Assembly (NCBI RefSeq): GCF_910592395.1
Contig: NC_088319.1
Coordinates: 15,808,001-15,872,000, forward strand
Reading direction: 5' to 3'
Origin: Lineus longissimus
Taxonomy: Eukaryota > Nemertea > Pilidiophora > Heteronemertea > Lineidae
DNA length: 64,000 nucleotides
The notes under the pieces are model-generated. The model ran no database searches. It was not told the origin of the DNA and was given only the letters and a program-made list of their open reading frames with translations. Below are positions 1-64,000 of the stretch, one piece after another. Made by a program: the position numbers and the translations under genes. Within the stretch, counting starts at the first letter, position 1; each line of letters starts with the position of its first letter.

Positions 1-437
1 CCTTTTATGAATGCGTACTTTATGCAGATTTTTAAATCCCCATGAAATATGAAATGTTTAAAAAACTTTATAAAATGCCGACTCCAAGTCCAGGTCCCAT
101 GCCAATCAATAGTATTCTATACTCCATAGTCCATTCGGTAAATGGTCTTTACCTAAAACGAGCACGTACAACCTGCAGGACAGACAGATCAGATATGAAA
201 CCCACATTAATCATGAGGTATCCTATTGAGCAAAGAATTGAGTAAGAACTACAAAAGTCTCTTTTGGGTTTACAGGTAGGATGGACAGCTTTAGAGGAAA
301 CACATCTCACAAAAAAACTCAGTGAAAGCAAATTAGTGGATGAGATTTCAATCTGAGGCCAATTCTTTGTGAGCCACTCGTGGTCATAGACCATACATGC
401 AGTCCAAGGAACTTGTAGGATGAACTACCAGACATAC
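1..437. other. Intron of the chloride channel gene
   Basis: Follows the donor of exon 23. No exon, repeat or RNA gene was recognised here; several out-of-frame open stretches look like chance. Confidence 0.6.
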
Positions 438-524
438 CTCTTTCAAAGCGACGACTCCCACCAGTCTACCGGTGTTGGTTACGTAGGCATGATTCAGGCT
501 GAGCAAGGCAAATAAGGAATGCAC
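438..524 (-). CDS. CLCN2: ClC-2-like exon 23 (CBS2, last exon in window)
   Basis: Encodes [20 protein letters not shown] then LVGVVALKE, followed by a GTATGT donor. The next residues in the family (LRKAIE-like) are not found in bases 1-437, so the terminal exon lies outside. Confidence 0.95.
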
Positions 525-3500
525 CTGGAACAAGAGAGTTTGATCATCACAATTACTGGTGCTATTTTCTTGTCAAGTTTCGATCTGAGGGGACACTTCT
601 GCCCCAAACTATTCTTTCCCACCAACTTCTCCTGTAACTCAAGATGGGCAAGAAGGATTTACGAATACACTTGGATCACATTTATCGGTCGTCTCCCTAT
701 GATTACCTTGAATAACGAGGTGCGCTCCACCAGTTGGAAGGGTGCTGGATCAATCTGACACATGTCGAAGTTGACAGTCTGCCGAAGCTGCTGCTGCTCC
801 CATCTTGTTTGCTGGAAATTTAGAATTGAATAGTAACAGATTTGGGCGATGTCATCTCTCTATTAAGAACAGGACTGGTCAGTCCCAAGTGTGCTAAATA
901 GAAAGGCTCTACTGTATATTGGTGGCTTAGAATGGCAGTTGGATTTTCTCTGGTCACTAGGCTTCAAACTGCTTTCTCAGTTCATTGTCGTGTGAACAAA
1001 TAACCTAGCTAGTTCCATAATCAAACACTTCGAATGTGGGACCAGCTGGAGAGAATGTTGTAGTTGGTACCTACGTCTTCTGGCGTCATATCCACTACCC
1101 TGGGAGGAGGCTGAAAAGAAGAAGAATCTTGTTGAAGACATGTCAGGTGGGTCAATATACATTTGAAATTTGAACACCAGTACCTGAATATTGAACTCAG
1201 AAAGAACATTGAGGTACTCACCAGTTTGAGCTTTCTCTTGATTCTTGGTGATCCTTCCTGAAAAAGAAATGAACCAGTTATGAAATTAGTCTCATCTTAA
1301 AATGCGATATTATCACATTAGCAACCTGAGGTAAGATAGCACAAAGAAATTCGATCTTACCCCCGATCCAATAGTATCGTCATTTGATACTGAGAGCGTG
1401 GCGAACCTCCCTGAAGAGAAAGTGGAAAGAAGACATTTATAATTGAGTTGCAAATCAATTCGATTTCAATTTCTAACCAATCAAACAAAAAACTTCTGCA
1501 AAAGTGTTATACAAAAGCTATACAAGTAATGTTCTACAACAGTGAATAGCTAGTCTAGGCTATTCGTGAAATCCACAAAAATGAAAAGTCCCTAAAATCT
1601 ATCAGTTTACAGTATACATGTAACCTACTTTCTGATGGTGGACTACCCTCTGGGCTGCGGGTCTGCGGTGTGCTGGCCGGACTCTTCTTCAGAATGGACT
1701 TCTTGGGAACCTTGGAGAGCAGCTCATGAGCGCTGCTTATGCTGTGGACCGTGTCGTAATTGCTCGACTCGATACTGCTCACAGAGGGCGCACTCTGAAT
1801 TTTAACAAAATCGAAATCAACATTTTTGGGATTTTTCATTTGGATTTTTTTTCTGTTGAAGCCATTAGATGATGGTACTGCAGGGGTGACCATCAGTCTT
1901 CCACCATTTAGCATGTTGGGTTACAGGAAATCATGTTAGTGACCAAACCATCACCATCAGTTTAGACTTTGAGGTTGACATAGAGATCAACATCAACAGG
2001 TTGACATCAACGTGGAGAAATGGAAGCAGTCGACACTGTGTATAGCTTCTTCAAAAGTTTATATCAAATAAGACCCATATTAAGTTAATTTACCACACAC
2101 AGTATAGGTTGAGAGACAAATAGTGTTAAGTATCATACAAATACACCCCACAAGGAAGCCATGCAAGTAAAACGTAAATTTCATAAAAGTCTCAAGCAAA
2201 CATGCAGCATCTGAAACTAATCAGATTACGGATTATTCATGTCATCCCACATTGAGCCATCAAGGGTTAACATTCATAAACTGATCTGCTCATCCGAGTA
2301 GTGTGAATTTCATCCCTTGAAGTTTCAAGATGTGTCACCCATGCAAATACAAAATTTTCGAATAAATCAATCACATGGCCGAATGAAACGCGACAATATT
2401 TCTCACTGACAAACTTTATTCAACAAACGAAACCAAACTGTTACCAAAGAAACCAGTTATAAGCAGATTTTGACAGGATTATTTAACAAAGAATATGCAA
2501 CACAGAAAAGAAAACTAAATGTATTTGCACGATTAGTCACACACAAAAGACACTCAGGATTCAAAAAGCAATTAGTCGTACGCACTCCCACGCTACTGTG
2601 ACTACGGTATTTGAAATCCCTCGGAAAAAATGCTGATAAGTGCGATCGACTAGCCGTGGGGGGTGTGGTGGGCGTCTCGTTGGCGGGGGTGATCATGAGC
2701 GTTGGTACGGAGCGTGATTTGATCAAGGCCTGTTGCGGAGCTTGCAGGTTCGGGGGTATGTCAGGCTAATAGCGTGAATGGAAGAAGGAATTAAGCGTAA
2801 GAATCGAGAAATATCGTTCGTGTACAAGATGAAAATGTCAGTTTTTTGTTTGACCTGAAACAAAAACTGGAGATGGAAGATGTCCTTTCCGTCACAACAA
2901 GCAGGTAAAAGACAAAAGTTTTCTCGATGATATGAATATCTGAAGGAACTAGACCCAGTCTCGCCACCTTTTATTTATCATAAGAATGTACCCAGTTTCC
3001 CTCCAAGTCAGAATCGGCAATATACACAGCTTGCTGTATCCATTGCATTCAAGCTTCATGCCCTGGTGTGTACTGGTAGTTACTGCTGATAATACAAGAA
3101 GGAGGTGGACTGTTTCCAAGACAGTCACAGCCTTTTCAAAATCTCATTTATGTAACTGAAAATTCTATCAGTGAATGGTGTGGTGGTTCAAATCAACACT
3201 TTGGTTATGGGCCATGGCAAATAGGATGATAGACTCGTTGGAATCCACTGTGGCTGGTCGAAGTGGAGGGGCAAGGGTATTGTTGGACGGTTGAAAGGAC
3301 CTCTTCTCCCTTCAATTTCAACCATTCACAGAGGATTCCAGCAAATCTATCGTCTGGTCCTGGCAGCCAAAACCGGTATCTTACATTGAATCACCGCACT
3401 GGTGAAGTAGACTGATAGAACATCCACGGAATTGTAAAGGCAAACAGACTTTTTACAATGGTCTGAGGCAATATTTTCACAGCAGTAAGGAACCTGTCAC

Positions 3501-6500
3501 ACAGATATAAAGATTTCCACAGTTCACTACCTGGCGCCGAAGTGCTTCTGGGTACAAGGTTGGATAATCCAAGATAATTCCTTCGACGGATGCTGCTCGA
3601 ATATACTTCGGTCTGGGTGATTGCTTCAGGTAAAACATATGAGTTTATCACTATTTGACATGATAGGAATGACTAAATTTTCATCTTAGACTAGCAAATG
3701 TGACGGTTTAAGCAACTCAAGTAAACACAAGTGAGAAATCCTAAAACAAGGCAAAGGATGAGGCAAAGAAAACAAAAGGTTGAGTCTGTATCACACTCTA
3801 TTCAAAGCTATAGGAGGTCTTCTTTTAGGCTTACAGAACTCAATGCAAAAAGTGATATGTTATTCGCAAAAATGAAATATGCCAGCAAAATTATACTGTT
3901 TACAGTACTAAAGGAAGTGCAATCTAAACTGAAGCATAAGGACTGGACAAAGTTAGGGAGTGCCAATGTTTAGTGTTAGTGTGTAACGAAGGTATTGCTT
4001 CCAAGAATTCAGTTGTTTCAGATTGAGAATGTAACTCTAAATCATCTTGATTACAACAAGGCAACCATATCATCGCAGTGAAAAACTGACAAAAATCATA
4101 TTTCATTGTTTAATTAGAGGTGTTTTAGAATAGAAATTGATACCTCACTGTCAGTATTGGTTCTATTACCAGATACCGCTCAAGTGGAGATGATATTTTA
4201 ACCAAAACCTCAGCTGCAGCCTCGGTTTTGGGCGAAATTTTAGCTCCACCCTTGCACTGTTTGGTTAGACAATCAATACCTCCAGTTCAGTATCCTTTAG
4301 TCAATATATTCTGCAGAGAAAAACTTATTGGAAACATCAAAAGCCAACGCCTATGAGAAAAACGAAGACCTAAAATGCAATTAGTGCAAAAGGATGTGAA
4401 CAACTCCATTTACCACACATATCGTTGGAATAATCGCCTGAAAATGCAGTCAGGCATGAGAAATTTGCGAAAATGTTTCACCTTTTAACACTTAAACAAA
4501 TCAGACACATTGAAACTCATTTACATCACATACTCTGCAGGTGTTCCAATTCCAGCATAATTTCAATACATCTAGATTCAAATTATACCAAAACTAGTCT
4601 CATCTGCATGTACTTATTCATGCAGCCTCATGCCATTCTATTAATCTGTCTAAATTCAGCACCGATACTTCAATTCCCTAGAAAATGGCACTGCATACAG
4701 GCTCAAATGACTGGGAAAAGTAATACAAATCATGAGTACTAGTTACAGGTTACCCCTATTGGGTCGTACCCATTCATTTGTGGCCAGGCCATGAGCGCTA
4801 CTGGTTAAAGAGTTGTACATCTACTGCAGTTAAAAATCAATATGGTTTGTATTGAACCATCTGGATCTAACACCTGAAAACACCGATTATTTTGAAAACA
4901 AATTTCTCCACACTCACCTGGATAGAGCGCATCAGTTCAGCCTCCTCAAATGGCTTATCGACCGGGGCAGCCTCCGAGTGGATGTCATCCCCGACATCAT
5001 ATATCCGCTGTCCCTGACTGGTCTGTGAAACATCTAGACGCCGCCGATCATGGCCAAGGTGTTCTTCAAGGAGACGCACAAGTTCCGCGCGCTGGACTGA
5101 TCCAAGCAGAATCATCGACTCTGAATTACAGAATTAGAAATAATCAAGTCAGCAGTATGTAGCATGATACCCCCAAGAGGGACCTTAGCCTAACTCCGGA
5201 GCAGATAATCTTGGTGTTATGACATCTCAAAAGACTGGGGAGATCCAGCTGATAGTAAGCTACATAATAATGTCAACCTGGGACTCCAGCCTCCCAACCC
5301 GAGTGATCTTAAACAAGGCTTTGTCCCAAAAATCTACTGCTGACAAAGAGTGGCAAACCAGAAGATATTCCGACTTTGTGGCTCTCAAGAATTCCAAATA
5401 TGATGGCACTATTTGGGAAAACACTACAGGATAGCTCGTTTCATAATTTAGCTTCAAACCTGTTTCAATAGAGAACTGGTGCAGGAACACGTACGTCTAT
5501 CAGTGCAACAGGGTATAGCTTTAAAGGTATGAGTAACTGATTCAAATGACTTACTAGCTGAATCAACCAATGGGAAAGCCCTGACGTTGGTGTACCGCAA
5601 CAAATTCTGAATGTGGAGATACGTCGAAGCGTAGCTCACATATTTGACATCTCGAACCATGATGTCCTCAACAAATATATTGTACGCACTGAAAATAATG
5701 GAAACGTGACATGATAACATATACAGTAGAACCTCTCTATTAAGGACACCCTTGGCACTGTACTGTGCTTAATAACAGAGAGGTGTCTTGACCAGAATGA
5801 TCAAAATGAATGGAACCAATTTGACCGCATAAGTCAGCCCTTATCTCCCCAACAATGGTGCTCATCTGGAGAGAGGTGGATTATACTGGTGGTCACGACA
5901 GCCAGATTTATCAGAGACATAGGCCTGGTTCTGTAGTATAGACCTAAAATGAGAATCATACGCCAAGAAGAGGAAGTACTGGTGCTCAGGAAGTGCATAC
6001 TCACTTGCTTGCCCCACCTTTCGTCACGATATCCGGCAGGAATGGAAGTTTCTTGATTTGTATGATGCTGTCGTAGATGGATGGCTGGAGGGTGTGGGCT
6101 ATAGCATTGCTGATCAGAACGGCAATCTGGAGGAGAATGATAAGATGACACGATCTTCCAGAGCCTTCCTCTACTCACTCACCCTCTATAGTGAGAAATT
6201 CCGCAACATACTTTTGCTGACTCCTTTGGGCATTGTGTCACTGTACTGCCATCCTCTCTTGCAAAGACTTGCGATGATATTTTAGCCAGGGGTGGTTTAC
6301 ATGCACGCCAAAAACCTTATGGCATTGAATGGAACTTACCACTGCTGGAAGAATATGACTGATCTGTCCTGTTAATTCAAACACGATTACAGACGTCGAG
6401 ATGGTATGGGTGACGCTCCCTGATAACGCCGCAGCCCCAACCACTGCATAGCCACCAGGCATCACTAACGATATCTTGTCACCCGTCTGTATACCCTTAG

Positions 6501-9500
6501 GGAACCAAGCCGCCATACATTCGCCGGTCAAACGACCAAATGCAGCACCTAGAAATGTCAATTGAAACTTGCTCTCAAACTAGATCACTGGGTCTACACC
6601 GAAGGACATTTGAATCATATGAGAATGGCTGAAAACTCTACTATCAAAGATATCAATATTGTCAGCTTAGCTACCAAAGACCTGGTTTTCTGCAAATTTT
6701 AAAAATCTATCAGAAATTAGTTCATCAAACACTGATAAACAAATGAAGTTTCTCACCAGTTGTGAAAACAGGAATAAACAGTCCCGTCGGTATGGGTAAC
6801 GTGTTAGCCAAGGCGGACGCCCAGAACTGATGAATGATAAACAGCGTCAAAGTGACGAATATATGGCTGTGTTCTGGGGACCAATAACGTATGATTTCCC
6901 TCTCGCCTAACGTCATCATTTTGGTGTCGGCGCCGATCCATGTGAAGTTGCTGAATAGCATGTCTATTGCTCTGTGATATGTCAGCTGAAACAAGGAACA
7001 GTTCTTCATTGACTAGATGTCGAATGATATGAGACTATTTAAAAGTGATCAGAATGGAAATGACCTCGAGCTTATGACTATAGTCACCCTTTATGATGTT
7101 TACTGTATAAGTTCTAAAACATGGCAAACTTTGATTTCACTCACCTCACCACCCATGAACTGTCCTAGACCAAGCGGAAAGGTCAGGGATGTTATCAGGA
7201 ATGTGACAAGTGTTGGGTAGAGGAAACGACTGAAAGAGAAGGCAATTATCAGACAAGTGTTTCATCTGACTTCAAAGTCAAAGCTAGAGTATTTCTCACC
7301 ATAAAGTGAACTTATCTCTTCTCTAGGTTGTAACTTTGAACGGAAATCACAATGAAACACAATGAAACCTCTTCCCATGTGACACAGCAATGATTAGGAT
7401 GGGCTTTTTTGGGGGGGAGGCTCGGCTAATGCTAAACTAGGCCTATCATTGAAGTAATAGGAAGTATTTGAGATCTTACTTCAGGAGTCAAAGCTAAACC
7501 GAATGGAAGAATCCCGGTCTGACTTACTTTTTTTGTAAGAAGGCGGACATTCTCTTGTGCTTTCTGTTGAAGTAGATAATGCGTCTGTGAAGGTAAACAT
7601 AGAGAGCACCACCTAGGCCGCACACAATGCTGGAATAGAAGACGTTTACAAATCGATGACAACTGTAACTCTTGGAAGAGTGGTTTATCTGGCTTTTCAA
7701 AATTATCTAGTGGACTTGCTTGAATTAGTATCAGCTGGAACTTGCCCCAAACATTTTGAATTATGACTCAAACTAAGCAAGGATACATATGACAGAACAC
7801 ATTGGATTCAGAACTGATTCCAAATGGCTGTTTCTTTCATTCCTGATAATGTATTAGAGATGCAGAGACCTTCTATTACCAGTGTCAACTTTCTATAGAA
7901 ATAATGATTTCTATTTTTTTCTTACCCAATAAATGCAAAAGCCAGCAGCTCAACTGGATCAAATGGGAACTCATGCCGTAGATGAGTTTTGAATAAGGCA
8001 GCAATCGTAGCTGAAATAAGTTAAGTAAATGACAATGCGGCTTTAGTGCTCTCACAGATCAATATCAATATCAACAGATGTCAAATGAACATATGTGACC
8101 CACCACGACAAAATGAGTCGCATGTCGCACAGAAGATGAGCCTAAAATGACACCAGGACATAATAGAAGAAATTGATATGCTCCGATTTTACAAAAGGCA
8201 GACAATGGTGAAATGAACAACCAGTCTGTCTCAACCTGTCAAGCTCAGAGCGACATGCGACCTGTTTTGTCATGGCGGGTCACATATGAGAATTGCAATA
8301 CCAGCGGACAAAGTCACATATTGCTATTCAGTCAGGCTAACTTCTCACAATCGGGAAATTTGATAGCAATTGGGAGAACATGAGCAAATTACTGAGAGTA
8401 AGAGCAACAAAAAACCGAAATGCTCTTTGGTCAAAATGAGTCACCGGACAACTCAGACACAAGAAATTTTCTCTAGCTTTGTCTGTCTCATTTGATTTAG
8501 ATGCATTGTGTGCTATTGAAGATCATTAGCTTTGTGTGTAAAGTCAACATTACCTTCATCCGAGAACCAAATCGCGAGAAGACGGAATGTGATGGCACCA
8601 CAGACAGCTGAGTAGAAGCCCCGCCAATAGTTATGGACGGCAAAATAGGAAGCTGTGACCTCGATGCTGAATAATACACCTGAAAGAATTCAAACAGAAC
8701 ATTCTGAGATACCCGACAACATTTTTTCTCAATCTGGATCTGCTCTACATGCCCTTTACCTCAATTTCAGTGAAAGGCCTTGAAACGATGTTGGATGGCC
8801 TCATGGTAGCCCTAGGACCTCCCTTGGGAATCTGCACAACATTCGTTTTGGTGGTTAGTTGTCGCTAAACCAAGTATATCGCAGCCAAATCAACTACTTT
8901 CCCAACAGGAAAACGATAAAGATGAGTACTGACCCCCAATTGGTGCAGCAAATGTGCAGGCCACACCCACTGCACACGCTGCAGCCAACATCTCGTGGTT
9001 CCGAGACTCATTTTCGAATATACCATGGAAGGATGTGATCATCTTACTAAGCAGTGTCGCAACGATACTGGCGACATGCACAAATGGACCCTGAAAAGAA
9101 AGCAAGTTTCGATATTGGGGATAAACGCGATAACACAATGATGTTCAATGTAACGTGAGTCACCACCAGCTATTGTACACAATCTCTACATTACACAAGT
9201 TGATCTGTGATACTCCTAATCCGTGATAATCCATGGTTCTCAACCCCCTGTCCCCAAACACCTTTCATACATAATGTTGACACTGTATCTGGCCAATGTA
9301 CCAGGGGTCGTGTTAGTTTTTACAAAGATTATGCTCCGTAACGGCAAATCGACCTACCTCTTTTCCTATAGGCAAACTACTTCCCAACGACGTACACAGA
9401 CCAACCATTTTTGCTATCAACGTTTTAAATGTGAGGTATTCTTTTAAGACGACACCACGCATGATCGTTTTCATCTCAGGGATACCAGAACCTGAATACA

Positions 9501-12500
9501 AAAGACACAGAATCAAAAAATGTTTCTGTGAAATCATGATTTTTATAAGATACTAATCTTTGCCAAATGAATCTTACCCACATTACTTGAAACCCAGAAC
9601 TAAACTGTAAGCTGGGAATTTTGGACTTGTTGGGATGGATGTGTCTGACCTACCTATAGCATTGGGTGCAACTAAATGAACAAAGCCAGTCGAGAAGATA
9701 ACGAACACGACAGGAAAGATGACCCAGGCAAAGTATTGTAGGACTGCCGATAATTCTAACTCTCTGTATAGCCAGATATGAGCTGAAAGAAATACAAATG
9801 AGGTATTTCATGGTTGTGGTTACGACTATTTTACTGAATGAACAGAAGAAACAATTTCGTGATTGAAGACAGGACCAACCCTGATCCCATAAATGAGACT
9901 ATTCAACTGTCTGTCTCGAAAGTTACATAAAAAATATCACTAATCGTTTGATTGGATTCATGTAATTGGATTTATGACCATCCCAAACTACGACTTGTCC
10001 ATGTTTATAAGGCAGCTATTGTGTAAGAGCCTAATGTTATGTATGTATCATAGTCGATACTCCAAATCACATACTATACATGTACACTCAGAATCCTCAT
10101 ACCAATACTTTACAGTAACCAGACCAAAGATCAATAGTTTTCATTAAGCCCGTTCAAAAACACAGCTGGAATGAAAACATTTACGTCTGCTGAGTAAGAA
10201 TTCATCAATTGTTTAGACGCAGGGGTTTGTTCCGGTTACAGTGTCTTATACAAGAGTGGAACTTGCTTGCCAAATGCCTCATCACACTTTGCTTGAACTC
10301 TTGGAAAAACTCAACGAAAAGAATTTTATCAAGTCAGAATTTGACACCTTGTGACCGGTTTGTCTAGGGTTATGAAAATCCAGTACATGGGTTATACATA
10401 CCTATTTGACACTTTTGAATGATGAAGTCCATAATGAAGCTGAGCAAAGCCATGATGATGCCAAGGAATGTGAGAAAAATCCAATCTTCTCCTATCTTTG
10501 TGAAAAGAGCATTCCGGGCATATATCAGCCAACCTGGAAAATGACATGAATTCAATTCAACATGCTCAATATTGAAAAATGCTGAAAATATGTCATAAAA
10601 CGAATGAAGTTACAAAAGGAAATCGAAGGGAAAACGCCTTAAAGTGAAAATAGAAAAATATTTCAGTAAGAAAAGACTGAATCATAAAGGAAAATTAGAA
10701 GACGTTTCAATTGAGAATTCCTTTACCTGAGATTTATACTTCAGGACAAAGTCAACAGAAAAACTTGTTTGAAGCTTTGTGGTAGGGATGTTTAAAATCA
10801 AAACTATAAAGCGTCAAAGATAAGAATAGCAGCAGCTATTCATGTGGGGTATTTTGAAAGGAAAAAACTCCGTGGAGTCATGCAAGTTATACAACATTAA
10901 CAACTTGACCATGCAAGCTACAGAACTTGGTGTTTCACTGATTATGATTGCCTGTAAAACACATGCGCGTGATTATGAATGAGGACTGACAAAGTATGAG
11001 AATAAAAACAGTGAGAAATAATGTGCAAAACAATTTTTACGCTAAAGTGAAACAATCAGCATAGCATAATTTTTAAAAAATCAATCACGAAATGCAACAA
11101 TAGGCCGTAAGTTTGAAAGGGAATGTCACAACAGCATGAAAAACACCCAAAAACTTGCCGACGTACCTCCAAAATATCTACACCATTCTGTAAAAGGGGA
11201 TTAATTCTTTTCAAAATAAGTTTCAAAGAGTTCAAGACAACAGTCATTTTGATATATATCCGCCACTTTGAGTTGAATGACATCAGGAGGTGCATCATGT
11301 AAAATGACGCACTTTAATTTCCGAGGAAGCACATTTTAACATTTTAAAAAGTTGGATTATAATATATACACCGTAAATTGGCCAGGTCACACCTGTTCCT
11401 GTTAATATGCACCCAGTTCATTCTTCCTCTGCATACACTGAATGTAGATTATCCTATCTCTAACCAGGCACACAGTGTGATGCAGATGTAGACCAATGTT
11501 TGAAATTAACATCAGCGCTTGCGACCCCGTCAGATCATGATAACTTACGTTTTGTTTTTACACAACATGCCGGACATCTTGGCCGCCAAGAACATGGGAA
11601 AAAATAACCAAACTTTTTTCTTTCTTCTTGCAGTTCTTTCTTCTTGATGTCGATTTTGGCCGCCTCTTGTCGCGCATATTCACCAAGTTCCTTGGTGTAG
11701 CGACCGTACATCTGGAAGATGGAAGTTTGTTTTATAGTATTCATGAACAGCCAGGTCAGCTTCACACTGACAGAGGCAAAGGAGACTGCAAGCTCGTAGA
11801 GGACGACTCGAGTTAGGAGAAGCGTCCATGGTACATTTGTAGAAACCTCCAACAGCTCACTTTATCAAAGGACGCCTGTGACAGCCTATGATGATGCGTC
11901 AAGAGTATGTACCCAGTAAATACATCATTGATGTCGGTGATCAACTTTCACTTTCAGTACCTTTTGATATCAGAGGTCGCGTTATTGAGACACATATACT
12001 TTCCTTGTAAATTTTTTCAAGAAAGGCTAAGACATTGGAAAATCCGAGGAACAACATGAACAAGACAAAGCGAATCATCATAAGAACTCAACACTGGTGT
12101 CAAATGATATCTTCCTACATCGCATACTTACCACGGTGCTGGTGTAGTCATGATGGATTCCCTTCCGATGGGGGTAGGGAGACTTTTTAAACTTCGCCTC
12201 CACTTTGATGTGTTTAGGGTTTATAGGGTTGATTACGATGACTTCTACATGTTCTATGGGATTCATGATTGGGAGTTTTTGTTGAGTCAAAATTTGAATT
12301 TGTATTCTTTTAAACTAAATACCCGTTCTAAACAATGTATTCAAGTCAGTTTTTCTCAATGAAAATGGGATGTTATAAACAAATATGAGTGACACTAACA
12401 AGATCAAGTACGTCCTCTTTTGTCCTTCAAAACGTCGGAATAAAAATATGTTGTTGTTTGTTTAGTACACAGGCCCTCTTCCCACCAATATTTCAAGCAA

Positions 12501-14762
12501 AATATGTAGTCCTCTCTTTGTCAATATTTCAATTGGTCAATGATTCCAATCAAAATGATCCAACAATCCATGAAAATGGATCATCAGCACTCAAAAAACA
12601 AAACTGTTCACAGCTCTATATCCATCCCTCAGTCCTGCAAACCTGTTTGCAAATGTTAGGGTTTAGTCCTGTCTTCTTTGAAATCCAGATAGTATTATCA
12701 AAGATACCCGGAATGATCTGATTTCACAACTCAAGTCTGCTCTTCTTCATATCCAAGAATAGTTTCTTCAAATACAATTTTTTACGCGTTCAATGCCTTC
12801 ATACATGTGGCAACAAACATCCAAGAAACCACCAATATTGATAAACAGCGCCAAGAACTTTGAAAACTGAGCACTAAGATCACATAATCAGCAATCCCTC
12901 GTAAGATGGGATGTAAATATAAATTCCTCGGTTGTTTCTGAAAGCAGGCAGTCTTAAGACTGTTCTAAGACACGAAATGTAAGACCAGGCCAACCAGTAA
13001 CCATGGTAACAAGTCTATGATGAATGTCAGCAGAGGAACGCCAAATTCAGTCTGTATAACGAAGATGCTTTAAAGGCAGAGAACTCCATCGGAAAGAAAT
13101 GTTAATCCCATGCGTTACATTTCCTTACAAGGTGCAGCAGATGAAAGGAGATTGTGCAGGCCTTCAATTCATGTACATCATAGGCAAATGCCAGAGTGCA
13201 CAAATTGTTTGAGAAAGTGGGAGTATGCAACAAAATTAGATTTCCTATTTCTAGCCAGCTTACAATGTAACTGAAAGGTTAGGCCCAGGCATGCCAGGTG
13301 CAGGGTCAATCTGATTTTCTCCTGCTTATCATGAAAGAAATCAAATGCATTAAAAAAAAAGATGTCTCCTCTAAGAATAACATGAAGAATGAGGGCTGAG
13401 ATATTGGTTAAAATTCCATATTCTAAGTCGAGGTCCCGAGGAGACTTCAACAAGTCTAAAGTCCAAATGTTAGAAATTGAGAAAGAATAACTCGGAATAT
13501 TGGACAGAGTCAAGGCTGAAGAATGTCACTACTGTATATCCTAGGTCTGACTGTCTTGGACGGATCTAAATTTCCTGGTGAGAATTCATTCTGTAAGGTG
13601 CACAAGACGCTGTACATAGTAATTGAATCCACCCGCCACTAACCAACCTCCAGCAGGTAATGACCAGTCGAGGCAACAGTTTTCATTGATTTTAAGGGAT
13701 CATTAGCTCAAAACTTGCCAAGAATAACAGTTACTCAACAACATCAATAGATTACTTGAACTTGTTGTTAATACAGCGCTGGTGAGGTTATCTTACATTG
13801 TCTAACCGAAGTAGTTGATGTACAAAACAACAGATGGCAACCTTGTCTTGGAAGAACTGTCGGTGTAAGATGCTGGCAAGTACATGTAATCACAATGGAA
13901 AAACACTCTCCCTCCCCATTACAATAAGGGCCAATAATTTCACTTTCAAATTGGTCTTTTTTTGTACAACATAGCCTACTTCATGTCCAGACATAAACTG
14001 ACCTCTGTCATTTGACTTGGAGGAAATGACAGGGCTTCCCAATACTACAGGAGCCTTGTGATTTTAGACAACATCTCCCTTTCTACACCCAAATGTCATG
14101 AAATTTTCAGGAAATGTGTTGTATGGTGTTTTATTTCGTTTATGGCTACAAAACATTATTTTGATGATTTTAAACAAGGTGGAGGCTAAAATTTATAATC
14201 CCGATCGGAAATGACGTAGTTTGATCGCATTCAGCTATAAATCCATTGAACAGTGGTGCTTCTTTAGTCAACGGATGACCTTTTTTTTGGGCTGTGAAAG
14301 GGGATTGTAAACTCGTTCCCTAGGGGGGACGCTGTGTTACTGTTAGGATGACCAAATAGTAGGCCACTAAAGTACAATATTATCCATGTGATAATAGGGA
14401 GCTCCATTTCATGACTACCTCCCTACAGTACAAATGAATGTACAATGAATGTGTGTATGTCAGCTCATGTATGTTTGTGTATAGGGTGTAGGCAACATTT
14501 GAGCCGTTTTCAGATTGACACATTATTGTCACATTAGAAAGTAGGTCAACCAGAGTCAGAGACGAGATGAGAGAGGCAAGGCCTATATGTGCGCTGTTTT
14601 TATGACCTTCCAGGCGGAACCTTTCCATGAAATTTGGCACAATACTGCACAAACAAGAACTCTATCGAACTGTGCAGCAGAAATGGATAATCATGCTGTG
14701 ATTTCGTAGATACTCACCAAAGTCTGCTCGTAGCCAAAACTTCCTGGCCCTGATTCCGCCAT
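438..14762 (-). CDS. CLCN2: ClC-2-type voltage-gated chloride channel, split gene, 3' end off window
   Basis: Predicted plasma-membrane chloride channel of the ClC-1/2/K branch; dimeric, each subunit with its own pore. Exons: 14718-14762, 11549-11711, 10402-10533, 9654-9782, 9358-9491, 8934-9090, 8554-8679, 7926-8010, 7528-7629, 7145-7229, 6757-6985, 6340-6548, 6005-6126, 5555-5688, 4918-5120, 3531-3623, 2586-2765, 1629-1794, 1361-1410, 1222-1257, 1075-1110, 707-811, 438-524. All phases agree and sum to 936 codons. Family signatures seen: GSGIPE (157-162), GKEGP with the gating glutamate E201, GLFIP (454-458), and the pore tyrosine in SIYDSII (Y550). Two CBS domains lie at roughly 575-650 and 886-936. 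The N-terminal [15 protein letters not shown] is close to vertebrate ClC-2 (recalled, not searched). Human ClC-2 has 898 residues, so the linker here is longer. The final exon, expected to finish CBS2, is not in the window. Exons 16 and 17 are least certain. Confidence 0.93.
707..811 (-). CDS. CLCN2: ClC-2-like exon 22 (CBS2 start)
   Basis: Encodes [20 protein letters not shown] and [13 protein letters not shown], almost the vertebrate [23 protein letters not shown]. Phase 0 to 0. Confidence 0.95.
1075..1110 (-). CDS. CLCN2: ClC-2-like micro-exon 21
   Basis: 36-base exon encoding [12 protein letters not shown], corresponding to the vertebrate MSPEEI segment before CBS2. Acceptor CTTTTCAG, donor GTAGGT. 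This donor keeps phase 0 into exon 22. Confidence 0.85.
1222..1257 (-). CDS. CLCN2: ClC-2-like micro-exon 20
   Basis: 36-base exon encoding [12 protein letters not shown], matching the vertebrate EKRKLKRVRI stretch. Strong acceptor TTTTTCAG and donor GTGAGT, phase 0 to 0. Confidence 0.82.
1361..1410 (-). CDS. CLCN2: ClC-2-like exon 19 (short)
   Basis: 50-base exon encoding [17 protein letters not shown], between acceptor TCTCTTCAG and donor GTAAGA, phase 1 to 0. It joins exons 18 and 20 in frame. Confidence 0.75.
1629..1794 (-). CDS. CLCN2: ClC-2-like exon 18 (CBS linker)
   Basis: Encodes [20 protein letters not shown] and [20 protein letters not shown]. The Lys-Ser-Ile-Leu-Lys-Lys block resembles the basic PLKPALKRGPS segment of vertebrate ClC-2 linkers. 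Phase 0 to 1. Confidence 0.75.
2586..2765 (-). CDS. CLCN2: ClC-2-like exon 17 (CBS linker, provisional)
   Basis: In-frame Pro/Ser/Thr-rich segment ([20 protein letters not shown]) after a strong polypyrimidine acceptor ending ATTAG, with a weaker GTGCGT donor, phase 0 to 0. Local G+C is higher than in the flanking intron. The acceptor is more secure than the donor. Confidence 0.6.
3531..3623 (-). CDS. CLCN2: ClC-2-like exon 16 (CBS linker, provisional)
   Basis: Proposed from splice sites and phase: acceptor TTTTACCTGAAG, open frame [20 protein letters not shown] continuing to EALRRQ, donor GTAGTG, phase 0 to 0. No direct family similarity was recognised because the linker is variable. It could be alternatively spliced or not an exon. 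Confidence 0.45.
4117..4305. repeat. Degenerate palindromic element, copy A
   Basis: Begins with GAGGTGTTTTAGAATAGAAA, shared with the element at 17344. Its second half contains TTTTAGCTCCACCCTTG and ends near CCTCCAGTTCAGTATCC. The arms are partly self-complementary, so it reads as an old foldback MITE in an intron of the chloride channel gene. Confidence 0.6.
4918..5120 (-). CDS. CLCN2: ClC-2-like exon 15 (CBS1 end, linker)
   Basis: Encodes [20 protein letters not shown] (vertebrate SMILLGSIERSQVVALL), then the start of the variable acidic linker between CBS1 and CBS2. Phase 1 to 0. Confidence 0.93.
5555..5688 (-). CDS. CLCN2: ClC-2-like exon 14 (CBS1 start)
   Basis: Encodes [17 protein letters not shown] and [14 protein letters not shown]. 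The VEDIMVRDV motif opens CBS domain 1 in ClC-2. Phase 2 to 1. Confidence 0.95.
5725..5815. repeat. Fragment of dispersed AACCTCTCTATTAAGGACACC repeat
   Basis: Contains AACCTCTCTATTAAGGACAC and, downstream, the partly complementary ACAGAGAGGTGTCTTGAC. Similar phrases occur near 850-915, 32208-32300 and 58590-58625, so this is a multi-copy intronic or intergenic element. Confidence 0.5.
6005..6126 (-). CDS. CLCN2: ClC-2-like exon 13 (helix R, pore tyrosine)
   Basis: Encodes [20 protein letters not shown] then [13 protein letters not shown]550 corresponds to the conserved pore Tyr at the end of helix R. Phase 0 to 2. Confidence 0.93.
6340..6548 (-). CDS. CLCN2: ClC-2-like exon 12
   Basis: Encodes [39 protein letters not shown] and [17 protein letters not shown]. 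These are the most conserved helices N-Q of ClC-2. Phase 1 to 0. Confidence 0.97.
6757..6985 (-). CDS. CLCN2: ClC-2-like exon 11 (GLFIP pore motif)
   Basis: Residues 387-462. Contains [18 protein letters not shown] and the [10 protein letters not shown] filter motif (454-463). Phase 0 to 1. Confidence 0.96.
7145..7229 (-). CDS. CLCN2: ClC-2-like exon 10
   Basis: Encodes [20 protein letters not shown] and GLGQFMGGE, matching the vertebrate TFPPGFGQFMAGQ segment. Phase 2 to 0. The donor GAG|GTGAGT was preferred because it keeps the frame with exon 11. Confidence 0.92.
7528..7629 (-). CDS. CLCN2: ClC-2-like exon 9
   Basis: Encodes [20 protein letters not shown] then [15 protein letters not shown], the helix J-K segment. 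Phase 2 to 2; the donor follows an A7 run. Confidence 0.9.
7926..8010 (-). CDS. CLCN2: ClC-2-like exon 8
   Basis: Encodes [20 protein letters not shown] and ELLAFAFIG, matching the ClC-2 ALFKTRFRLDFPFD region. Phase 1 to 2. Confidence 0.9.
8094..8284. mobile_element. 191-bp MITE with TGTGACCC / GGGTCACA ends
   Basis: Terminal inverted repeats open TGTGACCCACCACGACAAAA and close with the imperfect complement ending GGCGGGTCACA; TA flanks both ends (cata|TGTG and CACA|tatg), as for Tc1/mariner-type MITEs. The inner part shares CCTGTCAAGCTCAGA with the 27-kb element. It lies between chloride-channel exons 7 and 8. No coding capacity. Confidence 0.7.
8554..8679 (-). CDS. CLCN2: ClC-2-like exon 7
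   Basis: Encodes [20 protein letters not shown] followed by [18 protein letters not shown], matching the region after GAPIGG in ClC-1/2. Phase 1 to 1. Confidence 0.94.
8934..9090 (-). CDS. CLCN2: ClC-2-like exon 6 (GPFVH to AAPIG)
   Basis: Completes the GKEGPFVH motif. Continues with [18 protein letters not shown] and FAAPIGG, all highly conserved in ClC-2. Phase 0 to 1 with a GTCAGT donor. Confidence 0.95.
9358..9491 (-). CDS. CLCN2: ClC-2-like exon 5 (GSGIPE and GKE)
   Basis: Begins with the [20 protein letters not shown] signature. It ends with GKE, so the pore glutamate E201 is the last codon before the intron. Phase 1 to 0. Confidence 0.96.
9654..9782 (-). CDS. CLCN2: ClC-2-like exon 4 (helix C)
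   Basis: Encodes [20 protein letters not shown] and ends LVAPNAIG just before the first selectivity motif. Phase 1 to 1, GTAGGT donor. Confidence 0.92.
10402..10533 (-). CDS. CLCN2: ClC-2-like exon 3 (helix B)
   Basis: Encodes [19 protein letters not shown], matching the first membrane helix of ClC-1/2 channels (GEDWIF is family-typical). Phase 1 to 1, GTATGT donor. Confidence 0.92.
11549..11711 (-). CDS. CLCN2: ClC-2-like exon 2 (cytosolic N terminus)
   Basis: Starts [18 protein letters not shown], the conserved ClC-2 N-terminal segment. A Lys/Glu-rich stretch and a Cys-rich segment (CPACCVKTK) before the first membrane helix follow. Acceptor TTCCAG, donor GTAAGT, phase 0 to 1. Confidence 0.88.
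14718..14762 (-). CDS. CLCN2: ClC-2-like exon 1 (start codon)
   Basis: Encodes [15 protein letters not shown] and ends at a GTGAGT donor in phase 0. The ATG lies in the context AACAAGATGGCG, a good eukaryotic start. YEQTL matches the vertebrate ClC-2 N terminus directly before the MYGRYT motif carried by exon 2, which fixes this start. Confidence 0.85.
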
Positions 14763-15696
14763 CTTGTTTTCTCTGTTGTGGTTGTCGTTAATAACTAAGG
14801 TCTCATTGGGAGTTGTGTTTTCATTCATGCACGGCCCGCGAATTTACAATTCCCAAACAGGACAGTCATAAGATTTCGAGCTTTCTGATTGGCCAACAGT
14901 AGAGCCAATTTACATACGCACATGGCCGAAGTGTACTCCTTGTTGTGATGTTGTCAAGTAGTACAGAAGTTGGGGTTCGAAACCCATGTGGGAAAATAAA
15001 TTTCAACACATTTTTTTTCCTTTTTTCTTACATTTCATCTTTTTTAAAAAAGTTTTCACTATTTCATCTTATTCTAATTTTGATTAGTTTTGGCAAAGAC
15101 ATGCTTTTTTGGATTTTCTGAAACCTAGAACGCTACTCAATAGGCGGCTAACAAGAAACTACGCATTTACCGTTGTTGCCGACGTATGTGTACACTGAAC
15201 TTGGGATGTGCGTCGGCCCCGTGTTGAAATGCCGTCCAGTGCCAGTTGGTGCGTTTTTCGCTGATTTGTGCAAAATTCAACATGTCTCAAAAGTTCAATG
15301 GCTGACCCTCGTTTTTTTTTTGATTTTTGTGTAGCGTAACCAACTGTCTTTCATGGAAGAATGGTCACTGTAAGAATTATTCAGGAAGAAATGTATAATA
15401 TTTGGGGTTTTTCGTGATTGTCCGGCCCAATTGGCAATATTGCCATTTGGGATGGTGAACAGAGCTAGGAGCAAATGCGACGCTTATGATTTATTTAATG
15501 AAACAAAATGCCCGATTTAACATCCTGCAGAATCAGGGGAATTGTGCGTTTCCAGTGATATACGACACAAATGGGTTGTCCTCATGCATTGACTTTGGAA
15601 ACGCATTTTAAAATAGATGGTACGTCCTGTTAATGGGGCACGTCATCATTGCGTACATATGGGAAAAACTCCCTAACGAGACCTAATTGCGATTCT

Positions 15697-15765
15697 TTCG
15701 CTCCCTAACCTTTTCGCCCCCAGTCGTTTCGCTCCAAAACGAAGTCGTTTCGCTCCCTGCGACTT
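15697..15765. repeat. Cluster of TTTCGCTCC repeats
   Basis: Three TTTCGCTCC copies plus the related TTTTCGCCCC lie within 70 bases; two sit in the longer phrase AGTCGTTTCGCTCC. G+C and CpG are higher than in the surroundings. Role unknown. Confidence 0.5.
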
Positions 15766-17343
15766 TTAGTACCCCGGTGTAAAAGAAATCCAAGTCCCCC
15801 CGGAATCTAAGTCCTGTCCTTTTGTTAAAGTTAATAGAGTCGACGTTTCCTTTGTTGAAGATTATGTGGCTAACCTAACCAAACCATTAACCACATTCGT
15901 TGACAATACACAGCTATTGTTATTGTATGGGGTCCTGCATTTCAAGGACGTCCATTCCTTTTACACCGGTACAATGAATAAATATTTGTTGAAATTCATT
16001 GATAAACTCCACATGTACAATAATGTTCACTGCATTTGCGGCAAAGTACAGTGTAGATGTGCCTTCCAGATGATGTACAAATCAAACAATTCCTATAGTT
16101 CATATTGTAACTTCTGTCTTTATTCTATACATTTATGTCAGTATAAATAAGGAACAAAGGAAACAGGGGATATTCAGCTTAAAAAGAACCTTTTTGATTG
16201 AAACCGGACAAGAAAGGCCAACTGGCCAAACCGAATACTACATGTAGAAAGGAACTGCATAAATAGATATTACAGGCAATCACTTGCTAGAAAGTGAAGT
16301 GATAAAAAATACATCATCAATAATAAAACTGGGATCCAACGACAGAATCCAACATAATCTCAAATAAATAAATAGAAAATTTACATTCAAAAGCAAATCG
16401 GACAATTATTTACACATAAGTTTCTATTATGCATTTTAAATACAGAGGTAACTCATTCAATGATAATATCACAGTTAGCATATGGCATGTTATCACTATC
16501 TCAATGCTTTTTAACAAACAGTGTGATAGCATTTGCAGCACTAAACTCTCTGCAGCGCAATGAAATGGCCAAAGCTTTGGACTGTCTTATTGTTTGCAAA
16601 AGCGGAATGTTTTCTCTCCCTGAAAGCTATATCAGAGAATCTTTGAAAGGACGGTGTCATAATACAAACATGTATATTCATCCATCAACAAGAAAGGACA
16701 GAGTCGTAATGCATATATTGGTCCACAAACAGGAGAAGACGAAGTCATAATGCATAGTATATTCATAACAAAAAATAACATCATGGCAAACAATTAAAGT
16801 ACATAGTGGAACTCCACAACTTGTGGTAACAGCAAGCTGAATAAGATTTGTCACTTCACAAGGACAACCTTGAAGCAACATCCCAGCAGTCAAATAACTA
16901 TTCTAAAATACCTTGGTACTGTAAAGTCAACTTTTAAATGGAAAATGCATAAGCCTCGTTCTGAGAGTGGAGTGTTTTGGACACGCAACCAAGATGCTCT
17001 ACCAAAGTTCCCTCGGGTTGCACTAAAATGTGGAACCATGCACACAGCTCACTTCAGAAGTTTGAGGCTCTCAAAACACTGCTTCAAACACAAATCAGCC
17101 AAGGAAGCATCAACCACCCTAAGTTTTTTAATGAGCACTACACATATTTGCTGAGAAAAACGCTCCAAATAGCCCATTTGCGCGGATTTTAGCGTCACTT
17201 GAGCGAGCCGATCCGGACTTCCTATACGGGCTGCCGTAACATAATGTAAACAACGGCGCTACCGGCGCTCCGGGCAGGCGATGGATGGAATTTGCCAAAT
17301 TCGCACATATTCAAGTTATTTCGTGGCCTATCTTTTTAAGTTT

Positions 17344-17535
17344 GAGGTATTTTAGAATAGAAATTGAACCCTCGGCTTCGGACCTTGGTTGAGTTACCAA
17401 GACACTCTCGGGTGGAGCTAAAATTTCGTCCAAACCCTCGCCTGTCGGCTCGGGTTTGGACTGTATTTTAGCTCCACCCTCGAGTGTCTTGGTAACTCAA
17501 CCAAGGTCCTCCGCCTCGGGTTCAATTCCTTAAAC
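17344..17535. mobile_element. Foldback (palindromic) element, copy B
   Basis: Two arms of about 80 bases are inverted copies at roughly 85-90% identity (for example GACCTTGGTTGAGTTACCAA against its complement), with almost no spacer. The left edge GAGGTATTTTAGAATAGAAA matches the element at 4117. No open frame; non-autonomous. Confidence 0.75.
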
Positions 17536-18830
17536 ATTACATTTCACAGAGGAATCATTCAACACATGAATAACCATCACCTCACACTACTATTGACTCA
17601 ATGATCCATCACAGAATAGCATTTCCATTTTGATTCAGTTCATTTTTTCTTCAAAGGTCCTTTACATCCACCTCTCTCCTCTTCAAACTTGCTACAAAAG
17701 TGCAGTTTCATAGGCTGTGAATAATCGTAACGATGGAGCAGGCCCCAATTAATTGATTCACACAACTACCAAACAATACACACATCTCAACTCCATGCAG
17801 AGGTTTTATGTGTGTTTTCTGTAGATTTTATGGGGACTGATCGATCACTATAAGTTGATTTTGGTATCTTCAAGTGCCGACGACATGGAGACCTGCATTA
17901 GCAGAGAGAATATCTCTTCATTGAATAATGAGGCGTGTCAAGCAAAGTAGGATAAGTCTCCCAGACAAAAAATGATTATCATCTCAAAACAGAGCTCACC
18001 ATGATAGGGACATTTAGAACAAGTTAGATAGGGTACACCAGCACAAGATGGAGTGGAACAATAGAAATGCTATTTTGGAATAGACATCAGGAAGAAATTA
18101 AAATGGCCCGTGCTGAGGAGAGTTAACTAGACTGATGTGAAGAGGTCAGCTGAAGTGAACCAAGGCTGTGGGGCTTACATGCACTGTCACTGCTAGCATA
18201 GTTAACATAATGGTAACACAGACCACCACCAATGCCAGGCAAACAACTACTCGTATTGAACTAATGCGGTGAAAAACAAGACTGCATGGTACCCGCTGTC
18301 AGGTTTTTAAATGCTTTTGTGCCAATCTGAGATAATCCCCCTAGAATGACCATGCGTGTTGCACAAAACTATCAAAGAATGAAGGATAGATCAAAACAGT
18401 AAGTGACGAATGTCGGCCAGTTACAGTAAAAGGCTTAAAAGAAAATAGTTTTTAAAAAAAACACACTGATAGCACAAAATCAGTATAAAGACAGTGCACA
18501 CCTTGAATTTCAAATGCTTTAAAAGTTTTTCTGATCGGTAGCTTGTAGATTATTGCTCTGGTGCCTTCAATTAAGGCCTATAGCCATGTCAGTGTTTCAC
18601 GTCGCATATATCACAAACAGAGCCTTATTGTTAATATACTGCACTGCCAATAAACAGAAACTTGCGCATGTTATGCAATGTGAAACACTCATGTCAAGAT
18701 AGGCCTTAATAGTATCAAGAAATGGCCGACAATCCCACTGGGTTAACATGTGGCTTTATACCAATCGCTTTCTCCAGCATGAACAAATATTTTAAAGACA
18801 CAAATCATCCCCGTCAGAGCCCCAGGATCT

Positions 18831-19267
18831 TCAGTTACCACGGTTGGGTGGTCCCACCTTCACTTCAGTCTTATAACCTGACGCTAACGCCTCATCAGAA
18901 TGGGTCATTTTCAATTTGACCGGTTCAGTCGCACTAGTAGTAGGAGTAACAGCTATAGAAGTCCGTACACCGTTCGCGCTCGCCGTAATATCACTTGTTT
19001 TATACTTTGCGTTAATCTTTGGTAAGTTTAACGGCTGCATGTACGGACTTGAGTTTGAGTTCGAGCGCCCTCTGGGAACCCATTCGTCCTTGATCGGGGA
19101 AGCACTCCGAGCCCTTTGAGGAGATCCACGACCTTGGGTCTCCGACTCGCGTTGTTTGGACGAGCGCCGATCCACTCCACAGTAGAGGTAGGTGAAATTC
19201 TTGATGGCCCGGATGGGATAAATGGCTTGACTCTTTCGTACCTTCTCGAAGACTTCTATGCTGATGG
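18831..19267 (-). CDS. TTLL10: NlpC-TTLL10 exon 13 (tail and stop)
   Basis: Last coding exon: end of the TTL domain, then a Ser/Arg/Thr-rich tail with [16 protein letters not shown] (1120-1135) and PVKLKMTHS (1184-1192). TGA stop at 18831-18833. The acceptor ACTTCAG restores the frame from exon 12. Confidence 0.92.
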
Positions 19268-22200
19268 CTGAAGTAGAAACATAACTAATTAAGCAGAGGT
19301 AGTTTCTTGCGAAATAATTGGCCAAGTAGTGAGATATGCTTTAATCAGGAGAGCTTGGGTTGACCCTGTGAAGGACCACCACGTTATGCTCACACATCTT
19401 GACCTCAACCTACCAAACCTTCATGGAGTCAGCTATAGTAAAGCGAGTTACCCAAGTCTACAATCGTACCTAGCGACTCCTCCACCATTGGAGGTAGCGT
19501 CTCCTTGAGAATCTCCGTGCCGATATGGAGGGCTGGGTTGATGTTGACCTCAATCAACCAAACCTTCATGGCGTCGTCAATCATAAAGTCGAGGCCATAC
19601 AACTCGAAGAAGCCAACTTTTGCCGTCAGTTTGTGGCGTACGCTGTTGAACAGATGGAGCATGATTCGTTGCATTTGTTTCTGAAAGACAAGGAAACAAC
19701 TCTCTTCAACGACTCATGGCACATCTTGTGCCATTCGCAGAACTCGCATATTGTTGCTTGTGTTAGTGAAGGGGGAGGGGCGTAGGCAAGAATTTCGGGG
19801 TTCATTTGGTAGACTCCAGGTGGCCAATATGCACAGAACTAGGGAAATGGTTCGTTAATCTACAGTCGCGAAGCATCGGTTCGAGTTACCTTCTGATGCA
19901 CAGTAGCGACAGATCAGCATGACCCCACTGACTTGTCTGTATTCAGAAACCCAACCAGTACTGACCGTGCAAGTGTTTTTGACCCAGTCTTTCTCAAGTC
20001 CTTTCTGCTCCATGTGCTTCTCGTTGATGTAATCGTTAAACTGCGCCATGTTGATCACGGTGTCCTCTTTCACGTCTTTGTACAGAGGGTCCTTCTTTTG
20101 AATAAACTACAATAGCAACAGAGATATTGATGTTAACTCGGCAATCAAAGATTATTGGTTGGTAGTTGTGTTTCTAGAGTACCCCAGTCAGATGTACCAC
20201 TTGTACTTACCTGGTTAGTAAGATGTGTCGTGAGATCTGTACTGTCCTTACAATACTTGTGGCACGAAAGACGGATGTATCCCTTGTGGTATAGCACTAT
20301 GAATGGCACGGTACTGGCGATGAGCATGTATGCACGGATGTCAAACTTACAACCACGGATCAGCAGAGGATCCTTCAGGTACCTAAAGTGAAGCATAACA
20401 AGTTTTAAACAAGTGCTTCAATACATAAGGAGAAACTGCCAGAAGGTACGTATTTTGAGACATGATTGAGGAGTCCACTTCCTCTCAGTCTAGTTTTCCT
20501 CCAAGGACCAAGGGTTTCTCCAACATCACTGCAAGCAGACTACCGTAGCTGAGCCAGTTAGTATCATTAAAGACCCTTGCCCAGAGACAGTTGTCCACAG
20601 AATACTGTTCAAGGGAGGAAATTTGAAGGAGAGTCAATGGGAAGGAGTAGGGTGGTGGGGGTTAAGCCCTGATATGGGGCAGGGCTCACACGGAATCATC
20701 CCAGCTGATATTGATGCCCTATCAAGTAATTGGCCTCACCTCTGAATAATCCTTGGCATTGGCCGCTGACTGCGCTTTGAGTTGGCAAACTTCTCCTCTC
20801 TCTCCCTGAAGAACTTTGTGACATCTTCAAGCTCTCTCACCAAGAAGATACCTTTACCCTGATTAAGACCCGTCGGCTTACATATCCACATCTCACCCTC
20901 TGAAATTGATATAGGAGACAAGACCACGAATGAATATTCATAGGTTGGAGGGTCCAGGCCTATCTATTAGACGAGTGCATGTTTTTTACTCTCAAGTACA
21001 TATTTGGAGAGGTATTGCAAAAATATTTGTTGTGGCAAGTCTACAGATATAAAGAAATTATTTGATGAAAAAATTAATTTCGAATTTTGCTAATTTGGTA
21101 ATAGGGGGCGTGTTTTGAGTTTTTTCTGCCAGTTGGCTGAAAAGAGTGGAAATATCAAAGTCTGTCTAATTTGTCGATTAAAAAAAAATTTCCGTGGTCA
21201 ATCACCATTTTATTTTTCACCATTTACTTGCCCGACTGTCCGGAATAACATAATCTAAATTTCAGATTCACAACACCACGCGTTCTTTGATGCGTCGCGG
21301 TCAAACATTGACAATTTAACTGCTAAAAGGCTTAAAAAATCAATTGTGGTCTTGTCTCTATTTACACTACATTTTGGGTCAATATAGTGAAAAATTTGAA
21401 TGTGCTCAAATCACTCTAATTCATTTAGAATATTGTATTGCTGATGATTTAAGGTCAAAACAAGCTAAAATAATGAGAAAAAAACTTAATTTGACCCAAA
21501 TAAGAGTCAACCTAACCCCGGTCTAAGTTCGGTTTCATTTTTACAAGTCTTGTTGTGTTGCCATTCATTTTGTAATTTCTTTGAAACTACTTAGGCCTTG
21601 ATTCTGAAAGTTGTTCCCTAAGCAGCAAAGATATTTCTAAATCACATCCTAAAGTTTCAGCTCCATAGCTTGCTTATTCTGGCCAGGGCAGGTCTTTGAA
21701 TTTGGTGCTGTTGGGTGCAAAATCATGACTTTTTGTCGATTTTGTCCTCTTTCGTCGCTTTGGCACAGTTGTACCACTCTTTGAAATGTCTCTCATTTCT
21801 CCAAAAATGTCCAGATATGACTTTCCTTTGTTGGAGAGTTGTGGGATGTCATGTACATTAGTTTGAAAAAAATCGCAAAATGTTAACCCCTGAAATGTAC
21901 CTTCATTGAGACAAGACCACTAATGAATATTCATAGGTTGGAGGGTCCAGGCCTATCTATTAGACGAGTGCATGTTTTTTACTCTCAAGTACATATTTGG
22001 AGAGGTATTGAAAAAATATTTGTTGTGGCAAGTCTACAGATATAAAGAAATTATTTAATGAAAAAATTAATTTCGAATTTTGCTAATTTGGTAATAGGGG
22101 GCGTGTTTTGAGTTTTTTCTGCCAGTTGGCTGAAAAGAGTGGAAATATCAAAGTCTGTCTAATTTGTCGATTAAAAAAAAATTTCCGTGGTCAATCACCA

Positions 22201-25200
22201 TTTTATTTTTCACCATTTACTTGCCCGACTGTCCGGAATAACATAATCTAAATTTCAGATTCACAACACCACGCGTTCTTTGATGCGTCGCGGTCAAACA
22301 TTGACAATTTAACTGCTAAAAGGCTTAAAAAATCAATTGTGGTCTTGTCTCATAGATAATTATCATCATTATCATCATTACCGGCATCGTAACCCTATTG
22401 GATTTTTGCAGGAGGTATGGAGTCCACTATAGGCTACTTTCCACCTATGTGGGATCTTTTACTTGCCCTGGCATAGACACTCAGGTACAAGGGACCACGG
22501 CTTTTAGTCTCATCCGACAGACCCTCGACTATTTCATACGTTAATGTACGTGTTGTGAAGAGCCAGGAATTTTAGTTCCTTGAAAAGCATAATTGTTTAC
22601 GCTATTTTGAAGAATATATCACTTGCAGTCAATCATAATCCGTATCGGTTTGGATTGTTACCCTACCTTGATAAGTTTCATAGAAAGCCTCCCGATCGTT
22701 GCGTTCATCGAGATTGTACGTCTCCGGGATGATGTCCGTCATTTTAAACCTCGGTTGACGGACTTTCTTCATCGTCATGGTCACCCGTTCATACTCACGC
22801 AGACTATTCATCAAACCGAGCTTGTTTGTCAACAATGTACAGTTTGGAACGTGATTCACCATTTGTTCACCTGCAGTAGAAATCATCAACATGTTAGACA
22901 GGTGGTCATGTAAGTTACGTCATGTTCCTAGGCTTTTTCCTTTCCCCAGGTATGGTATCAGAGATCTTCTGCCTGTTGGACTGAATTTACGATTTACATA
23001 GAAGAGATACGATCAATTTTACTAACCTTCTTTGAAGATAGTATAGTTAATCTGACTTTTACACTCCGTCCATTTCAACCGGAAATTCTCGCACGATTTC
23101 TCTGTCGTCCGCTTCCAGCCGAGATTGGTCAGGACATTCTCAACTCTGCAAAAACGAAATATGCGATAATATCTCAAACACTATGCAAAAAGATGCTCCG
23201 TATCACTCTGAAAGATGAAAAAAAATTTAAGTCCAAATATTTTTTTCTCACTGGATTTTTTTTCTGCTCAAAATGAAGAGACATTATCATTTTTGGACTC
23301 TGAAAATTTTTCAGAATTTTGAACTCTGAAAGATGAAAAAAATTTTAAGTCCAAATATTTTTTTCACTTGGTATGAAATCATGGTAAATCTCAATTCACC
23401 ATGGTAAATCATCATTTCACCATGATGAATTTGGATTCATTTTCGTATAAGGGAAGGGCCACCTTTGTAACCAAGTAACCTCCAATTAACTGAGGAGAAG
23501 GCAGACCACGCGCCTAATCACAGCAGGCAGACGACTGCAATTAACTTGCCACAGTTGGCATCCTCTTTATAGGAGGCAGACAATTGAGGTTCCTTATGGG
23601 CAACAACTCAAGTGAACGTACAAAGCTGTTCCATTGAAGCCTCCGATGTAAAACAGCGGCGTCTGATTGTTTGCCAGGCTGACAGTGGGTGGAGGGAGTC
23701 TTTTTGGTTTCTTCAGTGATGCGTCTGCAGCCGTATCGGTTTTCTCCTGAGAGTTGTTTGGACTTTTGATGCTCTCCCTCTTCTCCTGTTTCTTGTCTGT
23801 GGAAAAATGAGCAGAACGGTGAATTTTTATGGTCCAGAAATCATTTCATAGTTTATGGTGGGGCGGTCATTCCCCCATTATCTTGGCTGTTGCCTTGGTT
23901 TTGGCCTATACATTTCAGATCCACCCTCGCAGTGAGACAACGAATCCCTCCAGTTAGGTATCACTTCCTTAACAGTAAGGCACTCACGTCATCTCCTTAA
24001 CAACACTCTAATAGAGATGATCAAGAAACAATCATGAGCAACAAATTTTATTCTCACCAGTATCATCTTGTTGTTTTGGTCTCGGAGGTGAGGACTTGGA
24101 AGCACCAGATTCTGATAATCTCCTATTAGTCGTGGAAGCACCAGCGTCGGAGGATCTACGGTTCCCTGTGAAAGACAATACAGAAAAAATTTAGATATTT
24201 AGTACTACCACCTGAGGGATCAAAGCAGAATGATGATGTCATTGCAGCAACATGGCAAAATATCCAAGGTTTAAATAGAAATGTTCACCTCTGAGTATGA
24301 GAACTATACGAAATCTGTTAGACATAGCTGCCTTTGGTCATTTACGGTGATATTTGTGTAGAATTCGTCAGTTATGGACCATGGATAAGTTCGTCAGTAA
24401 CGGACCATATGGATTAGTACTTGGCTTTTATCATTAACTCACATAGGCATGGTGGTCACATAGATATCTTGGTTAAAGCACAATTCACCTGAACCATTTC
24501 ATGTTGGTCAAACCCTCAGGCAAATCTTGATCACCAAGCAGAATAATTGTGATAATTTGTGACAGAGCTTTCACTTGATACAATCAGTAATTGAGAAGCC
24601 CCTCAGCTATCTTTGTTAAAGGGCTTCAATGCTATTGTTTCATACTTGATCTGAAGATGATTCAATTAGACAAGATTAATTATCAACCCTTTCAGGTCAT
24701 CTTTGAGTAGCTGAATTATCCAAAGATGTTAGCTTGTTTGTCTCTGTGAGAGCAGTGTGTGTCCAGAATGGCTACTTTCCACCCATGCGGGTTCATTTGC
24801 CTTGGCTGATAATGAAGCGTGGCTATAATACTGTCCCATCCCAGACACAAAGAGCCTCGGTTTTCGACCCAAATGGCCCGGGGACTTGAATCCTTGACCT
24901 ACTGCTGGTAACACAGATTTGACGACTTTAATAGGCCATCCCGATTCTGGGAGTGAGAGGTCAATGGCCCGGGGACCTGAATCCTTGACCTACCGCTGGT
25001 AACACAGATTTAACGACTTTAATAGGCCATCCCGATTCTGGGAGTGAGAGGTCAATATTTGAGTAGTGCAGAAGTGGGTGAGAACATTTACAGCCAACAG
25101 CGGGGAGATGATCATTTGTGATTTTGCATGCAAGGGAGGTTTTTGTGAAATAGTATGGCATTGCAGCTTCAGGTATTTGGAATAAAAGGTATTTAGTGTT

Positions 25201-28200
25201 GAAGGTTCACCTAAATAGATAGAGAGAAATGAACAGCTGTAAAGAACATCTAGTGACATTGCCCAATTGCCCTTTGCTGAAAGATAATCTACAAGATGAT
25301 TAGTGAAACATGCAAAAATTGGTCATCAAGATCCTACAACTCTACAAGTGTCGTTTGATTCTGTGCAAAGCAGACATTGGGGGAGATGACTACAATGAAC
25401 GATAGCTTTTAACACAATTAACCAACCTGGTTTCTTGGTTAATTTGGGTGGTTTTCTTTTATGCATCTTATGAAATCTATCAAGCTAGAATGAATGAAAC
25501 AATATTATAATCGCTGAGGTGAAAGGTTACACCATGAAAACAGGGAAAGAGGCAATGGGTGATATGAATAAAGACTAGCAAATGCTTTTACTTCAATTTT
25601 GTACAGAAAGGCCTAGTGTAAATGTACATGGAGTTTTAGATAAAAGCATTTGCTAGTCTTTATTCATATCACCCATTGAAGGGACCGGGCACCCTGAAAG
25701 AAATCTGTGAATAATGTCATTTCGGGTCTCAAGGAGGCATAATATTTGCTTTTTGAAGTGCGAAAAATGGTTCCGGGAGTATTACGAAAATAGTCCTTTG
25801 AAAAACTTGAAACCTTTTTCTGGATCCGGATAAAAAGATCCGGAAATCCGGAGCACTCTCATCTATGAGTAGCACCTGTACCCACCTGCCAGCCAGCTCT
25901 TTGAGATGGAAGGGAAAGCTGATCTGAGTCTCCGAGGCCGTGCTGAACAGGAACGACAGTAACGGTATTCATTCATAGCTGCACAAAGGAAGCACATGAT
26001 TCACGTGTAACTCCATCTCTTGCAATGAAACACTAGGCATTTTGTCCAGTTTGTCAGGGAGAAGAAGAAAGCTTGCAAGTCTGTTGCACTGACAACTAAT
26101 ATGGAAGACTTAAGGGGTTTTTGAGGTTCAACTGTGACACGGACACCAAGAAGATTTTCCAGAACAGAATGCAGCTTCAGAGAAGAAACGAAGTAAATAT
26201 CAATTCAAAGTTTTATAGGAAGTCATTCAAAAGTGAAGCATGACTGACAATCACTTTATCCTAATCAAGTTATGACAGGAAAAACACTCCATAAGTACTC
26301 TCATTAGTCACTCAAAGTTGACACGGAAGTACTCCCTGACTTCACACAAAATTTCAGTTTTATGAATTATCAACAATTCCGCCCGAGTGCCGTAATTCGT
26401 AATCACACATGTTATCTAAAGATCAACTTTGCTTATGAGTTTACGTCCACTCCAAACCGGGATCAACGCTTTAGCCAGCGGTTTGTTTTAACGGCACATA
26501 TTCTGTAGCCACTGGTAATGCCTCATCAATAATAAATGGAAATTCATTAGAAATGGATTGCGGCTTGCAACGTGCCACAATCTTACAGTTGATGTGTATA
26601 CATGATGGCTAATATTAGTAACCAGGTGGCAACAATGGGAAAATAACATCATAATTTCAGCGGAATTCATGTAATTTTTGATAAAGCGAATGAACATAAT
26701 GAAATTATTAGCGGGGAATTATCAAAACAACGCAATCAACAGCGGGGTATTATCAACGACAGCTCCTGGCCATTAGTATTTTAGTTCATTTCAATAGGTC
26801 ACTTTTTTGTTCTGGGCTATTATTAGCAAATAAATCAAATATGTGTGCAAATATTTCCATGGCCAGATTCATTTCAGGGGGGTCACTTATTTTCTAAGAA
26901 TAGATATATTTTACAGAGAGGTAAACCAGTGTACTAACGGATAAACCACTTACTTTTATTAATCAAGGTTTGAAGCTTGCAGATCACTTTTCTATCCATA
27001 ATGAAGGATACCACATGACTGATAAGATCGAAGTCAATAACATATCAAATCTTAAACACCAAAATGCACACATTTGTGACTCGCTCTACCAAAACTAGGC
27101 GCTTGTCGCATCTGAACTCGACAGGTTGATACGGACTTGTTGTTCATTTCCCTATTGTAGACCTTTTGTGAAATCTATTACAAACTGATTTGGTCACATT
27201 TTACAAAAGGTCTACAATAGGGAAATGAACAACAAGTCCGTATCAACCTGTCAAGTTCAGATGCGACAAGCGCCTAGTTTTGGTAGAGCGGGTCACATTT
27301 TTGAAAAGACACTGACATATCAACACGACTTGCCAACTTCTAGACGTGTACATACATCAAGAAAAAGCTACTGAAAGTGTTGTCAACCTCAACAATACCT
27401 TGCTACAAAACACTTGCTGTTTGTTACCAAAATCACTAACAGCAACGTTGACCGATAATGACTTCGCCGCTGAAATTGATGCAGGCTTTGTCAATTTGTC
27501 AGCAGGTTGAATGAAGTCATTTCTGAACCAATCAAAAGCTATCATATGGAAAGTTAATAATGAAAGTGCTAAGTTAAGTGACCTGTATTAAGCACGTGCC
27601 GTTGAATCTATCATAATAATTTAGCTAGAATGGTGTGAAGGCAGTTTGAAAAGGTCTTCTATTAAGGTCAACAGAGTCATACGTGATCAACTGGAAAGCT
27701 TTTGAGGCCTCCAAAGCTGGGGAGTTTTGAGACGTAGGTCTTCAAAATATACTGTGGCTTGGGTTTTTATGCTCTTATGCTAGGCTGACAGAGACCAGCT
27801 CTGAATGGGTTAACGGAGGTTTTACCCATGATCCCTCACTGGTTGCCAAGGAAGTACAAAAACAACTGTTGACAAAAGTGGAAATTACATCGGCACATTA
27901 GCGGATATTTATAGAAGCAATTTCAATAAACCAATAATATATTCATCGCTGCGTCTATTCCGAGCCACGATGCAGCCGCAGAAAGCCATGAAGCAATATG
28001 GGATCCAAGTTGCCTAGTAACATGTAAACAGACTACGCAGGCAAGGCAGAAAAGAGGGGAAGCTAATTTCTGGAATCAAGGGTCTTCTAGTCTCAGAATA
28101 ACTGCAAGTTACTATGAGGTGTGTAAGTCACTTTGGCATAGTTTTGCATCATCCGCTCGATTCATAAAACCGACAGAAGCCTAGAGGTTCAAAAGAGAGG

Positions 28201-31200
28201 GGTTCCCGCAGTGGAAGAGATGAACACTTTGTAAATTTCCTTCAATTCGTTGTCAATTTCAAAGAACCTTGTCAAGCTTGAGCCATACCGAACTCTCAAG
28301 CCTTCTTTAGCAAACATCAACTAAACTCCTTCACGAAATAACGAAATGAACAAAATATGCTATAGAAATGGGCGTTGTGAGGAAAGCAATGTTCAAAAGT
28401 CAGACTAACCTCAATAATACAACATGTACTTCACAGAGAAGCTATAAAAGACTAACCAATTAAAGCTAATGAAAACAGAGAGATGGGAAACAAAAAGGAA
28501 GAAGTAAGGAGTGCACATGTCGGACATGAGTCGATATAAAACATAGACCTACCTCTCATCAACGGAGCACTAGTCAGCCACTCCCGATTTTGAATTCCTC
28601 GTCCACACAGATAGACGTACACAGTTTTTTCTTCAAAGACTTTTTGAACGCCTAACATTTTCAGCGGATTTATTTCCAAAGGCATTGTTAGAAAGTTCAG
28701 CAGGAATGAGGATGAAAATTCCACAAAAATAATGAAGTGTTGGATATATTTTTAGCTTAAGGTGTTTGGCTTTACACTGCTATGTTAATACCAGATATCA
28801 GGAAATTATCTAACTGGTGAATATCATAAGTCAATGTCCGTTTCCTAGAAATTGGTGCCATAATCGTACAAAATCATATCGTGAATCGTTTTGTGAATGA
28901 AAGAAAAGGAAAAAATATCGTCACAATCCATCAGATTAACCTTTAGTGGTGTTTATATTAGAATCTGCTAATCTCATAAAAGCTGCTTTTTTAATTCGTA
29001 GAATATGCGTCTGCTTTTATAGAAATATTAGAATGAATCAAGCTATCAATACACATTGTCCTGGTCACAGAGTCAAATACACAGGCAATGTTGACAGCTG
29101 TTCAATCAATAAAACGACCCCCTTGAAAATGATACTGCTGTTCAATCAATAAAGCGACCCCCTTGAAAATGATATTGCTGTTCAATCAATCAAACGGTCC
29201 CATGGTTATCAGAATTTCATTTTTTACCAAATATCTAGAGGAATTCATGAAGAAGAACTGTGCATTATCATTGGTCATAGACGGGTGACTGCTGTTCTTA
29301 CAAGATGTCCGGACAAAAAGAGTCGATTGGTCATGTCCACTGTTCTGAACTTAGCTGGGGGTAATATCAATTTGAAGCGTTCTGAGTGACACAGTGAATC
29401 GAGTTGGACAGTGACATGACCAGGTCTTTAAACAAATTTACAACACCAGAAAATGAAAATGCCACGGTTCTGATCTAAACAATTTATTGTTGATAACAAT
29501 AATATGGCAATATCAACTTGGTAAAATGGATGGAATGTGTTGGAATGTAGACAATGGGGTACAGGATTTCAACTCGCCCTTGGCCACCTTTCCGGGTAAC
29601 GGATGTGCATACCCCCTTTCCAAGGGAGCGACCCCTCCCCCAATAGTAATCACAGTCATTATGTACCGTAAATAGTACATTTAGCACTCCCTCAGTGTTA
29701 GTAATAGCCACAATCACTTACACATTTGAATGTTAGTAATAATCACTTTATGATATCAGTAGTAGTAATAGTCACATTCAAATGTTAGCAGTAATCACAT
29801 CTAAATGATTGTAATAGTCACATTCAAATCATAAAAGTTAGTAGCGATCACATCCCATTCATAATGTTAGTAGTGATCACATCCCATTCATAATGTTAGT
29901 AGACATCACACCCAGACAGCAAGTCGTGTTATCACACTCTGATCTATCTAAACTATATGTTATTCCTTTACCTTCTTCATTACCTGTGGCACCAGGGGGC
30001 TTCCACTCCGCCTTCGGGGACGGGGACCGAGTCTTCTGAGGAACCCGTGGCATATTCGATTGAGCTTGGCCTTGCGCATTCTTGAATGGGGGCGATACCA
30101 CGGACATTGTCCTCTTCGGGGAATTAGTTCCCGAAGAAGTCTGCCCCTGTGTTGGACCGCCTGGCGCTTGAGTAGACTTGCTGGCATCTGTCTGTTTCTG
30201 AGATGTCACTTTTGCCGTCGCAACTTGCGGCGACATCTTTGAAACTTGAGCAGCTGGTGGAGAGGATTTCCAAACTGGTGCAGACTTCACGGGAGACTGG
30301 GCGGCCGCCTTTTGGCTTGCATTGAAACTAGAATCAGATTTTGTATTCGAGTCAGATTTGGTTTGTTTAATGCCAGGTGAGATCTGTTTGACTGGTTCTG
30401 TCTTCGCTAATGTCTTCGGATCAACTTTCGTTGGAACTTTACCATTATTGTGCTGGCTCTTCACAGATGGCGCGTTTGCCAGTTTTGAATTGTCCGTCTT
30501 TAAAGAACTCGGCAGCTGTGGCTTCGGTAGTGTCGTCACAGATTTCGTTTCCGGTCCCCTCCTCTGAGAGGCCGGGGCAGATTTCTGCGGGTTAGACGAT
30601 GTATTGTTCGATACAGACCCATGGGCTGGAGCACCCGGCTGAGACCTTGATGTACCAGCAGGTGCAGATTTCTGAACTGCTTGTGCTGAGACTGGGACCC
30701 GCCGCTGTGATTCTTTATCAGGCCCCTTGCCAACCGGCTGTAAAGGCGGACTCGTGGTCATTTTCAACTTAATCGGACCCCCACTGTCTGTTGATTGTTT
30801 ATCTTGTTTCTGTGGTGAGGGCTTGTCCTGCTTTTTTATAAAATTCTTATTGTTTCCACCGTCATCTTTAGAACGACCCTTTGACATCACGTCAACAGCG
30901 TTAGCTGCAGTTTCCATCGAATCTCCTGTGGTCGACCCTAAGAACTTCGCATGCTGTGGTGAACTACTCAACTTAACAGCACCAATCGATCTAGTACCAT
31001 TCCGTAGATTCTTCCCAAGACCAGCGGACGCGACGTTAGCACCGAAATTTTCGATATTCATCTGTTGATCCTCTATTTCTTCTCCAAGATCTTGTTCTTG
31101 TTCTTCCTGCATGTCCTGCATCTCCGGCGTGTTTTCAATTTCTCCCTCTAACAAACAATCGCGCAACTTTTTCCGGAGCTCCTCAGGATCGTCCGGAGTC

Positions 31201-34200
31201 ATGATGAGCTCGTCATCAGTGTCATTGGCGTCCACACAATCGTCATCTTGAGCCTGCTGCATGTCACTGTCATCTCGTTTAGCGAAGACCGAGCGGGTGG
31301 ACGGAGCATACATCTTGCCCTTCCGGTGCCAGGGGTGAACATCACAGTAGCTGAAACACAGAGGTAGAGGAATTTCGTAGAATTTTTTCCAATTGTGAAT
31401 AGTTTGCTCTACACAAAAGAGATTGTGAATCTCTTGTGATTCTCTTGGGTGCGGAACACCAGGCCAGAGAAACTCAATAGGACTTAATCAGTTCCGTTAC
31501 ATACTGCCAGATGTCAGCAGATGTCATGCCAAGCGCTGCCAGAAGCAGACAGGTGTCGATACGGAAAGCGAGTATTTGTTTGACGACGACCCAGGGAAAT
31601 GAAACAATGAGATGAGACTGAAATAATATATTCTCAGAGCTCCTTTGTTTATAAAGGTGTGGAGACATTTCTTGGGGTGATGTTTGGCAGACGTTGAGCC
31701 ACCTGTGACCGCAGGGCAAAACCTTTACACAGCTTTTAATCCAAGACAATATAAAGAGCCGGAAAATATGATTTGAAAGAAATGTTATCAGTTGACTTTG
31801 TGATACAAACGTAGACATCTCAGTAACAGGTTTTTATTGTCATTCAGGTTTAGTCAAGTAAAGCAACAGTTCTATGACTGTGACTTATTCCAAAAATCTA
31901 TGGTGAAATTGCAGACAATCTCCAATTCATCATCTCTGGTAAAACTTCTGATCCATACCTTTGACAAATTCCCATCAACCAAGTGTCAATAGACTTGAGG
32001 GTGTATTTAGGAGAATGGTACGAGGTAGCGTTGAACTTGTAATGGTCGAAGACTTGCACTTTGCCCTTCTGCCAGCGGGCACCTATCGTCTTGGGGCCGT
32101 CCCCCAACCAGATCTCCACATGCACCATGTTGTGACGCTGCTTTTTGGCTGAAACGAGTCAAAACAAAACAGGTCTGATGTCAACGTTATAAAAGTATTC
32201 AGCTGAACCTCTCTACGGACTAAGTGTCTAAGGACACAACTTGGAGCGGAACTGACAACAGCTGTCCTTGATTGAGAGGTGTCCTCATAACAGAGGTCAG
32301 ATTCAATGAAAAGCACAACTTTGGACAAAAGGTATTGTCCCTATCAGAAACGATGTACTTAGAGAGAGGTATCTTGCAAGAGCAATTCCATTATAATCTC
32401 TTCTTGATCTGCAATTATCATAACCTGTACCTGTAAAGACTTTTGATTTTAGTTTAAATAGAGTCCACCAAACCAGAGGGAAGCACTTGTCTCTCTGTCG
32501 ACCCTCCTTTGGACATTAACTCAAATTCTAGCTGAAAAAGTGCACTAGCGCCTTCAAGCAAATGATCAATATGTCACTTATTCATTGACAATCGTAGCCA
32601 AGTCAACTGCTGTGAATTTTTATTCTTCAAATGACAAAACTAAACAGCTAGTCCTGGGATAACCTACGGCAAGCTTGATAATACCCCCATGAAAGCGTTT
32701 CATGGGGGTCGTCTTCTTCTCAGACAAAGGTCAAACAGTTCTAACTAATGAAAGACACTTCATGATGGTGTAAAACTCTCAATTGGAGTCGAAAGACAGT
32801 TTTCTGATGACATGGACGAGGGCGATTGATTTAGGGAGGATATTTCTGCTCCGTTGGCACCAAGTGCGCGTGAACTGTCATGGCGGCTCCTGTGTGGGTT
32901 TATTGTCAACATGATCATATCAAGGGCCTGGCGCTATTCTATTACAACAACAATAGACACACACATTAGCTTTGCACACTGCCATATTCGGAAACTGCAA
33001 ATAAAAGCCGTGGCAAATCGCTGGAAGTTTCTCGCAAATATCCATGGAAACTTTACCTAAACTTTTTTCGCACTCGTCAACTCTATTGTCCTCGCGCAAC
33101 TTACTAATGCAAACTTTCCAATCGCTACAAAGCCAATGTTCACGCCCGGGGCGATGTGTGTCAGTGCCTCGGCGACGGATCTGAAAATTCTATCAACAAG
33201 TGCAAATTTTGCCCGCGGAAATATCATGGAACAATACAGCAAACAACGCTTATTATCTGCGTGTTTACCCAGTGCCAATATGAAACAAATCTAGCTCTGA
33301 ACTCCAAAATACACTCGGCTTTCGATCTGAGTTGACATTTTCCCTGGCGTGCCATGAGTGTAGGCCTGAACAGAAAGTGTGTAAAAAGCCTTGGAACAGT
33401 GTATAGAATCGCTTCCAAATATCAAAGGCTCAGAAGAAAGGGACACCACAAGACCATTCATAGGCCTTTAATAATTAAGGAAGACATAGCCACATCAACC
33501 AACATCCTAAGATGATCAAAACCTTGACAATAGCAGCAAATTAGATAAATAAAATCAGGTAACTTATTTTCCTTTTACCGGTAATAGAGCACGTAGTACG
33601 GGAAATGTTTAAGATAATTTTTGAACCTCCCTCTTTAAAACTTTCATTCCAGACTTAAACTCAAAGGGTTAAACTGCCAATGTTGGCTTAAGCAAAACCT
33701 GTTGTTGCCTTTGATATTTTCCCAATATCCCTCGATAGCTAATGAGTCATAAAGGAATGAATTATTCAAAACGAGCTGATGCTCATAGTTATTCAAACCA
33801 CCACATGGTGGCACCACATGCAAAGTAAGACCGTGTGATGACGGGCAGTTGATCTTGTGGTGTTTGACTGCAACTAGTACTCCAGAGACTGGAGAGCCAT
33901 CATAGTAGGGCCGGTCTCCCCTCGCCCGTGCACAGCGCTTTTATACTACTGGGCTACATCTGGCCATTTCAGACCAGTTGAAAGTACCAATTGGCACTGT
34001 GAGACTTGAACCCATGACCTTCTGATAAAAAATCAGACGCTCTTCCACCGTTCAAGCATCAGCGGAACCACCTTGAGAAATTTTTTTCAAATACCTCAAC
34101 ACATTTCTTTGACATTCATGATGTTCTAACTGACAAAGGATCTAGACTCGAAAGATTTGAGTTTTCGAAAATATCTGGACCTTTCTTACCATTATGCTGT

Positions 34201-37200
34201 GATCAAAACTTTTGAAACCACTTTGGACATTACTTTGACTTGTGTTAGCCATACAGGGTTAAGCCACACGTACTCTCTGACCTATGAATATGAATTATTC
34301 ATTCAATCAGCGGAGAGCAGCCGGTCCACTTGGAGATTGTCCAGAGTGGAGATGGACATTGTAATGCCTCAGCAGGTGCATCATTATCTCCTGACGGAAT
34401 GAGGTGTATGCTGACGGTTGGTTGAAAGGTCTAGAAGCTCTGCGAGCTATGCTGACTGTGTTAAACCTATTAAATCAAGACATGTCGATGCCTACACCAC
34501 TGACACATATAACCATAACCACATGAATTTATTTGACTTTGAGAATTGTCTTTTTTTCAAGACATTGGGATGGTCCGAAAAACTGTTGTCATCATTTAGT
34601 GAAGACTGGATTCGGGAGAGTATGCGGCGAGATCTGGGAAATATTGCTTGTGAAGATGGTGCCGATTTGAGAATGGACACCATGGCATATACCCTCTTCT
34701 CCCCACACCGAGCCATTTTGAAAACCCAATAGCCTCTTGGTCCATGTAGCCATGTTTCAATATTGCCATTCTTGAGCTGACGACAAAGTACACTCGGGCC
34801 ATACGCCATCCCCGAGAGTCTATAGACCGACTTCATCAGATCGTGTTTCTAAATGATTTCCTCTGTTTGAAAGAACAGCACCTGAGAACTGATCTTCACC
34901 GACGACAAAACAACTCCTAGAGCGAGCATTAAAAGGGTTACAGTTTCACCTGCCTGGCGTCACATGCAAGGTGATAAACATGGAATGTTTCCTGGTCGTG
35001 GCGTAAGTGACGGAGGGTGCGGGATTCTCACTTTGCGCCATAATGGAGGATTATTTCCTTCACCAGGATCAGGTAGCCTGTCTCTCGTCTCATTCACAGC
35101 CAGCAAGGTGCTTTTTGCTTTGAAGATGGAAAGGTTCTCAGGTGTTCAGCAAGTTTACATCATATTTTTTATGCTTTTGGTCAGACCCTTCTTTTCGTTG
35201 CTTTCCAGATAGATAATTGTGACAAGCCGTGGTCTAGTCATTGCCAGAAGAACCCTCTTCTACATTACCATAATGATCTGTTTGAATTTACTCGCCAAGG
35301 TAGATTATCCCTTCGAACAAAGTACAGGTGTCCCATTGTTGTTAAGGTGCAAGCTATCGTCGTTAAGCTGCAACCCTGCCAACCTCGTCCATTAATCCTG
35401 CCATGGTCCAGCCAATCACTTTCCAACATGTGCCACCACGTGAAAACGTTCACTAAAAGGACTGATCAATCAAAATCGTCAGGTACGCTTTTGTTTATGG
35501 CAACGCAGCGATATTGCTGTGTGACAGTTTTAATTAAGTATGAAATCGCTAGACAATGCAGCTAGCAGGGGGTCGGGAGAATCAACTCACTGAAGCAAAT
35601 CAAATCAAGAATACATGGTTCAGAGAATCTGCTTGGGACAGGCTCCCTTAAAACGTTCACACTGATGCATCATCAACTATTGCAGAGTTCTTTATGGGAT
35701 ATGAAGGAGGTTTCATGAGTCACCTTGCAAATTTATGATAGGCAACACACAAGTTCATGAGTCTGTATAGGTATAGCAACGTTGGGAATAGGGCACCAGC
35801 AAAACTTCAGCCACTGCCACCAGGACAGACTGTCTTGTGGATGTTGCATAGTGTGACAGAGGCGTGATGTGAATTTTTCTGAGTTTTGACGTCATTTTGG
35901 CCGTATTCAATATTCTACAATGTAAATTAACAAATGAGTCACGCCAATATGTTGAAGTAGCATGCCAATCTCATCTGATATTTCCAGCATGTCGTACTGC
36001 GGAGTAGTTAGCCGGTTTGGTCTTAGTGCCCGAGGACGGCCCTATTCCGGGCTGAAAAACGAACAGTTGTATGACTTTCTTCAATATTCTATATTACACA
36101 TCAACCAACGCCGGTCCCGCCAACAGCATACCACTCTCACATGATATTTACAGCGTATCATGAGGTTGGTGCTCAGTTGGGACAAAGATATTGGTGGCAG
36201 TGTATGACCGGTCATACACTGCTGATATTGGTCATGAGGGATAGACCCGCGGGATAGGTCTGTACACATGTCTAGTACAGCCTATGAGCAGTATCATGTC
36301 CTAGCCTATCAAAGGCCAACCATTGACTGTAGCCATGAATGAACCAACTATGCCTCTCACTAGGTGTCAAGACAAACGTGCGAAACTTTAAAATCATCTT
36401 TTCATCACGAAAAAAGAATAGAAATACTGAATAGAAATATCTATGGATCACTTTCTTTATTAGTTTTCAATGGACTTTCAAGTATCTGACCTGCTTGGAT
36501 CGTTAACAACATGATGTTAAGACCAAAATTCGCACCAAATAACCCTGAAAATGTAGGACTCTGCATGAGACTTTTCAATTTTCTGTGAATCAAAGTTGTC
36601 TTGGTAATAGCACAATGCCACCTTTTTGAATTAGAGACCTTCCTCATGGGAATCATGCTAGACTTGTTGACAATGATGAAGGCTAGAAATCACGAGCTGA
36701 GATCAAAACCCAACGCTTGTCAAGAGGAACATCTGACTGAGCATCCTGATATACCAAGCCATTTCACTGAATACATCCTCTCTACTCCCTTTGAAACATG
36801 CATATGGAGGAGTCATGTAGGCCCTGTTGGCAAGAGGATGCCGATTGAGCAACCAAGCCCATCATTAAACCAAGCAATGCCAGGGTATTGTAGTCACACC
36901 GCTAACATTCTCACGTAGACCATACGAACTACGAAGGCAATACACCATTACTTCATAATGAAGGATTAAGTATACCTGAGGTGAGCCCAGCATTGATACT
37001 CCTGAGTAACCTAATAGTCCAGCGCATGAGTAAAGCTGACCACTGTGTGATGTTGGGTTACTGCCATGACCACGTTGACATTGCAAGCGACAAGCGATTT
37101 ACACTGCTGTATGTGGTATGTGTGACAAAAAAATCTCACGGTAAAAGGACTAAAACTAGTAATCGCTCAGGTATTGATATTGACAACAGGTCGATGCAAT

Positions 37201-38821
37201 CACCGGTAAAATCAATTGTCAGTTTACAGTCTGTATCATCATTTCGTTCTTCAAGTTCACCATGTTAGCCAAAGTGGAGTGATGTGCCCATAGACAAGAT
37301 CTGGTATGGAAACATGGCGTCAGTAGAAGCAAACCTTGTGAAAAAAGTTGCTGACATATCATCGAACCTGGTGGTAACCTGGCCGACCGTGGTAAATTAT
37401 TCACAATTATCCATTATGATTCATCAACCATTCAGTCACCAATTCAGCTGATGCATGCAACAACCCAATAAATAAATAAAATTCAATCACCCATGCGTTG
37501 TTTTGAGACCTAGTGGCTCTCCTATGGCGTCTTTGAATTTGTAAGCCACAGATACATGAAAGGGATTATCCCTCTCACAGGGAAGATGTTCCCAGCATAT
37601 TAACACTGGGTTTTATGCAAATGACAATGGGATCAAAGGAATTATGGTTACTTTCTATTCACAGCTGGCCGGCCAGGTCGGTAGAGACGTAAGATGACAT
37701 TCTACATGGAACACTACAACTTCATGAGGCCACTTCAACTAGAAACATTGGCACACTAGGGTGTATTTCACACTCAACATCATAGGCCTACATATTGTTC
37801 ATACTTTAGAAACCCGCCAGCAGAGCTTTCATTTCTCAAACACTTTGCTACGAACCCTTTTCGCAATGATTGTGTGGGATGCATTCACAGCTATCGCTGT
37901 CTCAATGGTGGCATGACGCTATGCATGATGTGACATCATTCAAGCTGAAGCGTCTTGCATGACGTGACATCATTCGAGCCGCAGCGTAACGCGTCACGCA
38001 TGTCAGCTGGAGAGTTTTAGCAGGGCACGGCACCATCTTTTCTCAAGTCTCTCTTATTGCCCTGCCATTTTTCATCAGCGGCCAATGCATTTCATTCTGA
38101 AGGAGGCCACTGCATCCTGTCCTTTTCTGCTCTGCCGTGTTTGATTTCTAGCTGAAACATTACTGATGCAAAACTGGTCGCAGCAGAGAGGAATAGTGAC
38201 AAGACTAAGAGAGGAAACACAAATGGCCAAAACTTTTTGTCAATCTGGACATGAATTGCCCTCTCACCTTTCGGATTGTTATAAATGGCCGATATGAAGA
38301 CAAGATCACCAGGCTTCATGTCTTCCTCCTTGCGTACTGTAATAGGAAGGGTATCATACATGTATGCTTGGTTCCACGGCCCGATCTTGAAGCCAAAGTC
38401 AAACTTTAGGTCCCACATGATCCGGCGCACAAGGCCGCAGCAGTCGAGGAAGATGGGTGACTTGTACTCAGGAGCTGAAGAGAAAGAAGCTGCTTAGAGC
38501 TGGGCCCATTTAGGAAAACATACAATCGAGATTACGAACCGTGTTGGCATACTGCACTGGGGTTCGTCTATCAATCCAAGGGTCATAGTTTGTAGACTGC
38601 GTTTGGATGCAACCAGTAGATATTGGAACAGCAGAACCACAATGCCACACAGGGCCATAGATTAACTCACCATCTTTGGGCCAATACTTTCGTTTATAAG
38701 GCACACCGAAGTACTTCTTTGCCCGTTCAAGAAACTTCTTACGGAGCTCTTCCATACATTCTGGGTTCGTCCGCTTCTTCATCTGTATCTCGCGTAGCTT
38801 CATCTGTTCTTTCCATTCACT
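18831..38821 (-). CDS. TTLL10: NlpC/P60-like domain fused to TTLL10-type tubulin polyglycylase
   Basis: Exons: 38671-38821, 38268-38474, 31959-32148, 29984-31350, 24058-24165, 23622-23796, 23027-23145, 22667-22870, 20740-20899, 20211-20382, 19966-20106, 19470-19680, 18831-19267. All phases agree: 1213 codons and a TGA stop. Residues 1-190 look like an NlpC/P60 peptidase: [18 protein letters not shown] (C62 predicted nucleophile), HVEIWLG (H129). Residues about 190-715 are low complexity. Residues about 720-1068 are a TTL ligase: [20 protein letters not shown] (ATP loop), [25 protein letters not shown] (E1042, N1044 for Mg-ATP). TTLL10 in mammals extends glycine chains on tubulin and other proteins; the human form is reported inactive. 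Linker and tail share two motifs. Acts probably on axonemal tubulin; NlpC activity is inferred. The 5' end is unresolved; an ATG exists at 38801-38803. Alternative: two genes read through in silico. Confidence 0.88.
19470..19680 (-). CDS. TTLL10: NlpC-TTLL10 exon 12 (Mg-binding Glu/Asn)
   Basis: Encodes [20 protein letters not shown] then [17 protein letters not shown]. The E and N of [10 protein letters not shown] are the conserved metal-binding residues, so ligase activity is expected to be kept. Phase 0 to 1. Confidence 0.96.
19966..20106 (-). CDS. TTLL10: NlpC-TTLL10 exon 11
   Basis: Encodes [20 protein letters not shown] and [15 protein letters not shown], matching TTLL10 FMQKKSPLYMLLKEHTVWSM and ARGLAKDWVFTTL. 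Phase 0 to 0, donor GTCAGT. Confidence 0.93.
20211..20382 (-). CDS. TTLL10: NlpC-TTLL10 exon 10
   Basis: Encodes [19 protein letters not shown] and [12 protein letters not shown], the TTL KFDIRxY and HLTNQ signatures that bind ATP-Mg and substrate. Phase 2 to 0. Confidence 0.96.
20740..20899 (-). CDS. TTLL10: NlpC-TTLL10 exon 9 (ATP loop)
   Basis: Encodes [20 protein letters not shown], the ATP-grasp nucleotide-binding loop of TTL ligases (K848, G855-K856-G857), and ends PRIIQR. A mobile element lies 15 bases upstream of its acceptor. Phase 1 to 2. Confidence 0.95.
20915..21358. repeat. Terminal direct repeat, left copy (444 bp)
   Basis: Bounded by the 13-base inverted termini GAGACAAGACCAC / GTGGTCTTGTCTC. 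Differs from the right copy at, for example, GACCACGAATG (right copy GACCACTAATG). Confidence 0.8.
21908..22351. repeat. Terminal direct repeat, right copy (444 bp)
   Basis: Same length and termini as the left copy, about 99% identical, same orientation. Followed directly by ATAG and then a SINE-like tail. Confidence 0.8.
22356..22535 (-). mobile_element. SINE-like element with ATGATAATG tail
   Basis: On the minus strand it reads ...CACATAGGTGGAAAGTAGCC... and ends in repeated GATGATAATGATGATAATTA, a typical simple-repeat SINE tail. The phrase GGTGGAAAGTAGCC recurs at 24770-24785. No promoter boxes are clearly visible, so it may be 5'-truncated. Confidence 0.5.
22667..22870 (-). CDS. TTLL10: NlpC-TTLL10 exon 8
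   Basis: Encodes [20 protein letters not shown] and the [20 protein letters not shown] segment, equivalent to TTLL10 LPNNKLLTTKIGLLSTLR and FFPETYRLDLKHEREAFF. Phase 1 to 1. Confidence 0.93.
23027..23145 (-). CDS. TTLL10: NlpC-TTLL10 exon 7
   Basis: Encodes [20 protein letters not shown] and [20 protein letters not shown], matching TTLL10 YTLKWCEVKSRDSYGSFREG. Phase 2 to 1, donor GTTAGT. Confidence 0.9.
23204..23375. repeat. Dispersed CTCTGAAAGATGAAAA / AAGTCCAAATA repeat
   Basis: The phrase CTCTGAAAGATGAAAAAA...TTAAGTCCAAATATTTTTTTC occurs twice here (about 23204-23260 and 23322-23375) and again inverted at 40317-40398. Non-coding, intronic. Confidence 0.6.
23622..23796 (-). CDS. TTLL10: NlpC-TTLL10 exon 6 (start of TTL domain)
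   Basis: The basic linker ends at [19 protein letters not shown], matching human TTLL10 PFFYIGGSNGASL. Phase 1 to 2, donor GTACGT. Confidence 0.88.
23892..23971. repeat. Half of the palindromic element family, copy C
   Basis: Matches the right half of the 4117 element (CCTTGGTTTTGG..., GATCCACCCTCGCA, CCTCCAGTTAGGTATC). Truncated copy in a TTLL10 intron. Confidence 0.5.
24058..24165 (-). CDS. TTLL10: NlpC-TTLL10 exon 5 (linker)
   Basis: Encodes [20 protein letters not shown] and [13 protein letters not shown]; Ser/Arg-rich. Acceptor TTTCACAG, donor GTGAGA, phase 1 to 1. Contains a repeated SGAS/DAGAS phrase. Recognised by phase and composition rather than similarity. Confidence 0.75.
24872..25053. 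repeat. 91-bp tandem dimer
   Basis: Two adjacent 91-base units starting AATGGCCCGGGGAC and ending GGGAGTGAGAGGTC, differing at about three positions. On the minus strand each contains GGATTCAAGTCCC, similar to a tRNA B box, so the unit may derive from a SINE. Flanked at 24770 by the SINE phrase GGCTACTTTCCACC. Confidence 0.7.
25553..25678. mobile_element. 126-bp perfect-hairpin element
   Basis: Arms 25553-25590 and 25641-25678 are 38 bases each and perfectly complementary (left arm begins CAATGGGTGATATGAATAAA), with a 50-base spacer. Perfect arms suggest a young insertion or selection for structure. No clear target duplication was seen. Confidence 0.7.
27075..27297. mobile_element. 223-bp MITE with about 95-bp inverted repeats
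   Basis: Arms of about 95 bases differ at only two positions. They open TGTGACTCGCTCTACCAAAA and close TTTTGGTAGAGCGGGTCACA; the centre of about 33 bases is unpaired. Shares terminal TGTGAC and the internal CTGTCAAG phrase with the 8094 element. In the TTLL10 intron between exons 4 and 5. Confidence 0.75.
29097..29215. repeat. 40-bp tandem repeat, three copies
   Basis: GCTGTTCAATCAATAAAACG recurs at exact 40-base spacing (29097, 29137, 29177), the third copy diverging near its end. Intronic. Confidence 0.75.
29692..29905. repeat. Degenerate GTTAGTAGTGATCACAT tandem repeat
   Basis: Units of about 30 bases such as GTTAGTAGTGATCACATCCC follow one another with decay towards the left. It lies just downstream of the donor of the large TTLL10 linker exon (in the sense of transcription). 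Confidence 0.65.
29984..31350 (-). CDS. TTLL10: NlpC-TTLL10 exon 4 (large low-complexity linker)
   Basis: A 1367-base exon. The first residues ([20 protein letters not shown]) finish the NlpC domain. Then comes an acidic stretch (ORF residues 12-85, rich in Asp/Glu) and about 350 residues rich in Ser, Pro, Lys, Gln and Thr with three KSAP repeats. PIKLKMTTS lies at protein 375-383 and [13 protein letters not shown] near 624-636; both recur in the C-terminal tail. Probably disordered and phosphorylatable. Donor GTAATG, phase 2 to 1. Confidence 0.88.
31959..32148 (-). CDS. TTLL10: NlpC-TTLL10 exon 3 (catalytic His)
   Basis: Encodes [19 protein letters not shown], the NlpC HVxIYxG motif with H129, then [16 protein letters not shown] and [12 protein letters not shown]. 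The residue normally His/Asn/Gln after the second strand appears as Gly (TIGARW). Separated from exon 2 by a 6.1-kb intron. Phase 1 to 2. Confidence 0.9.
32208..32300. repeat. Dispersed GTCCTTGATTGAGAGGTGTCC repeat copy
   Basis: Contains AACCTCTCTACGGACTAAGT and GTCCTTGATTGAGAGGTGTC. Related to the 5725 fragment and to the core of the 61-bp minisatellite at 41446. Confidence 0.5.
33990..34070 (-). repeat. tRNA-Lys-like pseudogene or SINE head
   Basis: On the minus strand: D-arm-like GCTTGAACGGTGGAAGAGC, anticodon arm TCTGA-TTTTTTA-TCAGA (5-bp stem, 7-base loop, UUU), and B box GGGTTCAAGTCTC (34001-34013). The acceptor stem does not pair, so it is not a functional tRNA gene. The downstream unrelated body suggests a tRNA-derived SINE. 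Confidence 0.6.
38268..38474 (-). CDS. TTLL10: NlpC-TTLL10 exon 2 (catalytic Cys)
   Basis: Encodes [17 protein letters not shown], the NlpC DCSGLV-type nucleophile motif, then [15 protein letters not shown] and [18 protein letters not shown]. The PGDLVF motif is typical of NlpC/P60 folds. Phase 1 to 1. Confidence 0.9.
38671..38821 (-). CDS. TTLL10: NlpC-TTLL10 exon 1 of those secured
   Basis: Encodes [20 protein letters not shown] and [19 protein letters not shown]. The AKKYFGVPY helix resembles the xxLGxPYxxGG start of NlpC/P60 domains. A strong polypyrimidine acceptor (CCCTCTTCTCTTTACAG) precedes it, so an upstream exon must exist. If that exon is untranslated, the first ATG here is at 38801-38803. 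Confidence 0.85.
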
Positions 38822-40316
38822 CTGTAAAGAGAAGAGGGGGCGCAAAATTAACATTTTGCAATCCCCTTCTTATTTCTAGTGAAGTTGATAGCAATATTCA
38901 CGAGTGTCTTCAACTGAAAAATCGACACCTGCCTTTTCGCCAGCAGGGAACCTGCCAGCTTAGCCTAAACAATAGCATTGGATTTCACAGCCTTTCACAA
39001 AGTTGACCCCTGCAAGTATACTGCCACTCTTAGATAAAATATATAGGGTTACCATCAAGTACATCTCTTGATGCACACAAGAAACAGGTTTTTTCTTCCG
39101 CAAGAAAATATCAAATATCTCCCGAAATGATGACAGTTTGTCTCAGTTTACAGGAAGGCCTCATTATTGCCTCGAGGTTATGTACTGGCGCTGGTACGAA
39201 CATTAGATTCATGATTAGCATCGAAGGTGATTGCCGAGTTGGTGTCAGGGATATTTCAAACTTCATGCCTTACGAACTGTTTCTGATGAATGCAACCAAT
39301 TTTCTGGTCAAAATCAACCATTTTGAAGGGATATAAGGCTTCATTTGGGCAGTAGCACTGGCCTGAAAACCTAACTTAAACTGAGCAACAGACATTGCTA
39401 AAAGATGCCACTCAGTTACAAAACTGCCCCTGGAAAAGCAAACACTAAGTATAAAGCTCCTGACTGGACCTGAGGCTAACACAAACAACTTTCTTACAGA
39501 CGATTAAATCTGAATCCGGATGCCTGATGCTTGAATTTGGCTAACAGGGGAAGCACGTCGATCCAGCGGAAGGAACGCCAACAAGGAGTTGCTATCACAA
39601 CAAAGGCCGTGGCTCTAGCAATGACTTCAGCGACAGTACGTGACATTCCCTGAGGGTGTCTACTGACTTCTCTTGCTGACAACCATGAGAAAGTAATAAC
39701 TTTCAGGTGCAGGTGCTGCTAATTGTTCCTCATTGTCTGATTTACGACAACGAGAATGAGGTTTCCTTCATCTTTTCGGCCTTCACTCAGTTCTTTGCGC
39801 TGTTGCTGCTCTTCACACTGCTGAAGAAATCTTCCCCCCACTTGCCTTGGGTTACAGACAGGATCGAAAGCAAGCGGCTACACGTAACAGGAATGAGATT
39901 TTCAGAGCAAGTTCTGTCCTATCCCCATCAAAGGTCACAGTAGTATGCTGAATATTCTGACATATGCAATCCTAGATGCTTTGGGAGCTAAGCTGTGAAT
40001 ATCTGCACAAACAACTACAGTACAGGCTATAGGAAAAGATAAAAAAGATATTAAAGAATCCAAAGAACAGATCAAACGATTGGATCATATAAATTATTCA
40101 TATTTCTCATTCTGAAAAAACTTGAACGTAGGTGTATGTTCTGAACCCGGAACAGCATCACTTTCATGAATTCATACATTTTTCATTTGTCAGAATCGCA
40201 GATTTGGGCAATGGAATTCTATCAGGGTTACATTAAGGGCTATAGAGGGTGACAATTTTTGGTTTTTCAGACAAATTTCAAAATCAGAAACTTTTTTTCA
40301 GTGGAGGTAACTATGA

Positions 40317-40398
40317 TGATGATCTTTCCTCATTTGAGCAGAAAAAAAACAAGTGAAAAAAATATTTGGACTTAGAAATGTTTTCATCTTTCAGAGTT
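40317..40398. repeat. Inverted copy of the 23.2-kb dispersed repeat
   Basis: Contains AAATATTTGGACTTAGAAAT and CATCTTTCAGAGTT, the reverse complement of the 23204-23290 segment at roughly 85% identity over about 80 bases. Confidence 0.6.
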
Positions 40399-40439
40399 TG
40401 GTTAGGGTTAGGGTCATAAGTTCAAAATTCACCCCTCTG

Positions 40440-40625
40440 ACCCTTTGGTCGGGTTAGAGGGGTGAATTTGGTCATTGGGACCACACAATCAAGTGGTCGT
40501 GATCTGGTTACTGAGGTGGTCGTCTTACGGGGGCCTTGTAATGGTCATTAGAGAGGAAACCATTTGGGACCGGCATTTCTTGGTCGTCATAGCAGGGTGG
40601 TCGCGTTACCGGGGTTCCACTGCAC
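40440..40625. repeat. Dispersed repeat with GTTACCGGGGTTCCACTG end
   Basis: Repeated GGTCGT/GGTCAT phrases (TGGTCGTGATCTGGTTACTG, GGTGGTCGTCTTACGG, GGTGGTCGCGTTACCGGGG) ending at CCACTGCA. Looks like a non-autonomous element built from internal short repeats. No coding potential. Confidence 0.45.
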
Positions 40626-40896
40626 TTATTTGTAACAGCTGGCCCTTTGAAAGTCAGAGTCGCTCAGTCATTTTGGATTAGGTGAAAAGATAATCGGTTA
40701 CAGGCAAAAAGTCTTCGCCCGAGGATGTCAAAACAGGCAAATGTTCTGACCGCACCAAGAATTACTTCATACGCAATCTGAAATGACAGCAAACACTTCA
40801 CCGTTTGCAGAAATGAAAACTGCCGCGGGGCACGCGTGTCAGATTTGCCGAACAAAAGCTGCAGATATGATATTCGGGCCTCTGCAAGAAGCTTAC

Positions 40897-41043
40897 CAAA
40901 TTGATCGCCTGGTGCAAATACTGTGGTTTCTCGTTGCCATAGTTGCACGAAATTGGCGCAACCTGATTGGTCCAAAAAGTTCTTGATGAGGAAACTTTTG
41001 GAAAGACCGATTCAACACATATGCCCGCAGGCGCTGTTTACTT
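40897..41043 (-). CDS. Possible 5' exon of the NlpC-TTLL10 gene
   Basis: An open frame of 49 codons ends at a good donor (TTTG|GTAAGC) in phase 0, exactly what exon 38671-38821 needs. The joined frame would read YGNEKPQYLHQAINL into SEWKEQ. There is no in-frame ATG in it, so it is either untranslated leader, with translation starting at 38801-38803, or preceded by another exon. It lies next to promoter-like motifs. Could be coincidence. Confidence 0.3.
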
Positions 41044-41098
41044 TAAAATGTTGCGACTGACGTCAATGCGCGGTTGTCAGGGGACGTTGTCTGGCAAC
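40965..41098 (-). promoter_or_regulatory. CCAAT / CRE / X-box-like cluster, candidate promoter
   Basis: On the minus strand: CCAAT at about 40966-40970, a full CRE palindrome TGACGTCA at 41058-41065 and GTTGTCTGGCAAC at 41086-41098, close to the RFX X-box GTTGCC(N)GGCAAC. A second GTTGCCAT half-site is near 40933. The region is richer in CpG than its surroundings. RFX sites drive ciliary genes, which would fit a tubulin glycylase. Confidence 0.4.
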
Positions 41099-41445
41099 GT
41101 TTTGAGAAAAACGTGTATCGGAAAAATAAAGCGCAGGATTGAAATAGGCCTACTACAATGGTAAAAGCATAGAAAGATACAGAAACTGGGATGGGCGAGG
41201 CATTCATTATTTAGCTAATTCCTTTTCACCCGTTATTACCTGAGACAATTCAAATATAGCAGGTATGAAAAAAGATGTTCAAAAAACACAGTAGGCCTAT
41301 GCCTACTTTAAATATTGATTTCTATCCATGAATGATCCCAAGTTTGAACAGTCAACCAGCTCATAGCTGCCAGTCAGGAAAGACATCATGAGAAGGGCCG
41401 GAACAACATCGCACTACACACATTTAGATAGGGAAAAGAAATAGA

Positions 41446-42255
41446 GTCCAACAGAGTCTCCCATCTCTCTGGTTAGGTGTCCTCGATTGAGTAGGGGTCA
41501 CAACCATCATGGAGACATGGAGGTGTAGCTGGTTTATAGGTGTCCTTGATTGAGTAGAGGTCACAACCATCATGGGAGACAAGGCCGTGTAGATGGTTAG
41601 GTGTCCTCGATTGAGTAGAGGTCACACCCATCACCTGAGACATGGAGGTGTAGCTGGTTAGGTGTCCTTGATTGAGTAGAGGTCACAACCATCATGGGAG
41701 ACAAGGACGTGTAGATGGTTAGGTGTCCTCGATTGAATAGAGGTCACAACCATCATGGGAGACATGGAAGTGTAGCTGGTTATGCGTCCTTGATTGAGTA
41801 AAGGTCACTACTATCACCTGAGACATAAAGGTGTAGCTGGTTAGGTGTCCTTGATTGAGTAGAGGTCACAACCATCACCTGAGACATGGAGATGTAGCTG
41901 GTTAGGTGTCCTTGATTGAGTAGAGGTCACAACCATCACCTGAGACATGGAGGTGTAGCTGGTTAGGTGTCATTGATTGAGTAGAGGTCACAACCATCAC
42001 CTGAGACATGGAGATGTAGCTGGTTAGGTGTCATTGATTGAGTAGAGGTCACAGCCATCACCTGAGACATGGAGGTGTAGCTGGTTAGGTGTCATTGATT
42101 GAGTAGAGGTCACAACCATCACCGGAGACATGGAGATGTAGCTGGTTAGGTGTCATTGATTGAGTAGAGGTCACAACCATCACGGGAGACATGGAAATGG
42201 AGCTGGCTAGGTGTCCACGATCGTGTAGAGGTCACAACCTTCAAGGTAGACTTGC
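41446..42255. repeat. 61-bp minisatellite, about 13 copies
   Basis: Unit reads GAGACATGGAGGTGTAGCTG then GTTAGGTGTCCTTGATTGAG and TAGAGGTCACAACCATCACCT, repeating every 61 bases (for example 41881 to 41942). Variants alternate CATCACCT and CATCATGG. Edge copies diverge most. Just upstream of the candidate promoter at 41 kb in the sense of minus-strand transcription. Confidence 0.9.
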
Positions 42256-43291
42256 AGATCTAGCCAACAGATATCAAGGTATTACTCCATAGGCCTTACT
42301 TTTGAAATTGGTCTATTTCTGAAATAACTCTATCACATCTGGGCATCTTAGGATCCCTGGTAAAATAATGTCAAAGGCCTAGAATAGTACACATTGTACA
42401 CAGTTACAAATGCCCTCCCTATATTCGGGAGATTCTTCCTGTAAAACATGAGAATTCCTTTCACTTGATGTAATCCATCCTTTAGCACTGCCAAGATGAT
42501 GAATAAATTAATCAGGGATTGTGACAATCAGCTGTTACATGGTAACATAATCTCCACGACGGAAATGAAAAATATAGTAGGCTGTGATCAAGCTATTTAT
42601 CAAAGTCCTCTGAATATAAGTGATTAAATGACTGGATACTGTTGGTGATTATTTTTTGGCGAGAGAAAATCACTCTTTCCATGGCTTTTGTCTTTTTCGA
42701 AAATTGTACTGTTTAAAAGTCTTATTCGAAACGTGTCTGAATTTTATCCGGCAAAATAAGAGACGATGCATAACAAATAGATTATTCGTGTGACATACAT
42801 TGGTCCAGCCTGTGGGTGGGCACCTTTTCTTGTTCTGGTTGGCAAAAAATAAAGAATTATGTCAATATATTTGTGGCAACAATCCGTCCAGTCTAGAAAT
42901 ATACCAGCTGAATATAGAAACTGAGCTAAAATACACGTGGCCTCAATGTTGGCAAGGTGAACGTCTCTCCCTAGTGCATTCTTACATTTCACCACATTGA
43001 AATTTAATGAAAGAAATTATGAATGAGACTTTCATTATCTAATGATGATGTGCATGCAACTGTGGCCGGTCATCAGACATCATCTACAGACGTCTGTTGT
43101 CACTGAATATAATCAGCTATTCATCACGCATACAGGTGGCGGGGATGGTAGATGAAGGTTGGGACGACATGAATCACCCCAACTTCTTTTTCAAGAGACA
43201 AAATTTGTGTCCCTCCAAATCGAGGACAAACTTCGATCCGAGCGTGTACAGAATTAGAACTCATAGTGTGCAACCAACTGCTGCCAAACAT

Positions 43292-43635
43292 GACCCAATG
43301 AATTCTTAAACATAATTTTCAGAAGCAGGTTAAGACAAATGCCTGTAGAAGTCGAGAAAACTGGAAGAATATCGGTTCATTTCTATCAAGGATCCAACTC
43401 TTTCTCAACCAGGCAATGTAGTATGTGGATGCATGCAAAGCTTCAGACAAAAGTTCACCACAGGACCCAATGAATTCTTAAACATAATTTTCAGAAGCAG
43501 GTTAAGACAAATGTCTGTAGATGTCAAGAAAACTGGAAGAATATCGGTTCATTTCTATCAAGGATCCAACTCTTTCTCAACCAGGCAATGTAGTATGTGG
43601 ATGCATGCAAAGCTCCAGACAAAAGTTCACCACAG
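43292..43635. repeat. 172-bp tandem dimer
   Basis: Two adjacent 172-base units, each starting GACCCAATGAATTCTTAAAC and ending AAAAGTTCACCACAG, about 97% identical; a partial third start (GACCC) follows. Nucleosome-like unit length; may be a stray satellite dimer or a recent local duplication. Confidence 0.85.
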
Positions 43636-43972
43636 GACCCGAGGCAACGCCCAGCCATAGAAAAAGGTGTGTCCTACACTGGAAAATCAATACAACAGAT
43701 TAGAAACTGCTCCAGATGTTTCCCTATGTCCTATAAAACAATAAGCACAATGTACAGGGCCAAGCCTTGAGAACAATAGGATGTAAATATCAGGCCTGGT
43801 GAAAGACAGAGATATGCAGATGATTTTAAAGCGGTTTATATAACTCGGTTAACAAGCATGAAATCACAAATTTCTCTCAAAATGCCAAAGACGGGGCCAC
43901 AGCAGTTTTTTCCCAAAAGAAGGTCACTTTGGTGTGGAAATCCTAACTTGACTTTGGCAGTTTAACAAGACA

Positions 43973-44010
43973 CTGTGAAGAGCTAGGAATGTTAATTCCT
44001 TGAAACGCAA
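43973..44010. repeat. Copy of GTGAAGAGCTAGGAAT...ATTCCTTGAAA phrase
   Basis: GTGAAGAGCTAGGAATGTTA then ATTCCTTGAAA, also found at 22554-22587 with three or four changes. The core AGGAAT...ATTCCT can form a small hairpin. Confidence 0.45.
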
Positions 44011-47000
44011 ACTGGTTCATTCAGAAATACAAAGCTGGGTACTTCTCAGATTCTAACCTGGGCCCAACTGAGTGGTGGCCACAGTGATGAACACGGACTT
44101 GGCTAAGAGGCCCATTTCTTTGAGAATGAAATCGAGCGCCCAATTTCCAGAGGCATGGTCGAAGCTTGTGCAAGCGGGAATGTTTCGTTCGTCCATTCAC
44201 CTCGCATTACATGCATCGTCAAGAAATCTCCAATGGTGATACTAATGAACATGAAGCTGTGCAAAATGAAAACGAACGCCTATCCCCTGAGAGAGAGCTG
44301 ACTCAGTCGCAGTCATGCAGTCAGATTGTGACATATTCATCTGTCATTCGCATCCTTTGAAATATCTTCTCAAGGACAACTCGCACAAGATTCAGCATCA
44401 GACTCAGAGATTTGAAACGGAGAGTCACCAAGACCGTTAGGAATTTCTTAGTCTCCGGAGAGTTTAGTTTTTGTGATGATTCTATGAATTTTCCTCCCAA
44501 TATGATAATATTGCCAAATATTGAGCATTCCTTGGCGAAATCCTGTGAATCTGATATACAACGACATAGTTCAAAGCATGTCAGCCAAGCTTTCAACCAT
44601 GTGACTTAAAAGAGTTGAGGCAATAAAAACATAAAGCCAGTGTTCAGAAGCGTTCATCCTCCTTTGATGCTCTATTTCCACCTTTGAAGTCTGTTGCGGC
44701 AATGTCTCAAAAAGCTTTTACGAATATTTTGCACTTTGTTGGGCAAACGTTAAAATCGCTGTGATGTTTCACTATCGTTTGCCTGCATGCTTTGTATGAT
44801 GTCTTCTCAATGTGCCACAGAAAGATTCCTCTTGTAAGGCTCTTGTCCCATTTGCATTCAAACATGGTCATAGCTATTTTGTACCACTGGATCTTTTTGC
44901 ATAGTTTTCTTTCTCTGTTTATACTCATAAGGATTCTATGTATTCATGACACAATCATGAGGTCATCCTTTTGCATGAATAGTTCTGTAATAAAAGAATT
45001 GTAAAGACCACCAATAAATGACGTCACCTTGGATTCAAATCTCTGCCATGAAAAGAATGACGAGATACTTCTCCAGGGTGTTATTTGACATTATCACTAT
45101 CAGACCTGTCCTCTTATTCTTGCTGTTTTCAAATCTCTGCTGCATCACCAATGATAGCTCTGCTCGCGCGTGATATTGCAAGTGGTGGAAACTTCAGTAT
45201 TCTTACATTTTACTTTACTGGGGTCAACATTCAACTGTACTCGTGTACTTGTGTAAAATAAGATGAGTGGAAATAATGGTGTGTCACTGTCAGGATTTGA
45301 AAGCACAAATACAGTAACATTCCTTCCGCCATTAAAAGATGGCCTGCTTTACATAAGATATTCAGGAAGCCGCCATATTAGTTGAACAGCGACATATCAT
45401 TAGATAAACCAACGTCACCTGATATGTTCTTTAAGAATCTTCCATGGAAAAAACCTGGGAGCGCCCACCTATATGAGAAAGGATCCATTTGAAAACCGAG
45501 ATGAGTAGAGGTCCCTGGATGTGTCTATAGGTAATGCAAGCAAGGAGAAGCAAGGCTCCTACACTCCTCTGGTATGTAAAGTTGGAGCAAAAAAGGTACT
45601 TGTAGATGAAGTTCCAATCTCTACTAGAACTCCAAGGTGGCAGGTCAAGAAAATTAAACTGGACTTATTTCACAACTTCCCAAGCTTCCTGTGTGTAGAA
45701 TCATTCAAAAGAGCTTCTATTTGGCCAATACTGATAGGGAAGGCCAACAAATCTAGGGAGTTCTTTAGTGACGACTACTTGTTAAACAACTCCTTTGCAT
45801 TTCTAATCCTTTAGATACTTTATGCAGCTTGCCATTCTGAATAGAGTGTACCATTATGATAATTGACAAATATAGCACACATACCCCGCATGCCTCTTGC
45901 ATCTTTATTAATCGCAGAAGAAGAAAAATGCCCATGCGTCTCATTCATAACCCTCCACCTCATTGTCAGGTTTACCACTCAATAAAACTCAGCTTATGCA
46001 AAATGAGGGAGGTAAAAATGCAATAAAAATACCACCACAAAATTTGCGGTTCATACGAATTAGCGGAAACTGTTTGAATGGAGACACTATTGATAGCATA
46101 ATTGAGTGAGGAACATTGGCGGAAACGTCAGCATTAGTGCTAACACAAGAATGAACTGATCACGGCATAATAACTTGTTGATAGGACGTTTCCATGGTCA
46201 GCCGTAAACAACATCAGGTGATTACCTTGCTGCAGCATGCCAGGGTCACAGAGTACCAGCTATGGCGCCATTAAGCAACTGGGACCATAAAGCTTGTGGC
46301 GGAACTTGTGCAGTGATGTCACTTTGACCAGGAGTCCACTACTCTGACGGCGATAACAAAGTGTGCCGGAGGAGGATCAAGTTCATTTCACATAACGCAC
46401 TGCAATTCACCATGATGACGTGGCACACCACCATGGGTCAATGATGTTAATTTGCTCTGATGTGTCTTTTTTGTGACCAACTGCAAAGCCTCTTTGGCCA
46501 TTGTAAAGTCTTCTTCAAAGCCATTTTGAGTTCTGAGCAAAACAGAATGCAGGGATAAGACCCCTTTATACCTCCAGCACAGCAGTTATCAAAAGGTCCC
46601 GTAATTTGCAATTTCACAGAAAGGCAAATTGAAATGGTCGCAAATCATTCATAGTTTACAGTATCTTCTTTTCCGATTCCCTTCCCTTCCCTAACATCCT
46701 AATGCTTCGCTATAGTCAATTCCAAGGCTTTTCAATGCATCCAGTCAAGCCTGACTATCAAGTCGTCAGTATTGCACATCGGTTGATCTGGCCAAGCCAT
46801 CCCTCTTGTCATAGCGTCCCACAACAATTCCTCATCCAACGCATGGCCATTAATCCTATTTATCTTTGCCTATCCACATTAGAGGCTGTCAATGGCCCAT
46901 TTGTTAGCTGGCTAATGAATGCGGGGCATCGCTGGGCTACGAGTTATCATCCCACGGTTACACCTAATTGTTTCTGAATCGGTCTATTGTTTGAACACAC

Positions 47001-49974
47001 GGTATAATTCATTCCGGTTAGGCGCCGCCAGTGGGTGAATTATTCGTTTAAGAGTGGCGTTCCCGCCAAGATCATTGATTCGAATTTGCTCGGAGTATAT
47101 GAAATTGTCCTTGGTAGATGTCCATTCACTCAATTAGTATACGTCAGGTATAATTGAGGAAAGCTCCATGTAGCCCCTCCTACAGCAAATTGGTCCATCA
47201 TTCGGAATACGAATACCCCAACACTGATACTAGCAACAGAAAACACACAATACACAATAAAGAAAATCTGAAATGGTTTATTCACTCTTTATTATTTTAT
47301 TCGGAAAAGAACATTACAGCCAAATATCAAGTCGTCGATACTTCCATGGTAGAGATATCCCCGCTGCTGATAATTTAACACCAAAACCTTTTTCAAAAAC
47401 ATAAAATACTTTTGGCATTGTTTTACGCAGATTCCATCCATCTGCAAGTCTGTCATAGAATATCAGTGATCACTAATCCACACCACTGCGCAGTATAGTC
47501 ACAAGACATAAAACTATGAATAAAATCAAGCCAACGGAGATGTGGTGAACATGTGTAATCTAGAAGATATTTCAAACAAAACTATACAACAATGATCTGC
47601 AAAGAATTGCAAGAGGAGATCATAGAATCTCCATATTGAAATATACACCTAGAGAAAGCATTGAACTATCATATCACCTTGTATACAAAAGAAACTGCAT
47701 TTGAACATTGGCTTTTTTCGAACAAACCGGGCCTGACATAAGAATCTTCAGAGCATACTCTCCCATCCTGATTATGATTATGGTTAATCAAGGTTGATGA
47801 CCCATTGCTCAGACACCATGAGAAGAACACATCAAGTATCACAAAGGGGCAGCTGGACACCTCTTAGAATAGAAAATGTGACTCAGTATAATCATCTTAC
47901 TGACACCATTGTCTGAGCATGTTGTCTGTGATGAGGAGTACACTTCCCTTTCCCAACCACAAAGACTTGAACGTTACATCCAGATGAGAGATTTCAACAC
48001 TGGCAATAGCAACAAACTATCCCATGCAGATGGTTTGTCCGAATATGACTTTGCCGTGCAAGTAAGTAATATTGATGCCCACCCCCTAAGTACATTAGTG
48101 CCAGGCTCCAGGTGAATACTCCAGCTAGTTCCTCACCCATAAATTTGATTACCATGGCAAATGAAAAATAAATTAATGCAGACTTAATGGCTGGTTGATG
48201 TCAGTGTCTCAGTTTTATGACCACATAGATAATTAGTAAGAAATGAGGCATCTTTTGTTGAGAAGTGTACAGTTGATTGAACATATCCAGCTGTCACTGT
48301 CGGACATTGACATGAAGAGGACCAAGTTGTATGGGCACATTGCAGGAACGAGTACTGACTGTTTCAGCTGAAGACTTCCAGCAGATATTGAAATATCTTC
48401 TTGTAAGCCTCACTAACATATCTTTCATTGCCTCAGGCCCACAGAATTGCTGGCTTATCTCTAGTCAACTAAGCCCAACATACATGATGAATCGTTAGAC
48501 CTAAGCTCCAAGCAACATACCCAATTCTAATAGTATACAAATGTCACACCTAGCATGATAAGCGGTACCAGTTACGCCCTCCCCCCACATCTACCTAATC
48601 ACTGGAGACTAATCTAGAATGATATCCTCACCAAAGCCTAAACTATCTGACAGCTATCGGGACTTATCCAGGGACACCATTCCTGTCTTATCCTCCGGTT
48701 CCACGACATACCTAAGTCACATTTGCTGAGATTACCAATATTGCCAACACACGGCCAGCAAAGGGAATCTGCTAATGACTTCATCCGCTGATGTGATGGT
48801 GACGCTTTGCAAAGCCGGAAGACAGCTTTACCTGGCAAAGGCGGATTTGGAAACATTAATGTCAACATAGTGTAAGAGATCTGTCAGTGGGAACGCTCAA
48901 ACGCCTCACCGGAAGATGATCTGCAACTGTTATAAGTTTGAGTGATCAGTTTCACAACAAATATTAATACCTATGTTGATCACTGGACTGCAACTTCAAT
49001 AGCACCTACATGTTATTCCTATACATAACATACATGTAGCTAAGAAAGGAATTTGTCTCTAGACTATAAGTATTTCAGCAACCAACTCCTACCAAAATGG
49101 AAAGTTACCCACAATTTCGTCATTTAAAAGCTCCATTTTACTAGGACGTTTTGACTCAAATTATGGAGCTGTCTAGTTGGTAACGCATTAAGTTCAAACT
49201 ATTTCATATAAATGAATGCAAAAATTGCAACTCCAAGGACTAAACATGAGCTAATACTCATAAAACAACGGCAACCGCAAGGAATTCTTGTCTAATAATT
49301 TACTATCATGATTAAGATGGTGGCTGAGATTGTCATAAATCTACCCAGAACAGCAATCAGCTAGCTGCTAATCTGCCTAATCTCCATTAACGCTGTAGCT
49401 AGACCAAGGTTGACAGGCAGAAGATGAGATGAGATGTCATCACTGGCAGCTACATGGAGGCACGCCATAGATACAGTATAGCCTAATTAAGTGTAAACCA
49501 TCAGATATGTGTGGAAACGTTGCGTTGCATTTTAATAAACAGACCGTGCCATTGATACTTGATGGAGTTGAAAAGGAGTCACCGAAGAGGACTGATGCAG
49601 GAAGGTCACCTAATGATACCGCTCTTGAGTTACCGATGTTTTCATTACTAAAAGCCTGTACAGTTGAGATGGCACTCAGTATACTTTGAGAATCGAAATA
49701 CTTGTCTGTGACGGATATCCTCAAGCGATACAACCAAGTACTTTTCAATACTCCAACTGATGCAGATTAGGAAAACCGTTCTGGTGTACTTGTAAAACCG
49801 ATCGACATCTTTACCTGACAGTATTAGAAATATCAATTTGATCCAATGCTGTCCGGTAAGACGATGACCAATTCCAAGATTCCCATCCTCCGAGTGTCCT
49901 CCTCGATTCTTCGTTATTGTTCTTATTCATTTTCGACATCTTTCTATTAAGATCATTGATTCAAACATCCTTAT

Positions 49975-50135
49975 ATTGTTAGCAACGACCTTGGAATCCT
50001 TGTATTGTGATCGATGACCTTCAGAATCCTTGTTCTGTAAGCTGTGATCTTGATATTCCTTGTATTGTGATCTGTGACCTTGGGAATGCTTAAATGTGAT
50101 CCAGGAGGTAGAGAATCCTTGTACCGTGATCCCTA
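49975..50135. repeat. Degenerate 30-bp tandem repeat
   Basis: About five units of the type GACCTTGGAATCCTTGTATT-GTGATCGAT, decaying at both ends. Confidence 0.65.
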
Positions 50136-53100
50136 CATGACCTTTAGAATTTTCCGTGACTTTGATCACTCCATTGGAAACCATGACGCAGAAATCCTTA
50201 CGATTTCAGTTGGTTATATCTTCCAATTTAGTCCTAAAACTAAAACACAAAACAGGTCTACTGTATCAATAATGAATGATCATGAATATCTATATTGCCT
50301 TGAACTATATATCAGCACCAATATAAAGATTAGGTGCATGCCATATTCAGGCCTATATGAAGACAAACCCTAAAGGTTTAGTAAATAACCTAAGTCCTAA
50401 ATCAAACACCTATCATTCTTCAAACAGAACTCTCATACATGTACGGCCATGGACATGATGGAGGTATCTCATTTCATCGGATGACGCTATACAAATTCCC
50501 TCAACGTCATCTTCTGATTCCATCGTCACAATGGATGCGAGTAATTTTGCACCAAATGCGCCTCCATTGTGCTTCAGTTGTCGTCATATGGCGCGGCACG
50601 AATGCACATATGCACCTCAATAGACTGATCACAAAAACTAGTGATTAGGTAACTGAACTAGCCTGATATTGACAGGGGTATCCAGGGATATGATGATGAC
50701 TCAACACGGTAGAGATGAATACGATCTAACAGAGAACGGGCAACTTTGAGTTAATCTACAGAGAGTTCAACGATTTTGAAACGTAAGCTATGGTAAAAGA
50801 ATAGACTGCATGTCAATGGATAAAGGCAGGAGTAACTGCTAAAAGGTGGCACTTGGAACTAACTCATAAACTTAGCTGATTTCATTCTAAGACACGCTTG
50901 ATATTTGGAAAGTAAGCTACGGGGAAAGAATTGAAAGAAGAGAATGCATGCCAATAGATCAATGCAGGATTTCCTGCCAAAAGGTGGCGTTTAGAACTGA
51001 CTAATAAACCAAGGCAATCATGGAGGATTCTGTCAAGCATAGGCCTACACTTACATGCAGGCTTAGAATGAACAAGTCTGGATATCAACTTTGAACTGCT
51101 TGTGCTATGGATATTCTGACTTCTGACTAAAATATAGAAATCTAGGACTAATGACTGATCTAGCTATTGTATACAATGGAGCAATCTGACAAATGTGTAA
51201 ATTTCCTACGCGACCATATTTACCCTGATCTGAAATAATCTAGAAATCCTATAATTCTAGCTAAATAGGATTGAAGGAAGACCAGCAAACATCAGCACTA
51301 AGTGACTCAAGCAGATCCATTAACTGTGAATCCTGAAAAAGTCTGAAGGGAAACTGATTTAGAAGAGGATATTACTGTTAAAGAAATGGCCTGAGGGTAT
51401 TGTGCGTTTCGTTTGTCTTTACTCATCCCTAACGAGCACATAATCAATCAAGTTGCTTTCGCACTATCATCATCCTTAAAAGACATAAAGGCAAAGTAGT
51501 ACCCCGGAGGTTCCCACTACAGTGGAAAGAAGCCAGATACAGTCAGGCCAAAGGTAGACTGTTATATTGAGAGAAGCCACATATTGTTGTGCGACACTTG
51601 TAGGAGAACAACCAAAGCTGCTAATTTCATGAGGGAGGCTCGCCATTGGGCATAGATGCCTGAAATGGACTGAAGGGACTATAATCTTCGACTTGATTTC
51701 ATGAGGCCGAGGGGAATGGTTTTGTTCGAGATGCTGTGAAAATCGGGGATTCGAGACGGCAAAGATTTGCACATCAGGAATTGATACAGCGCCTTATTAT
51801 GATAGGAAAGCTGGTCGATTATCAAAATGCATCTTTAAAGATGGCTGCTGTCTTATCATATTAGAAAGCCTTTGACCTTCTGAGCTATATAGCAGATCAC
51901 TGATATAATACGAGCATTAAAAAATATAGTCTGATTTTCAAAAGCTGATTATATGGGGTTTTTTGTCTGTATCTTTTGAAGCAAACAGATAGCCTCATGA
52001 ATTTAAGACCCTAAAATCATACAGACTGAAACCCTCAGAGCTGGAAGAGTGAAAAGACCAGCTATCATAAGCTGAAAATGATCATAAATTCCTTGCAAAT
52101 GAAATGTCAAAGGAAGAGAAACATTAAGAGACAAGACAGACACAGTCTCGGCTTATTTGATAGGTATTAGGAAGACTAAAGAAAGCCGCCCACCGTGCTA
52201 CACCTAGAAACAAAGTCGATACATGAGACAAAATAGATGGAACAGAACAAGGATCCTGACGAAGTAAACAATGATCTCCTATGATTCTCTTTTGGTAATG
52301 TGAACCCTGTCGATAACAGGTAGGCATGGATGGGAAAAATAATGATACTCTGGCACACAAACATATGAAACACTGATCACATCCGACAGTTTTCCGTATG
52401 ACGTATGAAATCTCTGTCCTGCAGGGGCCCATCTTCTCTGGCACAGAGATTGAAATTGATACAGCAAAACATAATGTAAATAAATAAAATGTAACAGAAT
52501 GTGGTGAGTTGATATTTTCTGCCAAATCGCCAGTCAGGGGTAAGAAGTCTCTTTTCTTTCCTTGTAGAGTTTCCCTCCAAAGAATTGGAAATGCATGACC
52601 AACTAAGTGATACCACGTTGACTCGATGGCGAGTTTAGTGCTCATGGTGAAATTGACAATGAACACCAATCAATTGAGAATCCAGACAAGAATGCACCTG
52701 TCACACTTGAGCTGACTAATGGCAAATTTCAAAGACGCACAGAGAATTTGATCGGAAGCATTTTAAGATCGCCACGTCACAAAATGTCTGCCATGGAGAT
52801 GACGAGAAAGCGCAGTATTTAGACGTTTCGCACACCCTTTCTGATTTTGCACTTCATAAACTTTCCTATTGAATTCTGTGACGGCTAAACAGCACAGGAC
52901 ATCTTTTAGTAATTGTCATGACCTTATTCCACCCCAGCGCTTTTCATCGAGATCTTTTCAAATCTCATAATGAGCCTTTTACATAATTGGCCACTATTTG
53001 TGGTGACAGACATGCATTGAATTGAATCGTGGGTTATGCTTCAATGCACAGCGGTTTTCGCCCAGACAAACTCCAGCCCAAATTATAAGAACCAGTTTGA

Positions 53101-56100
53101 AATTTGTACCATTCTGTGAGTGATATCAAAATTTTTTTGAATCACAGAAACACTGCATCCATTCTGCAAGTATCTTCAATTCTAAGAAAACCGCGCGCTA
53201 TTGAATTTGTCTGCGATGCATTGATATAGGTGGGAATCATTGAAGAGAAGATCAGTTTGAATAGCATGAATTTTGAATGGTTGTAATGAATCTCAAGTGG
53301 TGTGATGATAACACCTCAAGCAGAAGCCTGGAGATGCATGTTTATAGACAGAGGAAACACTGAAAACGGCTCAAAATAATCCTGTATATGGCCTATTTTG
53401 ATTTTTGAACAACTCTAGAAGGTAAAAATAGATGTACCAGTACACTACGTGTACCAACATCAGTGATCAGTGTTACCGACATACCTACTCAGACAATGTG
53501 TAACTGTACAGCTCAATTTCTACATCAGACGAAACATATCCTGACTAAGTTCCAACCTTACTTTGTTTAGAATCACCTGGTACATCCATGTTCAGTCTTC
53601 CATATAATGGCCAGTTGAAGCCCAAGTTACCAATCAGAGAAGCGATGTTTTGTAAAGGCTGTGAAAATGACTTCCACAGGAGAAATCAACCCGGATTGAC
53701 CACCTGCGCTACTATGCGCTATTGCCTGATTATGTTTGCGAGAGCTATCCATATGAGGCTCGAGACAGCCACAGGATACGTAGACATGGACGCAATGCAA
53801 ATCTACGTGGAGATCTGACTGGATGGATTGAGTAGGGAAGACAAGAAAAGACCTGCGGGGATAGAATGCGTAAAATGGGTTCGGTCTTTCACCGTAGACA
53901 GGCAAGTGTTACCTTTATTGGGGTAATAGAATTGATTGGGATCAGCTAAAGGTCGTACTGGGATCTTTGGATAATTAGGTGGACAGCTTGATTAGCTACT
54001 TTGATGGTAATCAAGTGCTATTCATCCTTTTCAACTTCAGTCAAAATCAATCAGGTCTAATCCTGACTGAGGTGTTAGACTGAGAAGTAATCAGTTATTG
54101 TTATCACTTTACAGAGCACACAAAATGGGAAATCACATTTTAGAATGATATAATCAGGCACAAGTCTTATATCAATTGCCATGACAGCATCTATAAAGTT
54201 TAACCTGAAAGCAGTTTGAAGACTCAGTTTGAACATTTCACCCAGTACATTAACGCAAGTCATTTCATGGAGCTGACAACCTAATCAAGCAAGATTACCA
54301 GGAGAATAGTATGAATGAGTGCCACCCTCAATGTCATCAGCCAAGGTCAAACAAGACGAGATGATACTTTAATGGATTGGTTGTCTGAAGATACTGAGAT
54401 AGGCTCTCCGTGACCAGACTGTGGAAGAGATAACGTCAGCCATCATTGATTCCTGCTGTCAGATGTGCAGCGCTGACACCAGTACCAAGTTGAATGGTTG
54501 GGAAATGGTGATGAAGCGCGGTCATTAGCAAGAAAATTGGATGAGTTGAAATGAGCCAGCTGCCCTTAGTAATGTTTCCTCCTAGCATGTCTTTCAAGAC
54601 TCTACCTCAAGCTGTGCCACTGACCACTTATGTATTATAGAAGACATCTCCCTTGTCATGTTGGTTAAAGACTTTTATTTTATTTTTAAGGCAAGCACTT
54701 TGAGCCATTGCTATTTTGAGACGATTAAGTCCATGTTCTACACACCATCCACAGTGTACAGACTTATACGAAGACACTTTTACTGATTATAAATTCAACG
54801 GGCAAAGTGACACTATTCTATAGCTAGCCAGGTATTCCAACTCTTCCCCAATGACTGTTGTCTATTCAATCCCTTGCGACGCCGAATTCACCACCACATC
54901 TATGGGATGCAGTCAGAGGGAATTCCCAATCGAACATCACAGCGTTCAGAATCCGCACAGAAACCTGAGCTGAATAAGAAACCACCAACGACTGCGGCGA
55001 GAATAGCGTTTGCGAGGAAAGTGCATTGACTTTAAAGTGCAGAGCTACAGATTTGAAGCATATCACCAAGCTCTGGAGTTAGCTGTGTATTTCATGACAA
55101 ATGACATTGGCTTCGAATCAGCCAGAAACATTGTCACTGTCAGCAAGGCCAAAAGGCCTGGTGCCAGGCTAATTCTTGAGACATCCCTACCAAGGTTTGT
55201 TCTGTCGACACCACACTCGTTTGGCTAATCCACCCAATAACCGACCGACCTACCAACAAGTCTCATCTAAACCTTCAATGGCTAGCCCATGCATCCATTC
55301 ATTCCTCTGTAGCTATATCACTCCACATCCATTGACCCATGCACATTTCAACATCAAAACAAAATCAGACTCCCAAATCATGTGAAATTGGTTGCGGGTG
55401 TGAGCAGATAACTCGATCAACTTTATTGATTTCATTCCTCAAACATCCGATAACATATTTTTCATTTGTCAGCGTGGGGGAAGTCAGTGTAGTTTTTGGA
55501 TTTTGAAATTTGGAAGTCAGGTCTGACAGTATTAATGCATTACTCTGTCAAGGTGATGTTGCTCAGCGTTGATTAATGATTGGCTCTCATTTCAGGGGGC
55601 ATCTCAAATACTCCAGGGGGCATTAGTAAATCAAGAATACCGATCTGTTAACAAAACCGCAGAACGGATTTTTGTAAGTGCTCTGTTGTGCAGAACACAG
55701 AAGTCTGATCACACGCTATTAACTAGAATCAGAAGTCAACACATGTTCTCTGGCGTTGAAGGACACTCTGTCCTTGAAACCTTCCCACTGTGGAAGATAA
55801 AAACCCGATGTTGTCTGAGCCAAAGCAGAAAGTGGCTTCAAAAAGGGACAATACAAGAAAAGTGGTTTTACGAGGAAATGTAGTGCCATCCCAGTCCACA
55901 TGCAGCTGAATGATACTGTGTCCTTGAAACAAACTTGCTGCAGTAGGAAAAAGAATATAGTCTGCTCATTACCTGATGCGCCCTGATCATCTCCTGCACA
56001 CAAACTGGCCAGAAGATCAAAGGTAGAATTCAATTATAGAAATCCTCTTGTGTGGCTGTGTAATTAGCCAGATTGAGTCACGGGCAATATGGGAAATGGA

Positions 56101-59100
56101 ACTTGGCGAGGAAATTGATTTACTTAAAACAGACTTATAGGATCGGAGGAGTGGTCTCTATCACTAGTCACATCCTCAGTGGCCAGCTTTGCATGCTACT
56201 TGGTGAAGAAGGTAGAGATCTTTCTTAGTTTCTATTCAAGCCACTTTATCCTGAGGGGACACCAAGATTGAAGGGATTCAAAGTGAGCCCTCTTTTTTAC
56301 CCTTTTTTATAAGCTATTCTATTGGTACCACGGTTCTTCAATACTCTTAAGAGGCAAAAAACTTACTAACTTACTAATATCACTCCTAAATAGTCTCTGA
56401 ACCATGAAACAATCAACAAATGTACTATGGCCAAAGATGGATGTCTATTAGATTACTGCTGACCAGATCCCATAAGACTGTAATTTTGTATATATGCCCT
56501 TGAGCTAGAATTGACACCGACAAGAGAAGCCTTACCTTATGAATTACACAATGCCATCCCAGGATATTGTGGGTGGAAGTTGGGGGAGGGCTTGATCTGA
56601 CCTCCAGGCATTCGTGGTACCTCTGATACTCCTGGTTAAGGGTCAGGAAATACAAGGGAGGCATCAACTGCTACTACTACTACTGCCAGCCCAATCAGAT
56701 CACAACCTAGAAGCTTGGCCAATAGATCACCAAGTATGCGGTTTGTCCAACACCTCCCACCAGTGGAAGCTGCAGTTGCTGACGTGTTCTGATGGGCATA
56801 AAGGGAATATCAATGCAAGAACTGGCGGCAGATGTTTTCACAAAGGCTATAGCCAACAAATTAGTTACTACACTTCCAAGAAAATATAACTTTTCATTTT
56901 ACTATTTTAACAGCCTTGAATGGTTCCAACGAGCTTATTTTCAACTTCTTGTATGTTTGACTGGCCGATTTCCAAGACAGGATCTGAAAGGAGGATTTTG
57001 GTGGTCAAGCCCCGACAGATTTTAAGTGCCTATCACCATGTGGTGTAAGGCTGTATTTGTCGACATGTTCTGCTGACACTAGTGACAAAACAGGTCACGA
57101 CAGACAAATCACGAGGGTGAATCTCACAATCGGATACGTGTTGAACATTTTTCCCTCGGGCTCCAACTGATCTTGTTCAAATAGAAACTCTCAAAGGAAA
57201 CCAAGCAAAAGACAAAATCAAACACCGTCTGGGCAAGGTAACTCTCCAGAGCGGAGCTCTGCGAATGACTTGTGTTTGGAGATAGTGACCATGTTGGGGT
57301 ATTCTACCTGTAGGAATGAACCACCCTATGAGATTTACAGCCAGAGTGTTTGCAAAATGACCCAACTTTTGAGATTTTTAAAACTGATCTTTGCCTCTTA
57401 TCAAGACACGAACTTTGCAACCCATTCACCCATCACAATAGACCATTTTAAAAACCACTTAAAATCAGCACTACGCATCCTCCCCTTCCATGGAAAACAA
57501 TATTAGACGAGTAATGATGTTAATAAGGGTCCACTGTACCTGGTGACGAGGGAAATGATTTTAATGGGCTATGTCTCAACTATTTGTGACAAGAAGGCTT
57601 TTTTCATGCTAATACAATTCGGCGGGGTGATCTGATATAGCCAAGAGCGTTCTCTTTTGCTCCGAGAGGTATGAATGAAGACTATACTACAATTAGCGGT
57701 GCACTCACAGATTAATTACAAGATTTTATATTGAAAGGAAAGCAGTCTTTGGGAAATATATATCTCTGATCTCTGATGTTGAATTTATAAATGATTCAAA
57801 AAATTTACCTAGATTTTTAAAATTTTACTTGACCACCAGCTTTTCTTCAGTCAAAGACCAGTGGTATCAAATAACTGAAACCAACCTGCAAATATATATT
57901 CGAAATGCAATTGGCATCTAAGCAGGTAGCTGACTGATGTATTACCATGGCGAGTCGTTAGAACTAGCCACAAATTAGGATGGCTCCTAATGTAGGCGGC
58001 ACAAGAGCCATGCTAGGCGGTGGCACCAACAGATTCCACTTAGGGGCAGCCATTTTGGTACAATATGGTGGCCAGGAACAAGGAAGGTAAACTGATTGAC
58101 ATCTGCCTTGAGCGTGGATCATTGGCAAAGAATCAGGAAGCTGCAGAATGATGGTGATCTAGTTCACGATATCAGATAAAACCAAATCAAATTTACCAAC
58201 AGATGCCCTTATAGACGATGGGGATCATACCCAATAATTTTTATAACTCGTACGGACTAAGTGAAACTACTGTGGATTTCAGTACCAAGGATATCTGAGC
58301 AATATGAAAGAAAGGGAGAGTCAAAGCCACATATAGATCATAGGACTCCAAAGATAGCATAAACAATGGGTCTACCAAAACCAACATAGTTTTTCTGAAA
58401 ATCATAAAGGGGACCTACCTTTATACATGACACAAAGATATTGAAATATCTCACAAGCAAAGAAATCATAGATGGATGGAACCAGCACTTTTTGCTCTTA
58501 ACCAGAGCGAAGAAATGCCTTTTGAATATTTGCTATTTTTGTTGAAAAACTTAGAACATCATAAAAGTGTGTGGGCGTTGTCAAACTAACGGGTGGTGTC
58601 TTGAATAGAGGTAAGTGTCCTAAATGTTCGTGTCTGACATCTACCATTCATGGCACAATATGGCTATAAAATCATTGCCTGGAGATGACACTGGTATCAG
58701 TCCTTACTCGGGAATCAATGCATGGATCGTTGATTTATGGAGACAGAGCACAGGCAATCATCCTTGAAGAGTACACACACTTGCATAATGTTAGGCTCTT
58801 TCCACAATTGGAAGTGCTAAATTTGGAGCGGTTAAATCTGGACCATGAAATCGGTAATGTTCTGTAATGTCCATAGAATTCCCGATGAAATGGATAAGGA
58901 GGAGTAATTTTGGATCGGTACGTACTGAATCTGAATAGCAGCAATGTTTCTTATGATTCCCGATATGTTGGTTAATATGGATTGAATATGAAAGTGGTGA
59001 GAATGTGAAGTGTTCGTACATGGGTTTTCGTGGAGCCATGTTTAATCCTGTCCCTCCTGTATCCTTCCTCTTAATGACCGTGTCTAAATAGCGCACGCAG

Positions 59101-61020
59101 ACCTGACAACGTAACACATGCATCTCGCACGCTAACTCCTTCTGTATTTTATACTCAACCCATGACCCCAGACGTCAGCAACGAGCCATCAATTGTGGCC
59201 AATCAGATTGCCCGAGACAAACGCACCCAGTAACATTGGTCGCTGCCATGGATGCATGAAAGAAAACCTGGCACAACATGGAACGCGCTTTTGTCAATGT
59301 CTTCGTGATATTCCTGTGCTATTCTTGGCGCGACACAGTGAATTTATTGTTGTACCATCTCAACCCCATGCTCACAATGTTACCCCATGTTCACTGGCCT
59401 CGTGTTGGTGAGAGAACACTCCTTTAGTTCATTTGCTGCATGTAGAAATCAATTACAATTGGCAATAATTAGTGGTAATCATCATAGAGATATAAGACAC
59501 CAAGTGAATCATAATAATTTCAGAGAAATCATTTCCCCCTGTTGTCTCAAGAAATCACTTGTAAACATATCCGTAAAATCACATCTGCCATGGCAATTTC
59601 ATTTATGCATCAGTATTATTCCAAAATGTAAATTATCCCATAAATTTCATGCAACAATACATAAATGTCAGTATTCTCAGATTATTTTAATGATCAGATT
59701 CAAAATTTGAATGGTGTCCTCAACGCAAATAAAGAAACTGCAAATTTCTGTTTGAGATTGTGGCCAAAATAACATGAAATTGTGCATACATGCATTATGC
59801 ATCTTTTGAAATCGTCAGACAGATCCGAAAATAGACTGACCCGCTCCGACCTGTTGCCGAGCAATCCTGCACTGTACATTCACCAAAAAAACCTCTCACG
59901 GCGAACTTTTCATAGCCCACAGACCCCATATTGAATTTGACAATTGGCAGGCATGTCTCCAGCTTGCTTTAATCGACCCACGCCCATCCGACCCACTAAG
60001 CATGGAAGATTTCATTATCATTCCGAATAATACACATTTCAATGAATGACAGCTCTCCTTACCTATTTGAACGGGCGGGAGGTAAGGATAATTTGAATTT
60101 AATTCTGTAGAGGGGAGATGTCCATGGGAAATGTCACGGTCATAGTATATTCACATATTATTGTTAAGGCTTGCAAGATACAATCCTTATTCACTGTACG
60201 TTACCTGTAGATCACCCTTATAATTGTCTAAAAAGCTCAAAATATTCCTACAAATACCCTTTTAAAGTGATTTTCCTGTCAATAAGGCGATTTTTTTTTT
60301 TAAAACTTGTTTAGCGAACCTTTTATTCCAAACTTTTTGAGCGGCAGTCGGAAAAAAAAAATTTCAGAGATTTTTTGATTTCATGAATCTCCAAGTATAA
60401 AAAGAAATATATTTCTTATACAAAGAATCTGGCGCACCTTTGCCTATGTGGAATGGTCAACTCTGACTCAATGTGAAGCTGATCATGAACCATCACCGAA
60501 ACATTTCACATCAGAAGTCACGGGTCAGGAAGCCAGTAAAAAAGAGACTAAATTACAACACTCTCATTTCACCAAGACTGGTTATAAAGGGATACGTTAC
60601 TTTCCTACCGTTACACAAGAAACACAATCAGAAAATGGTCCATCGGAAAAAAACACATAAAAGGATCAGTGGAGATTACCCTGTCAGATCAGGTGATCGA
60701 AATAAAACATCTAAGGAGAGGCGTGCGCGTACAATACATTGGCAGATTATATGACTGCCCGCTGTCTGTCGTTGGTCATCAGAAAACTAATGGAGTGGCC
60801 CAATATATTGTCGACGCAATATTGCACTACACACTAAAAAACTTATTCTGAACATTCCATTATTGTAAAATCTATAACGCGATCCAAATTTCTGAACTGT
60901 GGGATGGATGGTATAAGAAAAGTAGGAAACTGCATGTCTTCCTTACACCTCAAAAGGTCTGACGTCTAAGGGGTAGGAGTGCAAAGATCAAACTGGAGGT
61001 GTTTTTTCAGTGGATTGGGA

Positions 61021-61108
61021 GTTTGCAGGGTTGCAGGGGTGTTTGCAGGGTTGCAGGGGTGTCTGCAGTGTTGCAGGGGAGTTTGCAGAGTTGCAGGGGT
61101 GTTAGCAG
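61021..61108. repeat. 20-bp GTTTGCAGGGTTGCAGGGGT tandem repeat
   Basis: Just over four copies with exact 20-base spacing; G-rich on the plus strand. Intergenic or intronic, no gene nearby. Confidence 0.85.
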
Positions 61109-62544
61109 TCCCCTGCTCTAGAGTGAGGGCCATGACCACAGGGCCTTTCTGGTGAAAATGGCCTCAAAGATTTGATAAATAAAGACCCTAAGATTTCAAT
61201 TCCCTCTACCTGGTTATCTTAACCCCTCTCTGCAGCCACTGCATAAATGGCATCTTTTCAGTTAAATTTGAGGCAGCAGCATCCTGGATTCCCAGGCCCA
61301 AGTGAGGTCAGAAGAATCACACAAACCTGACAAAAACCTGCTCTACGTTTTTCTACATGATCCGCTGACTCCACTCAATTTACACAACCATTTTTGGCAT
61401 TACTGGGCTAAAGTGACATCATTATGTTACGGTCCTCTTGTACGGTGACATCACCTTTGTCCATTTCATTACCGTGATCTCCTTACACCGATCACTGCCT
61501 GTCATCTACGATTAATCTGCAAGGCATGATGGGATCTTACGCAGGAAATTTATCTGACGTTTGCAGCGTACTACAAATTGTATCAGACAGGAATAGATAC
61601 AGCAATCCTAGAAGTCCATTTGTGAGGGTGTTGTTCAGAGCCTTGAACGTTTCAGCCAAGGAAATTAACAATCAAGAGTTGTAAGTGGAGCTCTTGATGA
61701 CAAGCCATGGTCAGATAGGTGAAAGTCTGCTGTGTTTTTTTTTGGGGGGGGGAGGGTTAAAGGGTTGATCTGAAAGAAAATACTGTCTGGTATTAAGAAG
61801 CCACATCTTCTAGATTGCAATTTTTTGGTTAATAGGCGGGTTTCTCATTGCATAGGGCAAGGTGAGAGGCCAGTGCAAGTGTGGTTTCTTATAACAGGGG
61901 ACTATGGGCAGGTGACACCTTTTTTGTGAGCAGCTGGATCTGAGCTCATAATATCAACAGAGCAAACTAGCATAAGGAACAATAACTTCGCATCAGGAAA
62001 GCAGCACCTATGGCAACACCTTTGGCATTGCCCCTGTCGTGAGTGACACTAGGAAAGATGGCAATCTTACAGAGCAAGTCAAGGTTCCTCACGACTTGTC
62101 TATTCCTGTATCACACTCTGGCAGCGACAGAGAGGAGATCAAGCAATCTTACACCCGCTAACAACAGAAGCTTACTAAATATCAAAGAGGATCATATTAA
62201 CATAGCAGTCTTTTTGAAATCGGAAAAGAAGCACATTACTCTAGGTAATACAAGGGTTTCAACCTAAGAGGTATTGGATACACAGCACACGCACACGCGG
62301 CACAACTCCATCATGAAACAGGAGTCACTACTTCAAACGCTGGTGTGTGTCGTGATGTTACCTGACTGACAATGGGAGCTTGATCCTAAAACACGAGACA
62401 TAGAATGTTTTATATGAAGTAGAAAGTGACAACTGGGTTGTTTGCGTTACTCTGTCGATTGACGTTTTTGTAATTTGTAGGAATAGATTGCATGCATATT
62501 CCATTACATTTACTGCTTTTTCTTTCATATTTATGTCTTTTCAA

Positions 62545-62612
62545 GTACGATGGCATGGTGGTTGGAGTACCAGACGCCTTCAGTTCAAATCCCTTCCAAG
62601 CCACTTCATTCT
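62545..62612 (+). repeat. tRNA-like SINE fragment
   Basis: A-box-like TGGCATGGTGGTTGG (62551) and B-box-like GTTCAAATCCC (62583-62593) lie 33 bases apart, shorter than in a full tRNA, so this looks like a shortened tRNA-derived SINE head rather than a tRNA gene. Confidence 0.4.
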
Positions 62613-64000
62613 TTTCTAGCCGGAGTACAAGGGCTCTGTGATGCACTTTATTATAAAAGGAGCCGCCCTGCTTTAAAACAATGAAACAGATTCGTCATGT
62701 GACATGACCTCGAACAGATGCTAACTTACAACGAAATAATCTGCTGCGGATCAGCGCTAAAAAAAGTGTCACCATTTCTCTACGCGCGATTTATTTGCAA
62801 GGTGAAAAACGTGGAGTGAATAATCTCAACAATGGCGTCATCTTTTGAAATTTGATTTCTACGCGATTAATCCATTAGAAATTTAATGCACAATGCATAG
62901 AGTTTCACAAAAGTGCAAGCAGTTCTGTACCCTCGGGACTACTGTTTCGTCCCGGCCGCTATATCAAGATAAGATTACACGCTCAACTGGTCCTCAGAGG
63001 ACCCGTTCAAAGTGGGCAGGACTAAGATTTAACTGTCATTTTAGAAACCTGTGTCCCTCTATTTTCTCTGAAATTATGGGAATGAGGTATTTTGGGGCAG
63101 TTCTCGAAAAAAAGTTACTGACCACATTCACCAATGGTTACAAATCTGTGAAACGCCAAGGCAAATGATAGATTTTTATCACAGCCTCCTGCAATTATGC
63201 ATGTATATCGCTGCAACTGCAATGAGTGACAAAAAGACTGCTTGTCTCATGGCAAGACTGCTTCCCAGGGTTTCGTATTGATATTTCAGCGCTGGGCACT
63301 GCATCACATGATTTTGCTTCCTGCCTATCCCTGTCCCACTCTAAAGCTTTCAAACTCAACTTAATCAAGGTTGTGGAGTTCACTCAATCAACGTATGTTT
63401 TCTTCTTACGCAGGTTGCATGGCACCCGTTCCTTGGAAACCTACCACGCTGGATACAGTCAATTCATTTCCACATAATGGTGATCAATAGATTTTAATTG
63501 ATGAAGTGATCGCTTGTGCTGCATTATTGATAATAATCTGCTGAAATGGATGCATGTATTAATGCTCGATGAACAAAGTCTGGCTCAATTGGGGACATTT
63601 GCTGATGTACTCATTAGAATATTGGCTTTTATCTGCACAAAGGTCAGCAGTTCTTAAATGAGATGTCATATTCTAAGCACAGTTCTTCAGAACCAAGCCG
63701 AAACTTTAGTTTTTATTGGGTCTCAAGTTGAGGTACAAATAAAGTTTCAACAGCCAGATAAATGATGACACTTTATAACTTCAGCCTTTGGCACTTGCAG
63801 TTGGTTCAAAATGTGTAATGACCTTGGTCAAAATGGCACTGAGTTGGACTTAAGACAGGCAAATGCACAGAAGAGACAGCTAAGTACTCCTACATCAGGC
63901 ACTATCCCCACAGACAACTGACATTTGAAGATGGCTGTTCTGTTACCAGTTGAGAAGGCTACACCAGGTCCCCGACTATTGGCAAAACAAGACTATAGGG

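Follow-up and report, generated by a model that had tools for sequence, protein, structure and literature searches.

TTLL10 elongates pre-existing glycine branches only, and these branches sit on the gamma-carboxyl group of glutamate in tubulin tails (excerpts of PMC12340829). According to the same excerpts, a Xenopus tropicalis TTLL10 construct (residues 105 to 570) elongates the chains and limits its own activity, TTLL10 recruitment depends on the glycylation state, and the authors propose a control of glycine-chain length that does not depend on a deglycylating enzyme. Glycylation of tubulin is regarded as reversible, and the enzymes that remove the glycines are described as unknown (excerpts of PMC11244163, PMC5666887, and PMC12340829); the last of these sources, a preprint from 2025, states that no enzyme processing glycine chains has been identified to date. 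On the side of the hydrolases, the NlpC/P60 peptidases dipeptidyl-peptidase VI and YkfC cleave the amide on the gamma-carboxyl group of D-Glu (excerpts of PMC2954226, from which the active-site residues of YkfC used below are also taken). A ligase and an amidase are known to share one chain in trypanothione synthetase-amidase, in which both halves run opposing reactions on one amide (excerpts of PMC11124245 and PMC10318531).

Here, we describe a gene of Lineus longissimus (GCF_910592395.1, NC_088319.1:15,808,001-15,872,000, forward strand; this whole stretch of 64,000 nt is called the window) that almost certainly combines an N-terminal domain of the NlpC/P60 fold, called the front domain, with a TTL domain in one chain. 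The original prediction had read a single gene from 13 exons on the minus strand (38821..18831). Indeed, all introns are bounded by GT..AG, the phases fit, no internal stop codon is present, the last exon ends with TGA, and the joined frame, rebuilt from the window sequence, encodes 1213 amino acids. This product is identical to residues 113 to 1325 of isoform X2 of L. longissimus LOC135496646 (P0001, named "uncharacterized protein"), and therefore, the public gene model makes the same exon joins. No coding sequence for residues 1 to 112 of P0001 was found within the 64-kb window. Hence, the single gene stands as far as joins, phases, frame, and public model are concerned, but it is incomplete at its 5' end, which lies outside the window; the gene begins before exon 1 of the predicted chain, and at least one further 5' exon probably lies beyond window position 64000.

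The front domain starts in exon 1 of the chain (38671..38821, from residue 113 of P0001 onward) and continues through exon 2 (38268..38474), which encodes DCCGLV with the putative catalytic Cys174 (P0001 numbering; codon 38442-38440), and exon 3 (31959..32148), which encodes HVEIWLG with the putative catalytic His241 (codon 32122-32120). Both motifs, on which the peptidase assignment had been based, were recovered in these exons by the rebuild. Exon 4 (29984..31350) encodes the end of the front domain, whose match reaches about residue 305 of P0001 in the alignment, together with most of a low-complexity linker, and it thus ties the two together over 31350-29984, as had been claimed. The linker goes on in exon 5 (24058..24165) and exon 6 (23622..23796), in which the TTL region begins, followed by exon 7 (23027..23145), which is also part of the TTL region. 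The TTL domain proper, as delimited by the start of the Pfam match, is encoded from exon 8 (22667..22870) through exon 9 (20740..20899; WICKP and NQGKGI), exon 10 (20211..20382; KFDIR), exon 11 (19966..20106), and exon 12 (19470..19680; DFMIDD and EVNINP) into exon 13 (18831..19267), which contains the end of the match, the C-terminal tail, and the stop codon.

The TTL half was confirmed as a complete ATP-grasp domain with its catalytic residues. Pfam TTL (PF03133) matches residues 773 to 1074 with 179.5 bits (E = 1.1e-52; cut-off, 20.1), and ten out of ten selected ATP-grasp positions of TTL are present in P0001. The nearest named relatives among the matches listed are TTLL10 entries (such as P0003 of Lingula), with identities of up to 60% over the TTL region, and the best PDB match outside the TTLL10 group is a Xenopus protein (5vlq; 79 bits), so that PDB members of other TTLL groups score far lower; the kinship with TTLL10 is drawn from automatic names and PDB scores, and some of the matches carry the name polyglutamylase. 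Lineus thus has the TTL domain and the ATP-grasp residues in common with TTLL10 polyglycylases, whereas the N-terminal NlpC/P60-fold domain is absent from 70 of the 189 relatives listed.

These 189 distinct proteins comprise 113 front-domain matches and the best 120 of 161 TTL-region matches, with overlaps merged. When they were searched with our own HMMs, 106 had both domains, 13 the front domain only, and 70 the TTL domain only. The front domain is N-terminal to the TTL domain in 105 of the 106; the exception, P0078, is due to a stray match of 1.7 bits, whereas its principal matches show the common arrangement. A search of other proteomes for this order had been suggested along with the prediction, and it returned the front domain followed by TTL in many animals and a ciliate: nemerteans, a brachiopod, molluscs, annelids, a hemichordate, echinoderms, cnidarians, and sponges; lampreys, sharks, sturgeons, bichir, Megalops, and coelacanth; axolotl, caecilians, turtles, a crocodile, and lizards; and Tetrahymena malaccensis. 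Some entries from EukProt presumably belong to choanoflagellates, as judged by the style of their identifiers. The fusion, as far as sequences tell, is therefore ancient and widespread and not specific to Lineus, and a recent gain in the worm lineage is ruled out by the fused form in a ciliate, sponges, cnidarians, lophotrochozoans, echinoderms, and vertebrates.

An artefact of gene modeling, in which two neighboring genes with one domain each were joined, would be in line with the single-domain proteins counted above and with Pecten, in which the two domains are annotated as separate proteins (P0037 and P0120) on contigs of the same length. However, exon 4 runs from the last part of the front domain into the linker and is in phase with its neighbors at either end, and the 106 two-domain proteins include four from metagenomes (P0107, P0110, P0109, and P0111) with only 2 to 9 residues between the two domain matches. 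On the basis of the public gene model and the two-domain relatives we rejected this explanation, which we regard as hardly credible. The claim that one polypeptide contains an NlpC/P60-fold domain and a TTLL10-type ligase is thus borne out by the exon joins, by P0001, and by the relatives.

Among the matches listed, the front domain is absent from each of the 37 mammalian and 3 frog entries, from 2 of the 3 teleost entries, and from TTL entries of amphioxus, tunicates, rotifers, and trematodes. The original prediction, according to which human TTLL10 lacks the domain, agrees with this pattern, since both primate entries listed, P0150 (Eulemur) and P0188 (Pongo), lack it; the human protein is outside the lists. 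Some absences reflect isoforms or gene models: isoform X3 of Mytilus californianus lacks the domain, whereas X1 of M. trossulus has it, and Petromyzon P0139 is without it, in contrast to three Lampetra entries. The Lineus gene encodes a full-length, probably ancestral form of TTLL10. The ATP-grasp residues are kept in 70 of the 70 TTL-only proteins listed, save for Lys/Arg at one site, and the 98 two-domain proteins among the rows listed have the same two patterns in 90 cases and single changes in 8. At these ten positions, the loss of the front domain is thus not accompanied by decay of the ligase, which indicates that elongation does not need the front domain.

The original prediction had called the front domain NlpC/P60-like and proposed a check by profiles. 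The TTL profile scored far above its cut-off, as described, but NLPC_P60 (residues 59 to 155) reached only 17.7 bits with the whole Lineus protein and 21.6 bits with its N-terminal piece, compared to a gathering score of 23. The assignment is made because of the relatives and the fold, not because of the Pfam score of a single sequence. NLPC_P60 matches 15 of 15 members of the front-domain-only profile set (A3) at E ≤ 1 (best, 1.1e-6), and precomputed PF00877 matches are present on P0084 and on 5 of the best 120 of 762 standalone relatives. When the front domain was modeled alone, a fold search with the predicted structure returned the NlpC/P60 fold, with hydrolases as the nearest folds; the matches also include RipD, which is non-catalytic according to its entry title. 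When the whole Tetrahymena model was used for the search, the matches listed were TTL-like chains only, and therefore, the front domain was folded separately.

Residue conservation was counted in an alignment of 119 front domains, with the rows having the respective column as denominator. D173, C174, H241, and E243 are each present in 117 of 117 rows, so that the Cys/His signature read in Lineus is kept throughout; R256 and G218-D219-L220 are invariant (118/118 each), and Y154 is present in 112 of 115. At the third catalytic position, 115 of 118 rows have Gly and 3 have Ala; this position lies at the edge of the alignments with 3npf, and its placement rests on the strand pattern. The front domain thus lacks the polar third catalytic residue of a canonical CHH-type triad. 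In sum, its fold and residues place the front domain in a divergent NlpC/P60 subfamily with conserved Cys and His and with Gly as the third catalytic residue. It is also the better conserved half: across 100 proteins in which both domains have good coverage, the mean pairwise identity is 58% for the front domain and 43% for the TTL region, and the front domain is ahead in 96.5% of the pairs, a comparison biased toward this outcome because most of the proteins were recovered with a front-domain query.

The same domain also occurs by itself. The A3 profile, built from the front domain alone, matched 762 short proteins; all of the best 120 contain the domain, and 4 of these 120 have a TTL match as well. 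Holders of standalone forms among the matches listed are Stentor, Blepharisma, Carpediemonas, Cafeteria, the sponge Oopsacas, and Ciona, and one identifier with ANDGO in this list we take to be the jakobid Andalucia. In the best 120 of the 762, D173, C174, H241, E243, and R256 are each kept in 120 of 120, and position 254, that of the third residue, is Gly in 107 and Ala in 12 of 119. The Ciona protein (P0288) has 253 amino acids and begins with Met, and Ciona TTLL10 (P0132) is without the front domain. Domains that are fused in many lineages and split into a pair in another are often linked in function, and such a link may be assumed here. A conserved motif similar to SLQxxFxxF precedes the front domain in the profile consensus of fused and standalone relatives; in Lineus it reads NLQQAFQKY (P0001 residues about 99 to 112) and is encoded by an exon outside the window.

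Glycine in place of the third catalytic residue, the non-catalytic RipD, and the dependence of TTLL10 recruitment on the glycylation state (excerpts of PMC12340829) would all suit a binding module that recognizes mono- or polyglycylated tails and steers the ligase without being an enzyme. However, Cys and His, for which a pure binder would have no use, are kept in 117 of 117 rows of fused forms and in all of the best 120 of the 762 standalone forms, and we consider a pure binding role rather improbable.

A comparison with YkfC (BcYkfC), whose residues were assigned manually using HMMER alignments with 3npf, revealed that the equivalents of Cys238, His291, Asp237, and Tyr226 as well as the GDL motif are kept, whereas His303 is replaced by Gly, Ser239 by Cys (116/117), Trp228 by Lys or Arg (94/116), and Arg255 by hydrophobic residues. 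Of the residue set for gamma-D-Glu, the front domain therefore has Asp and Tyr and has lost Trp228 and Ser239. Unlike peptidases of the YkfC/dipeptidyl-peptidase VI type, it has conserved Asn197, Gln198, Glu243, and Arg256 of its own and is fused to a eukaryotic ligase, without the context of a bacterial cell wall. The third catalytic position and the residues of the S1 site rule out a canonical murein endopeptidase. With Cys and His conserved and an S1 site different from that of gamma-D-Glu enzymes, it is imaginable that the front domain, as an active thiol hydrolase, cleaves another bond, in glutamate chains, the tubulin C-terminus, or another substrate of TTLL10, and prepares or cleans the acceptor; yet the fusion to a glycine elongase points first to glycine chains and nothing points elsewhere, which makes this reading unlikely.

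The original prediction had suggested that a writer and a possible hydrolase or scaffold act on the same substrate. In the model that we tentatively favor, at somewhat less than an even chance, writer and eraser are combined in one chain. The C-terminal ATP-grasp ligase would lengthen the glycine side chains of the tubulin tails, to which the fusion would also bring the front domain, a candidate thiol hydrolase. Through a thioester at Cys174 this domain might attack the gamma-glutamyl-glycine branch or Gly-Gly bonds and trim or remove the glycine chains, and both halves would jointly set chain length. Hydrolysis, substrate, and coupling of the two halves are inferred: ancestry among gamma-D-Glu-amide hydrolases and fusion to a glycine elongase make trimming or removal of the same chains the simplest suggestion. 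The plan resembles trypanothione and glutathionylspermidine synthetase-amidases, which also have an N-terminal Cys/His papain-like amidase and a C-terminal ATP-grasp ligase, but their amidase is of the CHAP type and their substrate is a small thiol conjugate. CHAP and the matching synthetase family were both absent from the Pfam matches listed at E ≤ 10, a range in which most matches above about 0.1 are removed by the filters of HMMER, and the resemblance is one of plan only, not of family membership.

Papain-like families also include transglutaminases and acyltransferases (excerpts of PMC10318531), and a dyad without the third residue leaves the chemistry open, so that a transferase or transpeptidase moving a glycyl or gamma-glutamyl group is conceivable. 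We consider it quite improbable, as nothing specific hints at a second acceptor site and the nearest folds are hydrolases. The writer-eraser reading, in turn, is weakened by the missing third residue, the altered S1 site, and the persistence of TTLL10 proteins without the front domain, as well as by the Lineus NLPC_P60 score below the cut-off, the self-limiting elongation in Xenopus, and the non-catalytic RipD of the same fold.

Taken further, the front domain could be the missing tubulin deglycylase or an editor of glycine chains, the ancestral polyglycylase a writer-eraser, and the eraser half lost in mammals, frogs, and at least some teleosts. This chain of assumptions we hold to be somewhat unlikely as a whole; if true, the loss would help to explain why no deglycylase has come from the usual vertebrate models. 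In any case, a deeply conserved Cys-His hydrolase fold fused to an elongating glycylase is a concrete deglycylase candidate, for which Tetrahymena and the small protein of Ciona are suitable test systems, and TTLL10 of mammals and frogs may be missing half of the ancestral enzyme. Our literature searches, which cannot establish absence from print, found no publication on the NlpC/P60-TTLL10 architecture. It is already present, unremarked, in public protein records, where two-domain proteins are named, e.g., "protein polyglycylase TTLL10-like" or "NlpC/P60 domain-containing protein."

The window contains further elements in and around the gene. A mir-8/mir-141/mir-200 precursor is located at 49801-49868 on the minus strand (67.1 bits; hairpin z, −6.1), on the same strand as exon 1 of the chain and about 11 kb upstream of it. 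With a 5' exon of the TTLL10 gene beyond position 64000, the precursor would be intronic, which is probably the case. Mouse Ttll10 is named as the host gene of miR-200b/a/429 (excerpts of PMC5356520 and PMC7460436), and therefore, the linkage of TTLL10 with mir-8/mir-200 may be as old as the early bilaterians. Intron 8 contains a near-identical repeated segment, recognized by matching reading frames (about 20934-21258 and 21927-22251), one copy of which ends just before exon 9. A tandem array at 41469-42243 consists of 12.7 copies of a 61-base unit with 89% matches. Downstream of the TTLL10 gene, an exon-like frame on the minus strand (6241-6579) matches the voltage-gated chloride channel family (PF00654; E = 3.1e-14).
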